Assembly: GCF_017433805.1 (NCBI RefSeq)
Contig: NZ_JAFRGN010000013.1
Span: 1 to 64,000 of the forward strand
Length of the DNA stretch: 64,000 nt
Direction of reading: 5' to 3'
From: Butyrivibrio sp.
GTDB lineage: Bacteria; Bacillota; Clostridia; Lachnospirales; Lachnospiraceae
The notes under the pieces were generated by a model, which was given only the letters and a program-made list of their open reading frames with translations, had not been told where the DNA came from and did no database searches. This document shows positions 1 through 64,000 of this stretch, piece by piece; position 1 is the stretch's first letter, and each line of letters starts with the position of its first letter. The translations under genes and the position numbers were made by a program.

Positions 1-80
1 ACACATATGCATTGTACCTGAAATGACATAGTTTTCGCCCATTATTTATTGCTTATCATTGTTTGTAACTTATTAACCAA

Positions 81-117
81 TTGCACATAGGGCTTAAATA
101 CTGGTTCTTTTGTGCAA
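81..117. promoter_or_regulatory. Short inverted repeat upstream of the ferredoxin gene
   Basis: TTGCACA (81-87) is repeated in inverted form as TGTGCAA (111-117) with 23 bases between. It lies 32 bases before the ferredoxin start and could be an operator or a leader hairpin. No clear promoter was resolved in bases 1-80, and no gene is visible there. The assignment rests only on symmetry. Confidence 0.25.
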
Positions 118-149
118 AATATATAAGAAAGTATAGAGAGATTATTCAA

Positions 150-350
150 ATGAAAAAGGCAGCTAATGACATTAAGAGATGTGTTGCCTGCGGAGTCTGC
201 GCATTACAGTGTCCACGACAGGCAATAGATATCTACAGGGGCTGCTATGCAGTTGTAGATATTTCTAAGTGCGTTGGCTGTGGCATATGCGAGAAGGCGT
301 GCCCTGCAGGATCTATCAGAGTTCAGGATTTGGAGGATGCAGGGAAATGA
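150..350 (+). CDS. 2[4Fe-4S] ferredoxin-type protein
   Basis: A 66-residue protein with two classical cluster-binding motifs of the form CxxCxxCxxxCP (CVACGVCALQCP near residues 13-24 and CVGCGICEKACP near residues 43-54). This is the usual arrangement of a bacterial electron-carrier ferredoxin. I start it at the ATG at 150; the frame is open further upstream to 81, but that extension has no ferredoxin character. Its stop overlaps the ATG of the next gene (ATGA), which encodes a membrane 4Fe-4S protein, so the two are translationally coupled. The likely role is electron transfer to or from that membrane protein; the partner enzyme is not in the window. Confidence 0.85.
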   Translation: MKKAANDIKRCVACGVCALQCPRQAIDIYRGCYAVVDISKCVGCGICEKACPAGSIRVQDLEDAGK

Positions 351-949
351 AAACAGCTAAAAAGAAAAGCCATTGGTACGACTATTTATGGATATGGTCA
401 ATTATTTATTTTGCATTGGGATTTTTTAATATCCTTTTTGCATGGCTGGGACTTATAGATTTTATCCTGCCACTAATATTTGCTATAGTTGGCGGTAATA
501 AGTGGTTTTGTAATCACATGTGCGGAAGAGGTCAGCTTTTCTGGGTACTTGGAAGGAATATGAAGTGCTCCAGGAGAAAACAGGCTCCTAAGTGGTTGTC
601 ATCCAAGTGGTTCAGGTATGGATTCTTAACATTTTTTATGACAATGTTTGGAACTATGATATTCCAGACATATCTGGTGTTCTCAGGAGCAGAATCCCTT
701 AGAAAAGCTATTAAGTTATTTTGGACATTTAAAGTGCCATGGCAATGGGCGTATAATGGAAGTGTATTTCCGGACTGGGTTGCTCAGTTTGGCTTTGGAT
801 TCTATAGCCTTATGCTGACATCAACCCTTATAGGTCTTATAGTTATGGTTTTGTACAAGGAACGTACCTGGTGTTCATTCTGCCCAATGGGTACAATGAC
901 TCAGGGAATATGCACTATCAAGGCAAAGAAAGGTATGGAGAAAAAATGA
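347..949 (+). CDS. Membrane 4Fe-4S binding protein (NapH/YccM-like)
   Basis: A 200-residue integral membrane protein with about four hydrophobic segments and two cysteine clusters: CNHMCGRGQLF near residue 49, after the first transmembrane hairpin, and CSFCPMGTM near the C-terminus. Cysteine motifs placed beside transmembrane helices are typical of the NapH/YccM/RnfB-associated polyferredoxin group, which pass electrons at the membrane. Start at 347 is set by the ATGA overlap with the ferredoxin stop. Its own stop overlaps the start of the next gene the same way, so the three genes form one operon. The specific electron donor and acceptor cannot be inferred. Confidence 0.75.
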   Translation: MKTAKKKSHWYDYLWIWSIIYFALGFFNILFAWLGLIDFILPLIFAIVGGNKWFCNHMCGRGQLFWVLGRNMKCSRRKQAPKWLSSKWFRYGFLTFFMTMFGTMIFQTYLVFSGAESLRKAIKLFWTFKVPWQWAYNGSVFPDWVAQFGFGFYSLMLTSTLIGLIVMVLYKERTWCSFCPMGTMTQGICTIKAKKGMEKK

Positions 950-1335
950 CATTAGAAGAAAGAGCTCAAAAGGCAGTAGACATGAAAACATCAGGCATGT
1001 ACAACTGTGCACAGTCTGTAACAGTTGCCCTTGCTGATCAGACAGACCTGCCAGAGGAGCAGCTAAGGCAGATTTCCGCTGGCTTCTGTGCAGGAATGGG
1101 AAATATGGAAGCAACCTGTGGCGCACTTATTGGTGCCGGAATGGTTGCAGGTCTTAAGACACAGGGACAGGGAACGCTTAGTAAAACAAGACAGATACAG
1201 GAGGCATTCTGCGATAGATGTGGCTCAATCAAATGTAAGGAGCTTAAGACAGTTACAGATGGCAAGCCATTATGTCCATGCGAAGAGTGTGTCAGAAATG
1301 CAGTCATGATCTACGGAGAAGTAATGGGTCTATAA
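946..1335 (+). CDS. C_GCAxxG_C_C family redox-type protein
   Basis: A 129-residue soluble protein with regularly spaced cysteines: YNCAQSV near residue 20, FCAGMGNMEATCGALIGAG in the middle, then CDRCGSIKCKEL and PLCPCEECV near the end. This is the pattern of the C_GCAxxG_C_C family, whose function is not settled; the conserved cysteines suggest metal or redox-cofactor binding. The ATGA overlap with the upstream membrane protein fixes the start and ties it to the ferredoxin operon. A terminator follows 46 bases after the stop. The family call is confident; a function is not offered. Confidence 0.8.
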   Translation: MTLEERAQKAVDMKTSGMYNCAQSVTVALADQTDLPEEQLRQISAGFCAGMGNMEATCGALIGAGMVAGLKTQGQGTLSKTRQIQEAFCDRCGSIKCKELKTVTDGKPLCPCEECVRNAVMIYGEVMGL

Positions 1336-1380
1336 GAAAAGATAATGTGATATACTATAGTCGCAAGACGTAGTAATAAG

Positions 1381-1415
1381 CAGCGAAGAGCGTTTATTGC
1401 CTCTTCGCTGTTTTT
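1381..1415 (+). terminator. Rho-independent terminator of the iron-sulfur operon
   Basis: A perfect 10-bp stem CAGCGAAGAG (1381-1390) with CTCTTCGCTG (1401-1410), a 10-base loop and TTTTT (1411-1415). It separates the iron-sulfur operon from ktrB. Confidence 0.9.
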
Positions 1416-1460
1416 AATGTCATGATATGAATAATAAATGGGATAAGTGGTATTAGTGGT

Positions 1461-2831
1461 ATGAAAAAGTTAAATGTTAAGCTGTCTCCGGTACAGATTA
1501 TTCCGGCCAGCTTTTTAATTGCAATCATTGTTGGTGCACTTCTTTTGATGCTTCCTATTGCTTCGGCTACAGGGCAGCCAACACCTTTTTTGACAGCTCT
1601 TTTTACAGCTACAACCTCTGTCTGTGTAACGGGCCTTGTGGTAGTAGATACTTACATGCACTGGAGTTTTGTGGGACAGCTCATCATCCTTATTCTGGTT
1701 CAGATAGGCGGCCTTGGAATGATAACAGTCGCTTCAATGCTTATGGTTCTCACCAGGAGAAAATTCTCACTTACAGACAGAATGCTCCTTCAGGATGCAT
1801 TTAATCTTAATACTAATTCCAAGCTTTTATCTTTTCTTGTAAAGATGCTGAAGGGAACATTTCTGGTTGAGGGAATTGGAGCAGTATTATATGCCACTGT
1901 ATTTATTCCTGAATTTGGTGTTAAAAAAGGCATATGGAGCGCGGTATTTAATTCAGTTTCTGCTTTCTGCAATGCAGGAATGGATGTAATTGGCCCTAAC
2001 AGTATGGGCAATTACAGAGATAACCCCATGGTCATGACGGTGACAATGCTGCTTATCATTCTTGGTGGTATAGGCTTTGTCGTTTGGTTTGATGTAATGG
2101 ACAGGACAAAAGAGGGATTTAAAAAGCGCTTTTCTCCAATAACTGTATTTGAGAGATTATCAGAGCATACCAAGCTGGTACTTAGTTTTTCCTTTGCTCT
2201 TTTATTTGGGGGAATGCTGATTTTCCTGTTATTTGAATATAACAACCCTGACACCATAGGAAATATGGGGATTGGCAGTAAGCTTGTGAACAGCTTGTTC
2301 CAGTCGGTTACACTTAGAACTGCCGGATTTACCACAATTCCGCAGGATAAGTTGACGCTTCCATCATGCCTTGTGTCATATATTCTCATGTTTATTGGAG
2401 GCTCTCCAATAGGAACAGCCGGCGGTATCAAGACAGTTACCATGTTTCTTCTTATCATGAACCTCAGATCCTATGTACGTCATCAGGATGCCAAGATCAT
2501 TTTTAACAAAAGAGTATCTGAGGAATCCATGAGAAAAGCTTCAGCTGTAGCTTTTGTAGGAGTGGTTGCGATATTTATAATGTCTATATTGTTATTATTA
2601 GTAAACCCGGTTCCAATGGAGGATGCGCTTTTTGAAATAGTAAGTGCCTGCGGAACAGTAGGTCTTTCAAGAGGACTTACGCCTTCGCTTAATTCTTATG
2701 GACGTGTGATAGTAATAATTGCGATGTATCTTGGAAGAATCGGACCTATTTCACTGGTTGCGTTCTTCTCACGCAGTAGTACAGAAGCTAATAAATTAAA
2801 CTATTCAGAAGGCATTTTCTATGTCGGCTGA
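1461..2831 (+). CDS. ktrB: K+ uptake transporter, membrane subunit (TrkH/KtrB family)
   Basis: A 456-residue polytopic membrane protein of the Trk/Ktr/HKT superfamily, which forms the potassium-conducting subunit at the plasma membrane. Visible hallmarks are the repeated pore-loop segments with glycine filter residues (TTSVCVTGL near residue 53, then LRTAGFTT, and GGSPIGTAGGIKT) and the C-terminal segment SACGTVGLSRGLTP. Length fits KtrB. The cytoplasmic RCK-domain partner ktrA follows 15 bases downstream, which is the standard Ktr arrangement and favours ktrB over trkH. The ribosome-binding site before the ATG is weak. Confidence 0.92.
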   Translation: MKKLNVKLSPVQIIPASFLIAIIVGALLLMLPIASATGQPTPFLTALFTATTSVCVTGLVVVDTYMHWSFVGQLIILILVQIGGLGMITVASMLMVLTRRKFSLTDRMLLQDAFNLNTNSKLLSFLVKMLKGTFLVEGIGAVLYATVFIPEFGVKKGIWSAVFNSVSAFCNAGMDVIGPNSMGNYRDNPMVMTVTMLLIILGGIGFVVWFDVMDRTKEGFKKRFSPITVFERLSEHTKLVLSFSFALLFGGMLIFLLFEYNNPDTIGNMGIGSKLVNSLFQSVTLRTAGFTTIPQDKLTLPSCLVSYILMFIGGSPIGTAGGIKTVTMFLLIMNLRSYVRHQDAKIIFNKRVSEESMRKASAVAFVGVVAIFIMSILLLLVNPVPMEDALFEIVSACGTVGLSRGLTPSLNSYGRVIVIIAMYLGRIGPISLVAFFSRSSTEANKLNYSEGIFYVG

Positions 2832-2846
2832 GAAGGGTGTGTGAAT

Positions 2847-3491
2847 ATGAAAAAATCAATAGCAGTTCTTGGACTTGGAAAATATGGTATGAGTCTTGCA
2901 CAGACTCTTTATGACCTGGGAGAGGATGTCCTTGTAGTAGACAAAAATGAGAACCTTATTAGAGATATTTCTCCCAAGGTTACATCTGCTGTATGCGCCA
3001 ACCTTGATAATGAGGATGAGGTTTTGGCTCTTGGACTTCAGAACTATGACATAGTTATAACCTGTATGGGAGGCAATCTCTCAGCAAGTATCCTTTGTGT
3101 TTCAATTTCCAAGGAAAAGGGTGTTCCTTTAGTTATTGCCAAGGCTTCTACAGACAGAATGAAGAAGATTCTTGACAGAGTTGGAGTTGATAAGATCATC
3201 TGTCCTGAGGAGGAAGGTGGCGTTCGCTCTGCCAGAATACTTACATCACAGTATATTCATGATTATATCGAGATTGATGAGAATCTTTGCATGATCGAAC
3301 TTCAGCCCAAGAAGGCCTGGATAGGAAAGAATCTCATTGAACTTAATCTTCGTCAGAAATACAACATGAACGTTGCTGGTATTAAGAGTATGGGCGGCAA
3401 CTGGGCTTATGTAGATCCTAACAGAAAGCTTAGTGAGGACAATCTTTTGATGGTCATCATTGAAAAGGATGATATTAATAAGTGGAGATAA
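2847..3491 (+). CDS. ktrA: K+ uptake regulatory subunit (RCK/TrkA-N protein)
   Basis: A 214-residue cytoplasmic gating subunit that binds nucleotide and controls KtrB. The N-terminus has the Rossmann motif GLGKYGMS (GxGxxG) followed by an acidic residue at the end of the second strand (LVVDKN); a TrkA-C-like domain follows from about residue 135. An upstream in-frame GTG at 2841 exists, but GAAGGG at 2832-2837 is spaced properly only for the ATG at 2847, so I use that start. It follows ktrB directly. Confidence 0.9.
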   Translation: MKKSIAVLGLGKYGMSLAQTLYDLGEDVLVVDKNENLIRDISPKVTSAVCANLDNEDEVLALGLQNYDIVITCMGGNLSASILCVSISKEKGVPLVIAKASTDRMKKILDRVGVDKIICPEEEGGVRSARILTSQYIHDYIEIDENLCMIELQPKKAWIGKNLIELNLRQKYNMNVAGIKSMGGNWAYVDPNRKLSEDNLLMVIIEKDDINKWR

Positions 3492-3504
3492 TACTTTAAC
3501 GGGG

Positions 3505-4539
3505 ATGAATAGTAGTAATAAAGTTTTGGGAATTATAGTTGCTGTCATACTGGTGGGGACGCTTAGCGGAGTAATCTATTCTATTGTTGATGATAATCGC
3601 GAGCTGGAGTATGAATACACGGAGCCTGTATTGACAGATGATACAGGAGACTTTAATCCGCAGCAGCTCTTTGAACAGTCCAATGAAACGCTTGAGTATG
3701 CTGGTCATATAGATATCACAGGTAGTGTACTTGGTTTCAAGATGTATTCTACAGGCTTTGAGACCAGGAAGGCCGAGATCAGGTATTCCAGGGATTACAC
3801 CGACAGGGATAATTACTTAAGTAACCTGAATGTGGATATCAGTAATCTTACCAATGACGGTACAGAAGGCGTGAACTGGAGATATATCTACAGATGCAGC
3901 GAAGGTAAGATCGATACCAGGGATTTTCGCAAGTTTGATAAGGATGGCTGGTGCGGATCAGAGGGAATCACTAACCCTGATATCGAGACAATTCTTTTTC
4001 CTGATGTCAGCAACTGTAATCTAAGTTTTGAGAGTAAGAATAAGAGCAATGGAATGTATCCGGATACTGTTGCCTATCAGGTGGTTGTAACAGGAGATAT
4101 CAGTCATATAGTGAAGGCTGCCAATTCACTTGTGGGTAATGTTATAGAACCTACCAGAGCTGTATATGTTTTTGATTCAGAGACCCATGTACTCAAGGAA
4201 ATATATCTTTTAAGTGATGATAGTTCACTTATGAAGCATAATGGCAAGAATGGGCCATTATTTAGCATGAAACTGATTGTTGACGACTATGACTACGCAG
4301 CGCAGAAGAGCGTTATGATATCGCTGTCCGACAATTCAGAAGATCTGCTTGATGAAATAACTGCCAATAAGAAAATGGTGGTTTTGGACGAGAAGCTTAT
4401 GCAGTGCGGCAAGACCAACTTCCCATCTGACTGCGGTCTTCATTTTAAGGATGAGGAGCGGCTTATGGACTGCTACAAGGAAATAGGTATCGAGAACGGA
4501 AGTCTTGAGAATAATATAATGTGGATTGAGTTTGAGTAA
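3505..4539 (+). CDS. Unknown membrane-anchored extracytoplasmic protein
   Basis: About 344 residues: one hydrophobic N-terminal segment (about residues 6-26, KVLGIIVAVILVGTLSGVIY) without a lipobox, then a hydrophilic domain rich in Asp, Asn, Tyr and Ser, predicted outside the cell. I do not recognise a family. The start is uncertain: the frame is open from a TTG at 3460 inside ktrA, with ATGs at 3469 and 3505. I prefer 3505 because it begins just before the membrane segment, although GGGG lies almost against it. It sits 13 bases after ktrA and 15 bases before the GH43-Nudix gene, so it is probably co-transcribed with both. Confidence 0.55.
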   Translation: MNSSNKVLGIIVAVILVGTLSGVIYSIVDDNRELEYEYTEPVLTDDTGDFNPQQLFEQSNETLEYAGHIDITGSVLGFKMYSTGFETRKAEIRYSRDYTDRDNYLSNLNVDISNLTNDGTEGVNWRYIYRCSEGKIDTRDFRKFDKDGWCGSEGITNPDIETILFPDVSNCNLSFESKNKSNGMYPDTVAYQVVVTGDISHIVKAANSLVGNVIEPTRAVYVFDSETHVLKEIYLLSDDSSLMKHNGKNGPLFSMKLIVDDYDYAAQKSVMISLSDNSEDLLDEITANKKMVVLDEKLMQCGKTNFPSDCGLHFKDEERLMDCYKEIGIENGSLENNIMWIEFE

Positions 4540-4554
4540 CCACACGGAGGGAAT

Positions 4555-6045
4555 ATGGCATATTTATTTGTACATTTTACAAGTGGAGAGAAGGATTCTG
4601 AGAGCATTTATTTTGCTGTAAGTGAGGATGGCCTTCACTTTAGAGATATTGGTGGCAAGAAGCCGATTGTTAAGACAGAGCTGGGCTCTAAAGGCATCAG
4701 AGATCCATTTATTGTCTATGATGAGAATGAAAAGAAATACTTCATCATTGCTACTGACCTTAATACATCAGATGGAGACTGGGACAGAGCAGCTAATAGA
4801 GGAAGCAGGTCACTTTTTGTCTGGGAGTCAGAAGATCTAATTAACTGGACAGATGAGAGACTTATCGAAGTAGGAGTAGAAGGCGCTGGCTGCGTATGGG
4901 CTCCTGAAGCTGTTTATTGTAGAGAAAGACAAGCATGGTTTGTATTCTGGGCCTCTAATGTAAAAGAAGAAGGAGAGGAGCAGGCTAAGCAGCGCATCTA
5001 TGGTTCTTTTACCAAGGATTTCAGAGAGTTTACACCTGCGTTTAAATACATAGAAAGAGATACTAACGTTATAGACACCGATATCGTCTGGGAGGATGGC
5101 TATTACTACAGATTCTCCAAGGATGAGACCAATAAGGTTATTATTCTTGAAAAGAGTAAGGATCTTGTTAACGGGCCATTTGAGGATGTATATTCCAAGA
5201 CTCTTTCTGAGACCTTTGGAGTAGAGGGACCTGAAGCATACTACCTTGAAAATCAGCATAAATGGTGTCTTATTGTAGATAGATATGCTACAAACAGCGG
5301 ATATATGCCTCTTTTAACAGATAAGCTTGAGAGCGGCGTTTTTGAGGTACTGCCAGAAGATGAGTATGACCTTGGCCTACGTAAGAAAAGACATGGCGGA
5401 ATCATCAGGATTTCTGATCACGAGATGAGAAGACTCATCAAAAATGAGAGCCTTGGCTGGAGAGAAGTTAATGTAGAGCATGTTTGTCAGGACGCCTGGA
5501 TTGATTTCCGGAAGTGCGACTATGAGCTTCCAAATGGGGAGGTAATCGGACCTGTATATAACTATTCCAAGCACAGCTTTGCTGTTGTAGTAGCAACAGA
5601 TGAAAATGGAGATTTTATCTGCGTTAGACAGTATAGACATGGCATAGATGAGATTACTACTGAGTTCCCAGCTGGCGGAATAGAGTTTAAGGATAAGAGC
5701 GATGTTCCTTACATCACAAGAGATAACATCATTGCTACTGAGGATGAGGCCTTTGAGGCTGCAAGAAGAGAGCTTCAGGAAGAGACAGGATACGTTTCTG
5801 ATAACTGGAAGCATCTTCTGACACTTCCTGCCCATGCAACCTTGTCAAATAGCAGAGTACATATCTATGCTGCTACAAACTGCAAAAAGGTTACAGAACA
5901 GGAGCTTGATGACACGGAATTCTTGTATGTTAAGCGCCTTCCAGAGGAAGAACTTGTTAAAAGAATTCACGGCGGTGATTTTAAGCAATCAATACATGTT
6001 CTTGCCTATTATCTTTTTAAAGAGAACAAAAAAGCTCTTAGCTAA
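4555..6045 (+). CDS. GH43-like five-bladed propeller fused to a Nudix hydrolase
   Basis: A 496-residue cytoplasmic protein (no signal peptide) with two parts. Residues about 1-290 resemble GH43 arabinanase/xylosidase propellers: Asp50 in IRDPFIV (candidate base), Asp174/Asp176 in VIDTDIVWEDGYYY (candidate pKa modulator) and Glu224/Glu227 in GVEGPEAYY (candidate acid). Residues about 325-490 resemble ADP-sugar-type Nudix hydrolases, with FPAGGIEF at 371-378 and RRELQEETGY at 404-413. There is an insertion between the glycine and the acidic part of the Nudix box, and Asp stands in the usual E-x7-RE position. A GGAGG site precedes the ATG. The natural substrate is unknown. The last codons and stop lie inside a strong hairpin that also terminates the opposing tRNA gene. 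Confidence 0.8.
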   Translation: MAYLFVHFTSGEKDSESIYFAVSEDGLHFRDIGGKKPIVKTELGSKGIRDPFIVYDENEKKYFIIATDLNTSDGDWDRAANRGSRSLFVWESEDLINWTDERLIEVGVEGAGCVWAPEAVYCRERQAWFVFWASNVKEEGEEQAKQRIYGSFTKDFREFTPAFKYIERDTNVIDTDIVWEDGYYYRFSKDETNKVIILEKSKDLVNGPFEDVYSKTLSETFGVEGPEAYYLENQHKWCLIVDRYATNSGYMPLLTDKLESGVFEVLPEDEYDLGLRKKRHGGIIRISDHEMRRLIKNESLGWREVNVEHVCQDAWIDFRKCDYELPNGEVIGPVYNYSKHSFAVVVATDENGDFICVRQYRHGIDEITTEFPAGGIEFKDKSDVPYITRDNIIATEDEAFEAARRELQEETGYVSDNWKHLLTLPAHATLSNSRVHIYAATNCKKVTEQELDDTEFLYVKRLPEEELVKRIHGGDFKQSIHVLAYYLFKENKKALS

Positions 6046-6057
6046 ATAGCTAAGAGC
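6034..6057 (-). terminator. Terminator of tRNA-Leu overlapping the GH43-Nudix stop codon
   Basis: A perfect 11-bp stem GCTCTTAGCTA (6034-6044) with TAGCTAAGAGC (6047-6057). On the minus strand it is followed by a T-run (the A-run at 6028-6033), so it ends tRNA transcription. On the plus strand the stem contains the final codons and the TAA at 6043-6045 of the upstream gene, with no T-run after it. Confidence 0.8.
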
Positions 6058-6059
6058 AG

Positions 6060-6142
6060 TGCCGGCAGTGGGACTTGAACCCACACGTGGTTACCCACAA
6101 CAGATTTTGAGTCTGCATCGTCTGCCATTCCGACATGCCGGC
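6060..6142 (-). tRNA. tRNA-Leu (anticodon CAA)
   Basis: Read on the minus strand, a 7-bp acceptor stem GCCGGCA/TGCCGGC encloses a D arm, an anticodon stem with loop CTCAAAA (anticodon CAA, reading UUG), a long class II variable arm and the T arm GTGGG-TTCAAGT-CCCAC. The long variable arm and discriminator A (position 6060) agree with leucine. CCA is not encoded. Class II length is 83 nt. Confidence 0.95.
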
Positions 6143-6157
6143 AGATAAGAAATATAT

Positions 6158-6185
6158 AAGCTGTTCGCCATGTGACGAACAGCTT
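6158..6185 (-). terminator. Hairpin downstream of the 105-residue protein gene
   Basis: A 10-bp stem AAGCTGTTCG (6158-6167) with CGAACAGCTT (6176-6185) and an 8-base loop. On the minus strand it follows the stop at 6234 and is trailed by an AT-rich tail with an interrupted T-run, so it is a probable but imperfect terminator just before the tRNA. Confidence 0.6.
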
Positions 6186-6233
6186 ATTTAATATAACACA
6201 GATACTATCTATGTTCAATAGTTTTAATTAAAA

Positions 6234-6551
6234 TTAGCCTGCAGCTTTGTTTGCATCGCGTGTCTCAAGAAATGCCTTAACATCTGGATCCTGCATTATC
6301 TTGATTGCTTCTATAGCACACTGATAGATATCAGCCATCTGTCTTGCTTCAAGTGAATCACCTTTACATCTGGCTTTCATAAGTGTGAAGTGCTTAAGTG
6401 AAACATCAGCAACACTCTTTGATACTTTCCCGTTACAGTAAAGAGTTCCTGTTTCTGAATCATATCTATTGTCCACGTATTTTGTTGGTGATAATGATCC
6501 TGCCCCCATGGATGCGGCAAGTTGATTGATTAAATCAGCTCTGTTAGCCAT
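6234..6551 (-). CDS. Unknown small soluble protein
   Basis: A 105-residue protein with no signal peptide or membrane segment, and no family that I recognise. Visible features are an N-terminal helix (RADLINQLAASMGAG), a short segment that looks like a beta hairpin around Tyr/Cys (GTLYCNGKVS), and a helical C-terminal half. The start is well supported by GAGGAG on the minus strand seven bases before the ATG. It is monocistronic, between a hairpin and the divergent HD-GYP gene. Hypothetical but likely real, given the ribosome-binding site and flanking signals. Confidence 0.7.
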   Translation of the reverse strand: MANRADLINQLAASMGAGSLSPTKYVDNRYDSETGTLYCNGKVSKSVADVSLKHFTLMKARCKGDSLEARQMADIYQCAIEAIKIMQDPDVKAFLETRDANKAAG

Positions 6552-6797
6552 TTTTAATGTCTCCTCATTTGCTAGTCGTATTGTTTAGTGCTTTACTGTT
6601 ATAGCACAAATTGTTTATGGTTTTAACCCAATTCACAAATTCTATACATTTATCATAAATAAGCACAACATCTTGTTTTTAGGAGAAAAAATATTCGTCA
6701 AAATTAACGAAATATAGTGAAAATAAAATTCATATTTTGCAATCAGTTTTGAAATAAAATTGTATATTTATAAAGAATGTTGCTTTTTTCTGTAATC

Positions 6798-6827
6798 TGC
6801 ACAAAATAGCCATTTTAGTGGTATAAT
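6798..6827 (+). promoter_or_regulatory. Promoter of the HD-GYP gene
   Basis: TGCACA (6798-6803) and TATAAT (6822-6827) separated by 18 bases, ending 50 bases before the start codon. The -10 is perfect and the -35 matches 4 of 6. The rest of the 326-base gap from 6552 is very AT-rich and shows nothing else; the divergent promoter for the minus-strand gene must lie there but was not resolved. Confidence 0.6.
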
Positions 6828-6877
6828 ATATGCGTAATATTGTTTGTGTACGCTTATAATAATAACGGGGAAAACGC

Positions 6878-7960
6878 ATGAAACTGGTATCTGTTGATAA
6901 ACTGGAACCAGGAATGGTTGTATCTGAAAATATCTATACCATAGACGATCGTTTGGTTCTGCCTAAAGGCACTGTCCTTGAGGAAAAGGATATTGCCCGT
7001 GTTAAGGCTCATTCTCTTTATAACATTTTTGTAGAAGATCAGAAAAAGGCTGTAGCACCCAATAAGCAAACTCCTAAGGGTGAGCTTTCTTATGCAGAAA
7101 AGCTTAGGCAGACAGAGGAGTTTATTAAGTTTAAGCAGCATATTGAGGAAAACGCAGAAAGGCTTGAAGAGTCCTTCAGGATGATAGCTAATGATACTAT
7201 GCCTCTGGATATAGATAAGCTTACAGAGCCTGTTTATAATCTTTTTGTAGAAGCTGGTGGAACCTCAGGCATCTTTGATATGCTTCATAATCTTAGGGAT
7301 AATAGTGATGCTGTTTATATGCATTCACTTAATGTTTCACTTATAAGTAACACGATCGCAACCTGGATGAGACTTTCTAATGATGAGATACAGCTTGCTA
7401 CAGCAGGCGGACTTATTCATGATATAGGCAAAATGCTTATGCCATCTGAGCTTATCAACAAGACTACTCCTCTTACAGAATATGAACAGAAGGCCATGAA
7501 GGATCATGTTGTCAAGGGATATGAGCTTATCAAGGGAAAAGACATTGATGTTCATATTAAAAACTGTGTTCTCATGCACCATGAGATGAGAGATGGTTCC
7601 GGATATCCGCTTGCTCTTAAGAATGACAAGATTGATCCTATAGCATCTATAGTTACTGTAGCAAACGTGTATGATGAGATGACTTCTAAGAGAGAATACA
7701 GGGACGCAATCTGCCCATTTACTGTTATTGAGAACTTCGAAAAAGAAGGCATCGGTAAATTTGATCCTCATGTCATAATGACATTTCTTACTAATATAGT
7801 TAATACTTTTATTTCTAACAGGGTTCTTTTGAGCAATGGTAAGTCAGGTGATATTATATTTATCAACCCGGATCACCTATCCAGACCTGTGATCAAGTGT
7901 GGAATGGAATTTATTGATTTAGCATCTAAAAGAGAACTATCCATTATTTCAGTAGTCTGA
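6878..7960 (+). CDS. HD-GYP domain protein, probable c-di-GMP phosphodiesterase
   Basis: A 360-residue cytoplasmic protein. The N-terminal 60 residues resemble the small domain that often precedes HD-GYP (LEPGMVVSENIYT, LVLPKGTVL). The catalytic domain shows the HD metal motif in GGLIHDIGKMLMP near residue 180, then HHEMRDGSGYP, matching the HD-GYP signature HHExxDGxGYP. Proteins of this type hydrolyse cyclic di-GMP to pGpG or GMP. No receiver or sensory domain is attached, so its input signal is unknown. Transcribed alone from the promoter at 6798. Confidence 0.88.
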   Translation: MKLVSVDKLEPGMVVSENIYTIDDRLVLPKGTVLEEKDIARVKAHSLYNIFVEDQKKAVAPNKQTPKGELSYAEKLRQTEEFIKFKQHIEENAERLEESFRMIANDTMPLDIDKLTEPVYNLFVEAGGTSGIFDMLHNLRDNSDAVYMHSLNVSLISNTIATWMRLSNDEIQLATAGGLIHDIGKMLMPSELINKTTPLTEYEQKAMKDHVVKGYELIKGKDIDVHIKNCVLMHHEMRDGSGYPLALKNDKIDPIASIVTVANVYDEMTSKREYRDAICPFTVIENFEKEGIGKFDPHVIMTFLTNIVNTFISNRVLLSNGKSGDIIFINPDHLSRPVIKCGMEFIDLASKRELSIISVV

Positions 7961-7979
7961 AAATTTTCTAAGTAAAAAT

Positions 7980-8082
7980 GCACAAAAGCGGGAAACGAAT
8001 TTTGTAAAAAGCGTTTCTTGATGTTTTTGTGCGCAAAATGCTATTATTTAAACGGAAACTAAAAATATAATTATGCGTTTCC
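7980..8082. promoter_or_regulatory. Structured intergenic region with repeated GGAAAC elements
   Basis: GCACAAAA (7980-7987) pairs with TTTTGTGC (8025-8032), enclosing GAAACG (7992-7997) paired with CGTTTC (8012-8017). A second inverted pair, GGAAAC (8054-8059) with GTTTCC (8077-8082), follows. The four copies of a GAAAC-type core in 91 bases may be operator half-sites or RNA hairpins in the leader of the next gene. There is no terminal T-run, so it is not a clear terminator for the HD-GYP gene. Confidence 0.35.
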
Positions 8083-8155
8083 AAAAATATTTACTTGGCC
8101 AGAGCGATAATACTTTTTTCTATATTATCTGATGGCAGAACGAAAAGAGGCTATA

Positions 8156-9625
8156 ATGGATAAATCAAAGATCATTTTTGGTAACAAGATAAGCGATAAG
8201 GATTATAAGAGTGCTCTTAAGTCCAAGAAGAGCTATATCAAGAAATTTGGCGATGATTCTGCTACAGATTACAAGATTAAGGTTACAGACAACAAGGTAA
8301 TAGGACCTTTGCTTGGTGTAAAGAATGTTGTAGTAAGTTCTGCTGGTTCATCAGAGGGAGAGATGGACACCAGTAAGGGTATTATCGTAGGTAATATCAG
8401 AATGGGCTTTGGCCACTATAGAATTTCAATGGCAATGGCATCTTATGCCAGACATTTAGGCTATACACCATATTGGATGGATCTTAATTCATATCCGGAG
8501 ACCACATGTACCAAGGTTATTGGTCATCAGAATGATCTATATTCACTTGGATCAAGACTTTCCAAGAATCCTATTTTTAATAAGCTTGTATGGGAGCCTA
8601 CTAACTACGAAGGATTCAGATCACTTACATATAATGCCAAGGATCAGAAGAACGCAGAACTTATGGCACCTGTTTACAAGAATGTGCCTAAGGATATACC
8701 TGTAATTGCAACTCACGTATGGCCTGCACAGGCAGCTATCCACGCAGGCATGAAGCATGTTGTTAATGCAATCCCTGATAACTGGCCAATGGCACTTCAC
8801 CTTTCTGAAGGTAGTCTTCATACTATTCAGTGCAAGAATGCATACATGGGATATCGTATCCTTAATGGTATGAACAAGAAAAATGTATGTAACCCAATGC
8901 CACAGGAATCACTTGTTTATACAGGTCATTACATTGATTACGAGCTTGTCAGCAACATCGAGAAAGACTGCGAGGCAAGACTTAACCGTAAGAAGAACTG
9001 CAAGCCAATGCGTTTCCTTCTCACAATTGGTGGAGCTGGTGCTCAGAAGGAAATCTTTGCTGAGATCATCAAATACCTTATTCCTTATATCAAGGAAAAC
9101 AAGGCTATGTTATATGTGAATGTTGGTGATTACAGAAATGTCTGGGATCAGCTTGTTTTTGAAATTCCTGACATGGCTGCTCTTAAGACAGAGCATATGG
9201 ATAATTGGGAGGATACACTTGCCTTTACTGAGAAGGCACTTGATCCTAACGAGGAAATCACAGGTATCCATGGTTTCTATCACAAGGATATCTTTGAGGC
9301 AGTATATACAACTAACCTTCTTATGAGAAGCTGCGACGTACTGGTTACTAAGCCTAGTGAACTTGCTTTCTATCCAGTTCCTAAGCTCTTCATCAAGAGA
9401 GTTGGTAAGCACGAGATGTGGGGGGCAATCCATTCTGCTGAGATCGGAGATGGAACACTCGAGTGCAGAGACATTCCACATACTATTCAGATGCTTGATC
9501 AGTTCCTTAACACAAGACTTCTGGATGAGATGTGTGAATCAATTATTCTCAATAAGAATATGGGAATCTATGACGGGGCGAAGAAAGTAGTAGAGCTTGC
9601 TATGAAGCTTAAGGAGGAAAACTAA
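8156..9625 (+). CDS. Uncharacterised GT-B-fold (MurG/MGDG synthase-like) protein
   Basis: A 489-residue soluble protein. The stretch GNIRMGFGHYRISMAMA near residue 83 resembles the glycine-rich N-terminal loop of GT28/MGDG-synthase-like glycosyltransferases. The C-terminal half has FLLTIGGAGAQKE, like the start of the nucleotide-sugar domain, and SCDVLVTKPSELAFYPVP, like the conserved TKPGG-type donor loop. It could therefore transfer sugar from a nucleotide donor, but I know no characterised member. AAGAGG at 8145-8150 supports the ATG at 8156 over the upstream in-frame ATG at 8132. Three bases separate it from the GPH-family symporter that follows, and a shared terminator closes the pair. 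Confidence 0.55.
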   Translation: MDKSKIIFGNKISDKDYKSALKSKKSYIKKFGDDSATDYKIKVTDNKVIGPLLGVKNVVVSSAGSSEGEMDTSKGIIVGNIRMGFGHYRISMAMASYARHLGYTPYWMDLNSYPETTCTKVIGHQNDLYSLGSRLSKNPIFNKLVWEPTNYEGFRSLTYNAKDQKNAELMAPVYKNVPKDIPVIATHVWPAQAAIHAGMKHVVNAIPDNWPMALHLSEGSLHTIQCKNAYMGYRILNGMNKKNVCNPMPQESLVYTGHYIDYELVSNIEKDCEARLNRKKNCKPMRFLLTIGGAGAQKEIFAEIIKYLIPYIKENKAMLYVNVGDYRNVWDQLVFEIPDMAALKTEHMDNWEDTLAFTEKALDPNEEITGIHGFYHKDIFEAVYTTNLLMRSCDVLVTKPSELAFYPVPKLFIKRVGKHEMWGAIHSAEIGDGTLECRDIPHTIQMLDQFLNTRLLDEMCESIILNKNMGIYDGAKKVVELAMKLKEEN

Positions 9626-9628
9626 GAA

Positions 9629-10993
9629 ATGGAACAAAAGAAAACACTTAAACCAATCACAAATGGACTTTTATGGGTCTTTGCTCTTGGACAGTTCGGA
9701 TGGAGTCTTCTGTCTGGAGTAGTATCTAACTGGATGGTGTATTACTACACTGGAAGCCCTGACGCACAGAACCCTAACACAGGACTTTTCGCTTCAGGTA
9801 TTACACAGGAACCTATTTTATTCAAACTGACACTTTTCGGACTTGTACTTGCAGCAGGAAGAATCTTTGATGCTATCACAGATCCTCTTATCGCTGGCTG
9901 GTCAGACAGAAGTAATTACAAGGGCGGCAGAAGAATCCCATTCATGCGTGCTATGGCTGTTCCTTTTGCTCTTTGTACAATTGCACTGTTTACTGTACCT
10001 CAGACAATGAACATCAGACTTAATGACACATTGTTATTCGTTCTTCTGATGGTATTCTATCTGTTCATGACAATGTTCTGCACACCTTACAATGCACTTA
10101 TCGCTGAGCTTGGTGATACACAGCAGCACAGAATCAATGTTTCAACATACATTTCATTCACATTCATTGTTGGACAGAGTATTTCATTCCTGCTTCCTAA
10201 CGTAGCTGGCGCACTTGAGCCATCTGTAGGTCAGCAGAACTCAATCAGATTTGCAGTAGCAATCATGGCTACAGTCGCTTGCCTTGCAATGCTGTTCCCA
10301 GCATTCTACATCAAGGAGAGAGATTACATTGACTCCAAGCCAAGTGAGACCAAGCCTTTTGCTTCTCTTATCAGAACATTTTCAAATGTACAGTTCAGAC
10401 ACTTTGTATACAGCGATGTTATTTATTTCTTCGCTCTTACACTTTTCCAGACAGGACTTGCTTTCTATGAGACTAAGCTCATGGGAATTCCTGATACAAT
10501 GACATTTACACTTACAGCTACAATGACATTTATCAGCGTATGTCTCTATCCTGTAGTTAACATCCTTGCCAAGAAGATTGGCAAAAAGAGTCTTATCATT
10601 GTTGGATTCTTTGCTTACAGCGTAGTATTTGCTATCACAGCTATTTGTGGACAGGGTATTCACTGGGGATTCATCGTTGCTGTAACAGCAGCTGTTCCTA
10701 TGGCTATTCTTGGTATCCTTCCTCAGGCTTGCGTTGCTGACGTAGCAGAGCTTACAAGACTTGAGACAGGAGAGGATAGAAGTGGTATGTTCTTTGCAGC
10801 TCGTACCTTTGCGTTCAAGATGGGACAGGCTCTTGCAATGGTAGTATTCACATCACTTACTGTTTCCAAGACTCCAGAGAGCTACAGAACAACAGCTGTA
10901 TTTGCTTTCATCACATGCTTTATCGGCGCAGTTATCTTCTTTAGCTACAACGAAAAGAAGATCCTTAAGGGCATCGAAGAGCACAAGAACTAA
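9629..10993 (+). CDS. GPH-family (glycoside-pentoside-hexuronide) cation symporter, MFS
   Basis: A 454-residue membrane protein with about 12 hydrophobic segments. GRIFDAITDPLIAGWSDRS near residue 78 is the characteristic loop 2-3 motif of GPH/MelB-type symporters, and GGRRIPFMR follows as expected. A GGAGG site lies inside the end of the preceding gene, so the two are translated from one message. The substrate is probably a glycoside or related small solute; pairing with a GT-B-like protein suggests the two act on the same sugar compound (inference). Confidence 0.82.
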   Translation: MEQKKTLKPITNGLLWVFALGQFGWSLLSGVVSNWMVYYYTGSPDAQNPNTGLFASGITQEPILFKLTLFGLVLAAGRIFDAITDPLIAGWSDRSNYKGGRRIPFMRAMAVPFALCTIALFTVPQTMNIRLNDTLLFVLLMVFYLFMTMFCTPYNALIAELGDTQQHRINVSTYISFTFIVGQSISFLLPNVAGALEPSVGQQNSIRFAVAIMATVACLAMLFPAFYIKERDYIDSKPSETKPFASLIRTFSNVQFRHFVYSDVIYFFALTLFQTGLAFYETKLMGIPDTMTFTLTATMTFISVCLYPVVNILAKKIGKKSLIIVGFFAYSVVFAITAICGQGIHWGFIVAVTAAVPMAILGILPQACVADVAELTRLETGEDRSGMFFAARTFAFKMGQALAMVVFTSLTVSKTPESYRTTAVFAFITCFIGAVIFFSYNEKKILKGIEEHKN

Positions 10994-11007
10994 TTGATAA
11001 AACATAT

Positions 11008-11047
11008 AAGACTATCTTCTGATAACCTCGGAAGATAGTCTTTTTTT
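11008..11047 (+). terminator. Rho-independent terminator after the GT-B/GPH pair
   Basis: A 12-bp stem AAGACTATCTTC (11008-11019) with GAAGATAGTCTT (11031-11042), an 11-base loop, and a continuous T-run through 11047. It closes the two-gene unit. Confidence 0.92.
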
Positions 11048-11136
11048 CTTTTAATTTACTGGGATTTATTGTATCCTATATGTTGTAGGATTATATATTT
11101 AAATCCAATATTTATATACAATATTTGGTGGAAAAT

Positions 11137-11463
11137 ATGACATGTAAAGATGCAGATAAGGTCATAGCGCTATTTTTGGATGATGACCTCGATAATCGGC
11201 AGCTGGCCGATTTCTTAAACCACATAGAGACATGTCCTGAGTGCAAAGAGGAGCTGACAATACAATTTCTGGTCAAGGTCGGAATGCAGAGACTTGAGGA
11301 TGGTAATACTTTTAACCTCAAGGCAGAGCTTGATGGCCTTTTGCGAGATGCCAGAAAGAAACTAAATGGCAGGAGATATCTTTTTATGGCCAGTATAGTT
11401 CTGGAGCTATTGGTTGTAGCACTTGCTGCAGCTACGGTTGTTCTTGCACTGACAATAGGATAA
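11137..11463 (+). CDS. zf-HC2 (anti-sigma-like) single-pass membrane protein
   Basis: A 108-residue protein: an N-terminal zinc-finger-like domain with Cys3 and the HIETCPECKEE motif (H-x3-C-x2-C), a charged helix, and one C-terminal transmembrane helix (about residues 82-104). This is the build of zf-HC2 anti-sigma factors, but no sigma factor gene is adjacent. GGTGGA sits four bases before the ATG at 11137; TTG and GTG codons upstream (11125, 11128) are alternatives. It lies 27 bases before the polymerase gene and may be co-transcribed with it. Confidence 0.65.
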   Translation: MTCKDADKVIALFLDDDLDNRQLADFLNHIETCPECKEELTIQFLVKVGMQRLEDGNTFNLKAELDGLLRDARKKLNGRRYLFMASIVLELLVVALAAATVVLALTIG

Positions 11464-11490
11464 ATATTTATAAACCTGGGGAATTTTGCT

Positions 11491-13701
11491 TTGGATAAGA
11501 TAATTGTTAATTTAGATGAATATGTAAGTGGTGCGTACTATAGCATACCCGTATTTACTGACTCTGAGGGAAGAGTTGTAAGCGGTGCTTATGGTGCGCT
11601 TTTTAAACTGATCGGCACTATCAGAAATGAAAATGCCAGAGAGGTTGATGTTGTATGTACTGATGCTTCTGAGAAAGTTGGCGCAGTTGTAGATCAGATA
11701 GAGCTTCTTAGCACTTTGGTAAAAGAGGCTGCTGGAGATGCAAGAGATACAGAGAATGGATTTTCTTTTGCTGTTAATGATACAGTTCTTAATTCATTTT
11801 CGGATAAGCTTTCGGTTTTATCTCCAAATGGGCAGGTTAAGGCAGCGCCTTCATTCAACCTTACAATGAAGTCCACAGCTGACCTTAATGAGGTTGAAGG
11901 AATTTTCAGAAGCGCTGCAGAATATGGAGCAAAGGAAGTAACTAACTATGTAGCTTACTATTTCCTTACAGATACCGTAGCTGCAGGTGATTCCAAGTAT
12001 AAAGATATTCTGGGACTGGCTATCTGCTTTGATGAAAATGAGGCAGTATATATCCCCGTTGAGAACTTCATTACCGCAGATTACCTTGGCAAGAAGCTCA
12101 CAGAGCTTAGCCAGACTGTAAGCCTTGTGACCTTTGATATCAAGGAAAGCTATAGAGTATTTACTCCTAATGAAATCGCTGACAGAGACTACGGATATGA
12201 GAGTAAGGAAGGCAGCGCAGAAGCTACTGCTTACAAGAATAAGCCAAGATGCTTTGATAATCTGATCGCTGCATACCTTGTTAATCCTAACAAGAACGAC
12301 TACGAGGTATTTGACGTAGCCAAGGAGTATCTGAGTCTTACCCTTGAGAAAAAGGCTGATCTTTTTGGTAAGAAGAGCATAAGAGAAGCAGAAGAAAAGA
12401 CTGTATTCCAATATGCTTGTAAGTGTGCTTTTGTATGTCTTAAGGCTACACCACTTATCAGAAAGAAACTTGAGAAGCTCCAGATGGAGGAGCTCTTTTA
12501 CAATATTGAGATGCCTCTTTCCTATGTGCTTTTTTCCATGGAAAAAGAGGGTATCATTGCCAGAAGAGAAGAACTTAAGGCTTATGGAGATAAGCTACAG
12601 GTAAGGATCACAGAGCTTGAAAAAGCTATATATGATGCTGCCGGAGTAGAGTTTAATATCAATTCTCCCAAGCAGCTTGGAGAGATATTATTTGAAAAGT
12701 TGGGATTTCCTGCTGAAAAGAAGACCAAGTCAGGATATTCAACAGCAGCAGATGTTCTTGAAAAGCTTGCTCCGGACTATCCAATAGTTGCAGATATTCT
12801 GGAGTACAGAGGCCTTGCCAAATTAAAGTCAACCTACGCTGATGGACTTGCTGCCTACATCGAGGAAGATAACAGGATTCATACAAGCTTTAATCAGACA
12901 ATTACAGCTACTGGCCGTATCAGCTCAACAGAGCCTAACCTTCAGAATATTCCTATGAGAACTGAGCTGGGAAGGCTTATCCGTAAGGTATTTGTTCCTA
13001 AGGATGGCTATGTGTTTGCAGATGCAGACTATTCACAGATTGAGCTTCGTATCCTGGCACATATGTCTGAGGATCAGGAGCTTATAGCAGCATATCATGA
13101 GGGTAAGGATATTCACGGAATTACTGCTTCCAAGGTAGTCCACGTTCCTTTTGAGGAGGTAACACCTCTCCAGAGACGTAATGCCAAGGCAGTTAACTTT
13201 GGAATTGTATATGGAATCAGCTCTTTTGGCCTTTCACAGGATCTGTCTATCTCTGTAAAAGAGGCTAAGGAGTACATGGATAAGTATTTTGAGACTTATC
13301 CAGGAGTTAAGGCATATCAGGACAGAGTTATCTCAGATGCCAAAGAAAAAGGCTATTCTCTTACAATGTTTGGAAGACGCAGGCCTATTCCAGAGCTTAA
13401 GGCTAGCAACTTCAATTTGAGGCAGTTTGGCGAAAGAGTTGCCATGAACGCTCCAATTCAGGGAACAGCTGCTGACATCATGAAGATTGCCATGATAAAT
13501 GTGTATTTCAGGCTTAAAAAAGAACAGCTTTTATCAAGGCTTATCCTGCAGATCCACGATGAGCTTGTTATTGAGACAGCTCCGGATGAAGTAGAGAAGG
13601 TTACAGCTCTTTTGACACAGGAGATGGAGAGGGCGGCTGATCTTTCTGTTCCGCTTCTTGCAGAGTGTCATACAGGAACAGACTGGTACGAGGCCAAGTG
13701 A
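11491..13701 (+). CDS. polA: DNA polymerase I, family A, with eroded 5'-nuclease domain
   Basis: A 736-residue family A polymerase, about 140-200 residues shorter than standard PolA. The C-terminal polymerase domain is complete: TGRISSTEPNLQNIPMR, motif A DADYSQIELR (about residue 510), motif B RRNAKAVNFGIVYG (about 561) and motif C QIHDEL (about 687). The N-terminus keeps only about 55 residues resembling the start of the 5'-3' exonuclease (AYYSIPVFTDSEGRVVSGAYG); the rest of that domain is missing. The 3'-5' exonuclease-like region lacks an evident DxE motif, so proofreading is probably absent. The start is a TTG with GGGGA upstream; no ATG is near. CoaE follows 38 bases later, a common neighbour of polA. 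Okazaki-fragment flap removal would need another nuclease. Confidence 0.88.
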   Translation: MDKIIVNLDEYVSGAYYSIPVFTDSEGRVVSGAYGALFKLIGTIRNENAREVDVVCTDASEKVGAVVDQIELLSTLVKEAAGDARDTENGFSFAVNDTVLNSFSDKLSVLSPNGQVKAAPSFNLTMKSTADLNEVEGIFRSAAEYGAKEVTNYVAYYFLTDTVAAGDSKYKDILGLAICFDENEAVYIPVENFITADYLGKKLTELSQTVSLVTFDIKESYRVFTPNEIADRDYGYESKEGSAEATAYKNKPRCFDNLIAAYLVNPNKNDYEVFDVAKEYLSLTLEKKADLFGKKSIREAEEKTVFQYACKCAFVCLKATPLIRKKLEKLQMEELFYNIEMPLSYVLFSMEKEGIIARREELKAYGDKLQVRITELEKAIYDAAGVEFNINSPKQLGEILFEKLGFPAEKKTKSGYSTAADVLEKLAPDYPIVADILEYRGLAKLKSTYADGLAAYIEEDNRIHTSFNQTITATGRISSTEPNLQNIPMRTELGRLIRKVFVPKDGYVFADADYSQIELRILAHMSEDQELIAAYHEGKDIHGITASKVVHVPFEEVTPLQRRNAKAVNFGIVYGISSFGLSQDLSISVKEAKEYMDKYFETYPGVKAYQDRVISDAKEKGYSLTMFGRRRPIPELKASNFNLRQFGERVAMNAPIQGTAADIMKIAMINVYFRLKKEQLLSRLILQIHDELVIETAPDEVEKVTALLTQEMERAADLSVPLLAECHTGTDWYEAK

Positions 13702-13739
13702 TCACCTGATTACAGGAATAATATAGATGGAGAGCGCAA

Positions 13740-14366
13740 ATGGGAGAAATTCATCCCGGTAAGACAAATATAATAGGCATAACCGGAGGAGTTGGTGCGG
13801 GGAAGAGCACTGTCCTTGGGTATATAGGTGAGCATTATAACTGTCGGATCATTTTGTCGGATGATGTTGCCAATGACATCAAAAAGAAGGGATATCCAGC
13901 TTACAATCAGCTTGTAGAACTGCTTGGAGAGGATATTCTGGGGGACGACGGCGAAATAGACAGAGGCAAGATGGCTTTGGCTATATTCAATAATAAAAAT
14001 ATGCTAAAAAATGTTAATAATATTTTGCATCCTGCAGTAAATACATTTATTATTAATATTATAGAGGACGAGAAGGCTCGCGGGGAACTTGACTTCGTTT
14101 TTGTTGAGGCAGCTCTTTTGATAGAGAATGGCTACGACAAAATAACTGATGAACTCTGGTATGTATATGCATCAGAGGATGTCAGAAGGCAGAGGCTTCG
14201 GGACTCAAGAGGATATTCTGATGAGAAGATAACGAGTATCCTGGAAAAGCAGCTGGATGATGCCTCCTTCAGGGAGCATTGCCAGTTTGTGATCGACAAC
14301 AGTGGGAGCTTGCAGGATGCTGCAGCTCAAATCGACCAAAGACTATCAGAATTTGAGACTAGATAA
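13740..14366 (+). CDS. coaE: Dephospho-CoA kinase
   Basis: A 208-residue cytosolic kinase that phosphorylates the 3'-hydroxyl of dephospho-CoA, the last step of coenzyme A synthesis. The P-loop GGVGAGKST lies near residue 17, and the CoaE-typical LSDDVAND and ILHPAVN segments follow, then EAALLIENGYDK. Length matches the family. GGAGAG supports the ATG. It stands between polA and an FtsA-like gene with short gaps, suggesting one housekeeping transcript. Confidence 0.92.
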   Translation: MGEIHPGKTNIIGITGGVGAGKSTVLGYIGEHYNCRIILSDDVANDIKKKGYPAYNQLVELLGEDILGDDGEIDRGKMALAIFNNKNMLKNVNNILHPAVNTFIINIIEDEKARGELDFVFVEAALLIENGYDKITDELWYVYASEDVRRQRLRDSRGYSDEKITSILEKQLDDASFREHCQFVIDNSGSLQDAAAQIDQRLSEFETR

Positions 14367-14400
14367 CAGGTAACACAATTAGTATTGAGGGGACTATAGT

Positions 14401-16590
14401 ATGCCTAGTTTAGAGCAAGTTGATCAGAAGGTTGTTTTTGGACTTGATATTGGAACAAGAAGCGTTGTAGGTACTGTTGGGTACATGAAGGATGGGCAGT
14501 TCAATGTAATTGCTCAGGCGGTTGAGAAGCATCAGACCAGAGCCATGCTGGATGGACAGATTCACGACATCGGCAAGGTTGGCATGACAATCCGCATAGT
14601 CAAAGAAAAGCTGGAACAGCAGACAGACATTCATCTGACAGATGTATGTATTGCTGCAGCTGGTCGTGTGCTCAAAACTGTCAGGATCATGTATGACTAT
14701 GAATATCCTGATGAACACGAGATTACAGATGAAGATATCTACAATCTGGATTCCTCTGCGGTTGAGAAGGCTTATTCTCAGTTCCTTTCAGAGAACAGTT
14801 CCGGGCTTAAATTCTATCTGGTTGGATATTCAGTAATGCATTACTTCCTGGATGGCTATCAGATAGCTAATCTTGAGGGACATAATGCTGGTAAGGTTAG
14901 CGTTGAGCTGATTGCAACCTTCCTTCCAGATGACTGTGTAGACGGACTTTATAAGGCATGTGAGAGAGCAGGTCTTAATGTTGCGAACTTAACTCTCGAG
15001 CCTATTGCAGCCATGATGGTTGCTATTCCAGACAGATTCAGGATGCTGAATCTTGCACTTGTTGACGTAGGTGCCGGTACATCCGATATCTGCGTAACAG
15101 ATGATGGATCAATTACAGCTTATGGTATGCTTCCTATAGCTGGTGATGATATTACTGAGATTATTACCAAGAAATGTCTTGTAGACTTTAATACAGCCGA
15201 CGAGATCAAGATCAAGGCAAGCCATCAGGATGAAGTTAAATATGTTGATATCATGGGCCTTGATAAGGTCATTACTGCCAAGGAGATTGGCAAGATAATT
15301 GAGCCACAGGTTCAGATGATGGCTCAGAAGGCTGTTGAAGAGATCAAGAAGCTCAATGGCGATAATCCTGTTAGTGCTGTATTCGTAGTTGGTGGTGGCG
15401 GATGCGTTCCAGGCTACACAGAGGCAATTGCCAAGGAGATGGGAATTGCTGAAGAGAGAGTAGCTCTTCGAGGCGAGGAAGTAATGAAGGGCATTACCTT
15501 CCTTAATAATGATGGTATTGAACGAGACTCACTTCTTGTTACACCGCTTGGTATCTGCTTTAGCTACTATGAAGAAGCCAACAACTTTATCTTTGTTTCC
15601 TTTAATGGAACACAGACCAAGCTCTATGACAATGGTAAGCTTCAGATTGTAGATGCTGCTATGCAGGTGGCATTTCCTAATGAAGATCTTTTCCCAAAGA
15701 GAGGCGAAGAGCTTAAGTTTACTGTAAATGGCAAGGAGAGAACATCTCGTGGTGAGCCTGGAGAAGCTGCTGTTATTTCTCTTAATGGTAAGCCTGCTGA
15801 TATTCATAGTAAGATTCATGCCAACGATATAATTAATGTTAAGCCTTCTACAGCTGGTGAACCAGGTAAGGCTACTATCGAGAGTATTCCTGAATTTAAG
15901 ACCAAGTTCAGCGTCAATGTAAATGGTAAGAGTGTAGAAGCATCCAGATATGCGACTGTTAATGGTGAGGCACAGACTGGATTCTATAGCATTCAGCCTG
16001 GAGACGAGGTCAAGGTACTTGATTATAATACTGCAGCTCAGATTGCTGAGCTTATGGATATCACCATTACAGAAGATACAGTTATTATCGTTAATAATGA
16101 GCGCGGTGATGCCAATACTCCTGTTTACGAGAACTTTAAGGTGGAGTTCAAGGATCAGGAAGAGATGATCATGGATTATTATGAGGATTTCCCTGATGCT
16201 GACGAAGAAGCTATTAAGCTGGAGAATGAAGAAGCCTACGAGAGCGAAGATAATGTCAAGATTGTAGAAGGAAAGGACGGACAGCTTAGCTTTGACGATC
16301 TTCCAAGTGGAGATGAGGCTACTGATGCAGAGGGAGAGGCCTACGACAAGCCTCAGGAGCCAATCAGAAATATTCTGGCTCACGATCTTCATGTGGTGGT
16401 CAACAATGAGCCTACAACTCTTCATGGAAAGGCTGATTACATCTTTGTAGACATATTTGATGCTATAGACTTTGATCTGTCCAAACCAAATGGAAGGGCA
16501 ATCGTTACTACCTTAAATGGTGGAACACCTGATTACATGCAGCCTATAAGCGAAGGGGACAAGATCGAAGTATATTGGAAAACATCATGA
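14401..16590 (+). CDS. FtsA/PilM-like actin-fold ATPase with long C-terminal extension
   Basis: 729 residues. Residues about 11-375 form an FtsA-type actin fold: phosphate-1 motif VFGLDIGTRSVVGTV, phosphate-2 motif ALVDVGAGTSDICV (about residue 220), and adenosine motif VFVVGGGGCVPGYTEAIA near residue 330. FtsA is normally about 420 residues and ends in an amphipathic membrane helix. Here about 350 residues follow, including what look like repeated beta-grasp-like modules (FTVNGKE, SVNVNGKS, VVVNNEP) and an acidic stretch around residues 585-650. A GAGGGG site supports the start. It may anchor envelope or division proteins, but the partner is unknown and ftsZ is not adjacent, so I avoid the name ftsA. 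Confidence 0.75.
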   Translation: MPSLEQVDQKVVFGLDIGTRSVVGTVGYMKDGQFNVIAQAVEKHQTRAMLDGQIHDIGKVGMTIRIVKEKLEQQTDIHLTDVCIAAAGRVLKTVRIMYDYEYPDEHEITDEDIYNLDSSAVEKAYSQFLSENSSGLKFYLVGYSVMHYFLDGYQIANLEGHNAGKVSVELIATFLPDDCVDGLYKACERAGLNVANLTLEPIAAMMVAIPDRFRMLNLALVDVGAGTSDICVTDDGSITAYGMLPIAGDDITEIITKKCLVDFNTADEIKIKASHQDEVKYVDIMGLDKVITAKEIGKIIEPQVQMMAQKAVEEIKKLNGDNPVSAVFVVGGGGCVPGYTEAIAKEMGIAEERVALRGEEVMKGITFLNNDGIERDSLLVTPLGICFSYYEEANNFIFVSFNGTQTKLYDNGKLQIVDAAMQVAFPNEDLFPKRGEELKFTVNGKERTSRGEPGEAAVISLNGKPADIHSKIHANDIINVKPSTAGEPGKATIESIPEFKTKFSVNVNGKSVEASRYATVNGEAQTGFYSIQPGDEVKVLDYNTAAQIAELMDITITEDTVIIVNNERGDANTPVYENFKVEFKDQEEMIMDYYEDFPDADEEAIKLENEEAYESEDNVKIVEGKDGQLSFDDLPSGDEATDAEGEAYDKPQEPIRNILAHDLHVVVNNEPTTLHGKADYIFVDIFDAIDFDLSKPNGRAIVTTLNGGTPDYMQPISEGDKIEVYWKTS

Positions 16591-16595
16591 AATAT

Positions 16596-16630
16596 CAGCT
16601 ATCATTCAGCAATGGATGATAGCTGTTTTT
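16596..16630 (+). terminator. Terminator after the FtsA-like gene
   Basis: A 10-bp stem CAGCTATCAT (16596-16605) with ATGATAGCTG (16616-16625) followed by TTTTT. A TATAAT at 16635-16640, close behind it, may be the -10 of the next gene, although no convincing -35 was found. Confidence 0.9.
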
Positions 16631-16695
16631 ATGCTATAATTTACTTTGTGCTAATGATTAGCTATTAAGAAAAAAGTTTAGTTTGGAGTTTTTTA

Positions 16696-17493
16696 ATGAG
16701 ATTTACAAGTATTGCAAGTGGTAGTAGTGGTAACTGTACTTATATAGGTTCAGATAATACACACATTTTGATAGACGCAGGTGTTAGCAAGAAAAGAATT
16801 GAAGAGGGGCTAAGAGGATTAGATCTTGGTCTTAGTGATATAAGCGCAATCTTTGTTACACATGAGCATGTTGATCATATTGCAGCTCTTCATACAATTC
16901 TTAAGAAGTTTGATATACCTATTTATGCAACAAACGGTACTATAGCAGGCATCAGAAATAGCGATAAGAAATGCGAGATGGTAGATTCTACATTTATTCC
17001 GGTTACTGTAGACAAGGAAGTATCAGTGGGAGATATGAGAATCAATCCTATGACAATATCCCATGATGCCAACGAGCCTTGTGGGTACAGGGTTTTCTGC
17101 GGGGATAAGAAGATTGGGGTAGCAACTGACCTTGGCTGCTACACAGATTATACTGTTGAGGCTCTTAAGGACTGTGATGCGCTTCTTTTGGAGGCTAATC
17201 ATGACATAAGGATGCTACAGACGGGACCTTATCCATATCAGCTTAAAAGGCGTATCCTTGGCGATTCCGGTCACTTATCAAATGAGAAGAGCGGAGAACT
17301 TCTTTGCAAGCTTTTAAATGATAAAATGCAGGGTATATTCCTTGGTCACTTATCCAAGGAAAACAATCTTCCTGAGCTTGCTTATGAGACGGTTCGTGTT
17401 GAGATTGATATGAACGATAATCCATATCATGCCAGTGACTTCAGGCTCATGGTTGCCAACAGGTCTGAATTATCACCGATTTTATCTTTCTGA
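16696..17493 (+). CDS. MBL-fold metallo-hydrolase (WalJ/YycJ-like)
   Basis: A 265-residue soluble metallo-beta-lactamase-fold protein. The N-terminus FTSIASGSSGNCTYI and the metal motif THEHVDHI near residue 56 are those of the YycJ/WalJ group, whose members act as nucleases or help coordinate cell division in Firmicutes. Further ligands appear in DLGCYTD and GHLSNEKS. In Bacillus the gene is in the walRK operon; here no two-component genes are adjacent, so the link to wall control is not shown. GGAG precedes the ATG. Confidence 0.85.
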   Translation: MRFTSIASGSSGNCTYIGSDNTHILIDAGVSKKRIEEGLRGLDLGLSDISAIFVTHEHVDHIAALHTILKKFDIPIYATNGTIAGIRNSDKKCEMVDSTFIPVTVDKEVSVGDMRINPMTISHDANEPCGYRVFCGDKKIGVATDLGCYTDYTVEALKDCDALLLEANHDIRMLQTGPYPYQLKRRILGDSGHLSNEKSGELLCKLLNDKMQGIFLGHLSKENNLPELAYETVRVEIDMNDNPYHASDFRLMVANRSELSPILSF

Positions 17494-17571
17494 GGCATTC
17501 ATTTTTGTAATTGACATTTGAGTAATATATTGGTATTTTTTTAACTAATGACGCACACGTGGGAGGAGTAT

Positions 17572-17844
17572 ATGAACAAGACTATTATCACAGTTGTTGG
17601 TAAGGATACAGTGGGTATTATTGCCAAGGTATGTACATATCTGGCTGATGCAGGCATTAACATTCTTGATATTTCTCAGACTATCGTAAGTGGCTATTTT
17701 AATATGATGATGATCGTTGATATGGCTGGCACATCCAAGGAGTTTAACGCTGTTGCGGATGATCTGGATGAACTTGGCAAGAGTATTGGCGTTGTTATCA
17801 AGTGTCAGAGGGAAGAAATCTTTGACTCTATGCATAGAATTTAA
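17572..17844 (+). CDS. ACT domain protein (UPF0237)
   Basis: A 90-residue single ACT domain (TIITVVGKDTVGIIAKVCTYLADAGINI) of the UPF0237 family, proposed to bind a small ligand such as an amino acid. GGGAGGAG (17561-17566 region) fixes the start at 17572 rather than the ATG at 17548. The UPF0210 protein gene follows 69 bases later, an adjacency seen in many Firmicutes, so the ACT domain is probably the ligand sensor or partner of that protein. A very stable hairpin lies between them. Confidence 0.88.
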   Translation: MNKTIITVVGKDTVGIIAKVCTYLADAGINILDISQTIVSGYFNMMMIVDMAGTSKEFNAVADDLDELGKSIGVVIKCQREEIFDSMHRI

Positions 17845-17849
17845 TAATT

Positions 17850-17891
17850 CGACTCTGTAGCACCATGTATCTGCATGGTGTTGCAGAGTCG
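17850..17891 (+). other. 18-bp intergenic hairpin between the ACT and UPF0210 genes
   Basis: Positions 17850-17867 pair with 17874-17891 over 18 bp with only two G-U wobbles and a 6-base loop. It starts six bases after the ACT gene stop. The tail after it has only TTT, so it is at best a weak terminator; an attenuator, processing site or mRNA stabiliser are alternatives. Confidence 0.85.
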
Positions 17892-17913
17892 TTTGCGTAT
17901 TAGGAGACCAGTT

Positions 17914-19278
17914 ATGATTAATGTTAATGAAGTAGTAGAAACCAATGAGATGATTGAAAAAGAGAACCTGGATGTCAGGACTATTACTCTTGGTATCAGT
18001 CTTCTCGATTGTATCAGTACTGATTTAGATCAGCTTAATAAGAATATTTACAACAAGATCTACGAGGCAGCCAAGGACCTGGTTGCTACAGGCGAACAGA
18101 TATCAAGGGAATTTGGTATTCCTATTGTTAATAAGAGAATATCTGTAACACCTATAGCTCTTGTAGGAGGCGCTGCCTGCAAGACCAAAGAGGACTTTGC
18201 AAGCATTGCTCAGACTCTTGATAAGGTTGCCAAAAAAGTTGGAGTTAACTTCATAGGGGGTTATTCAGCTCTTGTTAGCAAGGGAATGACACCTGCAGAT
18301 AAGCTCCTTATCGAGTCAATTCCACTGGCTCTTTCTACAACAGATGTTGTATGCTCATCAATCAATGTGGGCTCCACCAAGACTGGTATCAACATGGACG
18401 CTGTAAGGCTTATGGGCTCAATTGTAAAAGAGACTGCAGAAGCTACCAAGGAAAATGACTCGCTTGGCTGTGCTAAGCTTGTAATCTTCTGTAATGCACC
18501 TGATGATAATCCATTTATGGCAGGTGCTTTCCATGGTGTTACAGAAGCGGATAAGATCATCAATGTCGGTGTATCCGGCCCTGGCGTAGTTAAGACAGCT
18601 CTTGAGAAGGTTAGAGGAGAGAGCTTTGAGGTTCTCTGCGAGACCATCAAGAAGACTGCGTTTAAGGTTACAAGAGTAGGACAACTTGTTGCTGGCGAGG
18701 CTTCCAAGAGACTTGGAGTTCCATTTGGTATCATTGATCTCTCACTTGCACCTACACCTGCTATTGGTGATAGCGTAGCTGACATTCTTCATGAGATTGG
18801 CGTTGAGCACGCTGGTGCACCTGGAACAACAGCAGCACTTGCTCTTTTAAATGATCAGGTTAAAAAGGGCGGTGTTATGGCTTCTTCCTATGTTGGAGGA
18901 TTGTCAGGTGCTTTCATTCCTGTAAGTGAAGATCAGGGTATGATCAATGCAGTAGAGGCTGGAGCTCTTACACTTGAAAAGCTTGAAGCTATGACCTGTG
19001 TATGTTCAGTTGGTCTTGATATGATAGCTATTCCTGGAGATACCAAGGATACTACAATTGCTGGTATCATCGCCGATGAGATGGCAATTGGTATGATCAA
19101 CCAGAAGACAACGGCAGTTAGGCTTATACCTGTAATTGGTAAGGGAGTAGGCGAGACTGTTGAGTTTGGTGGCCTTCTTGGCTATGCACCAATTATGCCG
19201 GTTAACCAGTTCGCCTGTGATGCCTTTGTTAATAGAGGTGGCAGAATTCCTGCACCTGTTCACAGCTTCAAAAACTAA
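17914..19278 (+). CDS. UPF0210 (PFL/DUF711) family protein
   Basis: A 454-residue soluble protein of the UPF0210 family, recognised by [16 protein letters not shown], the central [20 protein letters not shown] region, and the glycine-rich [30 protein letters not shown] region near the C-terminus. Members resemble the glycyl radical or PFL-like fold in some databases, but biochemical function is not established. AGGAGA at 17902-17907 sets the ATG at 17914. It is paired with the ACT gene and closed by its own terminator. Confidence 0.88.
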
Positions 19279-19291
19279 TAAGTACTTGAGG

Positions 19292-19329
19292 TCATCAAGG
19301 ATTTGAATGCAGATCCTTGATGATTTTTT
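19292..19329 (+). terminator. Terminator after the UPF0210 gene
   Basis: A perfect 11-bp stem TCATCAAGGAT (19292-19302) with ATCCTTGATGA (19313-19323), a 10-base loop, then TTTTTT. Confidence 0.92.
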
Positions 19330-19371
19330 ATTGTCTTCCAGTAAAAAAATACCAGATACAAAATAAAGGGC

Positions 19372-19438
19372 TTGAATAATAGGGCTCGTGGTAGTATTGT
19401 ATAAGTGTATTAGTAATGCTAGTACAGTTAATATACAC
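19372..19438 (+). promoter_or_regulatory. Promoter and possible YtrA-type operator of the eight-gene ABC operon
   Basis: TTGAAT (19372-19377) and TATTGT (19395-19400) with a 17-base spacer form a plausible promoter. Just downstream, GTGTAT (19405-19410) is repeated in inverted form as ATACAC (19433-19438). From memory, the YtrA regulator of Bacillus binds an AGTGTA/TACACT inverted repeat, so this may be the autoregulatory site of the GntR gene at 19513, though the spacing here is wider (22 bases). Confidence 0.4.
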
Positions 19439-19512
19439 CTGGTCAGTCAGCATAGAATGTAACAATAGTTTTTTGTAACTGTAGACAGTTGCGTATTTAT
19501 GGTGGGGATGAT

Positions 19513-19887
19513 ATGAACCTAATTGATTATCAGGACAGTAGACCTATCTACGAACAGATTGTAGAGAATTTCAAGTTACAGATGTACAAAGGTATTTTGC
19601 AGGCAGATGAACAGATGCCGTCAGTTAGAAGCCTTGCTATGGAACTTTCTACGAACCCTAACACTGTACAGAAGGCTTATGCAGAGCTTGAACGTCAGGG
19701 CTTCATCTATACAGTCAAGGGCAGGGGGAACTTTGTAAAAGGAAATGCCTCAATGATGGACAATAAGAAGAATGAGCTTATTGAAGCCATCACCAAACTA
19801 TTCATGGAAGCTGAGGACATCGGTATTCCTATCGAGGAACTGATTACAGAGATCAAGAAAAGAGTATTAAAGGGAGGCTTGGCATGA
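19513..19887 (+). CDS. GntR-family transcriptional regulator (YtrA subfamily)
   Basis: A 124-residue DNA-binding regulator. The winged-helix region shows the standard GntR sequence PIYEQIVENFKLQMYKG, then MPSVRSLAMELSTNPNTVQKAYAELERQG (quoted in part: PSVRSLAMELSTNPNTVQKA). Only a short helical tail follows, which is the YtrA layout, and these proteins typically repress an ABC transporter operon that they head. GGTGGGGA supports the ATG at 19513. The ABC ATPase start overlaps its stop by four bases, so it is the first gene of the operon and likely autoregulated. Confidence 0.9.
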   Translation: MNLIDYQDSRPIYEQIVENFKLQMYKGILQADEQMPSVRSLAMELSTNPNTVQKAYAELERQGFIYTVKGRGNFVKGNASMMDNKKNELIEAITKLFMEAEDIGIPIEELITEIKKRVLKGGLA

Positions 19888-20789
19888 TTGAGTTACTAGA
19901 GTTATACAAATCATTTGACGACATCAAGGCAGTCAATCGTGTTTCATTGTCTATAAGAGATGGTGAAGTGTTTGGCCTTGTTGGAACAAATGGTGCAGGT
20001 AAGAGTACGATTCTGAGAATTATTTCAGGCATCATTAAGCCTGATAAGGGTATTGTCTGCGTAGACAACAGGCCAGTTTATGATAATCCTGATGTCAAAA
20101 AAGACATATTCTATATTTCTGATGATCAGTATTTTCTTCCTAACAGTACTCCGGAAGAGATGGCTGATTACTATGAAGAAATCTATGATAAGTTTGATAA
20201 GCTCAGATTCTTTAAGCTGTGCGGCGGTTTTGGCCTTGATATTAAGCGTAGGATCAGCTCTTTTTCCAAGGGCATGAAGAAGCAGGTTTCAATTCTTCTT
20301 GGAATATGCGCTGGAACCAAGTATCTGCTCTGCGATGAGACCTTTGATGGCCTTGACCCTGTAGTAAGACAGGGAGTTAAGAGTTTGTTTGCAGCTGAGA
20401 TGGCAGACAGAGGACTTACACCGGTTATCGCTTCACATAACCTTAGAGAGCTTGAGGATATATGCGATCATATCGGCCTGTTACATCAGGGCGGAGTTAT
20501 TCTTTCTGAGGACCTCAGTGATATGAAGCTCAGGATGCAGAAAGTTCAGTGCGTGTTTGCTACAGACGGGGATGAAGAGAGAGCACTGGAAGGCCTTGAT
20601 ATTCTGCTTCATGAAAAGAGGGGAAGACTTCACACCATTACAATGAGAGGTGAAAGAGAAGAGGTGGAAGAAGCCTTTAAGAGAGGTAATCCAGTATTCT
20701 TTGAAGTATTGCCACTTTCCCTTGAGGAGATATTTATCAGTGAAACGGAGGTAGTTGGGTATGACATACGCAAATTTATCCTTGAGTAA
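19884..20789 (+). CDS. ABC transporter ATP-binding protein
   Basis: A 301-residue ABC ATPase: Walker A GTNGAGKST near residue 35, a signature-like SSFSKGMKKQVSILLG, Walker B LLCDETFDGLDP, and the switch histidine in VIASHNLRELED. The last 90 residues form an accessory domain. It is the BcrA/YtrB type that pairs with ABC-2-like permeases, and the large permease that follows begins 29 bases inside this gene. It is therefore the motor of that permease; whether it also serves the MalFG-type permeases downstream is unknown. Confidence 0.92.
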   Translation: MIELLELYKSFDDIKAVNRVSLSIRDGEVFGLVGTNGAGKSTILRIISGIIKPDKGIVCVDNRPVYDNPDVKKDIFYISDDQYFLPNSTPEEMADYYEEIYDKFDKLRFFKLCGGFGLDIKRRISSFSKGMKKQVSILLGICAGTKYLLCDETFDGLDPVVRQGVKSLFAAEMADRGLTPVIASHNLRELEDICDHIGLLHQGGVILSEDLSDMKLRMQKVQCVFATDGDEERALEGLDILLHEKRGRLHTITMRGEREEVEEAFKRGNPVFFEVLPLSLEEIFISETEVVGYDIRKFILE

Positions 20790-22944
20790 CAGAATATCTA
20801 ATCATAAAAAATATATTACAAGAACGCTTTGGTCATCAATTCTTGGCTTTCTTGTAATGGCAATTTACTATATCCTTGGAACTATACTTTATGTTTCAAG
20901 AGCTATCAACTATGGAAAAGTTAATCATCAGACAACAGAGTATATGCGGCATGAGATGCATAATGCTGTTACGAGAATTATGGGGCTTGATCAGGTTGGA
21001 TGGCTAATTATTGTCGCTATTGCTGTTGCTTTTGCTTTCCAGGGCTTTGCTTATCTTTTTGACACCAAGAAAATTGACTTTTACTTAAGTCAGCCAACTA
21101 CAAGAGCAGAGCGAATCAGGAAGAACTATTTTAATGCTTTCTCAACATTTATTATTATGTACTTTATAGTAAATGTTATAGCTCTTTTGATTGCAGCATG
21201 CATGGGAGCTGTTAATGGAGCAGTTCTTCTGTCAGTTGCACTTGAGTTTGTCAGAGTGATCATTCTGTTCTTCACAGTTTATAACATAAGTGTTCTGGCA
21301 ATTATGCTCTGTGGCAATATGCTTATTGCACTGATCGTACTTTCATTTTTTGCAGCAATATCTGGCATATTTGGTTATGAACTTGCTGCTTATAAATCAA
21401 TCTTTTTTGCCACATTTGCTAGCAGAGGCGGCTTTGGAATAATAGGTTCTCCAATATACGACAGGTTGATGTCACTTAGAATTCTTTACACCTATAGTCA
21501 GGAGTCTATCTATAATACAACGGTAGCTTCAGTCTGGGAGGGCCTGTCTCGAGTATTTTCATATGAGCTTGATACTCTTATTACTGGAATCATAGCATTT
21601 GTGTTTGTGCTTGTTTTCAGCAGATTCAGAAAGGCGGAGGATAACAGTAAGACAGTTATATACAGACCTTTTAGATGGCTCCTTAAGATTGTTTCCTGTA
21701 TCGTGATCGGACTTGGCTGCGGATTTATTTTTTACAGCATGAACGAATATGTATGGACAGGAACCAAATTCTTTGTATTCATGTTTATCATTATGGTTCT
21801 GGCTACTATTCTGAGTGGATGTATTATTGAAGCTATCCTTGATGGTAATATCAGAAGCTTCATAAATGGTAAGGCTCAGACCGTTATGGCCCTTGCTATT
21901 GTTTCACTTATATTTGTGATTTTCAGTGGCGATCTTGTTGGTTATGACAGTTATATTCCAGATGCTTCCAAGGTAGAGAGCTGCGCACTTCTTAGTACCG
22001 GCTATGGCTACAGAATCTATCGTGAGAACAGCTATAAAGACTTTGAGGATAGCCCTGAAGAGTATATGTATATTACAGATATTGATAACTTCAATAAGCT
22101 GGTAAAAGCTGGAATGGCTAATCAGAAGAAATGGAAAAAGCTCGACAGCGAAGGAAATTATCAGGATCTTGGATGGCAAGATACTGTTCTGTACAGACTT
22201 AAGAATGGTAAAAAAGTCTACAGAACAATCATGATACCTTATGACATAGATGAAAATGTAATCTCTGCGATAATTGATTCCAAAGAGTACAGAGAAGGTT
22301 ACTTCGAAGTTTATCATGATGACATGATGAGGGATTATGATAATCGAAATCCAAAGACACGTTCAGTTAGTTATATATCGGCGGGAGACAGACTATCTTC
22401 ATCTGATATTACTTACGCTGAGTTATCTGATGCATACAGGAAGGATGTAGAAGCTAGTTTCACATTTGAAATGGCAAGTACGACTAGTCCTATAGGCCAG
22501 ATAGAATATGACAATAATACCTATAATGGCTATAGCTCATGCACTCTTAATGTCTATGAGTGTTACACAAACACAATAGCACTTCTAAAGAAATACGATA
22601 TCTATATGGATAGCGAGCTTGCCGTTGAAATGATCGATAGCATAGAAGTGACAAATTATTATCCTGGATATGATGTTGAGAAGCAGAGTATGGAAGAGAT
22701 AGATACAAATGTTGATTCTAAGTCATTTGTATATACCGATAAGGACCAGATTAGGGATATAATGGAAAATGTGATCAATAATGATTACTATAGCAGATGG
22801 TACAGATCCAAAGAGCTTCAGAATACTCAGTTTAGTATTGTTGTAAATGCCAGAAGCTATATCAGCACAGCACATTCCATCACTGGATACTATTCATTTG
22901 AAATGGGGAAGGTACCCGATTTTGTTTACACAGATACGCAATAA
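20761..22944 (+). CDS. Large ABC-type permease with extracytoplasmic C-terminal region
   Basis: 727 residues. The N-terminal 380 or so residues carry about seven to eight hydrophobic segments of ABC-2-like character, including YLFDTKKIDFYLSQPTTRAE, the loop usual in Firmicutes ABC-2 permeases. After about residue 400 the protein is hydrophilic (KKVYRTIMIPYDIDENV and onward) and predicted to form a domain of about 320 residues, probably outside the membrane. GGAGG at 20747-20752 supports the ATG at 20761. It belongs with the ATPase in front; the substrate is unknown. Confidence 0.75.
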   Translation: MTYANLSLSNRISNHKKYITRTLWSSILGFLVMAIYYILGTILYVSRAINYGKVNHQTTEYMRHEMHNAVTRIMGLDQVGWLIIVAIAVAFAFQGFAYLFDTKKIDFYLSQPTTRAERIRKNYFNAFSTFIIMYFIVNVIALLIAACMGAVNGAVLLSVALEFVRVIILFFTVYNISVLAIMLCGNMLIALIVLSFFAAISGIFGYELAAYKSIFFATFASRGGFGIIGSPIYDRLMSLRILYTYSQESIYNTTVASVWEGLSRVFSYELDTLITGIIAFVFVLVFSRFRKAEDNSKTVIYRPFRWLLKIVSCIVIGLGCGFIFYSMNEYVWTGTKFFVFMFIIMVLATILSGCIIEAILDGNIRSFINGKAQTVMALAIVSLIFVIFSGDLVGYDSYIPDASKVESCALLSTGYGYRIYRENSYKDFEDSPEEYMYITDIDNFNKLVKAGMANQKKWKKLDSEGNYQDLGWQDTVLYRLKNGKKVYRTIMIPYDIDENVISAIIDSKEYREGYFEVYHDDMMRDYDNRNPKTRSVSYISAGDRLSSSDITYAELSDAYRKDVEASFTFEMASTTSPIGQIEYDNNTYNGYSSCTLNVYECYTNTIALLKKYDIYMDSELAVEMIDSIEVTNYYPGYDVEKQSMEEIDTNVDSKSFVYTDKDQIRDIMENVINNDYYSRWYRSKELQNTQFSIVVNARSYISTAHSITGYYSFEMGKVPDFVYTDTQ

Positions 22945-23827
22945 TCGTTCTTTACATAAGCTTTCAGCACTACAGAAGAAAAAGCTGGTTTCCTGGCTTT
23001 TTCTTCTGCCTTCACTCATCGGTGTCACATTATTTTTTGTGGCACCATTTATGGTAGTTATTTATTATTCACTTATAAATAACCCTATTCAGAAGGAATT
23101 TGTAGGATTTCGTAACTATGTCAATGTTTGGAAAAATGCAGCCTTTCAGCAGGCGGGTTCCAATACTTTTATTTTTTCACTTATGGCTGTTCCGCTGGCC
23201 GTTTTGCTGTCTCTTTTTCTGGCAGCTGTTATGGAGTCGAGAATCCCTTTTAAGAGCTATTTCAGGACATTTTTCTTAAGCCCTCTGATGGTTCCTACAG
23301 CCTCAGTTGTTCTGATTTGGCAGGTTATGTTTCATCAGAATGGTATAGTTAATAATATTGTCTCTGTGTTTGGCGGTGGCAGAATAGACTGGCTTAAATC
23401 GGATAAGGCCTACATCGTAATCGTAGCTCTTTTTCTATGGAAGAATCTTGGTTATAACATGATCCTTTTTATGTCAGCTCTTGCCAGTATTCCCAAGGAC
23501 CTCTTGGAGGTAGCGGCTCTTGAGAATGCCAACAAATTCCAGGTTTTCTGGATCGTCAAAGTAAGATATATGTCTTCGACAATATTATTTGTAGCGATAA
23601 TGTCACTCATCAGTTCCTTCAAGGTTTTCAGGGAGGTTTATCTGATGACAGGAGATTATCCGTATCAGACACTATATCTTTTGCAGCACTTTATGAATAA
23701 TACCTTTGCTTCGCTGGATTATCAGAAGCTTTCTGCAGCAGCGATCATAATGTTCATCGTAGTTACCATTCTCGTATATGCAATGTATGCAATAGAGAAC
23801 TGGTTTGGAAAAGATCTGGAGGGATGA
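22922..23827 (+). CDS. Sugar-type ABC transporter permease (MalF/UgpA-like)
   Basis: About 301 residues, six hydrophobic segments, with the start LVSWLFLLPSLIGVTLFFV that is typical of MalF/UgpA/LacF permeases and an EAA-like loop (LLEVAALENANKFQVFWIV) that contacts the ATPase. No ATG lies near the mature start: I use TTG at 22922, preceded by GGGGAAGG at 22904-22911; the alternative is ATG at 22847, adding 25 unlikely residues. The gene begins inside the preceding permease gene. It pairs with the MalG-like permease four bases downstream. Confidence 0.82.
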   Translation: MFTQIRNNRSLHKLSALQKKKLVSWLFLLPSLIGVTLFFVAPFMVVIYYSLINNPIQKEFVGFRNYVNVWKNAAFQQAGSNTFIFSLMAVPLAVLLSLFLAAVMESRIPFKSYFRTFFLSPLMVPTASVVLIWQVMFHQNGIVNNIVSVFGGGRIDWLKSDKAYIVIVALFLWKNLGYNMILFMSALASIPKDLLEVAALENANKFQVFWIVKVRYMSSTILFVAIMSLISSFKVFREVYLMTGDYPYQTLYLLQHFMNNTFASLDYQKLSAAAIIMFIVVTILVYAMYAIENWFGKDLEG

Positions 23828-23831
23828 GCAT

Positions 23832-24758
23832 ATGAGCGCACAGGTTAATTTCAAAACACGTGATAAAAAGAAAAAAATACAGATAAATAATCTAAAGACA
23901 ATACTGGTAACTGTAGCAGCAGTTGTTTTTGCTATCATATTTCTTTTGCCAACGATACTGACAATAACTAATTCCTTTATGTCAGCATCTGAGATAAATG
24001 CCAATTATGGCAGCATATTTGCTACTACAGAAAAGGGTGGTAAGGTATTTATTTCCAAGACGGTTAACCTTAAGTTTATACCGGATATGGTTACCTTTTC
24101 CCAGTATTTTACAGTGCTATTAAAGAGTCCGGAGTATTTGTTTAAATTCTGGAATTCTATTATATATGTTGTGCCTATCGTTGCTTTTCAGTTGGCTATA
24201 GCAACACTAACGAGTTATGGCTTTGCAAGGTATCAGGGTAAAGTCAAGAATGCTATTTTCTTTGCCTATATCATTATGATGCTGATGCCATATCAGGTTA
24301 CGCTGGTTCCTAATTTCCTGGTATCCAAGGCTATTGGGATATATGGTACAAAATGGGCAATATGGCTTCCGGGTATTTTTTCTCCCTTTGCTGTTTATCT
24401 TCTCACCAAGTTTATGAGGAGAATTCCAACGGAAGTTATGGAGGCTGCTTCTATAGATGGGGCAGATGAATGGTATATCTTTACCAGGGTCTGTTTGCCG
24501 CTCTGCAAGGGAGGAATTGCTTCAATTGCTATTCTGGTGTTCTTTGATTACTGGAATATGGTAGAACAGCCGCTGATTCTTTTACCTGATTCGGATATGC
24601 ATCCACTATCGGTGTTCTTATCCAAGATAAATGCAGGTGAAATAAGCCTTGCTTTTGCAGTTGCAGTTATATATCTGGTTCCGCCGCTTCTGATTTTCCT
24701 GTACGGCGAGGACTATCTGGTAGAGGGTATCTCTTACCAGGGAGGAATAAAGGGGTGA
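23832..24758 (+). CDS. Sugar-type ABC transporter permease (MalG/UgpE-like)
   Basis: 308 residues with six hydrophobic segments; the EAA loop reads EAASIDGADEWYIFTRVCLP, the classical MalG-family coupling helix. GGAGGG at 23818-23823 supports the ATG at 23832. It forms a heterodimeric channel with the preceding permease and should deliver solute bound by the propeller/solute-binding lipoprotein encoded last in the operon. The loop after the first helix is longer than usual (about residues 45-95), possibly contacting that unusual binding protein. Confidence 0.88.
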   Translation: MSAQVNFKTRDKKKKIQINNLKTILVTVAAVVFAIIFLLPTILTITNSFMSASEINANYGSIFATTEKGGKVFISKTVNLKFIPDMVTFSQYFTVLLKSPEYLFKFWNSIIYVVPIVAFQLAIATLTSYGFARYQGKVKNAIFFAYIIMMLMPYQVTLVPNFLVSKAIGIYGTKWAIWLPGIFSPFAVYLLTKFMRRIPTEVMEAASIDGADEWYIFTRVCLPLCKGGIASIAILVFFDYWNMVEQPLILLPDSDMHPLSVFLSKINAGEISLAFAVAVIYLVPPLLIFLYGEDYLVEGISYQGGIKG

Positions 24759-24800
24759 CCTTTATAGGTCAATTAGTTTAAGGTTAGGAGTAATTGGGAA

Positions 24801-26399
24801 ATGTCAGATTTATTTACAAAAGATAACGATGTTGTAGAGGTAGTTGAGGGCAGTGTGGTTTCTGTCAGTGATAATGGCAAGAAGCCGGTTGATAAAAAGG
24901 ACATGATCAAGAATATAGCGATTGCCTTTTTGTCAGTGATGCTGGTTCTTACATTCTTTTCTAATACTATTATGAATTACTCACTTCCTCAGGTGGCAAC
25001 ACAGCAGGTTATGAGAGGTTCAGTCAGCCCGCAGATAAGAGGCGCTGGAACAGTTTCTGCTGAAGATCCATATAATGTAACTCTCAAAGAGACCAGAAAG
25101 GTGTCTGGAGTTGCTGTCAAGGAAGGCTCTCATGTTGAGATCGGAGATGTTCTCTTTTATCTTGAGGACAGAGAATCCGAGGAGCTTAAGACAGCAAGAG
25201 AGAATCTTGAAAAACTGGAGCTTTCATATGAGCAGGCCCTTTTCTCAGGAGATGTTCCAGATGATGTTATTTCCAAGGTCAGAAGTGGTAATACTACATC
25301 CTATGATTCTTATCAGATAAAGCTCAAGGCTGTAAATGACAGATACGATGCTGCCAAAGCTGTAGCAGATGCAGCAACCAAAGCTGTTGAATACCTGACT
25401 GATCTGCAGAATCATGATAAGAATGAGATTGAGTATCAGACACTTACATATAACTATGAGAATGCCAACGCTGATTATCAGAAAAAGCTCATTGACTATA
25501 CCTATGACCCTAATGATCAGGAAGCCATAGAGAAGGCCAAGAAGGAATGGACTCATGTTGAGGATGAGAATAAGCGTGAGACCACAGAGCTTGAAACCTA
25601 CAAGAGCCAGGTTGGTATTGGTTATGATCAGAAGCTTATAGAGGCTAAGGCTAATGAGACTGCAGCCAAAAAAGAGCTTGAAAAGGCTGAAGAAGAGAAA
25701 AACAAACAGGTTAAGAGTATAAATGCTGAGATTTCTCTTTGCAATCAGAGAGACAGCATCAAGGAGCAGAAGGAAAAGATAGCAGAGCTTGAGAAGGATT
25801 CTGTTGGAGCATCAGTAAAGTCTCCAGTAGCCGGAATTGTATCTGCAGTAAATAAGGCTTCAGGTGAATCTATCTCAGCTGATGAGACAATAGCAGTTAT
25901 CCAGATTGATGGAAAAGATATGACTACAAGCTTTTCTGTTACTAACTCACAGGCTCAGAAATTACACGTTGGAGATGCTGCTAAGCCACAGAATTCCTGG
26001 ATGTTTAGCAATGAGTTTAAAGCAACACTCACATCCATCAAGAATGACAAATCAGATCCATCAGGTAAAAAGCTTCTTACTTTCAAGATAGAAAGCACAG
26101 AGGTTACACCTGGTCAGAACATAGCTCTTTCTATTGGGGAGAGGGCAATAGATTACGATATGGTAGTTCCTAACAGTGCTATCAAGACTGGCTCAACATC
26201 TAAATTTGTGCTTGTGGTCAAGTTCAAATCAAGCCCTCTTGGCAATAGATATACAGCAGCCAAGGTTGATGTAGATGTAATAGCTTCAGATGATAATTAT
26301 TCAGCTATTACAGCAGCATTAGACGGTGATGAATATGTTATTACAACATCCAATAAGCCTGTCAAGGCAGGAGAACAGGTGAGGCTTGCAAACGAATAA
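24801..26399 (+). CDS. HlyD-like membrane-fusion/adaptor protein
   Basis: 532 residues: a cytoplasmic N-terminal tail of about 40 residues, one transmembrane helix (IAIAFLSVMLVLTFFSNTIM region, about 36-60), a first lipoyl-like half (VKEGSHVEIGDVLFYLED), a long coiled coil (about residues 130-325), and the second lipoyl half (VGASVKSPVAGIVSAVNKAS), then beta-barrel-like sequence. This is the architecture of RND/MacA-type adaptors, adapted to a single-membrane cell. It precedes a MacB core-like protein, so a MacA/MacB-like pairing is suggested. Confidence 0.85.
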   Translation: MSDLFTKDNDVVEVVEGSVVSVSDNGKKPVDKKDMIKNIAIAFLSVMLVLTFFSNTIMNYSLPQVATQQVMRGSVSPQIRGAGTVSAEDPYNVTLKETRKVSGVAVKEGSHVEIGDVLFYLEDRESEELKTARENLEKLELSYEQALFSGDVPDDVISKVRSGNTTSYDSYQIKLKAVNDRYDAAKAVADAATKAVEYLTDLQNHDKNEIEYQTLTYNYENANADYQKKLIDYTYDPNDQEAIEKAKKEWTHVEDENKRETTELETYKSQVGIGYDQKLIEAKANETAAKKELEKAEEEKNKQVKSINAEISLCNQRDSIKEQKEKIAELEKDSVGASVKSPVAGIVSAVNKASGESISADETIAVIQIDGKDMTTSFSVTNSQAQKLHVGDAAKPQNSWMFSNEFKATLTSIKNDKSDPSGKKLLTFKIESTEVTPGQNIALSIGERAIDYDMVVPNSAIKTGSTSKFVLVVKFKSSPLGNRYTAAKVDVDVIASDDNYSAITAALDGDEYVITTSNKPVKAGEQVRLANE

Positions 26400-27688
26400 T
26401 GGTTTTTGAAAAGATTTGGGGATATATTAAGAAGTTTTTTTCAAATAAAAAAAGAAATATTGTTCTTATAATCGTTGCAGCACTTCTTTTGATAGATATT
26501 ATTCTCGGTATCATTTGCAGAGTTTTTATTTCCAAACTGCCTGATCAGCTTGCGGCAAACAGGTGGGACTACGATGGAAAAGTAGCGCAGGTTAGTCTCT
26601 TTTTTACAGAAGACAGATCTGTTACGCCAGATGATATAAAAAGGCTTGAGTATAACCTTAAAAAGAAGCTGGGAGATGCAGGTGTTATAGCTGTAGAAGA
26701 TGGGGACAGTTCTTTAAAGAGCGGTAAAGAGATTGTCGATACTGTAGACCTTGGAACTGGCAAAGGAAACAATAGCGGTTCTGATATAGCATCAGCCAGT
26801 GAGGAGATAAAGGTCTATAACAGCTGCTATAGTGCTCAGGGGATATCTACTATAGTCTTTGAGAACAGAAAAGCTGAAAATGTCAGCACAATTGGTGCGG
26901 ATGGAGACTTTTTCTTTTTTCATCCACTGGAGCTTGTGACGGGTTCTTATTTTATGGCTGACGATGTAATGAAGGATAAGATCGTCATCGACGAGGACCT
27001 TGCATGGCAGCTTTTTGGTTCTGACGACATTATTGGACAGTGCGTTACTATTGGTGGGATCAACCATTATGTGTCCGGTGTAGTAAGAAGACAGGAAGGC
27101 AGATTTAACGAAGCTGCCGGATTATCTGAGAGTATTGTTTACATGTCCTATGATTCTCTTTCCAAATATGGTGAGATTTTAAGTGGCAAGACTACTGATA
27201 AAGAGATTTCTGAAGATGGAGTAAATGCTAAAATCGGTGGGATAAACTGCTATGAGATAGTATGCCCTAATCCTGTTGATGGACTTCTTGCCAAGATTAC
27301 CAAGGAAAGCGCTGGTTTTGACGATAAGTATGTCAATGTAATTGATAATACAGACAGATTTTCTTTTCTAAATCTGCTTGGTATCAGTGTGAATTTTGGT
27401 ATCAGAAGTATGTGGGATAAGCCAATTTTTTACCCATATTGGGAGAATGTGGCAAGAGGCTACGAAGATGTTCTTGCACTCCTTAATATGATTAGACTTA
27501 TCTGCGACGTTGCATGTGTGATCATGGTGTGCTCACTTATTATTTCTGCATATAGGAACAAGAAATGGACTATTGAAGGTCTTTTGACATATGCAGCTGA
27601 TAAGAAGTATGAGATAGAGGCCAGACATAAAGAGAGACTAGCTGACAATAAACAGGCTGGTGAGTCTGGAGAGGAGATTATGAAATGA
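26399..27688 (+). CDS. MacB periplasmic-core-like membrane protein without FtsX permease domain
   Basis: 429 residues: an N-terminal transmembrane helix (VLIIVAALLLIDIILGIICR, about 20-40), a large outside domain resembling the MacB periplasmic core (VTGSYFMADDVMKDKIVIDE, then AWQLFGSDDIIGQCV and the following VSGVV strand), and one C-terminal helix near residues 365-385. A full MacB-type permease would have three C-terminal helices, so this is a reduced form. The start codon overlaps the HlyD stop by one base, and its stop overlaps the next ATG. It may bridge the adaptor to the large permease (inference). Confidence 0.7.
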   Translation: MVFEKIWGYIKKFFSNKKRNIVLIIVAALLLIDIILGIICRVFISKLPDQLAANRWDYDGKVAQVSLFFTEDRSVTPDDIKRLEYNLKKKLGDAGVIAVEDGDSSLKSGKEIVDTVDLGTGKGNNSGSDIASASEEIKVYNSCYSAQGISTIVFENRKAENVSTIGADGDFFFFHPLELVTGSYFMADDVMKDKIVIDEDLAWQLFGSDDIIGQCVTIGGINHYVSGVVRRQEGRFNEAAGLSESIVYMSYDSLSKYGEILSGKTTDKEISEDGVNAKIGGINCYEIVCPNPVDGLLAKITKESAGFDDKYVNVIDNTDRFSFLNLLGISVNFGIRSMWDKPIFYPYWENVARGYEDVLALLNMIRLICDVACVIMVCSLIISAYRNKKWTIEGLLTYAADKKYEIEARHKERLADNKQAGESGEEIMK

Positions 27689-30141
27689 GAAAAATCGTGA
27701 AAAAGAGTATGTGTCTGTCACTTGCTGTAGTATTAGCTGTGAGTGCTGCAGGATGCGGCAAAAAGAAAGACGATGACAGTTTAATAGGTAATGTGACCAA
27801 ATCATCCAAGGAGTATGTATTTGCTGTAGAGATGCTTGATATCTGTGACAATGTACAGAATATCAACAGAGTGGCATATGTGGGTGACAGAGTATATGCA
27901 TCGACATATTCTTCTGGAGACCATATGGATATTTACAGCTTTAATCCTGATGGCTCTGATGTTAAGAATATACAGATTCCAGCTGCTGATAATGATAATG
28001 TTTCATACGTCAGCTACGATGCAGAGGGGAATATTTACGGAATAGAATATAAGTATAACTGGAGCTACGAAGATGAGGATGAGGACGCAGGAGACTCTGA
28101 GGAATCGGATGGCTCTGAGAACTCTGGGAATAATGATGATGGCCAGATGCATATCTTTTCTGATGATGAAGCTGCGACTGAGGGAAGTTCTGCAGAAGAG
28201 GCTGCAAGTGAAGAAGCTTCTTCTGAAGAAGGTACAGAGGGAATGGCTGAACCTGAGGATATGATCACAGACGATGGTATGGTAGCAGAATATAATTCTG
28301 AAGGGGATGAAACCTACCTTGTTAAGTTTGATAAGGAGGGAAATCTTATTGAGAAGATAGACCTTATGGCCGATTATGCTGTGGATGGCTATTTGTCTGT
28401 TAACAGCTTTACTGTAACAGATGATGGTGTATGTATCTTAAGTCTTGATCAGGGAATTGTAAGCTATTCCTCAGATAAAGGCTTCAAGATGCTGATAGAT
28501 AATGCAAATAATTATCTGTACTATCAGGTGTACAAGGGCTTCAACGGTAAGATGTTTATATCTTATTATGATGATAATGGCAATAATCTCTGTACTTTTG
28601 ATCCAGCTACGGGTGCTATTGGAACTCCATCTAAGGCACTTGCCAAGTATGGCGACAGATCCTTCTTTGGTGGCAATGGCTATGATCTGTATATGAGTGA
28701 TTCTGTAGGCTTCTATGGATACGATCTTGCCAGTGATTCCATGATTAAGCTCCTTGATTATATAGATTCTGATATAGAATCAAGTGGCTCAGTTGCAGCG
28801 GCTATAGCTATCAGTGACAATGAGTTTATTGCATGTATTCCTGATTCTGAGTTTAACTACTATCTTGCAAGACTCACCAAGGTTGCGCCAGAAGATGTTA
28901 AGGATAAAAAGATCATTACTCTTGGCGGATATTATCTTGACTATGAGATCAGAAAGCAGGCCTTTGCTTTTAACAAGAATAACAACGAATATAAGATCAA
29001 ATTCGTTGATTACTCATCCTATGATACAGATGATAATTATGGTGCTGGCGCTGAGAGGCTTAATATGGATATAGTATCAGGAAATACACCTGATATTCTG
29101 ATAATATCCGATGGTCTTCCAGTGGACAGCTATATAAACAAAGGACTCTTTACTGACCTTTCATATTATCTGGAAAACGATCCTGATATATCCGAAAGTG
29201 ACCTTATTACCAATATAGTTGATGCTTTCAAAACTGGAGATAAGCTATATCAGCTGGTTCCAAGCTTTTATATCTCAACTATGATCATGAAGACCAAATA
29301 TACAGATGGCAAAGAATTCCTGACTTTCAAAGACTGTCAGGAACTAATGGATGCTAAGGGAGCAACCAAACAGACCGCTTTTGGTCTTGAAACAAGAAAT
29401 GATTTCCTTGAGCAGGGAATCAGGTATTCTGGAAACACATATATAGACTGGGAGAACAAGACTTGTCACTTTGACAGCGATTCCTTTATACAGTTCCTCG
29501 AATTTAGTAATGGATTTATTGAGGAATTCCCTGATAATGTTTGGGAAGATTACAAAGACACTCTGTATAGAACTGATGATGCTCTTTTCTGTATAATGTC
29601 ACTAAGCGATTTTAGGGATTACCAGTACTGGAAACAAGGAATGTTTGGAACCGATATATCTTTTGTCGGCTATCCTAATGATATGGGAATAAATAACTCT
29701 ATTATTTATCCTACTAAACGAATTGCTATCAGTTCTCAGAGTAAGAATAAGGATGCTGCCTGGGAGTATGTTAAGTCCTTCCTTTCAGAGGAATATCAGA
29801 ATGACACCTACTGCTTCCCTATCAGAAAGTCCAGCTATGATAAAAAGGCTGAAGATATTACTCATAAATCTTTTTATATGGATGGTGATAAGAAGGTAGA
29901 GTATGATGATAGCTACTATTTTGGCGGAGAGGAAGTAGTAATGCAGCCTCTTACCAAGGATGAAGTTCTTGAGATCAACAACTTTATTAAATCACTTACT
30001 CTTGTAAGCAATTATAACGAAAATGTTAACAATATTATCTTTGAGGAAGCTTCTGCATATTTCAGCGGTCAGAAGAGTGCCAAGGAGGTAGCGGACATTA
30101 TTCAGAGCAGATTATCTATTTTTGTTAATGAGAACAGTTAA
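27685..30141 (+). CDS. Lipoprotein fusing a beta-propeller-like domain to an extracellular solute-binding domain
   Basis: 818 residues. Lipobox SAAGC places the lipidated cysteine at residue 24. Residues about 45-400 consist of repeated strands with DxxG-type turns (VGDRVYAST, YDAEGNIYGI, KFDKEGNLIEKI), resembling a six- or seven-bladed propeller. This part is interrupted at about 130-195 by a low-complexity Glu/Asp/Ser insert. From about residue 405 a family 1 solute-binding protein begins (DIVSGNTPDILIISDG, QSKNKDAAWEYVKSF). It is the last gene of the operon and the natural partner of the two MalFG-type permeases. The fusion is unusual; the ligand is unknown. Confidence 0.8.
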   Translation: MRKIVKKSMCLSLAVVLAVSAAGCGKKKDDDSLIGNVTKSSKEYVFAVEMLDICDNVQNINRVAYVGDRVYASTYSSGDHMDIYSFNPDGSDVKNIQIPAADNDNVSYVSYDAEGNIYGIEYKYNWSYEDEDEDAGDSEESDGSENSGNNDDGQMHIFSDDEAATEGSSAEEAASEEASSEEGTEGMAEPEDMITDDGMVAEYNSEGDETYLVKFDKEGNLIEKIDLMADYAVDGYLSVNSFTVTDDGVCILSLDQGIVSYSSDKGFKMLIDNANNYLYYQVYKGFNGKMFISYYDDNGNNLCTFDPATGAIGTPSKALAKYGDRSFFGGNGYDLYMSDSVGFYGYDLASDSMIKLLDYIDSDIESSGSVAAAIAISDNEFIACIPDSEFNYYLARLTKVAPEDVKDKKIITLGGYYLDYEIRKQAFAFNKNNNEYKIKFVDYSSYDTDDNYGAGAERLNMDIVSGNTPDILIISDGLPVDSYINKGLFTDLSYYLENDPDISESDLITNIVDAFKTGDKLYQLVPSFYISTMIMKTKYTDGKEFLTFKDCQELMDAKGATKQTAFGLETRNDFLEQGIRYSGNTYIDWENKTCHFDSDSFIQFLEFSNGFIEEFPDNVWEDYKDTLYRTDDALFCIMSLSDFRDYQYWKQGMFGTDISFVGYPNDMGINNSIIYPTKRIAISSQSKNKDAAWEYVKSFLSEEYQNDTYCFPIRKSSYDKKAEDITHKSFYMDGDKKVEYDDSYYFGGEEVVMQPLTKDEVLEINNFIKSLTLVSNYNENVNNIIFEEASAYFSGQKSAKEVADIIQSRLSIFVNENS

Positions 30142-30258
30142 TAGATAATAATTGTCTAATAATATAGTTTATTATTTCAGAATAATCTGAATAATGCACA
30201 ATTAGACATATAATAAACTGTCTAAACCGCCTAAAATACGAAAATTCAGACAAATAGC

Positions 30259-30301
30259 AATAAATGGCATGTGGATAGCAATATCTTGCATGCCATTTAT
30301 T
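30259..30301. other. 13-bp hairpin between the ABC operon and the CBM protein gene
   Basis: Positions 30259-30271 pair perfectly with 30289-30301 around a 17-base loop. There is no long T-run on the plus side (ATTACG follows), so it may be an imperfect terminator for the operon ending at 30141, or a processing signal. The rest of 30142-30258 is AT-rich with no gene. Confidence 0.5.
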
Positions 30302-30343
30302 ACGTTAATTGTTACAATTTACATGCTCGGGCAACGAAAACGT

Positions 30344-30358
30344 TTAAGCGCTTTGACA
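30344..30358 (+). promoter_or_regulatory. LacI-type operator overlapping a -35 box before the CBM protein gene
   Basis: TTAAGCGCTTTGACA contains the 8-base palindrome AAGCGCTT (30346-30353) and the perfect -35 TTGACA (30353-30358). AAACGTTT lies just upstream. This resembles LacI/CcpA-family operators and is similar to the sites near uxaC and uxaA. A -10 with good spacing was not found. Confidence 0.45.
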
Positions 30359-30399
30359 ACTGAATAACGTGCATAAAAACTATAGGGGGTTTTTTGCGA

Positions 30400-32577
30400 A
30401 TGAAGAAGAGTATTTCAATGCTTATTTGTAGTTTGTTGGTAGCGACAAGCGTTGCATCTGCTACAAGTGTCACAGCACTGGCAGCTCCTAAGCTCAATCC
30501 TTACAACACTGTACAGGCTGAGACCAATTTCGGCAGTGAAGGCGTAGAGAAGACACCAGAGGTATATAACGACAAGAAGATTACTGTTCTGAACAGCGTG
30601 GAGGCTGGTGATTACTGGATAGTTAAGGACCTTGACTTTAGTGAAGGGCTTTCTAAGTTATCCCTTACAGCAAGAGCTGATGAAGCATCACTTATCGAAG
30701 TTAGAAAAGACAGCGTTGATGGTGAGACTCTCGGAAATATCAAGATTAATACCACTAACGGTGAGTTCAAGACCTTTACTGGCAAGATGAAGAACCTTGA
30801 AGGTATGAACACAATTGTTTTTGTAGGTGTTCGCGGAAATGCATCCGTAGATTACTGGGTAGCACAGAAGTCTGAGACAGCAGTTGTTGTCCCAGATCCT
30901 GATCCGGTTGTGACTGAAGAGGTTGATCCTTATGTTACAGTAGAGGCAGAGAATGCAGTTAGCAGAAAATTCGCTGCTGAAATTACTGATAATGGCACAA
31001 CCTTCCTTGCAATCAGGGCAGATGGTGGCTATGCAGTAGCTAAGAACGTTAACTTCTATCAGGGTCTTGCAGCAATTGAACTTAGCGTAAAGGCAAGTAA
31101 AGCTGCAGTTCTTGAACTTAGATTAGATTCTTATGATGGAGATGTTCTTGCAAGCTATAAGATCAACCCATCAGATAGCTTCGTACAGACCTATACCAAA
31201 GCTGATACCAGTGTTACAGGTACTCATGACATCTACTATGTAGCGACAGTATCAGGAACAACAGTACAGTTTGATTCATGGAAGGCAATTATAGCTCCTG
31301 TTAAGCCTAATCCAGATCCAGATGAGCCAATTGACGAGCCAGATCCAATCGTTACAGAGACAGTTAATCCTTATGTAACTGTAGAGGCTGAGGATGCTAC
31401 TGTTATGGAAGGCCTTGATATCAAGATAGATGGTAGCAGGACTTATGTTGAGAGACTTAGACCTCGCGTAACATATATCGTTAAGAATGTTGAATTCGAC
31501 GGCTCTGAGAAGATTGCTATTACTTATAAGTCAGATTCAGCTCATGTTCTCGAGATTCATGATGGTGCAACAAATGGACCAAGACTTGCTTTCCTGAACA
31601 TTCCTAACTCAGATTATGAGTGGGCTACAATTTATCTGAATTTCCCAGATCTTCATGGCGTATATGATCTTTACTTTGTTCCTAAGTTTGGCGTAATCGA
31701 TTTTGATTCATGGTCAATCCTTAAGAGCGGAGATGAGCCTATCATCGTAGATCCAGACCCAGTAGATCCTGATCCAGTAGATCCAGACCCAGTAGATCCT
31801 GATGATCCTATAATCGTTGATCCAGATCCAGAACCTGTTAATAAGGGTGTTACAACAGAGTATACACTTAACAACTGGGGATCAGGCTATCAGGTACAGG
31901 TAAAGGTAACTAACGAGTCTTCTCAGAGAGTAGAAGGCTGGACTGTTAAGGTTAAAAAAGATGATGTTGGCATTGATGCAAGCTGGAATGTAAATATTAA
32001 GGAAGATGGCAATTACTATGTGATCACTCCTGTAGAGTGGAACTCAGTAATTGAAGCAGGTAAGTCAGTTGAATTCGGATTCCAGGGTTCATCTCATGTA
32101 AATGACAAGATTGAGCTCTTTGCAGTTGGAGAAGTTAAGGATGATCCAGTTGTAGAGCCAGATCCAGACGAGCCAATCATCGTTGATCCAGATCCGGTTG
32201 ATCCTGATCCTGTGGATCCAGACCCAGTCGATCCAGATCCAGTAGATCCTGATGATCCTATCATCATTGAGCCAGATGATCCAGTAGTTAATGATGGCCT
32301 TGCACTTGAATATACAATCAATGGCCAGGGATCCGCTACAATTAACTTCAAAGTTGCCAATAATGGCAAAGCTGCAGTTAATGGCTGGACACTTAAGCTT
32401 AAGAAGAGCCAGATCACTATTGATAATTTCTGGTGCGTAAAGGTAGCTGTAGTAGGTGACTACTATGTAATCACTCCTGAGTCATGGAATAGCGTAGTAA
32501 ACGCTGGTGACGGCGCTTATTTCGGAGTTCAGGGCTCTGGCGTTACAACAGCAACATTAGATTACACACTTGAGTAA
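30400..32577 (+). CDS. Secreted carbohydrate-binding protein: three CBM6-like and two CBM2-like modules, no catalytic domain
   Basis: 725 residues with a signal peptide (residues about 1-30, ending TSVTALAAP). Three modules begin [14 protein letters not shown] (about 36), [14 protein letters not shown] (about 180) and [14 protein letters not shown] (about 325), each with the CBM6 start and a closing DSW or DYW strand. Two further modules (about 485-580 and 630-725) match CBM2 by GWTVKVKK, the WNVN/WCVK tryptophan and WNSV-x5-G-x5-FGFQGS. Asp-Pro-rich linkers join them. There is no glycosidase, dockerin or sortase motif, so it may hold cells or enzymes on plant fibre (inference). GGGGG at 30385-30389 supports the ATG at 30400. 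Confidence 0.85.
31747..31830 (+). repeat. Asp-Pro linker repeat, first copy
   Basis: In-frame tandem GATCCxGAx-type units encode alternating DPDPVD repeats between the third CBM6-like and the first CBM2-like module. The 18-base period is visible at DNA level with synonymous variation. This is a protein linker rather than a genomic repeat element. Confidence 0.9.
32155..32286 (+). repeat. Asp-Pro linker repeat, second copy
   Basis: A longer copy of the same DPDPVD-encoding repeat between the two CBM2-like modules. The similarity of both linkers at DNA level could promote recombination that removes or adds a CBM2 module. Confidence 0.9.
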
Positions 32578-32607
32578 TACTATAAATATTCCTTTATAGT
32601 CATAAAA

Positions 32608-32649
32608 AATACGGCTATCACTTATCATTATATAAGTGGTAGCCGTATT
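32608..32649 (-). terminator. Terminator between the CBM protein gene and mscL
   Basis: An 18-bp stem (32608-32625 with 32632-32649, one G-U pair) and a 6-base loop. The A-run at 32603-32609 gives a T-run on the minus strand, so it ends mscL; it probably also stops the convergent CBM transcript. Confidence 0.85.
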
Positions 32650-32674
32650 GCTATGTTTATAAAGTATCAGCTGA

Positions 32675-33157
32675 TCAAAGATCTGATGTACAGCATGGGC
32701 ACTTTGTTGCCTCGATGTTGATCTCGCTCTTACACTTAGGACAGATCTTAGTTGTTGCAGGTGCCTCAGCCTCTTCCTTTGCAAACTTATTAGATACGTT
32801 GTTCATGAACTTAATAAGAAGGAAGATTACAAGAGCCATCAGAATAAAGTTGATGACAACTGTGATAAAGGTTCCATAGTTAAGTGTAGCTGCGCCAGCT
32901 TCCTTGGCTGCTTCGAGCGTAGCATAGCTTCCGCCATCAAGAACTACGAATTTGTTGTTGAAATCAATTCCGCCTGTAAGAAGACTGATAACTGGCATAA
33001 TGATGTCATCTACAAGTGATGAAATGATTTTCTGGAAAGCGCCACCGATGATAACACCGACTGCCATATCCATTACGTTGCCGCGCATGATAAACTCACG
33101 GAATTCCCCCGCAAGGCTCTTGCCCTTGCCTGCTGCTTTTTTCATTTTCTCTGTCAT
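32675..33157 (-). CDS. mscL: Large-conductance mechanosensitive channel MscL with C-terminal zinc ribbon
   Basis: 160 residues. The start of MscL is clear (GEFREFIMRGNVMDMAVGVIIGGAF), with two transmembrane helices (about 30-60 and 92-118) and the helical tail NNVSNKFAKEEAE. After the usual end of about 135 residues comes KICPKCKSEINIEATKCPCC, a four-cysteine zinc ribbon. MscL releases solutes on hypo-osmotic shock. AGGAG lies two bases before the ATG; the second Met at residue 5 is an alternative. A minus-strand extended -10 TGGTATAAT lies at 33242-33250. Confidence 0.92.
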   Translation of the reverse strand: MTEKMKKAAGKGKSLAGEFREFIMRGNVMDMAVGVIIGGAFQKIISSLVDDIIMPVISLLTGGIDFNNKFVVLDGGSYATLEAAKEAGAATLNYGTFITVVINFILMALVIFLLIKFMNNVSNKFAKEEAEAPATTKICPKCKSEINIEATKCPCCTSDL

Positions 33158-33291
33158 TTCTCCTGCTTTCTACACAAATCAAGTTTGTGTTCCCCAAAAA
33201 GTCTGTTGATTACTGGAATCAGAGTTTTAATTCCTCATGAAATTATACCATAGATTCCCGTATCCTGCTTATAACACCTGTAAAAATATAG

Positions 33292-33321
33292 TTGGCATTC
33301 TGATTTATATGGTGCTATAAT
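33292..33321 (+). promoter_or_regulatory. Promoter of the riboswitch-controlled cation exchanger
   Basis: TTGGCA (33292-33297), an 18-base spacer and TATAAT (33316-33321). Transcription would begin near 33328, right at the base of the riboswitch aptamer. Confidence 0.75.
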
Positions 33322-33328
33322 TTCTCTA

Positions 33329-33426
33329 GGTAATAGGGAGTAGCTGGCATGCTTTTTAGCATGTAACATATATCGTCAGCACAGGATTTATCCTCGGGAT
33401 ATGTTATAATTAGCGAGACTTTTACC
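33329..33426 (+). ncRNA. yybP-ykoY-type (Mn2+-sensing) riboswitch aptamer
   Basis: The element is closed by GGTAA (33329-33333) with TTACC (33422-33426). It has the conserved GGGAGTAGC (33336-33344), a hairpin CATGCT/AGCATG (33348-33363), a helix TAACATAT (33364-33371) with ATATGTTA (33399-33406), the internal CGTCAGCAC, a small AGGAT/ATCCT stem, and AGCGAGAC (33412-33419) near the 3' end. This order and the conserved blocks are those I recall for the yybP-ykoY class, which binds Mn2+. Here it leads a cation exchanger gene, a known target type for this class. Confidence 0.8.
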
Positions 33427-33458
33427 ACAATTTTTTTGTGGAAAAAAGGTCTCTTTTT
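33415..33458 (+). terminator. Riboswitch expression platform: terminator before the exchanger gene
   Basis: GAGACTTTTACCACAA (33415-33430) can pair with TTGTGG and GGTCTC (33436-33453 region), followed by seven Ts. The 5' arm shares GAGAC and TTACC with the 3' side of the aptamer, so ligand-stabilised P1 should prevent the terminator: a genetic ON switch. Confidence 0.75.
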
Positions 33459-33485
33459 TTCTGCATATTTTTAAGGAGGAAAAAT

Positions 33486-34460
33486 ATGTTACTAAATCTG
33501 TTACTGTTAATCGTTGGCTTTGTTGCCCTTGTTAAGGGAGCTGACTACTTTGTTGATGGCTCTGCTACACTTGCCAAGGTGTTCAGAGTACCAAGTCTTA
33601 TTATTGGTCTTACAATCGTTGCACTGGGAACAAGTGCTCCTGAGCTTGCAGTTAGTTCAACAGCTGCGCTTCAGGGCTCTAACGAGATTGCCCTTAGTAA
33701 TGTTGTGGGCTCCAATATGTTTAATCTTCTTGTTGTACTTGGAGCATGTGCTTTGTTCTGCACAGTTCCAGGCAGCAAAGAAATTTTTAAAAGAGATTTC
33801 CCATTTTCAATTATTGTTACAGTGCTTGCTTTCATTTTTACACTTTCAAGCAGCGTATTCGCTGGTGGAATCTTTTCACATAACATGGCAGATGCTGCAG
33901 GCGTAATTGGAAGAGTAGAGGGCGCAGCACTTATTGTTATTTTTGTTGGCTATATTCTTTGGCTTATAAGAGCTGCCAAGAATAACAAGACTGAAGAATC
34001 AGAAGATGAGCTTATGCCTGTTTGGAAATGCATTATTTTTATTGTTGGCGGTATTATCGCCATTGTTGCCGGAGGACAGGCAGTTGTATATAGCGCCAAG
34101 GAAATTGCAAGATTTTTTGGAATGACGGAGACACTCATTGGTCTTACAGTAGTTGCTTTTGGAACATCACTTCCAGAGCTTGTTACATCAGTTGTTGCCG
34201 CTCGTAAGAATGAGACTGGTCTTGCAGTTGGTAATGTTATTGGATCAAACATCTTTAATCTGATGCTCATACTTGGCGTATCAGCAGTGCTTCATCCAGT
34301 AGCAGTTAACTTTGCATCATTCTTTGATCTTATCGTACTCATTTTTATGAGTATTATTACATACCTCTTCCTTGTGAGCAAAAAAGAGCTCAACAGGCCA
34401 GAAGGTATTATCATGATCCTTATTTATGTGGCACAGATTGTGTTTGCTATTGTTAGATAA
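33486..34460 (+). CDS. CaCA-family Na+/Ca2+-type cation exchanger (YrbG-like)
   Basis: 324 residues, about ten hydrophobic segments in two repeats, each with the alpha-repeat signature: GLTIVALGTSAPELAVSS near residue 40 and GLTVVAFGTSLPELVTS near residue 218, followed by NVVGSNMFNLL and NVIGSNIFNLM. This is the K+-dependent/independent Ca2+:Na+ antiporter family. AAGGAGG precedes the ATG at 33486. Control by a yybP-ykoY riboswitch suggests that its physiological substrate includes Mn2+ export, which is inference. Confidence 0.9.
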   Translation: MLLNLLLLIVGFVALVKGADYFVDGSATLAKVFRVPSLIIGLTIVALGTSAPELAVSSTAALQGSNEIALSNVVGSNMFNLLVVLGACALFCTVPGSKEIFKRDFPFSIIVTVLAFIFTLSSSVFAGGIFSHNMADAAGVIGRVEGAALIVIFVGYILWLIRAAKNNKTEESEDELMPVWKCIIFIVGGIIAIVAGGQAVVYSAKEIARFFGMTETLIGLTVVAFGTSLPELVTSVVAARKNETGLAVGNVIGSNIFNLMLILGVSAVLHPVAVNFASFFDLIVLIFMSIITYLFLVSKKELNRPEGIIMILIYVAQIVFAIVR

Positions 34461-34475
34461 AATAGGTTTATTTGA

Positions 34476-35597
34476 ATGGATGGAATTGAGTTTAAGCCGG
34501 TACAAGATGATAAGAAGGAAGCTAATACAGCTCTTATAGCAATGAGTGGAGGCGTAGATAGTAGTGTTGCTGCGGCTCTTACATTAAAAAAAGGCTATAA
34601 CTGTATTGGATGCACCATGCGTCTTTATGAGAACGACATGGTTGGCCTGGATCTTCTTGGAACCTGCTGCAGTATCGAAGATACTAAGGATGCCAGAGCT
34701 GTGTGTGATAGGCTTGGCATAGAATATAACATATATCATTATGAGGCTGAGTTTAAAGATAAGGTAATAGAGCCATTTGTATGTAGCTATGAGAAGGGAG
34801 AGACACCTAATCCCTGCATCAGATGTAACAAGTACCTTAAATTTGACAGCCTTTATAAGAGAGCAAGAGAGCTCGGCTGCGATTATATAGTTACAGGTCA
34901 TTATGCCAGAATAGAGGAGAGAGATGGTCATTTCTATCTTCTGAAAGCTAAGGATCTTAACAAGGATCAGAGCTATGTTCTATATGATTTGTCTGAGGAG
35001 CAGCTGGCGCACACTCTTTTCCCACTTGGCGAGTTTACCAAGCCAGAGGTCAGGGAGATTGCTGATGAATATCAGTTTGTAACATCACATAAGAGTGAGA
35101 GTCAGGATATCTGTTTTGTTCCAGATGGTGACTACGTTGGGATGATACACAGATACAGAGGCAAGGATTATCCTAAGGGTGATTTCGTTGACAAGGATGG
35201 AAATGTACTTGGAACGCACGACGGCATAATAAATTACACTATAGGACAGAGGCGCGGCCTTGGAATTCCAGCTGACAGAAGATTGTATGTTACCAAGCTT
35301 GATGTAGAGAACAATAAGGTTATTCTTGCTGACAACATAGATCTTTTCAAAAGAGAACTTATAATCAGGGGCTTCCACTGGATCACAGGAGAAGAGCCGA
35401 CTTCAGAGTTCAGATGTCAGGCCAAAATCAGGTACAAACACAAAGAGCAGCCTGCGACAGTAACACCTCTTGGTGATGGAAGAGCCAAAGTGGTATTTGA
35501 TGAACCACAGAGGGCCATTACCGCAGGACAGTCAGCTGTTTTGTACGATGGCGACATTGTTCTTGGTGGCGGAATTATTGACAGTGTGCTTGATTAA
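34476..35597 (+). CDS. mnmA: tRNA 2-thiouridylase MnmA
   Basis: 373 residues. The PP-loop ALIAMSGGVDSSVAAAL lies near residue 20, and the two catalytic cysteines appear in DLLGTCCSIED and NPCIRCNKYLKF (the canonical Cys in the first is GTCC; family members use CC or DC there). Later come VTGHYARIE, KDQSYVLYDL and TIGQRRGLG, all MnmA hallmarks. It adds sulfur to U34 of tRNA-Lys, Glu and Gln using a persulfide donor. The ATG at 34476 follows the exchanger by 15 bases; no strong ribosome-binding site is visible. Confidence 0.93.
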   Translation: MDGIEFKPVQDDKKEANTALIAMSGGVDSSVAAALTLKKGYNCIGCTMRLYENDMVGLDLLGTCCSIEDTKDARAVCDRLGIEYNIYHYEAEFKDKVIEPFVCSYEKGETPNPCIRCNKYLKFDSLYKRARELGCDYIVTGHYARIEERDGHFYLLKAKDLNKDQSYVLYDLSEEQLAHTLFPLGEFTKPEVREIADEYQFVTSHKSESQDICFVPDGDYVGMIHRYRGKDYPKGDFVDKDGNVLGTHDGIINYTIGQRRGLGIPADRRLYVTKLDVENNKVILADNIDLFKRELIIRGFHWITGEEPTSEFRCQAKIRYKHKEQPATVTPLGDGRAKVVFDEPQRAITAGQSAVLYDGDIVLGGGIIDSVLD

Positions 35598-35666
35598 ATG
35601 AGTATTGTGCAATAATCATTTATATATGTATGTTTAGTGAATAATGTATTAGTTGGAGGATACAAT

Positions 35667-36533
35667 ATGCTTTACGGTGCTTTGGAAGCTGGCGGAACCA
35701 AGATGGTGTGTGCGATTGGAGATGAGACTGGTAAGATTCATGAGCAGGTTTCTATTCCTACTACAACACCAGATGAGACTATGGCTCAGATCATAGACTA
35801 TTTCAAGGACAAAGGTATTAAAGCAATTGGAATTGCATGCTTTGGACCTATTGATCTTGATAAGAAATCAGAGACCTATGGCTATATCACATCAACCCCC
35901 AAGACTGCCTGGAAGAATTTTGACATTGTAGGCTGCGTGAAAAAGGCATTAGGTATTCCTGTTGGATTTGATACTGATGTTAACGGATCTCTTCTTGGAG
36001 AGATTACCTATGGTTGTGCCAAGGGCCTTACAGATGCCATTTACCTGACAATAGGAACTGGCATTGGTGGCGGAGTCATGACTAATGGTAAACTTCTTCA
36101 TGGAATGATGCATCCTGAGCTTGGACATGTGATCATCAATAAAAGAGCAGATGATAAAGGTGAATGTGTTTGTCCATATCATGAGAGTTGTCTTGAAGGT
36201 CTTGCAGCTGGTCCATCCATTGAGAAGAGATGGGGTAGAAGTGCTAAAGAGCTTGTTGACAATGAAGCTGTTTGGGAGCTTGAAGCTGACTATATCGGCA
36301 CTGCACTGGTTAACTACTGTATGACTCTCAGCCCACAGAAGATTATCCTTGGCGGCGGAGTAATGCATCAGATGCAGTTATTCCCGCTTATTAGAAAAGT
36401 GTTTAAGGAGAAGATGGCTGGATATATCAATACCAAGACACTTGATAATCTTGATGAATACATTGTTCCAGCTAGCCTTAATGATGACCAGGGCATTATG
36501 GGTGCAATCAAGCTTGCTATAGATGCAGAGTAA
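35667..36533 (+). CDS. ROK-family sugar kinase (fructokinase-like)
   Basis: 288 residues. LYGALEAGGTKMVCAIG at the start is the phosphate-binding loop, TIGTGIGGGVMTNGKLLHG the substrate region, and ELGH followed by CVCPYHESCLEGLAAGPSI is the zinc-binding ROK signature. The close match to the YdhR/ScrK-type start suggests fructokinase. GGAGG supports the ATG at 35667 over a frame opening at 35637. It is followed by a terminator and stands alone; no sucrose genes adjoin it. Confidence 0.88.
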   Translation: MLYGALEAGGTKMVCAIGDETGKIHEQVSIPTTTPDETMAQIIDYFKDKGIKAIGIACFGPIDLDKKSETYGYITSTPKTAWKNFDIVGCVKKALGIPVGFDTDVNGSLLGEITYGCAKGLTDAIYLTIGTGIGGGVMTNGKLLHGMMHPELGHVIINKRADDKGECVCPYHESCLEGLAAGPSIEKRWGRSAKELVDNEAVWELEADYIGTALVNYCMTLSPQKIILGGGVMHQMQLFPLIRKVFKEKMAGYINTKTLDNLDEYIVPASLNDDQGIMGAIKLAIDAE

Positions 36534-36556
36534 TTAAATATTAGATTATAAATAAT

Positions 36557-36588
36557 AAGAGCTTTATCCGGCTGGATAAAGCTCTTTT
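36557..36588 (+). terminator. Bidirectional terminator between the ROK kinase and the convergent gene
   Basis: A perfect 13-bp stem AAGAGCTTTATCC (36557-36569) with GGATAAAGCTCTT (36574-36586) and loop GGCT, followed by TT. The convergent minus-strand gene ends at 36608. Confidence 0.88.
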
Positions 36589-36607
36589 ATGTACCTGTTT
36601 ATCTGAT

Positions 36608-37243
36608 TTAGAATAATACTTCTTTGAACAGCTGAGTTGTTCTGTCTTTTCCTATAGACTTAAGAAATACATCTGTTGCTGGGCCTCCATTATTAAGAAG
36701 ACCATCCACATAGTAGTCAGTTTTCTTTTTCTTGGCTTCTGGATCATCGATGGTAGCACCGTTGATACTGATGAATGCCTTCATGTATTCTATAGCCATT
36801 TCATCAAATTTCTCTGAATCTGTTTTCTTGCCTGCGTAGGTAACAGTCTGAGGAAGCTTGATGTCATCGTACCACTGTGGCCCTGGTGTTATAGTTGGTA
36901 AGTCCTTATATTTTTCTTTTACCCTGTCCATAGGAGCAAAAGATGGAGTGTTGATCATAGTATCGTACATTTCGACGTAGAGCTTATCGTTGCCCATAGC
37001 CTTGATGCGGTCGTAAGAATAGATCGGAAGATCAGTATCTATAGGTGTGATGATCAGAGTGTCCATCTGCATCAGACCAAAGAAACCTTTTGCACTCATG
37101 GTTGATACATGGCCAAGACCTGCTGCTTCATAGGAACTGATGTTAAAGGTCATTCCTTTTACTTTTATTCCATCAAAACCAGCTGAGCCACGACTCTGAA
37201 GCGGATATTTAGAATTAATAGTTTCCAATAACTGTGAAATCAA
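36608..37243 (-). CDS. Unknown soluble protein, remote resemblance to bilin-reductase-like proteins
   Basis: 211 residues with no signal peptide or membrane segment. I do not recognise the family with confidence. The central stretch (MDTLIITPIDTDLPIYSYDR, then GNDKLYVEMYDTM) is loosely like the core of ferredoxin-dependent bilin reductases, which have a P-x-x-DLPI-x-x-D pattern; this is a weak guess. The C-terminal part is helical (EKFDEMAIEYMKAFISI). It stands alone, divergent from the GH9 gene. Confidence 0.5.
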   Translation of the reverse strand: MISQLLETINSKYPLQSRGSAGFDGIKVKGMTFNISSYEAAGLGHVSTMSAKGFFGLMQMDTLIITPIDTDLPIYSYDRIKAMGNDKLYVEMYDTMINTPSFAPMDRVKEKYKDLPTITPGPQWYDDIKLPQTVTYAGKKTDSEKFDEMAIEYMKAFISINGATIDDPEAKKKKTDYYVDGLLNNGGPATDVFLKSIGKDRTTQLFKEVLF

Positions 37244-37391
37244 TTTGAAATCCCCCTAAACAATAGATAAATAGACTCTCTAATAAAAGTACTCCAAACC
37301 AAAGAGCTTGTAAAGTCGAAAAGGCCCATATTTACACGAAAAAAGTTGGCTTATAAGCAATAAATGAGTATATATACGGTCAGAATATTGC

Positions 37392-37422
37392 TATAATATG
37401 ATAAATATCGTATTTTGGAGGG
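37392..37422 (+). promoter_or_regulatory. Extended -10 and ribosome-binding site of the GH9 gene
   Basis: TGCTATAAT (37389-37397) is an extended -10; no -35 is evident at the right distance. GGAGGG (37417-37422) lies six bases before a GTG at 37429 and decides that non-ATG start. Confidence 0.55.
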
Positions 37423-37428
37423 CTTACC

Positions 37429-39075
37429 GTGAAAAAAGTATTTGTTAATCAGGTGGGATTTTTGAGCAGTGCTCCTAAAAAAGCTGTTCTGAATTTTGCT
37501 GCTTCTGAGTTTGAAGTAATTGATGAAAACGGCAAAAAGGTTTTTGGCGGAGAAGTTGAGCATTTTGGCACAGATGAGATATCTGGGGAGGATACCTACG
37601 TTGCTGATTTTAGTGCTCTTACAGAAAAAGGAAAATACAAGGTTGTAGCTGATGGAAATGAAAGCGTATCTTTTGAGGTGTCAGATAATGTTTATGACAA
37701 GCTTATGAAGGATATCTGCAAATGCTTTTATTATCTTAGATGTGGCGATGCACTTACCAAAGAGTTTGCTGGAGAGTATTATCATGAGCCATGTCATATG
37801 TCTAAGGCTACAGTTTATGGCGAGGATGTAGAGCCTGTTGATGTTACAGGCGGATGGCATGATGCTGGAGATTACGGCAGATATTCAACTGCAGGAGCAG
37901 TTGCTGTAGCTCATTTATTATATGGAGTACGTTTCTTTAAGGGACTTTTAGATGTTCATTATGACATTCCTAAGGTTTCTGGAGATAATGGTAACCTTCC
38001 TGAGATTCTTGCTGAGGTCAAGGTTGAGCTTGATTTCCTTATGAAAATGCAGAGAGAAAATGGAAGCGTATGGCATAAGGTTACTACCTTTAACCACGCG
38101 CCATTTGTAATGCCTGAGGATGATAAGGAAGAGTTGTTCCTCTTTGCTGTTTCAGCTCTTGCAACAGCAGATATAGCAGCTGTATTTGCGCTTGCCTATA
38201 CAATTTACAAGGATTACGACAAGGCCTATGCTGATAAGCTTATGGAGAAGTCACTTCTTGCTTATAAGTGGCTTAAGGAAAATCCTGATGAGCTCTTATT
38301 CTTCAATCCAGAGGGTTCTAATACTGGCCAGTATGATGAGGCAGAAGATCTTTCTAACAGATTCTGGGCAGCATGTGCACTGTATGAAGCTACATCTGAT
38401 GGCAAGTATTACAGCGATGCCTTAGAACTCAAAGCAAAGGTTGAAGAGTTTGATAAGAATGCTCAGAAGAAGGGGTATCAGGGCAATGTATTTACATGCC
38501 TTGGCTGGGCAGAAGTAGCAGGACTTGGCTCACTTTCTCTTTTGCTTAAGAGAGAAGATAATGCTCTTTGCACTTTGGCTAGAACAAGTTTCCTTTCAGA
38601 GGCAGACAGACTTGTTAAGGTATCTGGTGAAAACGGCTTCGGTCTATGTATGCTGGCCAAAGATTTCATTTGGGGCAGTAACATGGAACTTCTCAAGTAC
38701 ATGATGGTATTAAGCGTAGCTTACAAGCTTGATTCCAAGGATGAGTATAAGAAGGCGCTGGAAGCAGGCCTTGATTATGTACTTGGCTGCAATAGTATGG
38801 ATGTCAGCTATGTAACTGGAAACGGAGAGAAGGCTTACATGAATCCTCATCTTCGACCTACAGCTGTAGATGATATCGAACAGCCTTGGCCAGGTCTTGT
38901 ATCAGGAGGACCTAACGTAGGGCTTCAGGATGAGAGAGCACAGTCACTTCGTGGACAGGGACTTCCTCCAATGAAGTGCTACCTTGACCATATAGATTGT
39001 TATTCTCTTAATGAGATTACAATTTACTGGAACTCACCACTTGTATTCGCATTAAGTGGACTTTTGGAAGAATAA
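37429..39075 (+). CDS. ced1: Intracellular GH9 cellodextrinase (Ced1-like)
   Basis: 548 residues with no signal peptide. Residues 1-85 form the immunoglobulin-like domain that precedes many GH9 enzymes (VFVNQVGFLSSAPKKAVL). The catalytic domain shows GGWHDAGDYGRY with Asp145 and Asp148 (nucleophilic water base) and the C-terminal general acid Glu529 in SLNEITIYWNSP. GH9 enzymes hydrolyse beta-1,4-glucans with inversion. From memory, Butyrivibrio fibrisolvens Ced1 is a cell-associated GH9 cellodextrinase of nearly the same length, so the symbol is proposed on that basis. Lack of export suggests it cleaves imported cellodextrins. The start is GTG. Confidence 0.85.
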   Translation: MKKVFVNQVGFLSSAPKKAVLNFAASEFEVIDENGKKVFGGEVEHFGTDEISGEDTYVADFSALTEKGKYKVVADGNESVSFEVSDNVYDKLMKDICKCFYYLRCGDALTKEFAGEYYHEPCHMSKATVYGEDVEPVDVTGGWHDAGDYGRYSTAGAVAVAHLLYGVRFFKGLLDVHYDIPKVSGDNGNLPEILAEVKVELDFLMKMQRENGSVWHKVTTFNHAPFVMPEDDKEELFLFAVSALATADIAAVFALAYTIYKDYDKAYADKLMEKSLLAYKWLKENPDELLFFNPEGSNTGQYDEAEDLSNRFWAACALYEATSDGKYYSDALELKAKVEEFDKNAQKKGYQGNVFTCLGWAEVAGLGSLSLLLKREDNALCTLARTSFLSEADRLVKVSGENGFGLCMLAKDFIWGSNMELLKYMMVLSVAYKLDSKDEYKKALEAGLDYVLGCNSMDVSYVTGNGEKAYMNPHLRPTAVDDIEQPWPGLVSGGPNVGLQDERAQSLRGQGLPPMKCYLDHIDCYSLNEITIYWNSPLVFALSGLLEE

Positions 39076-39095
39076 GAAGAATAATTATGACAACT

Positions 39096-39134
39096 AAAAA
39101 GACCGATTCCTAGTATTTAGGAGTCGGTCTTTTT
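39096..39134 (+). terminator. Bidirectional terminator between the GH9 gene and the LacI regulator
   Basis: A 17-bp stem (39096-39112 with 39118-39134, one G-U pair) and a 5-base loop, A-run on one side and T-run on the other. It serves both convergent genes. Confidence 0.92.
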
Positions 39135-39151
39135 AATATATAGATCACATT

Positions 39152-40174
39152 TTAGAATGATGTTGAACCACGTTTAACAAGTTCGCCTGAGAAGATAGTC
39201 TTCTGTGGCATCTCGTTCTGAGAGAGAGTACCAATAAGAGTCTTAACAAGCTGAATGCACATGTCTTCAAGTCTGTTATCAACAGAAGAAATGTCAGGCT
39301 CAGAACAAAGAGTCAAAATAGAGTTGTTATAGCCGATGATCTGAAGATCACCAGGTACACTGATATTATTGGCTCTTGCGAAGTTCATAGCACCAACTGC
39401 AAGGAAATCATCACTTGTAACAATGCCATCAAACTTAATTCCCTTTTTGTAGATTGACTCTACAAAATTCTTAACACCATCTATATCCTCGTGACTACCC
39501 TTGAAACACTGCTGCATTTCCTTTTTAAGAGGAATATCGTGTGTCAGAAGAGCATTCTGATATCCAGCGAGCTTCTTGAGTCCTGAATATGAGTTTGAGT
39601 TGTACAGATAAAGAATATTCTGCATGCCTGCATCAAGCATCTTCTCTGTAGCATCCTGAGTTGCCTTGTAGTCATCACACAGAGTGCAATAAACATTAGA
39701 ACAATCAAAGTCTGCATTTAGTAGCATGATTGGCACTGAAGCTGCAGCATCCTTAACATACTGGTTATCCTCAGCATTGTTCATAATAAAGTTGGAACCT
39801 ACCATTACAACGCTGTCTACATGCTGAGATAGGAGAAGATTAAGTGAATCTTTCCTGGAGGCCATTTCGTAACCAGTACAACATAATACGGAATGATAAC
39901 CGTTTTCTCTCAAATTCTGCTCGATATAATAGATGGCTTTCGCAAGATAAAGGTCAGAAGCATCAGCACACAAAATGCCGATAGTCTTCATAGAATTAAG
40001 ACCAAGTCCTCTGGCAAAGGCATTAGGTTTGTAGCCATACTGCTCGATAATATCCATTACCTTTTTTCTGGTACGAGGTTTAACATTTGTGCTGCCGTTC
40101 AATACTCTTGAAACTGTAGCAATGGAAACGCCAGCCTTTTTGGATATATCATATATTGTCATCTGGTTACTCAT
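39152..40174 (-). CDS. LacI-family transcriptional regulator of the uronate/pectin locus
   Basis: 340 residues. The N-terminal helix-turn-helix and hinge read MTIYDISKKAGVSIATVSRV and NGSTNVKPRTRKKVMDII; the remainder is a periplasmic-binding-protein-like sensor domain (TIGILCADASD, FDGIVTSDDFLAVGAMN, IIGYNNS). It lies six bases after uxaC on the same strand, so the two are co-transcribed. Operator-like sites with a shared TGAAANCGCTTACA core occur at the uxaC, uxaA and ytcQ-like promoters, and this repressor is the obvious candidate to bind them. The inducer is probably a uronate or an intermediate (inference). Confidence 0.92.
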   Translation of the reverse strand: MSNQMTIYDISKKAGVSIATVSRVLNGSTNVKPRTRKKVMDIIEQYGYKPNAFARGLGLNSMKTIGILCADASDLYLAKAIYYIEQNLRENGYHSVLCCTGYEMASRKDSLNLLLSQHVDSVVMVGSNFIMNNAEDNQYVKDAAASVPIMLLNADFDCSNVYCTLCDDYKATQDATEKMLDAGMQNILYLYNSNSYSGLKKLAGYQNALLTHDIPLKKEMQQCFKGSHEDIDGVKNFVESIYKKGIKFDGIVTSDDFLAVGAMNFARANNISVPGDLQIIGYNNSILTLCSEPDISSVDNRLEDMCIQLVKTLIGTLSQNEMPQKTIFSGELVKRGSTSF

Positions 40175-40180
40175 AAGCTA

Positions 40181-41599
40181 TTATCTCGTTTCTAAAGGAA
40201 ATTTGAAATATCTTACTGCATTGTTGTAGGAGATATCTGCAGCAATCTCTCCGAGAATATCAAGATCTTCCTCTGGATATTCACCGTTCTCAACAAGAGA
40301 ACCAAGATAATTGCAAAGGATCCTACGGAAATAATCATGTCTTGTGTATGATGTGAAACTTCTGGAATCTGTAAGCATTCCTACGAAACCAGAAAGGTTT
40401 CCAGACTCAGCTACAGATGCAAGCTGCTGTTCCATACCAAGCTTAGTATCATTGAACCACCAAGCGCTTCCCTGCTGAATCTTGGCAACAACAGGACCTT
40501 CATTAAATGCGTTGAGAGTTGTATTGATAATCTTGTTATCGTTAGGGTTAAGGCTGTAAAGAATTGTCTTAGGAAGCATCTTCTTAGAATGAAGAGCATC
40601 AAGGAAATCTGCAAGCTCACCCATTGGATAATAAGCATCGATTGTATCAAATCCTGTATCAGGACCAAGCTTCTCGAACATAGGAGTATTGTTGTCACGC
40701 TTGCATCCGAAGTGGAGCTGCATTACCCAATCTCTCTTAGCGATTTCTTCACCCTCGAAGAGCATGAAGGCTGTCTGATACTTGAGGTCTTCTTCGTATG
40801 TAAGTTCCTCACCAGCAAGTCTCTTGGCAAAAATCTTCTCGATTTCTTCCTCTGTAGCTGGTCTGTACATTACATACTCAAGAGCGTGGTCTGTTACATT
40901 ACATCCCTTAGAAGCAAAGTAATCAAGTCTTACTCTAAGAGCCTCTTTAAGAGAAGCAAAAGAGTCAATCTTAACTCCGCTTACCTCTGAAAGAGTAGCA
41001 AGGTAAGAAACAAACTCAGGCTTTCTGATATTCTTGGCCTTATCAGGACGCCAAGCTGGAAGAACCTTAACATCGAATGATGCATCTTCCTTGATCTTGT
41101 CGTGCCATTCAAGTGTATCTACTGGATCGTCAGTAGTGCAGATAAGAGTTACGTTACTCATCTTGATAAGCTTACGTACACTCATATCAGGTGACTGAAG
41201 AACTTTATTGCAAAGCTCGTAAACTTCCTCAGCTGTCTTCTCATTGAGAACACCATCGTAACCGAAATACTTCTTTAACTCGAGATGAGCCCAATGATAA
41301 AGAGGATTGCCAACTGCCTTACCAAGACACTTAGCAAACATAAGGAATTTCTCCTTATCTGACGCATCACCTGTCATATATTTTTCATCGAGACCAAAAG
41401 CTCTCATGAGACGCCATTTGTAATGATCGCCGCCAAGCCATACCTGAGTGATTGTCTCAAAATGACGATCCTCAGCGATTTCTCTAGGGCTGATATGGCA
41501 GTGATAGTCCAAAATAGGCATGTTCTCAGCATAATCATGATATAACTTTTTTGCTGGTTCGCTCTGAAGCAAGAAGTCTTTGTCCATGAACTTTTTCAT
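40181..41599 (-). CDS. uxaC: Glucuronate/galacturonate isomerase
   Basis: 472 residues, cytoplasmic. UxaC converts D-galacturonate to D-tagaturonate and D-glucuronate to D-fructuronate. Hallmarks are the start KDFLLQSEPAKKLYHDYAE, the metal motif LDYHCHISPREIAEDR, WRLMRAFG and, near the end, LTDSRSFTSYTRHDYFRRIL. GGAGGG lies seven bases before the ATG. Transcribed divergently from uxaA and followed by the LacI regulator gene. Confidence 0.95.
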   Translation of the reverse strand: MKKFMDKDFLLQSEPAKKLYHDYAENMPILDYHCHISPREIAEDRHFETITQVWLGGDHYKWRLMRAFGLDEKYMTGDASDKEKFLMFAKCLGKAVGNPLYHWAHLELKKYFGYDGVLNEKTAEEVYELCNKVLQSPDMSVRKLIKMSNVTLICTTDDPVDTLEWHDKIKEDASFDVKVLPAWRPDKAKNIRKPEFVSYLATLSEVSGVKIDSFASLKEALRVRLDYFASKGCNVTDHALEYVMYRPATEEEIEKIFAKRLAGEELTYEEDLKYQTAFMLFEGEEIAKRDWVMQLHFGCKRDNNTPMFEKLGPDTGFDTIDAYYPMGELADFLDALHSKKMLPKTILYSLNPNDNKIINTTLNAFNEGPVVAKIQQGSAWWFNDTKLGMEQQLASVAESGNLSGFVGMLTDSRSFTSYTRHDYFRRILCNYLGSLVENGEYPEEDLDILGEIAADISYNNAVRYFKFPLETR

Positions 41600-41681
41600 C
41601 CATTTTCCCTCCGCAGAAAGATTTTTTAGTAGTCCTTAGCAAGTGAAACTAGACCCTACAAAAATAGAAATGTAAAAAATA

Positions 41682-41695
41682 TGTAAGCGATTTCA
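41682..41695 (-). promoter_or_regulatory. LacI-type operator at the uxaC promoter
   Basis: Read on the minus strand, TGAAATCGCTTACA. It lies 17 bases downstream of the uxaC -10 box, a roadblock position for a repressor. Confidence 0.7.
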
Positions 41696-41712
41696 TATAT
41701 TTTTTCAAAAGT

Positions 41713-41741
41713 ATTATACAAGACCGAGAAATCAAATACAA
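41713..41741 (-). promoter_or_regulatory. uxaC promoter
   Basis: On the minus strand, a perfect TATAAT (41718-41713) with TTGTAT (41741-41736) 17 bases upstream. Confidence 0.6.
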
Positions 41742-41751
41742 TAGAAAAAAG

Positions 41752-41763
41752 TTTAACGTTAAA
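41752..41763. promoter_or_regulatory. 12-base palindrome between uxaC and uxaA promoters
   Basis: TTTAACGTTAAA is a perfect palindrome in the divergent regulatory region. It has the central CG common to LacI-family operators and could be an auxiliary operator or a site for a second regulator. Confidence 0.45.
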
Positions 41764-41810
41764 GCTAAATTTATAAACATTTTAGATTTTATGCGGGGTT
41801 GAAAATTTTG

Positions 41811-41839
41811 TTGACGAAATCCGTCCGTAATAATATAGT
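41811..41839 (+). promoter_or_regulatory. uxaA promoter
   Basis: TTGACG (41811-41816) and TATAGT (41834-41839) with a 17-base spacer, 54 bases before the start codon. Confidence 0.75.
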
Positions 41840-41845
41840 TAAAAA

Positions 41846-41859
41846 TGTAAACGCTTACA
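41846..41859 (+). promoter_or_regulatory. LacI-type operator at the uxaA promoter
   Basis: TGTAAACGCTTACA begins six bases after the -10, covering the likely transcription start. It matches the uxaC and ytcQ-like sites in the CGCTTACA half. Confidence 0.75.
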
Positions 41860-41892
41860 TCTAGTGATTAAGAGATAAAAGGGGTAGGTTAT

Positions 41893-43395
41893 ATGAGCAG
41901 ATTTTTACAGATCCATCCAGAAGACAATGTTGTTGTATGTCTGGAGACATTAAAAGAAGGCGAGAAAATACAGCTTTCAGACGGCAGAGAAATCGTTGCA
42001 AAAGAAGAGATTCCTGCTGGTCATAAAATTGCAATCAAAGATATTTCTACTAATAATAATGTAATCAAATATGGCTATGCTATTGGTCATGCAACAGAGG
42101 ATATTACAATTGGAAGATGGGTACATACTCATGACATCAAGACTAATCTTGAGGGAATTCTTGAATATAAGTATGAACCTGATAAGGAAGACATTGATAA
42201 GAAGATTTCTCAGATGGGCACCAAGAAGGCTTCATTCAAAGGCTTTGTAAGAGCAAATGGCAAGGTTGGAATCAGAAATGAAGTATGGATCATCCCAACG
42301 GTCGGATGTGTTAATAATATAGCAACAGCACTTGCCAAGCAGGCTAACGCATTCGTTAAGGGAAGCGTAGATGAGGTTGTTGCATTTACACATAACTATG
42401 GATGCTCTCAGACAGGAGATGATCAGGAGCATACAAGAGTTATCCTTTCTGATCTTATCAATCATCCAAACGCTGGTGGTGTGCTTGTTCTTGGCCTTGG
42501 CTGTGAGAACAGTAATATCGATGTTCTTAAGCCATATATTGGTGAGGTTGACGAATCAAGAATTAAGTTCCTTGTTTGTCAGAAGTCAGATGATGAGATG
42601 GAAGATGGTCTTAATCTTTTAAAAGAGATTATTGAGGTAGCTTCCAATGACGAGAGAGAAGAAGTTGACAGCTCCAAACTTATAATTGGCCTTAAGTGTG
42701 GTGGAAGTGATGGCTTCTCAGGAATCACAGCTAATCCACTTGTAGGTAGAATTTCAGACAGAATCATTGAGTGTGGTGGTACATCAATTCTTACAGAGGT
42801 TCCAGAAATGTTTGGAGCCGAGACTATTCTTATGAATAGATGTAAAGATGAAGCTACATTTACTGATACTGTAAATATGATAAATGGCTTTAAGGATTAC
42901 TTCACCAAGCAGGGGGAACCTATTTATGAGAATCCTTCACCAGGAAATAAGGCTGGCGGAATCACAACTCTCGAGGACAAGTCACTTGGATGTACTCAGA
43001 AGTCAGGTGATTACCCAGTAATGAACGTTATGGAATATGGTGAGAGAACAGATGTTACAGGACTTAACCTTCTGTGTGCACCTGGTAACGACCTTTGCGC
43101 AGCTACAGCTCTTGCATCTGCAGGTGCTCAGATTGTACTGTTCACAACAGGAAGAGGAACACCATTTGCATGTCCTGTTCCTACTATGAAGATTGCCAGC
43201 AATAATACAATCGCTGACAAGAAGAGCAATTGGATCGATTTCAGAGCTGGACAGATTCTTGAAGGTAAGACTTTTGACGAGCTTACAGATGAGCTGTTTG
43301 ATAAGATTCTCAGAGCAGCGTCTGGAGAGAAGCTCAAGAGCGAAGAAGCTGGTTTCCATGATATGGCTATTTGGAAGAGAGGCGTAACTCTTTGA
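41893..43395 (+). CDS. uxaA: Altronate dehydratase
   Basis: 500 residues, cytoplasmic. UxaA dehydrates D-altronate to 2-keto-3-deoxygluconate in the galacturonate pathway. The N-terminal SAF domain (about 1-90, with the AGHKIAIKDI and YGYAIGHATEDI segments) and the large C-terminal domain (GFVRANGKVGIRNEVWIIPT, then HNYGCSQTG and GLKCGGSDGFSGITANP) are fused, as in the full-length enzyme. GGGGTAGG precedes the ATG. Tagaturonate reductase (uxaB) is expected in the pathway but is not in this window. Confidence 0.95.
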   Translation: MSRFLQIHPEDNVVVCLETLKEGEKIQLSDGREIVAKEEIPAGHKIAIKDISTNNNVIKYGYAIGHATEDITIGRWVHTHDIKTNLEGILEYKYEPDKEDIDKKISQMGTKKASFKGFVRANGKVGIRNEVWIIPTVGCVNNIATALAKQANAFVKGSVDEVVAFTHNYGCSQTGDDQEHTRVILSDLINHPNAGGVLVLGLGCENSNIDVLKPYIGEVDESRIKFLVCQKSDDEMEDGLNLLKEIIEVASNDEREEVDSSKLIIGLKCGGSDGFSGITANPLVGRISDRIIECGGTSILTEVPEMFGAETILMNRCKDEATFTDTVNMINGFKDYFTKQGEPIYENPSPGNKAGGITTLEDKSLGCTQKSGDYPVMNVMEYGERTDVTGLNLLCAPGNDLCAATALASAGAQIVLFTTGRGTPFACPVPTMKIASNNTIADKKSNWIDFRAGQILEGKTFDELTDELFDKILRAASGEKLKSEEAGFHDMAIWKRGVTL

Positions 43396-43626
43396 TACTT
43401 AAATGTAAGGAGTTTCATAGCAGATACGTTTCTGATGCGAATAAGTAAAATGTAAAAAATGAAAGCAATTAATGATTTTGGGTTAGCAAGAAGTGTAAAT
43501 TATTTAAAGATGAGTATACAAAGTGCACTAAAGGATGCTTTGCGAGGGCAACCAAAATTGTGCGTAATTACATGACGATTAAAATCTGTTCAAAATTTGT
43601 TAAAAAATTTCTTGTAATTATTTACA

Positions 43627-43640
43627 TGTAAGCACTTTCG
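43627..43640 (-). promoter_or_regulatory. Weaker LacI-type operator upstream of the ytcQ-like gene
   Basis: Read on the minus strand, CGAAAGTGCTTACA: it keeps the GCTTACA half-site. It lies in the 412-base gap after uxaA (43396-43807), about 70 bases upstream of the -35, and could act as a distal operator. It overlaps an inverted repeat (43633-43644 with 43662-43676) that lacks a T-run. Confidence 0.45.
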
Positions 43641-43710
43641 GAAACCCAGTAAAAACGCCGCTTTCCGAAAAAAGTGTACAACTTTGTTACAAATCCTACA
43701 AAATTCATGC

Positions 43711-43739
43711 TTGCAAAGCTATTTGATACGTGATAAAGT
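43711..43739 (+). promoter_or_regulatory. Promoter of the ytcQ-like gene
   Basis: TTGCAA (43711-43716) and TAAAGT (43734-43739), 17-base spacer. Matches to consensus are moderate; support comes from the operator 15 bases downstream. Other parts of this gap (43396-43620) show no gene or clear signal. Confidence 0.5.
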
Positions 43740-43754
43740 ACGTTCATAAGCAAG

Positions 43755-43768
43755 TGAAAACGCTTACA
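43755..43768 (+). promoter_or_regulatory. LacI-type operator at the ytcQ-like promoter
   Basis: TGAAAACGCTTACA matches the uxaC site at 13 of 14 positions and lies between the -10 and the ribosome-binding site. Confidence 0.75.
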
Positions 43769-43807
43769 TTTTATTTTTCAAAAATTATTTTGGGAGGAAC
43801 AAAAATA

Positions 43808-45484
43808 ATGAAAAAGAAAGTTTTATCATTACTTCTTTCAACAGCAATGGTAGCTTCTCTTGCAGCTTGCGGTTCTGAAACAGCACCTGCTGACACAACA
43901 GCTACAGAGACAGCTCCTGCAGACACAGCTACAGAGGCTGCTCCTGCAGACACAGCTGCTGCTGAAGACTACACACTTGAGACTCTTAACATCGTAGTTG
44001 ATGGTACAGTTACAGCTACAGTTGAGAGCGGACAGAAAGAATTCGAAGAGCAGTGGGAAGCTGCTGTAGCTGAGAAGCTCGGCCATCCAGTTGATCTTGT
44101 TATCAATCAGCTCGACCATTCAGATTACGCTGGAACAGTATCTCGTCTTCTTACAACTGGTGAGCCAGGTGACGGATCATATCCAGATGCTCTTATCATG
44201 AGCGCTACAATGCTTAGACAGTATCAGACAACAGGTCTCCTTTGGGATATGGCTGATGCTTATGCAAACGCAGAGTTCCAGTCTCGTGTAACACTTCCTA
44301 CAGTTAACGAGAACATGAAGGACAGCGAAGGTCACCTTTATGGATTTGCTCCTACATATGGTAACGGATGTGTTACTTATGTTAAGCAGTCTTGGCTTGA
44401 TGCAGTTGGCATGAAGGCTGACGATATCAAGACTTTCGATGATTACTATGCAATGCTTAAGGCATTCACAGAGAACGATCCTGATGGAAACGGCAGCGCA
44501 GGCACATATGGTGTTATCGCAGCTGGTTTTGGTAAGCTTGACGAGGCTCCATACATCAACTACATGCCAGAGTTCTGGCAGGGCGCATATCCTTCATTCT
44601 ATCAGAAGGACGGCGTTTGGGTTGATGGTTTCCAGGAGCAGGCTACTGTTGATGCTCTTGCAAGACTTGCACAGGGTGTAGCTGATGGTGTTATCGATCC
44701 TGATACAGAGGATGCTGGAACAAAGCAGGCTCGTGAGAAGTTCTTCTCAAACGATCAGACAACATCTGAAGGTGTATTCACATATTGGGCTGGTACATGG
44801 CTTAGAACACTTACAACAAACATGGAAAAGCAGGAAGTTGACAACGACCTTGGCGACAACAGACTTGTTCAGCTTGCTCCTATCCAGGAGATCAAGGATA
44901 CATGGGGCGGATACCTCAACAGAGAAGCTCCAGTATGGGTAATCACAGATGATCAGGATGGCAACTCAGCTCGTGAGCAGGCTATCTTCGATGCACTTCT
45001 TGAGACAATGCTTGATGGCGACAGAGTACAGACACTTTGGACATATGGTGCAGAGGATGTTCACTGGTCAATCCACGCTGAAGAGTTCTCAACAAACGCT
45101 GATGATCCAGAGAAGAAGAAGGATTATTCATATGAAGAGGGTCAGTTCCACCTTAAGCAGTCTCCTAACGACCCTAACTCTGTATGGAAGAAGAATCACC
45201 TTGACGCTGTACTTGTAATTGCTCCTCTTACAAACGGATACGTTGATAACGATGAGCTTGTACAGGCTGGTAACAAGTTCTTCACAGAGAACTGTGTAGA
45301 TGCTCCTGCTGCAGCTTCTTGCGATACACTTGCTGAGAACAACGAGGCACTTGTAGAAGAGAAGACAACTCTTATGAAGCAGGCTGTTGCTGGTGAGATC
45401 ACACCTGAAGAAGCAATTGCTCAGTATCAGGCTGACTTTGGCGATATCGCTCAGCAGATTCTTGATGAGCTTAACGCTCAGTAA
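43808..45484 (+). CDS. Extracellular solute-binding lipoprotein of an oligosaccharide ABC importer (YtcQ/LplA-like)
   Basis: 558 residues. Lipobox SLAAC puts the lipidated cysteine at residue 21, followed by a Thr/Ala/Pro-rich tether with three APADT repeats (residues about 26-50). The binding domain has the LplA/YtcQ-type features (YPDALIMSATMLRQYQTTG, YGNGCVTYVKQSWLDAVG, LLETMLDGDRVQTLWTYG). GGGAGGA supports the ATG at 43808. With the next two permeases it resembles the YtcQ-YteP-YtcP importer that takes up rhamnogalacturonan oligosaccharides in Bacillus; the substrate here is inferred from that and from the esterase and GH43 genes downstream. Confidence 0.88.
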   Translation: MKKKVLSLLLSTAMVASLAACGSETAPADTTATETAPADTATEAAPADTAAAEDYTLETLNIVVDGTVTATVESGQKEFEEQWEAAVAEKLGHPVDLVINQLDHSDYAGTVSRLLTTGEPGDGSYPDALIMSATMLRQYQTTGLLWDMADAYANAEFQSRVTLPTVNENMKDSEGHLYGFAPTYGNGCVTYVKQSWLDAVGMKADDIKTFDDYYAMLKAFTENDPDGNGSAGTYGVIAAGFGKLDEAPYINYMPEFWQGAYPSFYQKDGVWVDGFQEQATVDALARLAQGVADGVIDPDTEDAGTKQAREKFFSNDQTTSEGVFTYWAGTWLRTLTTNMEKQEVDNDLGDNRLVQLAPIQEIKDTWGGYLNREAPVWVITDDQDGNSAREQAIFDALLETMLDGDRVQTLWTYGAEDVHWSIHAEEFSTNADDPEKKKDYSYEEGQFHLKQSPNDPNSVWKKNHLDAVLVIAPLTNGYVDNDELVQAGNKFFTENCVDAPAAASCDTLAENNEALVEEKTTLMKQAVAGEITPEEAIAQYQADFGDIAQQILDELNAQ

Positions 45485-45517
45485 TTAGCTACTAGCTATT
45501 ATATGATTTGACTTTTT

Positions 45518-45560
45518 CCCATCCTCCGAGGGAAAAACGCTTTCGGAGGGTGGGATTTTT
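45518..45560 (+). terminator. Terminator-like hairpin between the binding-protein and permease genes
   Basis: A 12-bp GC-rich stem CCCATCCTCCGA (45518-45529) with TCGGAGGGTGGG (45543-45554), then TTTTT. Inside an importer operon such a hairpin usually gives partial termination and excess binding protein. An extended -10 TGTTATAAT (45581-45589) may restart transcription. Confidence 0.85.
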
Positions 45561-45635
45561 ATGAAAAAAATTCCGGTTTTTGTTATAATTTACTAGATAA
45601 TAATTAACGATTTTTTGTGAAAGGATGAGGATGCA

Positions 45636-46592
45636 ATGAGTAAGAAACAAAATGTTACTACTACATCCACTGGTGCTCCTATCAATCAGAAACCTCTTGG
45701 TACACGTATCTGGAACAACCGTGGATACTATTTGATGTTTCTTCCAGTACTGGTTTTCGTAATCATAATTTATTATTGGCCTATGCTCGGCGTACGCTAT
45801 GCTTTCTATCAGTATAAACTGAAGAACATCACATGGGTTGGTCTTAAAAACTTTGAGACTATGTTTGGTAAAAAGGAGTTCTGGTCAGCCTTTACCAATA
45901 CGTTGCAAATATCTATTACTAAATTGCTTATCACAACATTTACATCAGTTCTTGTATCAGTTTTCTTAAACGAGATGCATAATTTGTTTGCTAAGAAATC
46001 ACTGCAGACAATTATTTACCTGCCTCACTTTATGTCATGGGCAGTAGTAGCAGCTATTTTCCAGTTGTTCCTTTCTACATCTTCAACTGGTTTCGTCAAT
46101 GAAACACTTAAGTCAATGGGACTTATCGCTAAGAGTATTGACTTCCTTCACTCCAAGCAATTATGGAGACCTATTTTCTATATTATCAATATTTGGAAGG
46201 AAACAGGTTGGGGAACAGTTATCTTCCTGGCAACACTTTCCGGAATCAACCCGGAACTCTATGAAGCAGCTGATATCGATGGCGCTTCAAGACTTCAGAA
46301 AATTTGGTATGTTACAGTACCAGCTCTTATGAATACGGTAATTATCGTACTGATCCTTAATCTTGCTAAGGTTCTTAACCTTTTTGAATCAGTATTCGTT
46401 TTATATAACAACCGTGTATTTGATGTTTCTGATGTTATTTCAACTTATGTATACCGTCAGACCTTCCTTACAGCAATCCCTGACTATGGATACACAACAG
46501 CCGTTGGTTTGTTCAAGTCTATTGTTGGTTGCGTACTTGTTCTTGTATGTAACTGGGCTAGTAAGAAGATTCGTGGACGCGGAATTATTTAA
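45636..46592 (+). CDS. Oligosaccharide ABC permease (YteP/LplB-like)
   Basis: 318 residues, six hydrophobic segments. The start YYLMFLPVLVFVIIIYYWPM and the EAA loop ELYEAADIDGASRLQKIWYV are those of LplB/YteP permeases. It is followed 12 bases later by its YtcP-like partner. No ATPase gene is present in the operon, so a shared MsmX-type ATPase encoded elsewhere is expected. Confidence 0.92.
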   Translation: MSKKQNVTTTSTGAPINQKPLGTRIWNNRGYYLMFLPVLVFVIIIYYWPMLGVRYAFYQYKLKNITWVGLKNFETMFGKKEFWSAFTNTLQISITKLLITTFTSVLVSVFLNEMHNLFAKKSLQTIIYLPHFMSWAVVAAIFQLFLSTSSTGFVNETLKSMGLIAKSIDFLHSKQLWRPIFYIINIWKETGWGTVIFLATLSGINPELYEAADIDGASRLQKIWYVTVPALMNTVIIVLILNLAKVLNLFESVFVLYNNRVFDVSDVISTYVYRQTFLTAIPDYGYTTAVGLFKSIVGCVLVLVCNWASKKIRGRGII

Positions 46593-46604
46593 GGAGGGAA
46601 CATT

Positions 46605-47480
46605 ATGGCACAGGTTAAAGCAGGCTCAATGCGTGTGCAGGCTAAGAAGAATAAAGTACATGTATTTGATATTGTTAACTACATAGTATTCGTTATAATT
46701 GCTCTGATAGTTCTTATTCCTATTTGGAAGGTTTTAGTTGATTCATTCAACTCAGTTGGCGTTTACAGATTCATGTTATGGCCAGAGGACTTCACATTTA
46801 ACGGATACCTCACAATCTTTACAACTGTAAGACTTTACAGACCTTTCCTTAACTCAGTTATCACAACAGTTTTAGGAACATTGCTTGGTCTTATTCTTTC
46901 AACACTTGGTGGATATGTACTTACTCAGAAGGATATGCCAGGAAGAAATGCACTTTCATTTTTCCTCCTGTTCACAATGATCTTCTCTGGTGGTATGATT
47001 CCTGAATACCTTGTTATGAAACAGCTTCACCTTGTAGATACAATGTGGATCCTTGTTATCAAGCATGGTATGAACGTATACAACCTGGTACTTATGAAGA
47101 ATTTCTTCGAGGGTATTCCTGAGTCTCTTTTTGAGGCAGCTAAGATTGACGGATGCTCACCAATGGGAATCTTCTTCAAGATCGTGCTTCCTCTTTCCAA
47201 GGCAGCTCTTGCATCAATCGGTCTTATGTATGCAGTAACTGTTTGGAATGATTACAGCACAGTTCAGATTTATATTACAAACCCAGATCAGGTTAACTTC
47301 CAGTATAAGCTGAGAGTTATGATCATGGATGGTGATACACCTACGACAGCTTATAAGGTATCACAGAATACTCTGTATTACGCAGCTATCGTTGTTGCTA
47401 TCCTTCCTTTCATGGCAGCTTATCCATTCCTTCAGAAGTACTTCGTACAGGGTGTTAATGTAGGAGCTGTTAAGGAGTAA
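46605..47480 (+). CDS. Oligosaccharide ABC permease (YtcP-like)
   Basis: 291 residues, six hydrophobic segments; EAA loop SLFEAAKIDGCSPMGIFFKI, and the N-terminal segment IVNYIVFVIIALIVLIPIWK and closing PFLQKYFVQGVNVGAVKE are typical of the YtcP/CUT1 permease group. AAGGAGGG precedes the ATG. It completes the importer channel with the preceding permease. Confidence 0.92.
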   Translation: MAQVKAGSMRVQAKKNKVHVFDIVNYIVFVIIALIVLIPIWKVLVDSFNSVGVYRFMLWPEDFTFNGYLTIFTTVRLYRPFLNSVITTVLGTLLGLILSTLGGYVLTQKDMPGRNALSFFLLFTMIFSGGMIPEYLVMKQLHLVDTMWILVIKHGMNVYNLVLMKNFFEGIPESLFEAAKIDGCSPMGIFFKIVLPLSKAALASIGLMYAVTVWNDYSTVQIYITNPDQVNFQYKLRVMIMDGDTPTTAYKVSQNTLYYAAIVVAILPFMAAYPFLQKYFVQGVNVGAVKE

Positions 47481-47504
47481 TTTGTAATTACTTTGAAAAT
47501 TTAC

Positions 47505-47539
47505 GAGAGAGAAATTCAATTTGAATTTCTCTCTTTTTT
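47505..47539 (+). terminator. Terminator after the ABC importer genes
   Basis: GAGAGAAATT (47507-47516) pairs with AATTTCTCTC (47524-47533) around a loop of seven, followed by TTTTTT. It lies 24 bases before the next start codon, so the downstream enzymes may depend on readthrough or on an unresolved promoter. Confidence 0.85.
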
Positions 47540-47562
47540 ATTCAATTGGAAAGGAAATACTA

Positions 47563-48285
47563 ATGAGACATATATTCTGGGCGGGAGATTCTACCGCAGC
47601 ATCTAATAAATATGTAACCTATCCGCAGACAGGTATTGCACAGGCTTTTGACAGATATACCAGAACGGATGTGGTTGTTGTAAACCATGCATTTAATGGA
47701 CGCAGCACTAAGAGCTTTATAGATGAGAGCAGACTTGCACCTATCTATAACGACATTACTAAAGGGGACTACTTATTTATCCAGTTTGGACACAACGATG
47801 AGAAGATAAATGACCCTAAAAGGTACACTGATCCTCATGGGGAGTTCATTGTTAATCTTGGTAAGTTTGTAAATGTAGCAAGGAACAAGGGGGCATATCC
47901 ACTTTTTATTACTCCTGTAGAGAGAAAACTCTTTGATGAAGATGGGAACCTGAAATTCTCTGGTCACGAAGAGTATGTGCTGGGTATGAAAGAAGCAGGA
48001 GAGAAGTTTGATGTCCCTGTTGTGGATCTGTATACAGCTAGTAGAGAGTTCCTTCAGAAAGTAGGACCGGAGGAAGCTAAGAAATACTACATGAACGTTG
48101 AGCCAGGTATTTATGACTGGCTTCCGGATGGACTTACAGATAATTCCCACCTCAAATATGAGGGAGCAATGTTATACGCAGGTATGATAGCAAAGAGCAT
48201 TGAAATGATCGGTGAGCCTTACGCAACACTCATCGCAGACAAGGATTATTTAAAAGATACATATAATATTGAAATTAACGGGTAG
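47563..48285 (+). CDS. SGNH esterase, rhamnogalacturonan acetylesterase-like (CE12)
   Basis: 240 residues with no signal peptide. Block I reads WAGDSTAASN (nucleophile Ser), block II has NGRST, block III FGHNDEKI, and block V DNSHLKYEGA supplies the catalytic Asp and His. The combination is that of CE12 enzymes, which remove acetyl groups from rhamnogalacturonan or related oligosaccharides. Cytoplasmic location suggests action on imported acetylated fragments. AAAGGAAA precedes the ATG at 47563. Confidence 0.85.
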   Translation: MRHIFWAGDSTAASNKYVTYPQTGIAQAFDRYTRTDVVVVNHAFNGRSTKSFIDESRLAPIYNDITKGDYLFIQFGHNDEKINDPKRYTDPHGEFIVNLGKFVNVARNKGAYPLFITPVERKLFDEDGNLKFSGHEEYVLGMKEAGEKFDVPVVDLYTASREFLQKVGPEEAKKYYMNVEPGIYDWLPDGLTDNSHLKYEGAMLYAGMIAKSIEMIGEPYATLIADKDYLKDTYNIEING

Positions 48286-48339
48286 AAATATATATTGATG
48301 AATAGTAAGTCATTTATGACTGGTGGTAATGAGGATATT

Positions 48340-50037
48340 ATGAAAAATTTATCAGATTTAGGAAACGGCAGATTTAGAAATCCAATTCTCTTTGCGGATT
48401 ATTCTGATCCTGATGTTATCAGAGTTGGCGATACATATTACATGACGGCTAGTAGCTTTAACTATACACCAGGACTTCCAATATTGATATCTCATGATCT
48501 TGTGAACTGGAAGCTTGTTAACTATGCTCTTAATAATATACAGGAAGACAGATACAAGATACCAAGACATTCTGAGGGAGTATGGGCTCCAGCTATTCGC
48601 TATCATGATGGAATGTTCTACATTTATTATGGTATGCCAGATGAGGGGTACTATGTTGTAAGGACTACTGATCCTCTTGGAAAGTGGGAGGAACCAATAT
48701 GTATCCTGGAAGGAAAAGGGCTTATTGATCCATGTCCTTTCTGGGATGAGGATGGTAAGGCCTATGTTATTCATGGCTATGCTAAGAGCAGAATCGGCTT
48801 TAAGAGTATTCTTGGAATATTCGAGTTGAGTAGTGATGGACTCAAGGCAATTTCTGAGGATCACTTTATCTTTGATGGTAATGATCCTCAGAATCCTGCA
48901 GTTACTATTGAAGGTCCCAAGGTATATAAAAGGGATGGCTATTACTATGTATGGGCGCCTGCTGGCGGAGTGAAATTTGGCTATCAGGTAGTACTTCGTA
49001 GTAGAGATATTCATGGACCTTATGAAATAAAAGAGGTTATGCATACGGGAAATACCGAGATAAACGGACCTCACCAAGGGGGACTAATAGATACCGTAAA
49101 TGGTGATGAATGGTTTATACATTTTCAGGACAGAGGCCTTTACGGCAGAATCTGCCACCTTCAGCCTGTCAACTGGCATGATGGCTGGCCAATTGTTGGA
49201 GTAAATCCTGATGAGAACAATATTGGAGAGCCTGTTGAAGAGATGGAGAAGCCAAATACTGGTATATCAGATGAACCTTCATATCTTGAGGCATCGGATT
49301 CATTTGAAGATGGCCAATATGGTCTTATGTGGCAATGGCTGGGTAATCACAGTAATCGCTTCTATGGAATTCGAGATAATGATGTATCAAAAGAAACTTC
49401 TCAGAACTGCTTGAGGCTTCGTGCCATTAACCTTTCAAATGAAAGTGAACCTATTATCTGGAAATGCTCAAATATTCTTACGCAGAAGATAATATATCCT
49501 CTTTTTAGAAGTGAAATAGGAGTTGATGCGACAGGTCTTTTGCCAGGGGATAGAGCAGGTGTTTGCATGACAGGTGGCCAGTATATGGCGGCATACTTGC
49601 AGCGAGAAGCTGAGAATAAATACACTGTCAGAGTTATTGAATCCTATGGCGGAGATAATGATAAGAAAGAAAAGGTCTTAGGCGAATACGAATTTGGTAA
49701 GCTGTGCTATGACTATGGTTTATCTATAGAGGAAGGTCTTAAGAATATTAGATTTATTCTTTCTTTTGAATGCGATGACAAGAGAGTAACATCCAAAGAG
49801 CTTTACTTCAAAAATGTAGAGGACAAGGATAATACTCCAATACTAAAAATGTATTTATCACTTGATGATGATAAGGATTTACGAAGGGCATTAGATCTAA
49901 AGGTGGCATATACACCATCTGACCATACCTGGGTTGGAGCCAAGCTAGGACTATTTGCGCTTTCCTGTGATATGGATAAAAAATCTGAATGTGAAGGCTA
50001 TGCAGATTTCCTGTATGCTGATATTCAGGAAATATAA
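48340..50037 (+). CDS. Glycoside hydrolase family 43 protein with C-terminal beta-sandwich
   Basis: About 565 residues, no signal peptide. The five-bladed catalytic domain (about 1-310) has the candidate base Asp in FADYSDPDVIRVGDTYYMTA, a second Asp in GLIDPCPFWDEDGKAYV, and the acid Glu in VTIEGPKVYKRDGYYYVWAP. Residues about 320-565 look like the GH43-associated C-terminal beta-sandwich (DSFEDGQYGLMWQWLGNH, GICMTGG-like segment). Such enzymes act as xylosidases or arabinofuranosidases. GAGG at 48331-48334 favours the ATG at 48340; TTG/ATG at 48295/48298 and ATG at 48316 are alternatives. Confidence 0.85.
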   Translation: MKNLSDLGNGRFRNPILFADYSDPDVIRVGDTYYMTASSFNYTPGLPILISHDLVNWKLVNYALNNIQEDRYKIPRHSEGVWAPAIRYHDGMFYIYYGMPDEGYYVVRTTDPLGKWEEPICILEGKGLIDPCPFWDEDGKAYVIHGYAKSRIGFKSILGIFELSSDGLKAISEDHFIFDGNDPQNPAVTIEGPKVYKRDGYYYVWAPAGGVKFGYQVVLRSRDIHGPYEIKEVMHTGNTEINGPHQGGLIDTVNGDEWFIHFQDRGLYGRICHLQPVNWHDGWPIVGVNPDENNIGEPVEEMEKPNTGISDEPSYLEASDSFEDGQYGLMWQWLGNHSNRFYGIRDNDVSKETSQNCLRLRAINLSNESEPIIWKCSNILTQKIIYPLFRSEIGVDATGLLPGDRAGVCMTGGQYMAAYLQREAENKYTVRVIESYGGDNDKKEKVLGEYEFGKLCYDYGLSIEEGLKNIRFILSFECDDKRVTSKELYFKNVEDKDNTPILKMYLSLDDDKDLRRALDLKVAYTPSDHTWVGAKLGLFALSCDMDKKSECEGYADFLYADIQEI

Positions 50038-50100
50038 TTAAATAATTAGTATATAAGGCAATTGGATAAATGACTTGTAACTGTTATATGAGGTGCTTAG

Positions 50101-51939
50101 ATGGATGTTGGTAAGATTAGTATCTACGAAGCTGCGCAAAATGGAGATTTTGCGCTTGTTAAATGGATAGTTGAATATTCAAGGTCTAGTCTCAATGAAT
50201 TTGCAGATAATCACAGGACTGCGCTTCATTTTGCTGCTATGTCCGGGAAACTGGATATGTTCAAATATCTGGTGGAAAGATGTGGCCTTGACCCTCTTCA
50301 GGGAGATATTGATCTTGTAACTCCTTGGGATATTGTAAGAGAAAATGAACATAAGGAAATTGATGATTATCTGACTCAAAGATATGGACATCGATATGAA
50401 GATTTCTATAGAAATCCGATAAGAACAGGCTTTTTTCCAGATCCTTCCATATGCAGAGTTGGGGAAGACTACTATATGGTCAACTCCTCATTTATCTTTT
50501 TCCCATGCATACCGATTTCGCATTCAAGAGATCTGATACACTGGGAGATAATCGGCCATGCTATCACTAACCCGGAGTGGGCAAGGCTCGAGGAACTTGA
50601 GGGCGGAAGAGGCTACTGGGCTCCGGATATTTCATTTTATGATGGAAGATTTTATATCGCTGCGACATATAGACTTAATGATACAGGAACAGTGTATAGA
50701 AGGCAGATGGTGGTTAGTTCAGATAAGCCTGAGGGGCCATATTCTGAGCCGGTGTTTATTGACGAAGATGGTATAGATCCAGGTCTTTTTAATGATGACG
50801 ATGGTCGCAGATACATGCTTCTAAACAGAGGAGCCAGAATATTTGAGCTTGATAAAACTGGAACTAAGAAGATTTCTGAGCCAACTCTTTTATACTATGG
50901 CAGTAACAAAAGAGCGCCGGAAGGGCCTCACATCTATAAGAAAGATGGCTATTACTATTTGCTTCAGGCTGAGGGGGGGACAGGTCCAGGCCACAGAGTA
51001 ACTGTATCTCGCAGTAGGGAACTAATGGGAGTGTATGAGCCATGTCCATATAATCCTATTATGAGGCAGAACGACGAGGGTGCTACCATACAAAGGTGCG
51101 GACATGGAGATATGGTAGAAACTCCTGATGGCAGATGGTACATGGTGTATCTGTGTGGCAGGAAAATAGGTGATGGCTATAGCATTCTTGGAAGAGAGAC
51201 TGCACTTGACCCTGTTACCTGGACAGCAGATGGCTGGCCAATAGTTAATGGATTAAAGGGACCATCCTGTATGCAGGTTAAGCCCTATCCTGAGATAACT
51301 GGTAGCTACAACAATACATTAGATTATATGACTCCAAGAGCCTTTAAGGATGGAGATGTTAAAATAAGTAGTGATGGAACATTTGTAATTCATGCAAGTG
51401 AATATCCTCTTAGCGATATTAGTAGCAGGAATATTGTTCTGAGAAGACAGAATAGCTTTGCTTTTGAGTATAGCGTCTTTATGGATATACCTGCAATTTC
51501 AGATGGACAGTGCGCTGGAATAACAGGTTATTACGACGAGAATACATTTTTAGAATTTGGTATCTGCAGAAGAAATGGCAGATTAACAGTATATTCCAGA
51601 GAACATATTGGAGAAGAGGACAGGTATATTTATGGGAATGAAGAAATTTCTTGCTCCATAAAGAAAATCTACTTGTGCATGAACACAGAATATCTTGAGC
51701 GTATGCTTTCATATAGACTGATATCAGATGATAATACAGATGTAGTAAATATAACTAGTACAGTTACTGATTCAGAATTAACTATATTTACTACATTATC
51801 AAATGTTTATTATCTATGTGATGAAGGGTATGATAAAGGTAAGAGATTTACAGGTGCGCTTGTTGGAATGTATGCAGTTGGTGGAGTTAACAATTCTTTG
51901 TATGTAAGCTTTATGGATTCTGTTTACATTGATAAGTAA
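50101..51939 (+). CDS. Ankyrin-repeat/GH43 fusion protein
   Basis: 612 residues, no signal peptide. Residues about 1-95 contain two to three ankyrin repeats: IYEAAQNGDFALVKWIVEYS, then RTALHFAAMSGKLDMFKYLV (39-58) and a looser TPWDIVRENEHKEIDDYL. From residue 103 a GH43 domain begins (NPIRTGFFPDPSICRVGEDY, candidate base Asp114), with IDPGLFNDDDGRRYML (second Asp) and APEGPHIYKKDGYYYLL (acid Glu); a C-terminal beta-sandwich follows from about 420. I know of no described ankyrin-GH43 protein. The ankyrin part may dock the enzyme to a partner in the cytoplasm (inference). The gene is continuous, with no frameshift at the join. Confidence 0.85.
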   Translation: MDVGKISIYEAAQNGDFALVKWIVEYSRSSLNEFADNHRTALHFAAMSGKLDMFKYLVERCGLDPLQGDIDLVTPWDIVRENEHKEIDDYLTQRYGHRYEDFYRNPIRTGFFPDPSICRVGEDYYMVNSSFIFFPCIPISHSRDLIHWEIIGHAITNPEWARLEELEGGRGYWAPDISFYDGRFYIAATYRLNDTGTVYRRQMVVSSDKPEGPYSEPVFIDEDGIDPGLFNDDDGRRYMLLNRGARIFELDKTGTKKISEPTLLYYGSNKRAPEGPHIYKKDGYYYLLQAEGGTGPGHRVTVSRSRELMGVYEPCPYNPIMRQNDEGATIQRCGHGDMVETPDGRWYMVYLCGRKIGDGYSILGRETALDPVTWTADGWPIVNGLKGPSCMQVKPYPEITGSYNNTLDYMTPRAFKDGDVKISSDGTFVIHASEYPLSDISSRNIVLRRQNSFAFEYSVFMDIPAISDGQCAGITGYYDENTFLEFGICRRNGRLTVYSREHIGEEDRYIYGNEEISCSIKKIYLCMNTEYLERMLSYRLISDDNTDVVNITSTVTDSELTIFTTLSNVYYLCDEGYDKGKRFTGALVGMYAVGGVNNSLYVSFMDSVYIDK

Positions 51940-51994
51940 TGACTGTAGTACAATATTCAATGAGATAAATAAGGTTTTTAAGGAAGGAAATATT

Positions 51995-52834
51995 ATGCAG
52001 ATAGGAATCAGATTTCACGATACAGTAGAGCTCCCTTTTGAGGAGAGACTTCAGGAGATAAAGAGACAGGGCTTTAGCTGCACACACATTGCGCTTTCCA
52101 AGGTGCCAGGCTTTACAGCCAATACTGATGCACTTACACCTGGATATGCAATGTATATGAGAGATGCCTTTAGAAGAGCAGATCTTGATGTAGCTGTTCT
52201 AGGCTGTTACCTTAACTTGGCAACTCCAGATGCTGCTGCCCTTAAGGCTAATCAGGACAAATATATGGCACACCTTCGTTTTGCTTCACTTATGGGAGCT
52301 GGCATGGTTGGAACAGAGACTGGCGCTCCTAATGTTGACTATCACTATGACAAGGAAGCATGCCATTCACAGGAGGCTCTTGATACCTTCATTACAAATC
52401 TTCGCCCTGTAGTTGACTATGCTGAGAAGATGGGTGTAATCCTCGCAATTGAGCCTGTATACAGACATATTGTATGGAATCCTAAGAGAGCAAGAGAGGT
52501 TCTTGATAGAATAGAATCACCTAACCTTCAGATCATTTTTGATCCTGTTAACCTTCTTTGGACTGATAACTTTGATCAGAGACAGGAGGTTTTTGAAGAG
52601 GCTATAGACCTTCTTGCCAAGGATATCTGCATGATCCACTTAAAGGATGCTGTGGTAGAGGGCGATAGTGTTAAGAGTATGGCTTGCGGTCTTGGAGAGA
52701 TCAACTACGATACAATCGTTAAGTTTGCTCTTGAGAAGAAGCCATTTATACATGCTACACTTGAGGATACCAAGCCTGATAACGCTGTAGCTGCAAGAGA
52801 ATTTATTCAGAATATCGAGAAAAAATTTAGTTAA
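51995..52834 (+). CDS. Sugar phosphate isomerase/epimerase-like TIM barrel (AP endonuclease 2 family)
   Basis: 279 residues, cytoplasmic. The xylose-isomerase-like barrel shows metal-ligand positions in GTETGAPNVDYHY, LAIEPVYRHIVWNP, IIFDPVNLLW and MIHLKDAVVEGD, and LEDTKPDNA at the end. Members isomerise or epimerise keto sugars or sugar phosphates. AAGGAAGG supports the ATG at 51995. Its place after GH43 and before a uronate-type TRAP transporter suggests a role on a released pentose or uronate intermediate, not further defined. Confidence 0.85.
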   Translation: MQIGIRFHDTVELPFEERLQEIKRQGFSCTHIALSKVPGFTANTDALTPGYAMYMRDAFRRADLDVAVLGCYLNLATPDAAALKANQDKYMAHLRFASLMGAGMVGTETGAPNVDYHYDKEACHSQEALDTFITNLRPVVDYAEKMGVILAIEPVYRHIVWNPKRAREVLDRIESPNLQIIFDPVNLLWTDNFDQRQEVFEEAIDLLAKDICMIHLKDAVVEGDSVKSMACGLGEINYDTIVKFALEKKPFIHATLEDTKPDNAVAAREFIQNIEKKFS

Positions 52835-52944
52835 GATCTCATAACAAAAATGAACATCATGTAAACGAGATGTTAACTATGTGTTAAAAATATGCTATCA
52901 AATGCTAAGAATGTCCGATTTATTTGGAACTGAAAGTGAAACTA

Positions 52945-52981
52945 TAATGACATTATCGAGAGGTAATGTCATTATTTTTTT
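52945..52981 (+). terminator. Strong terminator just upstream of the dctP-like gene
   Basis: A perfect 11-bp stem TAATGACATTA (52945-52955) with TAATGTCATTA (52964-52974) and seven Ts. Only 21 bases remain before the dctP start, too few for a full promoter, so any promoter serving dctP must read through it, making it a candidate attenuator. Confidence 0.88.
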
Positions 52982-53002
52982 ACGAAAAAGGGAGGTTACA
53001 AA

Positions 53003-54097
53003 ATGAAGAAAAAACTTATTGCAGTACTGATGACAGCAACCATGATCGCATCTCTTGCAGCTTGTGGTGTTACTGCTCCAGAATCAGTTGATACTGGAAG
53101 TCAGCAGACAGAGGCTACTCAGGAAACAAAAACTGAGGAGACCAAGACAGAAACAGCTACAGAAACAGCTCCAGCAGCAGATGCTATCAAGCTGGTTATG
53201 GCTGAGGTTAACCCACTGGATACTATTGTTGGTATGACAGACCAGAAGTTTAAGGAAGAGGTTGAGGCTAGATCTAACGGATCTATCATTATCGACCTTC
53301 AGGCTAGTGGCGTTCTCGGATCAGAGAATGACGTTCTTGATACAATGCTTGGTGGCGGCGGAACAATCGATATGTCTCGTATTTCTGCTTTCGCTCTTAC
53401 AAGCTATGGCGGACAGAAGTCAATGCTTCTTTCACTTCCATATATCTTCACAAGCCGTGAGCACTTCTGGAACTTTGCTACATCTGATCTCGCTCAGGAA
53501 TTCCTCCAGGAGCCATCAGAGAATGGTAGTGGTGTAAGAGGTCTCTATTATGGAGAAGAAGGTTTCCGTCATTTCTTCACATCATATGAAATTTCAGATA
53601 TTAACTCATTCAAGGGCAAGAAGATCCGTGTTTCTAATGACCCTATCATGAATGGTCTTGTAGAGGGCCTTGGCGCTTCTCCTACAGTTGTAAGCTTTGG
53701 TGAGCTTTATTCAGCTCTTCAGACTGGTGTTGTTGATGGTGCTGAGCAGCCTATCGCTAACTACAAGTCAAACGCATTCCCAGAGGTTGCACCTTACATG
53801 ATCCTTGACGGACATACACTTGGTGCTATCCAGGTTATCATTACTGATGAGGCATGGAACAAGCTTTCAGCAGAGCAGCAGAACATCCTCGTAGAAGCTG
53901 GTAAGGTTGCTTCTGAGTACAATCGTTCAATCTCTGAGGAAAAAGAGAATCAGGTTCTTGAAGAGCTCAAGGCTGATGGCGTAACAATCATCGAGGTTGA
54001 GGACATTACACCTTGGCAGGAAGCTGTTAAGCCTGTAATCGAAGAGAACATCAAGGGTCTTGAGGACTACTATCAGAAGATCGTAGACATGAAATGA
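53003..54097 (+). CDS. dctP: TRAP transporter solute-binding lipoprotein (DctP)
   Basis: 364 residues. Lipobox SLAAC gives lipidated Cys21, followed by a Thr/Glu/Gln-rich tether to about residue 60. The DctP fold is clear: NGSIIIDLQASGVLGSENDV, GEEGFRHFF, FKGKKIRVSNDPIMNGLVEG with the conserved arginine, and QTGVVDGAEQP. TRAP transporters import carboxylates, often uronates, using the sodium gradient. GGGAGG precedes the ATG. Next to uxaC/uxaA the likely substrate is galacturonate or glucuronate (inference). Confidence 0.93.
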   Translation: MKKKLIAVLMTATMIASLAACGVTAPESVDTGSQQTEATQETKTEETKTETATETAPAADAIKLVMAEVNPLDTIVGMTDQKFKEEVEARSNGSIIIDLQASGVLGSENDVLDTMLGGGGTIDMSRISAFALTSYGGQKSMLLSLPYIFTSREHFWNFATSDLAQEFLQEPSENGSGVRGLYYGEEGFRHFFTSYEISDINSFKGKKIRVSNDPIMNGLVEGLGASPTVVSFGELYSALQTGVVDGAEQPIANYKSNAFPEVAPYMILDGHTLGAIQVIITDEAWNKLSAEQQNILVEAGKVASEYNRSISEEKENQVLEELKADGVTIIEVEDITPWQEAVKPVIEENIKGLEDYYQKIVDMK

Positions 54098-54147
54098 TAG
54101 ATGGATGCAATCCGTATATCATTAATAATATTGAGTAGAGGAGCCGT

Positions 54148-54672
54148 ATGAATAATTTTTTTGATACGGTGGATAGAATCAAGCCTGTATATGATGTGGC
54201 CTATAAAATAACACTATTTATATGTAAGCTCTTGCTGGTGGCAGATATTCTGATCACCAGCATGAGCGTACTTGGAAGATATGTGTCTTTTGTTCCTGAT
54301 CCATCCTGGAGCGAGGAGGTTGTATTAACACTCATGTCCTATATGGCAGTGCTGTCTGCAGCACTTGCTATCAGGCGCGGAGCGCATATCCGTATGACGG
54401 CTCTGGATATTTATCTGCCTAAAAAGCTAATTAAGATACTGGATCTGCTATCAGATGCCTGCGTTATGTGTCTTGCTTTCGTTATGCTGATCGTAGGATG
54501 GAAGTACGCAAGCACTATTGGCAGTAAGGGAGTTTATGTTTCACTTCCTAAGCTTTCAAGATTCTGGATGTATTTCCCAATTCCTGTTGCAGGCTTTGCT
54601 ATGATCATCTTCGAACTTGAAGCTATCTACAACCACATAAAGGGATTTTTTGTAAAGGAGGAGAATAAGTGA
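54148..54672 (+). CDS. dctQ: TRAP transporter small membrane subunit (DctQ)
   Basis: 174 residues with four hydrophobic segments. SWSEEVVLTLMSYMAVLSAA and the following RRGAHIRMTALD are the usual DctQ signature. GAGGAG supports the ATG. It overlaps the DctM start by four bases (GTGA), and the two subunits together form the TRAP membrane complex. Confidence 0.93.
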   Translation: MNNFFDTVDRIKPVYDVAYKITLFICKLLLVADILITSMSVLGRYVSFVPDPSWSEEVVLTLMSYMAVLSAALAIRRGAHIRMTALDIYLPKKLIKILDLLSDACVMCLAFVMLIVGWKYASTIGSKGVYVSLPKLSRFWMYFPIPVAGFAMIIFELEAIYNHIKGFFVKEENK

Positions 54673-55967
54673 TAGATACAAATACTACTGCGATCGCTAT
54701 TTTGCTTATTAGCTTCCTTGTAATGATTTTTCTTAGATTTCAGATTGCTTATGCTGTAGCACTTTCATCAATCCTTTGCCTTCTTTATCAGGGACTTCCA
54801 CTTACAACTGTCTGCCAGCAGATGGTTAAGGGAATCAGTTCTTTTTCATTGATGGCAGTTCCATTCTTTATCACTATGGGCTGTATCATGGGAAAAGGAG
54901 GTATATCGGAAAAGCTTATAGCACTGGCGGATGCCTGTGTTGGCTGGATGACAGGTGGCATGGCGATGGTTAACATTGTAGCATCTTACTTCTTTGGTGG
55001 AATATCAGGATCTGCAGCAGCAGACACAGCTTCACTTGGAAGTATCCTGATTCCTATGATGGTTGAGCAGGGCTATGATGATGACTTCTCAACTGCAGTA
55101 ACAATCACTTCCTCATGCGAAGGACTCCTTGTTCCTCCCAGTCATAACATGGTAATCTACGCTATGAGTGCTGGTGGAGTTTCTGTAGGAAGTCTGTTCC
55201 TGGCTGGATATATTCCAGGAGCCCTGCTTGCTCTTTCTCTGATGATTGGCTCTTACATTATTTCCAAGAAGCGCCATTATCCTAAGGGAGATGCATTCAG
55301 CTTTAAGACCTTTATCAAGCAGCTTGGAATATCTTTCTGGGCACTTGCTGCGGTAATTATCGTTGTAGTTGGCGTTGTAGGTGGTGTTTTCACTGCTACA
55401 GAGTCAGCAGCTATTGCTGTAATCTACAGCCTTATTGTCAGCGTATTTATCTATAAGGGACTTGACTGGAAGGGTGTATGGAAGACACTTGAGCAGTGTG
55501 TAGACACATTGTCCATAGTACTTATCCTTATTGCAACATCGAGTATTTTTGGATACTGTCTCACAACACTCCATGTTCCTGATCTTGCAGCCAGAACAAT
55601 CATTGGAATTACAAGAAATCCAGTTCTTATAGCACTTCTTCTTAACCTTATACTTCTGGTACTCGGATGTATTATGGATATGGCTCCAATCATTCTGATC
55701 GCGACACCTATCCTTCTTCCAATAGCAACTTCTATTGGAATTGATCCTGTACAGTTTGGTATAATGATAGTGCTTAACTGTGGTATTGGACTTCTGACAC
55801 CTCCTGTTGGAGCAGTTCTTTTCATAGGCTCTGCTGTTGGTAAGGTTAAGATGGAGAGAGTTGTTAAGGCAACACTTCCATTCTATATCTGCATGATCTT
55901 AGTACTCATGCTCCTTACATTTATTCCGGAGATCAGTATGTTCCTGCCAAATCTTTTAATGAAATAA
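54669..55967 (+). CDS. dctM: TRAP transporter large membrane subunit (DctM)
   Basis: 432 residues with about twelve hydrophobic segments. Typical DctM blocks are seen: FFGGISGSAAADTASLGSIL, IPMMVEQGYDDDFSTAVT, SCEGLLVPPSHNMVIYA and, near the end, ILNCGIGLLTPPVGAVLF-like sequence. The start is GTG, inside the dctQ stop, with AAGGAGG upstream. It is the Na+-coupled translocation subunit. Confidence 0.94.
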   Translation: MIDTNTTAIAILLISFLVMIFLRFQIAYAVALSSILCLLYQGLPLTTVCQQMVKGISSFSLMAVPFFITMGCIMGKGGISEKLIALADACVGWMTGGMAMVNIVASYFFGGISGSAAADTASLGSILIPMMVEQGYDDDFSTAVTITSSCEGLLVPPSHNMVIYAMSAGGVSVGSLFLAGYIPGALLALSLMIGSYIISKKRHYPKGDAFSFKTFIKQLGISFWALAAVIIVVVGVVGGVFTATESAAIAVIYSLIVSVFIYKGLDWKGVWKTLEQCVDTLSIVLILIATSSIFGYCLTTLHVPDLAARTIIGITRNPVLIALLLNLILLVLGCIMDMAPIILIATPILLPIATSIGIDPVQFGIMIVLNCGIGLLTPPVGAVLFIGSAVGKVKMERVVKATLPFYICMILVLMLLTFIPEISMFLPNLLMK

Positions 55968-55983
55968 GTTTGTAGGGGTATTT

Positions 55984-56454
55984 ATGGAATACAAGTATAT
56001 CTGTGATGTTAAGGCGTATGACCTATGGATAATGGCAATGAAGCGCACTTACAGATCTGTAGTCGGGGTTATCAATATTGTATTTACGGTGGCGATGATT
56101 CTTTTGCTTGCCAGATTCTGGAACGAATCTAATTCGCTCATTCAGGGGCTTTTAATATTTGGATGCGTTCTTTTCCCAGTTATTCAGCCGCTTTGCACTT
56201 ATCTGATGTGTATCAAGCAGCTGGAGGACATGCCAAGGGATATGGTTCTAACCTTTAATGATAAGGGCGTTCATATTGATGCTAAGGGACAGACACAGCT
56301 TCTTGGCTGGAAGAAAATAGCCAATGCCATCAAGAGAAAGAACATGATAATCGTTATGTCGGATGACAGACACGGATATATGCTTACAAACAGGACACTT
56401 GGAGACGAAAAGGAAGATTTCTACGAATATCTTTGCAGCAAAATTAAAGGCTAG
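55984..56454 (+). CDS. YcxB-like membrane protein
   Basis: 156 residues: an N-terminal cytoplasmic segment, two transmembrane helices (about 27-45 and 53-72), then a beta-rich domain (LTFNDKGVHIDAKGQTQLLG, WKKIANAIKRKNMIIVM) of the YcxB-like type seen in many Firmicutes proteins of unknown function. It follows dctM by 16 bases and ends the TRAP operon before a terminator. A role in the TRAP system is suggested only by position. Confidence 0.7.
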   Translation: MEYKYICDVKAYDLWIMAMKRTYRSVVGVINIVFTVAMILLLARFWNESNSLIQGLLIFGCVLFPVIQPLCTYLMCIKQLEDMPRDMVLTFNDKGVHIDAKGQTQLLGWKKIANAIKRKNMIIVMSDDRHGYMLTNRTLGDEKEDFYEYLCSKIKG

Positions 56455-56470
56455 TAGGAAATAGATATTT

Positions 56471-56519
56471 AAAAGAGGCCGCGTTATAATTTATAAATAA
56501 TATAACGTTGCCTCTTTTT
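56471..56519 (+). terminator. Terminator between the TRAP operon and the histidine kinase gene
   Basis: AAAAGAGGC and CGTTATA (56471-56488) pair with TATAACG and GCCTCTTTT (56501-56518), interrupted by one mismatch and a wobble, with a T-run at the end. The kinase ATG lies ten bases further on. Confidence 0.88.
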
Positions 56520-56529
56520 ATTTATACGT

Positions 56530-58029
56530 ATGGAAAAAGTAAAAAACTTCTGGAAAAACCTCACAATAAAAAACAAAATAAAGTTCTTTACGGGAAGCGT
56601 ATTTGTTGCTATTTTGGCTGCTCTTTTGTTTGACGTATGGATCATCAAGCTGTTCATGGTGGATTTTAACATAATCATGGAAGATAACTCCAAGAGTGGA
56701 GAGATGATAAGCGCAATTAATAAAGAGATAGATGCGTTTGATATTTATGTTCATAGCATGGATCCTTTAGATGACGCCGATTGGCAGGAAGTCTCCAAGG
56801 ATACCAAGGCTGTACTATCCAAGGTTTCACTTGATTATGACCGCCTTGGAGATGAGAGATATGCTCAGCTTTTTTCGCTTAAAACAGCCTATGAAGAGTA
56901 TTGCAAGTCAAGAGATCAGGTGATTGCTGATTATCAGTCTGATGCTATGTATATCAATCAGCTATACAACGTATACAGCATGCAGAATTATCTGGTACAG
57001 TATGCAGAGAAATTTATAGATACCACAACCAAGGAAGGGAACCTCAGATACCAGGAGCTTATGCCTGTTATTGTCACTGTTCCGTTTCTTGTTGCAGCAG
57101 TTGGAATCATAGTTTTTATTTTGATATATTATATTTCCAGAATGATGGACAGATCTATTACTGTGCCGGTTTTAAAGCTTGCCAGCGCTTCCAGGAAGAT
57201 AGCTGCCAATGATTTTTATATAGATGATGTGGCTATGGACAGCGGTGATGAAATTGGCGATCTTATCACAGCTTTTAATAAGATGAAGTTTGCAACAGGC
57301 GAGTACATCAGAGCCCTTGAGGAAAAGAGGGAAGCGCTGGATCAGCTCCATGCACAGGAGCTTGAAAACCTTGAAATAGAAAAGCAGCTTGAGACCATGA
57401 ATCTTGAGCTTTTAAAGAGCCAGATAAATCCGCATTTTCTTTTTAATACCTTAAATGTTATAGCAGGTACTGCAAACCTTGAGGATGCGCACACAACTGA
57501 GCAGATGATAGAGGCTCTTAGCTCTCTGTTTCGGTATAATCTCAAGAATCAGGCAAAAGAGACACTTTTGTCCCAGGAGCTTAAGATTTCCAGAGATTAT
57601 ATGTATCTTCAGAAGATGCGTTTTGGAAGCAGACTTGAATTTGAAATAGAGTCAGATGTGGATGAGAATTCTGTAATAGTACCGACCTTTACGTTCCAGC
57701 CCCTTCTTGAGAACTGTGTTATCCATGGTATTTCGCCCAAGGTTGATGGAGGAAAGGTATATGTTCGGGTTCAGCATTCTGGTAACTGGCTTAACATAGA
57801 CATAGGCGATACAGGCGTTGGAATAAGTGATGATAAGCTCCTTGAGATCAGAAAGAGCATCTCTGAGGGCGGAAACCTGACCAAAAATGACGGTGCTGTT
57901 GGCATCGGAATAGGCAATATCAGTAGGCGTATAAAGGCTATGTACGAAAGTGCGAGCTTTGAGATAGACAGTAAATTAGAGGAAGGAACGGTTATTACCA
58001 TAAATATTCCGTTCCATGGAAAAGAGTGA
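56530..58029 (+). CDS. Sensor histidine kinase (YesM/LytS-type, His_kinase family)
   Basis: 499 residues. Two transmembrane helices (about 18-42 and 178-203) flank an extracytoplasmic helical sensor; then a HAMP-like segment, a coiled coil (about 255-295), the phosphoacceptor in SQINPHFLFNTLN (His302), and the HATPase with N-box LLENCVIHGI and G-boxes IGDTGVGIS and GIGIGNISRR. The ATG has no visible Shine-Dalgarno site and follows a terminator by ten bases; no other start fits the first membrane helix. Co-transcribed with the AraC-type regulator and a TRAP-like binding protein, it should sense a carboxylate or sugar ligand. Confidence 0.9.
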   Translation: MEKVKNFWKNLTIKNKIKFFTGSVFVAILAALLFDVWIIKLFMVDFNIIMEDNSKSGEMISAINKEIDAFDIYVHSMDPLDDADWQEVSKDTKAVLSKVSLDYDRLGDERYAQLFSLKTAYEEYCKSRDQVIADYQSDAMYINQLYNVYSMQNYLVQYAEKFIDTTTKEGNLRYQELMPVIVTVPFLVAAVGIIVFILIYYISRMMDRSITVPVLKLASASRKIAANDFYIDDVAMDSGDEIGDLITAFNKMKFATGEYIRALEEKREALDQLHAQELENLEIEKQLETMNLELLKSQINPHFLFNTLNVIAGTANLEDAHTTEQMIEALSSLFRYNLKNQAKETLLSQELKISRDYMYLQKMRFGSRLEFEIESDVDENSVIVPTFTFQPLLENCVIHGISPKVDGGKVYVRVQHSGNWLNIDIGDTGVGISDDKLLEIRKSISEGGNLTKNDGAVGIGIGNISRRIKAMYESASFEIDSKLEEGTVITINIPFHGKE

Positions 58030-58042
58030 TTGGGGGATTTTT

Positions 58043-58852
58043 ATGTACAAAATACTTGTAGCAGATGATGAACCTATAGAGAGACAGGTTATTTTCAAGA
58101 AACTGAATAGTTTTTTTCCAGAGAAGGTTCAGATAATAACTGCCGAAAATGGAATTGAAGCATCCAGATTATTTGAGGAAAAAGAGTGTCAGATAGCCAT
58201 TCTTGATATTGAGATGCCTGGAATGAATGGCCTTGAGGCTGCAGAGAAGATCAGAAGCTATGACAAGGACTGCAGCATAGTTTTTCTGACGGCTTTTGAG
58301 GAATTTGGTTATGCCAAAAAAGCTATCGGAGTAAGGGCTCTTGATTATCTGCTTAAGCCTGGTTCCGATGAAGAGCTTGTAAATGTAATGGAGGAAGCCT
58401 TTAGAATCTGTGACGAATCTGAGCAGCGAGCAGCTAAGGTTACAGAGGAATTAGAGCATATAAATGAAGTGGCAAATGAGAATTGCTCTGCTTTTATGGG
58501 AAGCGAAAACTGTTTACATGATGGGCAGGATAACACCCTGATCGGAATTGTTCAGAAATATATTGATGAGCACTACACAGAGGATATAGCACTTCAGGAT
58601 ATTGCAGGCTTTCTTGATTATTCAGATGTTTACTTCTGCAAGCTTTTTAAACATAACTTTGGCAAGAATTTCATTACTTATCTTAATGAATACAGGATGA
58701 ATAAGGCTAAAGAGCTTTTGTCTGACCCTTTGATAAATATCAAGGATGTGGGACAGGAGGTTGGCTATAGGGATGCCAACTATTTTACAAGACTGTTCAA
58801 ACGTATGACAGGCGTTACGCCTAGTGAGTACAGGAGTGGAGTTTTAGGCTGA
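58043..58852 (+). CDS. AraC-type response regulator (YesN-like)
   Basis: 269 residues. The receiver domain (1-120) has ADDEP acid residues, phosphoacceptor Asp55 in AILDIEMPGMNG, Thr in FLTAF and Lys in YLLKPG. After a linker, the C-terminal two-helix-turn-helix AraC domain (about 165-269) reads IALQDIAGFLDYSDVYFCKL and VGQEVGYRDANYFTRLFKR. GGGGGA supports the ATG at 58043, inside the kinase reading frame end. It is the partner of the kinase and probably controls the TRAP or pectin genes. Confidence 0.92.
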   Translation: MYKILVADDEPIERQVIFKKLNSFFPEKVQIITAENGIEASRLFEEKECQIAILDIEMPGMNGLEAAEKIRSYDKDCSIVFLTAFEEFGYAKKAIGVRALDYLLKPGSDEELVNVMEEAFRICDESEQRAAKVTEELEHINEVANENCSAFMGSENCLHDGQDNTLIGIVQKYIDEHYTEDIALQDIAGFLDYSDVYFCKLFKHNFGKNFITYLNEYRMNKAKELLSDPLINIKDVGQEVGYRDANYFTRLFKRMTGVTPSEYRSGVLG

Positions 58853-59868
58853 TGAATAAGAAATGGGGATACGGTATCGCTATTTTTATTTCAATAATAG
58901 TTGTGGTACTGCTTGGCATCAGGATTTTTTTCTGGGTCAATAAGGGGAAAAATGAGACTACACCTGAATATGTACTTTTCTATGCTGAGAATCAGGTTGA
59001 GGACTATCCTACAACACTCGGGGCACAGAAATTTGCTGACAGAGTATATGAATGTACTGATGGTAGAATCAAGATTATAGTTAAATGCGAAGCTGAGCTT
59101 GGCAGTGAGATGCAGGTTATTCAACAGATGCAGTTTGGCGGAATTGCTTTTGCCAGAGTATCTCTTTCTCAGATTGCTGAGTATATTCCTGAGATGAACG
59201 TTTTGCAGCTGCCATATCTGTACAGCGATTCTGAGCACATGTGGAGAGTTCTGGATGGTGAAATTGGTGACTTTTTCCTTGAGGAGACGTTAAAAGAGTG
59301 CATTGTTGGTCTTTCCTGGTATGACGCTGGCGCGAGAAACTTCTATAGTACAAAGCCAATTTCCAAACTGGAAGATTTGGAAGGCATGAATATAAGAGTT
59401 CAGGAATCAGATATGATGGCTGATATGGTTTCTGCACTGGGCGCCAATCCTATGAAGATTGTCTATGCTGATGTATACTCAGCGCTGGAGCAGGGAATTG
59501 TTGACTGTGCTGAGAATAACTGGCCTTCCTATGAAGCCATGAGACACTGTGATGTGGCTAGGTACTACACGCTTGATGAGCATACGAGAGTACCAGAGCT
59601 TCAGATATGCTCCAAGGTAATATGGGATAAGCTCTCAGTAGAAGATCAGAAGATAATTATGGAGTGCGCCAGGGAGTCAGCTCTTTTAGAGAGGCGCCTT
59701 TGGCAGGAGAGAGAAAAGACCTCAAAGGAAATCGCAGAAAAGAGAGGTACAACGGTTATTACCCTGCCTGATAGCGAGAAAAAGAGATTTAGAAATGCCA
59801 TGAGCCTTGTATATGAGAAATATGCAGGTGATCAGATGGACATGATCAGCAAGATAACAGAATATTAA
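58852..59868 (+). CDS. Membrane-anchored TRAP-type (DctP-like) binding protein, probable co-sensor
   Basis: 338 residues. A single N-terminal hydrophobic helix (about 8-29) without a lipobox anchors a DctP-fold domain: NQVEDYPTTLGAQKFADRV, YDAGARNFYSTKPIS, LEDLEGMNIRVQESDMMADM with the conserved arginine, and EQGIVDCAENNWPSY. The ATG overlaps the response-regulator stop by one base. A second complete TRAP importer is already encoded upstream, so this one is better read as a ligand receptor that works with the kinase. B. subtilis DctB, a DctP-like protein needed by DctS/DctR, is a precedent. Confidence 0.85.
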   Translation: MNKKWGYGIAIFISIIVVVLLGIRIFFWVNKGKNETTPEYVLFYAENQVEDYPTTLGAQKFADRVYECTDGRIKIIVKCEAELGSEMQVIQQMQFGGIAFARVSLSQIAEYIPEMNVLQLPYLYSDSEHMWRVLDGEIGDFFLEETLKECIVGLSWYDAGARNFYSTKPISKLEDLEGMNIRVQESDMMADMVSALGANPMKIVYADVYSALEQGIVDCAENNWPSYEAMRHCDVARYYTLDEHTRVPELQICSKVIWDKLSVEDQKIIMECARESALLERRLWQEREKTSKEIAEKRGTTVITLPDSEKKRFRNAMSLVYEKYAGDQMDMISKITEY

Positions 59869-59990
59869 GTAGGATTTATATCTGCCTATAAATTTTAGTT
59901 CTTTTACAAGAGTTTCTGTTTGGAATTATGATAAATACAGATAAAACGTATTGTCAGTTTGTTAAGATGGTTTCTTGGAAAAGAGGGATT

Positions 59991-60626
59991 ATGAAGCAGA
60001 TATTAGCTTTTGGAGATTCAAATACATGGGGGCTTATTCCTGGATCAACTCCATATGAGAGATATCCATGGGGAGTTAGATGGACTAGTCTTCTTCAAAA
60101 GAAATTCAGTGATGTCAGGGTTATAGAAGAGGGTTTATGTGGAAGAACAACAGTGTTCGAAGATGAACTCAGGCCTGGCAGAAAAGGTGTTGACAGCCTT
60201 CAGGTCATGCTGGAAAGCCATTACCCGGTTGATTATGCGATCATTATGCTGGGAACAAATGACTGTAAGAGTTATTACAATGTTTCGGCGAGAACAATAG
60301 GTAAGGGTATTGAGAAGTGCCTTGATATTCTGGAAAGATATTTAGAGCCACAGAATATCCTACTTGTTTCTCCAATGGCACTTGGAGAAGATGTATGGCA
60401 CGAAGAAAAGGACCCCGAGTTTAGCAAGGAGTCCGTTAATGTTAGCATTAAATTAAAAGAGGTGTACAGGTCTATTGCAGATAAGCACGGAGTTAATTTC
60501 CTTGCTGCATCAGATGTGGTCAAGGCTAGCCCTATAGACGATGAACATATGGATGCAGAAGCACACAGGAAATTTGCTGATGCAGTTTATAACGAACTTA
60601 TAGCATCTGCAAGGATTGTTGCATAA
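59991..60626 (+). CDS. SGNH/GDSL hydrolase (arylesterase-like)
   Basis: 211 residues, no signal peptide. Block I ILAFGDSNTWGLIPG (nucleophile Ser), block II LCGRTTVFED, block III MLGTNDCKSYYN and a C-terminal DDEHMDAEAHRKFAD region carrying the catalytic Asp and His are those of arylesterase-like SGNH hydrolases. It is different from the CE12-like gene in this window. GAGGG supports the ATG at 59991, not an in-frame ATG at 59928. It may remove acetyl or other acyl groups from imported oligosaccharides; its stop lies one base from that of the convergent gene. Confidence 0.82.
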   Translation: MKQILAFGDSNTWGLIPGSTPYERYPWGVRWTSLLQKKFSDVRVIEEGLCGRTTVFEDELRPGRKGVDSLQVMLESHYPVDYAIIMLGTNDCKSYYNVSARTIGKGIEKCLDILERYLEPQNILLVSPMALGEDVWHEEKDPEFSKESVNVSIKLKEVYRSIADKHGVNFLAASDVVKASPIDDEHMDAEAHRKFADAVYNELIASARIVA

Positions 60627-60627
60627 T

Positions 60628-62739
60628 TTATTTCTTAAGATGTTCGTACTGAGTCATAAGCTCCTCAGGAACAGGAATTTCTTCTTTTCTGAGCTTATTG
60701 ATTATATTGACGACAGGTTTGGTCTGATTAGATATTCTGGTATTGTAGTGGTTGATAAGCTCAGTGTACTGAGGATTATCGGCCACTTTTTCACGTAGCT
60801 CTTTGGCAAATGGACAGAAGGTGAACATGATTTCCCTGACAACCTTGTTAAGTCTTGGTGAGCCTGCTGCCTCGAATTTAACGTAAGCAAGATAATCAGC
60901 GATAAATACGTTCTTATAGTTATTGCTGAATTTCTTAAGATCTGTACGAAGCTTTTCTTTATTCTCTGTAGAAAGAGCAGGATTCTTCTTGTAGAACTGC
61001 AGATAATCGCAGTACATGGATGTAAGAGACGGATCTGTTACATCATTCCAGTGAATACCCTGTTCAGTCTTACACATTTCCCATCTGAACTCAGCAAAGA
61101 GTCTTATCATGCATTCTTCAGTGTTTTCAGTGTTGAATATTGAAACCAGCATTCTGGCTGGAGTTCTTCTGTTTTTACCTTCGATTTCCTGCCAAAGGGA
61201 TGCTCTTGAGCCTACGTTAGGCATAAGAATCATATATGGAGTAATGTCGTCTGCGTAGTGGAGCTGTGGAACACCAATCTCAGGATTAGAGAAAAGAGCT
61301 GTTCTGCAGAATACACCGTAGTCGACACTTCTGATCATTGCGTAATACTCATTGATCTTGGCAACGTTAAGATAAGCCATATCAAGCGGTCTTAGGACGT
61401 TTTGTGCATCAAAAACAGGAACGAAGGATGAGATTCGTCCAAAGGTCATTCTGTTTCCAAGAGCAAATAGATTGTGAACCTCGAAATTAAGCTTGCTGGT
61501 AGGATCATTTGTCATGAGCTCTACCTGTGCCTGATTGAGCTGACCACTTGCCTTTTGTTCTCTAAGGTAGGTAGGCCAGTCCTGGTCAAATTCATTTCGT
61601 GAAGGCTCGACTTCAAGGTTGTATACTTTTTTAAGCCATTCGTAGCAGGTCAATACCTTGCCTTCAGGATCTGAGACATAGGCTTTGGCCATGTTGTAGA
61701 GTATGGCTGTATTTTTTTCTCCGGCAAGTTCTTCATCTACAAAGCCAAACATGAAGAACATACGAACTTCCATAGGAACATTGTCATCCCCAAGACTCTT
61801 TAAGAAAGCAGGAGTGTATACCTCGTAGAAGGTTGTGGCTATGTTTCTACGGAGAGCTCTGGCTTCATCGGCAGAGTCATAGCGATTGTTCATGGCCTTG
61901 AACTGAGATAGCTGCTCCTCGAACTTTACAGAGATTTCAGGAGCGACATTTGCATACTGAAGAATTGTGCTAAGGGCATTAACAACTGTAACAGAGCCTT
62001 CTCCAGTACCATTGTTGTTCTCAAGGTTATTTAGCTTAGCACGTATGGCCTTCATCGTTGTAGCAAAAGCTGCAGTTTTCTTTTTGAGCGTATTTCTGTA
62101 TTCGATAAGAAGCTGGGATTCTCTGGAAATTTTGGTATATATCTCGTAGGTGCACATTACGACACCGGTAGCAATCTCAATGCTAAGAGGATAGAAGGTT
62201 CTCTTAAGGGAAGCCTCATTTTTCTTAAGGCTTCTGATAAATTCAAAGGACCATTCAGTTATATCATCGCTCTGTTCGGGCGCTATGATTTCTTTTATTT
62301 CTGGGAATTCTTTGGGAACTTCGCCTACCTTTATGCAAAGGTTGGGATAATCAGTGTAATCTGTAATAACCTGATCGTATTCGGAAGTGGCATCTTCGTA
62401 TTCTTTTTCGTAGACATCACAGCACTTAATAGCTGCTTCAACAGACTGAGCAGCAAGAATAGGGGCAATCTTGGGATTTGATTTAACAACGTTTGGAATA
62501 TCATTTTCTGATTCGAAAGGGTAGGAATAGACAGCAGCTTCATCCAGGGCTTCTATGTTGTATTTGTAGGTAGAGCCAGGAGTTTCTACTATGCCTATAA
62601 ATCCGCCCACAGACATAACAATAGAAGTATATTGATTAGAAATCTTCAGACTTCCCTTTACAACAACCTCGATGGTTTCAACAATATCTGTGCCTGCTTT
62701 ATGAAGAATTTGCCCTTTTTCAAGTTTGATAAGACCCAT
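60628..62739 (-). CDS. Large protein with N-terminal cyclic-nucleotide-binding-like domain
   Basis: 703 residues, cytoplasmic. Residues about 1-130 look like a Crp-type cNMP-binding beta-roll (MGLIKLEKGQILHKAGTDIV, VVKGSLKISNQY, then FIGIVETPGSTYKYNIEAL), but no helix-turn-helix follows. Instead there is a helical region with a coiled coil near 215-260 and a long domain of about 400 residues that I do not recognise (WPTYLREQKASGQLNQAQVE, SLWQEIEGKNRRTPARMLVS). GGAGG on the minus strand fixes the ATG at 62739; an upstream ATG gives 12 extra residues. The ligand is unknown; the usual phosphate-binding RxS motif is not evident, so it may not bind cAMP. Confidence 0.7.
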   Translation of the reverse strand: MGLIKLEKGQILHKAGTDIVETIEVVVKGSLKISNQYTSIVMSVGGFIGIVETPGSTYKYNIEALDEAAVYSYPFESENDIPNVVKSNPKIAPILAAQSVEAAIKCCDVYEKEYEDATSEYDQVITDYTDYPNLCIKVGEVPKEFPEIKEIIAPEQSDDITEWSFEFIRSLKKNEASLKRTFYPLSIEIATGVVMCTYEIYTKISRESQLLIEYRNTLKKKTAAFATTMKAIRAKLNNLENNNGTGEGSVTVVNALSTILQYANVAPEISVKFEEQLSQFKAMNNRYDSADEARALRRNIATTFYEVYTPAFLKSLGDDNVPMEVRMFFMFGFVDEELAGEKNTAILYNMAKAYVSDPEGKVLTCYEWLKKVYNLEVEPSRNEFDQDWPTYLREQKASGQLNQAQVELMTNDPTSKLNFEVHNLFALGNRMTFGRISSFVPVFDAQNVLRPLDMAYLNVAKINEYYAMIRSVDYGVFCRTALFSNPEIGVPQLHYADDITPYMILMPNVGSRASLWQEIEGKNRRTPARMLVSIFNTENTEECMIRLFAEFRWEMCKTEQGIHWNDVTDPSLTSMYCDYLQFYKKNPALSTENKEKLRTDLKKFSNNYKNVFIADYLAYVKFEAAGSPRLNKVVREIMFTFCPFAKELREKVADNPQYTELINHYNTRISNQTKPVVNIINKLRKEEIPVPEELMTQYEHLKK

Positions 62740-62835
62740 ATTATGCCTCCGGATGATCGCCAGATACCTACTCATAATAATGTTATCACGTCAAAAAGTT
62801 TACTTCAATCCGCATGTGGGCTGTAAATCTTAAAT

Positions 62836-64000
62836 TTATGTAAAGGAGTAGATTATCTGTTTTAAGCGGTATTCGTTGGCATTTTTGACAGGACAGATAG
62901 AGTTATATATTTCTGTTGCAAAAAGAGTTTCCTTAAACTGACTATACTCTGCTGTAGTCAGCTCTTTTGCGGCGTTCTTGATATTTGTAAGTGCACTAGA
63001 GCCTTCACTATCGCCTATTGGCCTAAGGAGTACTGAGGAATCAGCCTTCATTCCAAGGACTCTCACAAAAGAAGTGTAATTGTTAGCCTTATACTCATCC
63101 ATTGCAGCAGAAGTAATTCCAAGAACTATATGTGTCAGACATCTGCAGATGCGTGAATAAGCGATATCCTTGGATTTAAGGAGAGAGCAGAACTGGTCAA
63201 AATCCTGATATTTCTCAAGGTTAGAGGCTATTTTGTTAGAAAGATCCTCTGTCACATCAAGGTATTTGGTATAGCCATTATCTTTTTCCAATAATAATTT
63301 ATAGTAAACAAGATCAGAAAAACGCTTAATATCAGCCATGCGACCAGCGTTTTCTTTTAAAAGAGATAGACTAGGTGCAGGCATAGCTTTGCCTAAGTCA
63401 TCGAAAGATAAGTCATTATCTGCGATTGCACTTCGGATTCCAGAGGCACTTGAAAGAGGTGTGATTTCTGTAGAATTATAGCCTTCTCCGATTCTTTTGA
63501 TAGTGACAGGTGTAATACTGCTGCCACGGGTAAGGATTGCCTTGATATATTCAATTCCAAGGATGTTATTAGGGCTACTAAGAACTGATTTAAGAAGAGC
63601 TTCATCCATGGAAAAACCATCAGCATCTGATAAATAGCTGATAAGAGCCTTTTGCCTTGCTACGGGGAAAGAGTCACCTTGCTTAATGTAAGAAGCAAGC
63701 GTTTCTTTATACTGCGATGGCTCTTTGGCCAGAATCTGAGCTATCTGGGTGAGAAGAGCAGTATCTCCACATTCGCTTCCAAATACGAGCTGGTCAACAC
63801 ATCCAAGCTTATCAAGAATAGAAACAGCACCACTGGCAAAGTATTCAGCGCTTCCTGTTGAGTAGCATACTGGAAGCTCGAGAACAAGGTCGGCGCCACA
63901 TTCAAGGGCCATTTTAGTCCGCACAAATTTATCCACCATGGCAGGAGTGCCACGCTGAACGAAATCACCACTCATTACGATTACGATATGGTCAGAAGCA
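62836..64000 (-). CDS. tmcAL: tRNA(Met) cytidine acetate ligase TmcAL, 5' end outside the window
   Basis: Incomplete: 387 codons are present, reading from the right edge (..SDHIVIVMSGDFVQRGTPAM) to a stop at 62836. MSGDFVQRGTPAMVDK is the family signature and normally lies about 35 residues from the start, so only a short piece is missing. Later blocks include LELPVCYSTGSAEYFASGAV, SPNNILGIEYIKAI and RIGEGYNS. TmcAL activates acetate with ATP and acetylates C34 of elongator tRNA-Met. The gene lies upstream of the cNMP-domain protein on the same strand with a 96-base gap. Confidence 0.9.
   Translation of the reverse strand, partial: ASDHIVIVMSGDFVQRGTPAMVDKFVRTKMALECGADLVLELPVCYSTGSAEYFASGAVSILDKLGCVDQLVFGSECGDTALLTQIAQILAKEPSQYKETLASYIKQGDSFPVARQKALISYLSDADGFSMDEALLKSVLSSPNNILGIEYIKAILTRGSSITPVTIKRIGEGYNSTEITPLSSASGIRSAIADNDLSFDDLGKAMPAPSLSLLKENAGRMADIKRFSDLVYYKLLLEKDNGYTKYLDVTEDLSNKIASNLEKYQDFDQFCSLLKSKDIAYSRICRCLTHIVLGITSAAMDEYKANNYTSFVRVLGMKADSSVLLRPIGDSEGSSALTNIKNAAKELTTAEYSQFKETLFATEIYNSICPVKNANEYRLKQIIYSFT

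Follow-up and report, generated by a model that had tools for sequence, protein, structure and literature searches.

The fusion gene and its surroundings

We have analysed a window of 64,000 nucleotides of Butyrivibrio sp. DNA (contig NZ_JAFRGN010000013.1, positions 1 to 64,000) that encodes, at positions 50101..51939 of the plus strand, an ankyrin-GH43-GH43_C2 fusion protein of 612 amino acids plus stop, referred to here as GH43_B. The GH43_A, esterase, importer and AP_endonuc_2 genes described below lie on the plus strand as well. The gene begins with an ATG at 50101, and the sequence GAGGTG at 50090-50095 ends five bases 5' of this codon. The ankyrin module occupies residues 1-100 (50101..50400), with Pfam matches spanning residues 9-66; in this interval Ank_4 (5e-9), Ank_2 (2.6e-8), Ank_3 and Ank are above their Pfam cut-offs and Ank_5 is below. 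The final repeat and cap (about residues 70-96) are placed provisionally, by alignment with relatives. Counted from profiles and alignment rather than from a computed fold, there are about three repeats in the window protein and about four in most relatives. When residues 1-103 were compared on their own with the PDB, they matched chains of ankyrin and designed ankyrin proteins (Ank_2/Ank_4; for example 5vkq, 5et0 and 4qfv) with a best E of 1.1e-27, and so the ankyrin match exceeds chance. Within the window's own genome GH43_B is the sole match to the Ank_2 profile, the one profile used for that count.

The GH43 catalytic domain follows at residues 103-380 (50407..51240; PF04616, 4.2e-86, 289.3 bits against a cut-off of 32.2), and a GH43_C2 domain at residues 409-604 (51325..51912; 1e-18). 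Three candidate catalytic acids, D114 (50440..50442, in a PDPS motif), D226 (50776..50778, GIDP) and E274 (50920..50922, APEGPH), pair with identical residues in GH43 proteins of solved structure, 6ms3 and 5jow among them, and are invariant in a 79-row alignment made from 78 of the best 80 of 567 relatives (L112 and L114 excluded) and the window protein; we take them to be the catalytic positions of the family. The N-terminus, MDVGKISIYEAAQNGDF, has no hydrophobic stretch when read by eye. A preliminary description of this DNA had proposed ankyrin repeats and a GH43 domain in a single uninterrupted frame, with all three acidic residues and no signal peptide. The coordinates, the frame and the acids hold up, and no export signal is visible at the N-terminus. 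The ankyrin string quoted there corresponds to residues 39-58, and the GH43_C2 domain had gone unmentioned.

Solved chains that combine GH43 and GH43_C2 include 6ms3/6ms2 (‘Glycoside Hydrolase Family 43’), the non-reducing end alpha-L-arabinofuranosidase BoGH43A (5jow) and the beta-xylosidases 5z5d and 1yrz. The 6ms3 chain aligns with GH43_B over residues 100-492 (1.2e-121), a stretch that takes in the GH43 domain and the first part of the C-terminal domain, and shares its three acids. Unlike GH43_B, these chains are without an ankyrin module, their best alignments beginning at query residue 95 or later. The usual accessories of glycosidases are sugar-binding modules, and GH43_B is a new domain architecture joining two known families. 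Literature searches, in which subscription journals are thinly covered, returned no title on an ankyrin-GH43 protein, and a search on the 6ms3 enzyme found nothing. In the portions of text available, a paper on Flavobacterium counts ankyrin proteins and GH43 separately (PMC6801697) and the ankyrin mentions of two further papers (PMC12483993, PMC9123166) are unrelated to GH43_B; the word ‘ankyrin’ is absent from the main text of PMC5217386, PMC6344614 and PMC2914790.

A second GH43 enzyme, GH43_A (GH43 plus GH43_C2 by Pfam; 48295..50037), ends 63 bases upstream of GH43_B, and is preceded by a GDSL esterase gene (47521..48285; Pfam) and by a putative oligosaccharide ABC importer (43730..47480) consisting of a binding protein and two permeases (45636-46592 and 46605-47480). 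The extracellular binding protein has no Pfam match at 1e-4 and is named from its look and position. A terminator-like hairpin at 47505-47535 overlaps the TTG at which the GDSL gene is listed to begin, and this start is therefore probably too far upstream, the true one lying further downstream. The importer, esterase and second GH43 named as neighbours in the preliminary description are thus all present by Pfam and the list of open reading frames. Further upstream are genes for a LacI regulator, glucuronate isomerase and altronate dehydratase; downstream are an AP_endonuc_2 (xylose-isomerase-like) protein (51929..52834; Pfam), which is the next gene after GH43_B, a TRAP transporter and a two-component system. 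Since glucuronate isomerase and altronate dehydratase are encoded nearby, the substrates may be uronate-containing oligosaccharides, and a pectic substrate fits the neighbours, glucuronoarabinoxylan being a possible alternative. In two Butyrivibrio strains, according to the part of the source available, GH43 and CE12 genes have genes for importer binding proteins close by, and genes of sugar importers are up on xylan or pectin (PMC6344614); according to the available parts of two other papers, predictions place the majority of the GH43 enzymes in B. proteoclasticus inside the cell (PMC2914790, PMC5217386). A scan for promoter-like sites gave no excess (22 against 28.7 in shuffles) and does not fix the operon limits; terminator-like sites numbered 8, against 5.4 in shuffles.

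We note several other features of the window. A lone DctP-type TRAP binding protein (58852-59868), separate from the DctPQM set at 53003-55967, lies right after a histidine kinase and an AraC-type response regulator and possibly serves as a sensor input. An 818-aa protein at 27685-30141 has an SBP_bac_1 match on residues 415-705 only, with about 400 residues ahead of it carrying no assignment; the frame at 30394-32577 has CBM2 and CBM6 matches and no catalytic domain by Pfam at 1e-4; and a 715-aa frame on the minus strand (60628-62775) has no Pfam match at 1e-4.

Distribution and ancestry of the fusion

The fusion is genuine and is conserved in many related bacteria. From 567 confirmed relatives the best 80 were retained, a selection that favours full-length matches, and in 79 of these 80 the ankyrin part is aligned from query residue 11 or earlier, the exception (L112) beginning at query residue 39. 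Bearers of the fusion include the isolates Butyrivibrio sp. AE2015, MC2021 and XPD2006 and B. proteoclasticus P18. The record titles of the relatives also name Roseburia, Cellulosilyticum, Clostridium, Solobacterium and Monoglobus, while titles of metagenome-assembled genomes such as Alistipes and Bacillus are doubtful. The Monoglobus pectinilyticus protein (NZ_OY725742.1) is 53.7% identical over residues 12-604, ankyrin part included, and its product name, ‘family 43 glycosylhydrolase’, gives GH43 only. In a sample of 392 genomes of the order, the module is matched at 1e-5 in 50 and strongly (E 1e-19 or better) in 36, and all 36 strong matches lie within the GH43_B enzyme, so that in the searched genomes this type of ankyrin module is restricted to GH43_B. 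A phylum-wide draw of 358 genomes yielded, at 1e-15, the window's own genome as the sole match, which indicates that the module is concentrated in this order, bar the titled exceptions.

We give next to no credence to the idea that an assembly error, a possibility that the preliminary description had raised, or a frameshift produced the fusion. Such an explanation could draw on one genome, G277, in which the ankyrin and GH43 parts (L147, 5544-7669) occupy two frames that overlap, the break falling in a short run of T. Against it, the same architecture is shared by 79 of the best 80 of the 567 relatives, cultured Butyrivibrio included, and by all 36 strong matches from the sampled genomes of the order, and is found both in isolates and in a single-contig genome (G380). 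The arrangement in G277 may be a real split, slippage or a sequencing error. We decided against reading it as three cleanly separate genes, since the break lies in a short T run and the ankyrin part is degenerate.

To place the fusion on the GH43 family we used a quick tree of 134 GH43_B domains, 129 of them different since several genes are entered under two locus names, taken from 47 of the relatives' loci, the window protein and loci of the order sample, from which L152 and L153 had been dropped as duplicates. In this tree (LG+G4, SH-aLRT support only), which contains long branches and whose rooting outgroup is not clean, a single group of 87 rows (support 99) contains every one of the 85 rows labelled as ankyrin-bearing, and the ankyrin label needs 3 changes compared with a shuffled mean of 40.3. 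The two other rows of the group are L198, which is cut by a contig end, and L154, a fusion of GH43_B to a following GH43_A that sits on a long branch and is without the module, yet retains parts of the ankyrin-type sequence round the active site (FFPC, GGRGYWAP). The sister group comprises 38 rows without the module (for example L163 and L172), two of which are fusions of GH43_A to a following GH43_B; its members are about 40-50% identical to GH43_B over GH43 and C2, and differ from it in lacking the module and at fixed positions 136, 168-172, 242, 270-272, 450, 479-480, 583 and others. The simplest reading of the tree would be one gain and one real loss (L154). A single acquisition at the root of one GH43 clade is the most probable origin of the module, which has since stayed with the enzyme.

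Conservation of the ankyrin module

Compared with other ankyrin proteins, the module of GH43_B has an extra conserved patch, E-Y-S-R-x-S-x-N, at residues 25-32 (50173..50196). In 76 non-redundant rows E25, Y26 and Y56 are present in 76/76, R39 in 71, S30 in 69 and R28 in 65, a conservation that, on our reading of the fold, appears to go past what an ankyrin fold needs. The patch is altered in distant lineages (L147, L149-L151, L200, L202 and L222), and we have accordingly rejected it as a universal feature. An extra N-terminal repeat relative to the window protein is found in 65 of the 79 rows from the best 80 of the 567 relatives, its absence from the other 14 being due in some cases to the chosen start codon. 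From the window protein the repeat is truly absent, since the gene starts 63 bases after the stop of the companion and there are in-frame stops upstream.

The three parts differ in mean pairwise identity, with 0.45 for the ankyrin module, 0.77 for GH43 and 0.39 for C2. Their pN/pS values, pooled from nine independent pairs, are 0.19, 0.07 and 0.33 in the same order, and the coding sequence of the ankyrin module is under purifying selection. A comparison of 84 ankyrin-bearing with 38 ankyrin-less rows revealed fixed differences at positions that include 136, 168, 169, 172, 220, 242-243, 265-272, 287, 380, 450, 453, 479, 480, 529, 580, 583 and 586, with 265-272 sitting directly before the candidate catalytic residue E274. 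Sixteen otherwise conserved positions of the enzyme (108, 136, 155, 158, 172, 200, 223, 264, 270, 287, 332, 353, 449, 571, 572 and 574) are altered in at least four of five rows of the degraded-patch lineage. We regard the fixed and the co-changing positions as leads for possible contacts between the module and the enzyme body and not as proof, the degraded-patch lineage being fast-evolving overall; the fixed differences may stem from substrate divergence only.

GH43_A and the role of the module

In the order sample GH43_A is present in 69 of the 72 genomes with GH43_B and in 15 of the 320 without it (Fisher p 9e-58, relatedness ignored), whereas a control GH43 paralogue is found in 12/72 and 23/320. 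For these counts the E limits were 1e-108 or better together with tree position for GH43_B, 1e-70 for GH43_A and 1e-100 for the control. G142 and G290 possess GH43_B of both kinds and were entered as ankyrin-bearing, as was G266, by the tree position of its locus L198. Divided in this way, 36 of 38 ankyrin-bearing genomes and 33 of 34 ankyrin-less genomes have GH43_A. At the level of loci, the 79 unfused relatives (from the best 80 of 567) divide as follows: GH43_A immediately precedes GH43_B on the same strand in 42, lies downstream in 2 and is on the opposite strand in 5; among those where it was not seen, 16 have long flanks and 14 short ones. A same-strand GDSL gene is found in 48 of these 79 and a perm2-like permease in 49, some flanks being short. 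Among 36 further ankyrin-bearing loci (35 from the order sample and L159), GH43_A is beside, near or fused in 15 and was not seen in the examined stretch, which is short for some, in 21. It is beside, near or fused in 9 of 40 loci tabulated as ankyrin-less, with which L198 is counted here.

There are also five fusions of the two enzymes: GH43_A-ankyrin-GH43_B (L114 and L148), GH43_A-GH43_B (L156 and L157, which are near copies) and GH43_B-GH43_A (L154), the last two types carrying no ankyrin module. For L114, L148 and L157 the layout is backed by a Pfam check. On the co-occurrence and the natural fusions, which are indirect evidence as regards a complex, we take GH43_A and GH43_B to be companions in one pathway. 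In a GH43_A tree of 86 rows the ankyrin label of the partner needs 12 changes, at least 11 of them forced by starred branches, while shuffled labels need 27.3 on average and none of 500 shuffles came as low as 12. The label is clustered as taxonomy alone would give, and the two kinds are mixed on supported branches (G134 with G188 and G216), so that the GH43_A tree appears to follow it only loosely. We note in addition that G142 (L179 and L215) and G290 (L196 and L217) each have an ankyrin-bearing and an ankyrin-less GH43_B together and one listed GH43_A match.

The explanation we tentatively prefer, short of confidence in it, is that the ankyrin module is a self-packing or self-assembly part of its own enzyme. 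GH43_B would be an exo-acting glycosidase of the alpha-L-arabinofuranosidase/beta-xylosidase type, probably cytosolic, that would trim oligosaccharides of plant-wall origin, either pectic or from glucuronoarabinoxylan, that the adjoining ABC importer would take up, in the same pathway as GH43_A. The module would pack on its own catalytic unit, or hold copies of the enzyme together, through the E-Y-S-R patch. This reading is supported by the confinement of the module to one tree group (85/85, in 87) and of all 36 strong matches to GH43_B, by a purifying selection of 0.19 on a module whose patch is conserved past fold needs, by the fixed differences beside E274 and the 16 positions that co-change in the degraded-patch lineage, and by the persistence of the module whether the companion is adjacent, elsewhere in the genome or fused upstream. 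It is weakened by L154, which lost the module and retains parts of the sequence round the active site, indicating that the module is not indispensable, and by the distant lineages in which the patch is altered, and which show that it is not universal. Tight packing is not suggested by L019/L159, where large insertions between the repeats and the GH43 domain are tolerated, and the fixed differences, as noted above, have possible causes other than contact. The observations would fit binding to some partner protein as well as they fit self-packing.

That the module instead docks GH43_B onto GH43_A, giving a two-enzyme complex for imported oligosaccharides, we consider rather unlikely. The preliminary description had proposed docking on another protein, with the neighbouring GH43 as one example, and docking specifically on GH43_A became attractive once the fusions were found: those of the A-B and B-A types have no module, as if fusion could substitute for docking, and the co-occurrence of the two enzymes, far exceeding that of the control paralogue, together with the upstream position of the companion in 42 of the 79 unfused relatives, fits such a role. 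Docking of this kind predicts, however, that GH43_A goes with the ankyrin form, and the proposal was then weakened by the genome counts, the GH43_A tree and the locus tables. The companion is equally faithful to ankyrin-less homologues, the two kinds are mixed on its tree, 21 of the 36 further ankyrin-bearing loci show no GH43_A in the examined stretch (short for some), and G142 and G290 each combine both kinds of GH43_B with one listed GH43_A match; moreover, L114 and L148 retain the module though GH43_A is already covalently joined. Of the proposal as first made, the fusion itself and the neighbouring GH43 as a functional companion are supported, and a docking of this neighbour by the ankyrin part is not; the latter has become less probable. 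Ankyrin repeats usually serve in protein binding, and the module could also dock GH43_B onto another protein, such as the GDSL esterase, a part of the importer or a protein encoded outside the locus. The same-strand GDSL and permease genes of many unfused relatives are in keeping with this, but no candidate partner is present throughout, both genes being absent from the flanks of the Solobacterium and Monoglobus loci, and we think it unlikely.

It seems quite improbable that the module assists sugar binding, or shapes extra substrate subsites, as a substitute for a carbohydrate-binding module. Its presence does track differences near the candidate active site, and no more than about 14 residues separate its end from the candidate base D114; yet we know of no ankyrin repeat family with oligosaccharide binding as its main role, and L154 retains much of the enzyme type without the module. 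More improbable still is a passenger without a function of its own, as might be suggested by the one real-looking loss (L154) and the degraded copies (L147 and L149-L151), given that the module is under purifying selection and has been retained in 85 rows of the tree group. Going beyond self-packing, we can imagine, as a possibility about which we remain doubtful, that the module is a dedicated scaffold for a cytosolic oligosaccharide-processing assembly (with itself, GH43_A or the esterase), a counterpart of secreted enzyme complexes that would have been gained a single time among Lachnospiraceae and relatives and replaced in some lineages by direct GH43-GH43 fusion. A conserved ankyrin-glycosidase of apparently single origin suggests that intracellular oligosaccharide breakdown in gut and rumen bacteria may be physically organised, and the natural variants (fused, split and ankyrin-less), together with a short list of residues, provide a means of testing this.

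Lastly, we note one genome in which each of the two companion enzymes contains long insertions of low complexity (L159, G002:C68; 1221-3251 and 3957-6626). The ankyrin-GH43 frame there is 890 aa long, with AEKEQPS-like repeated stretches in its C-terminal part, and GH43_A is 677 aa.
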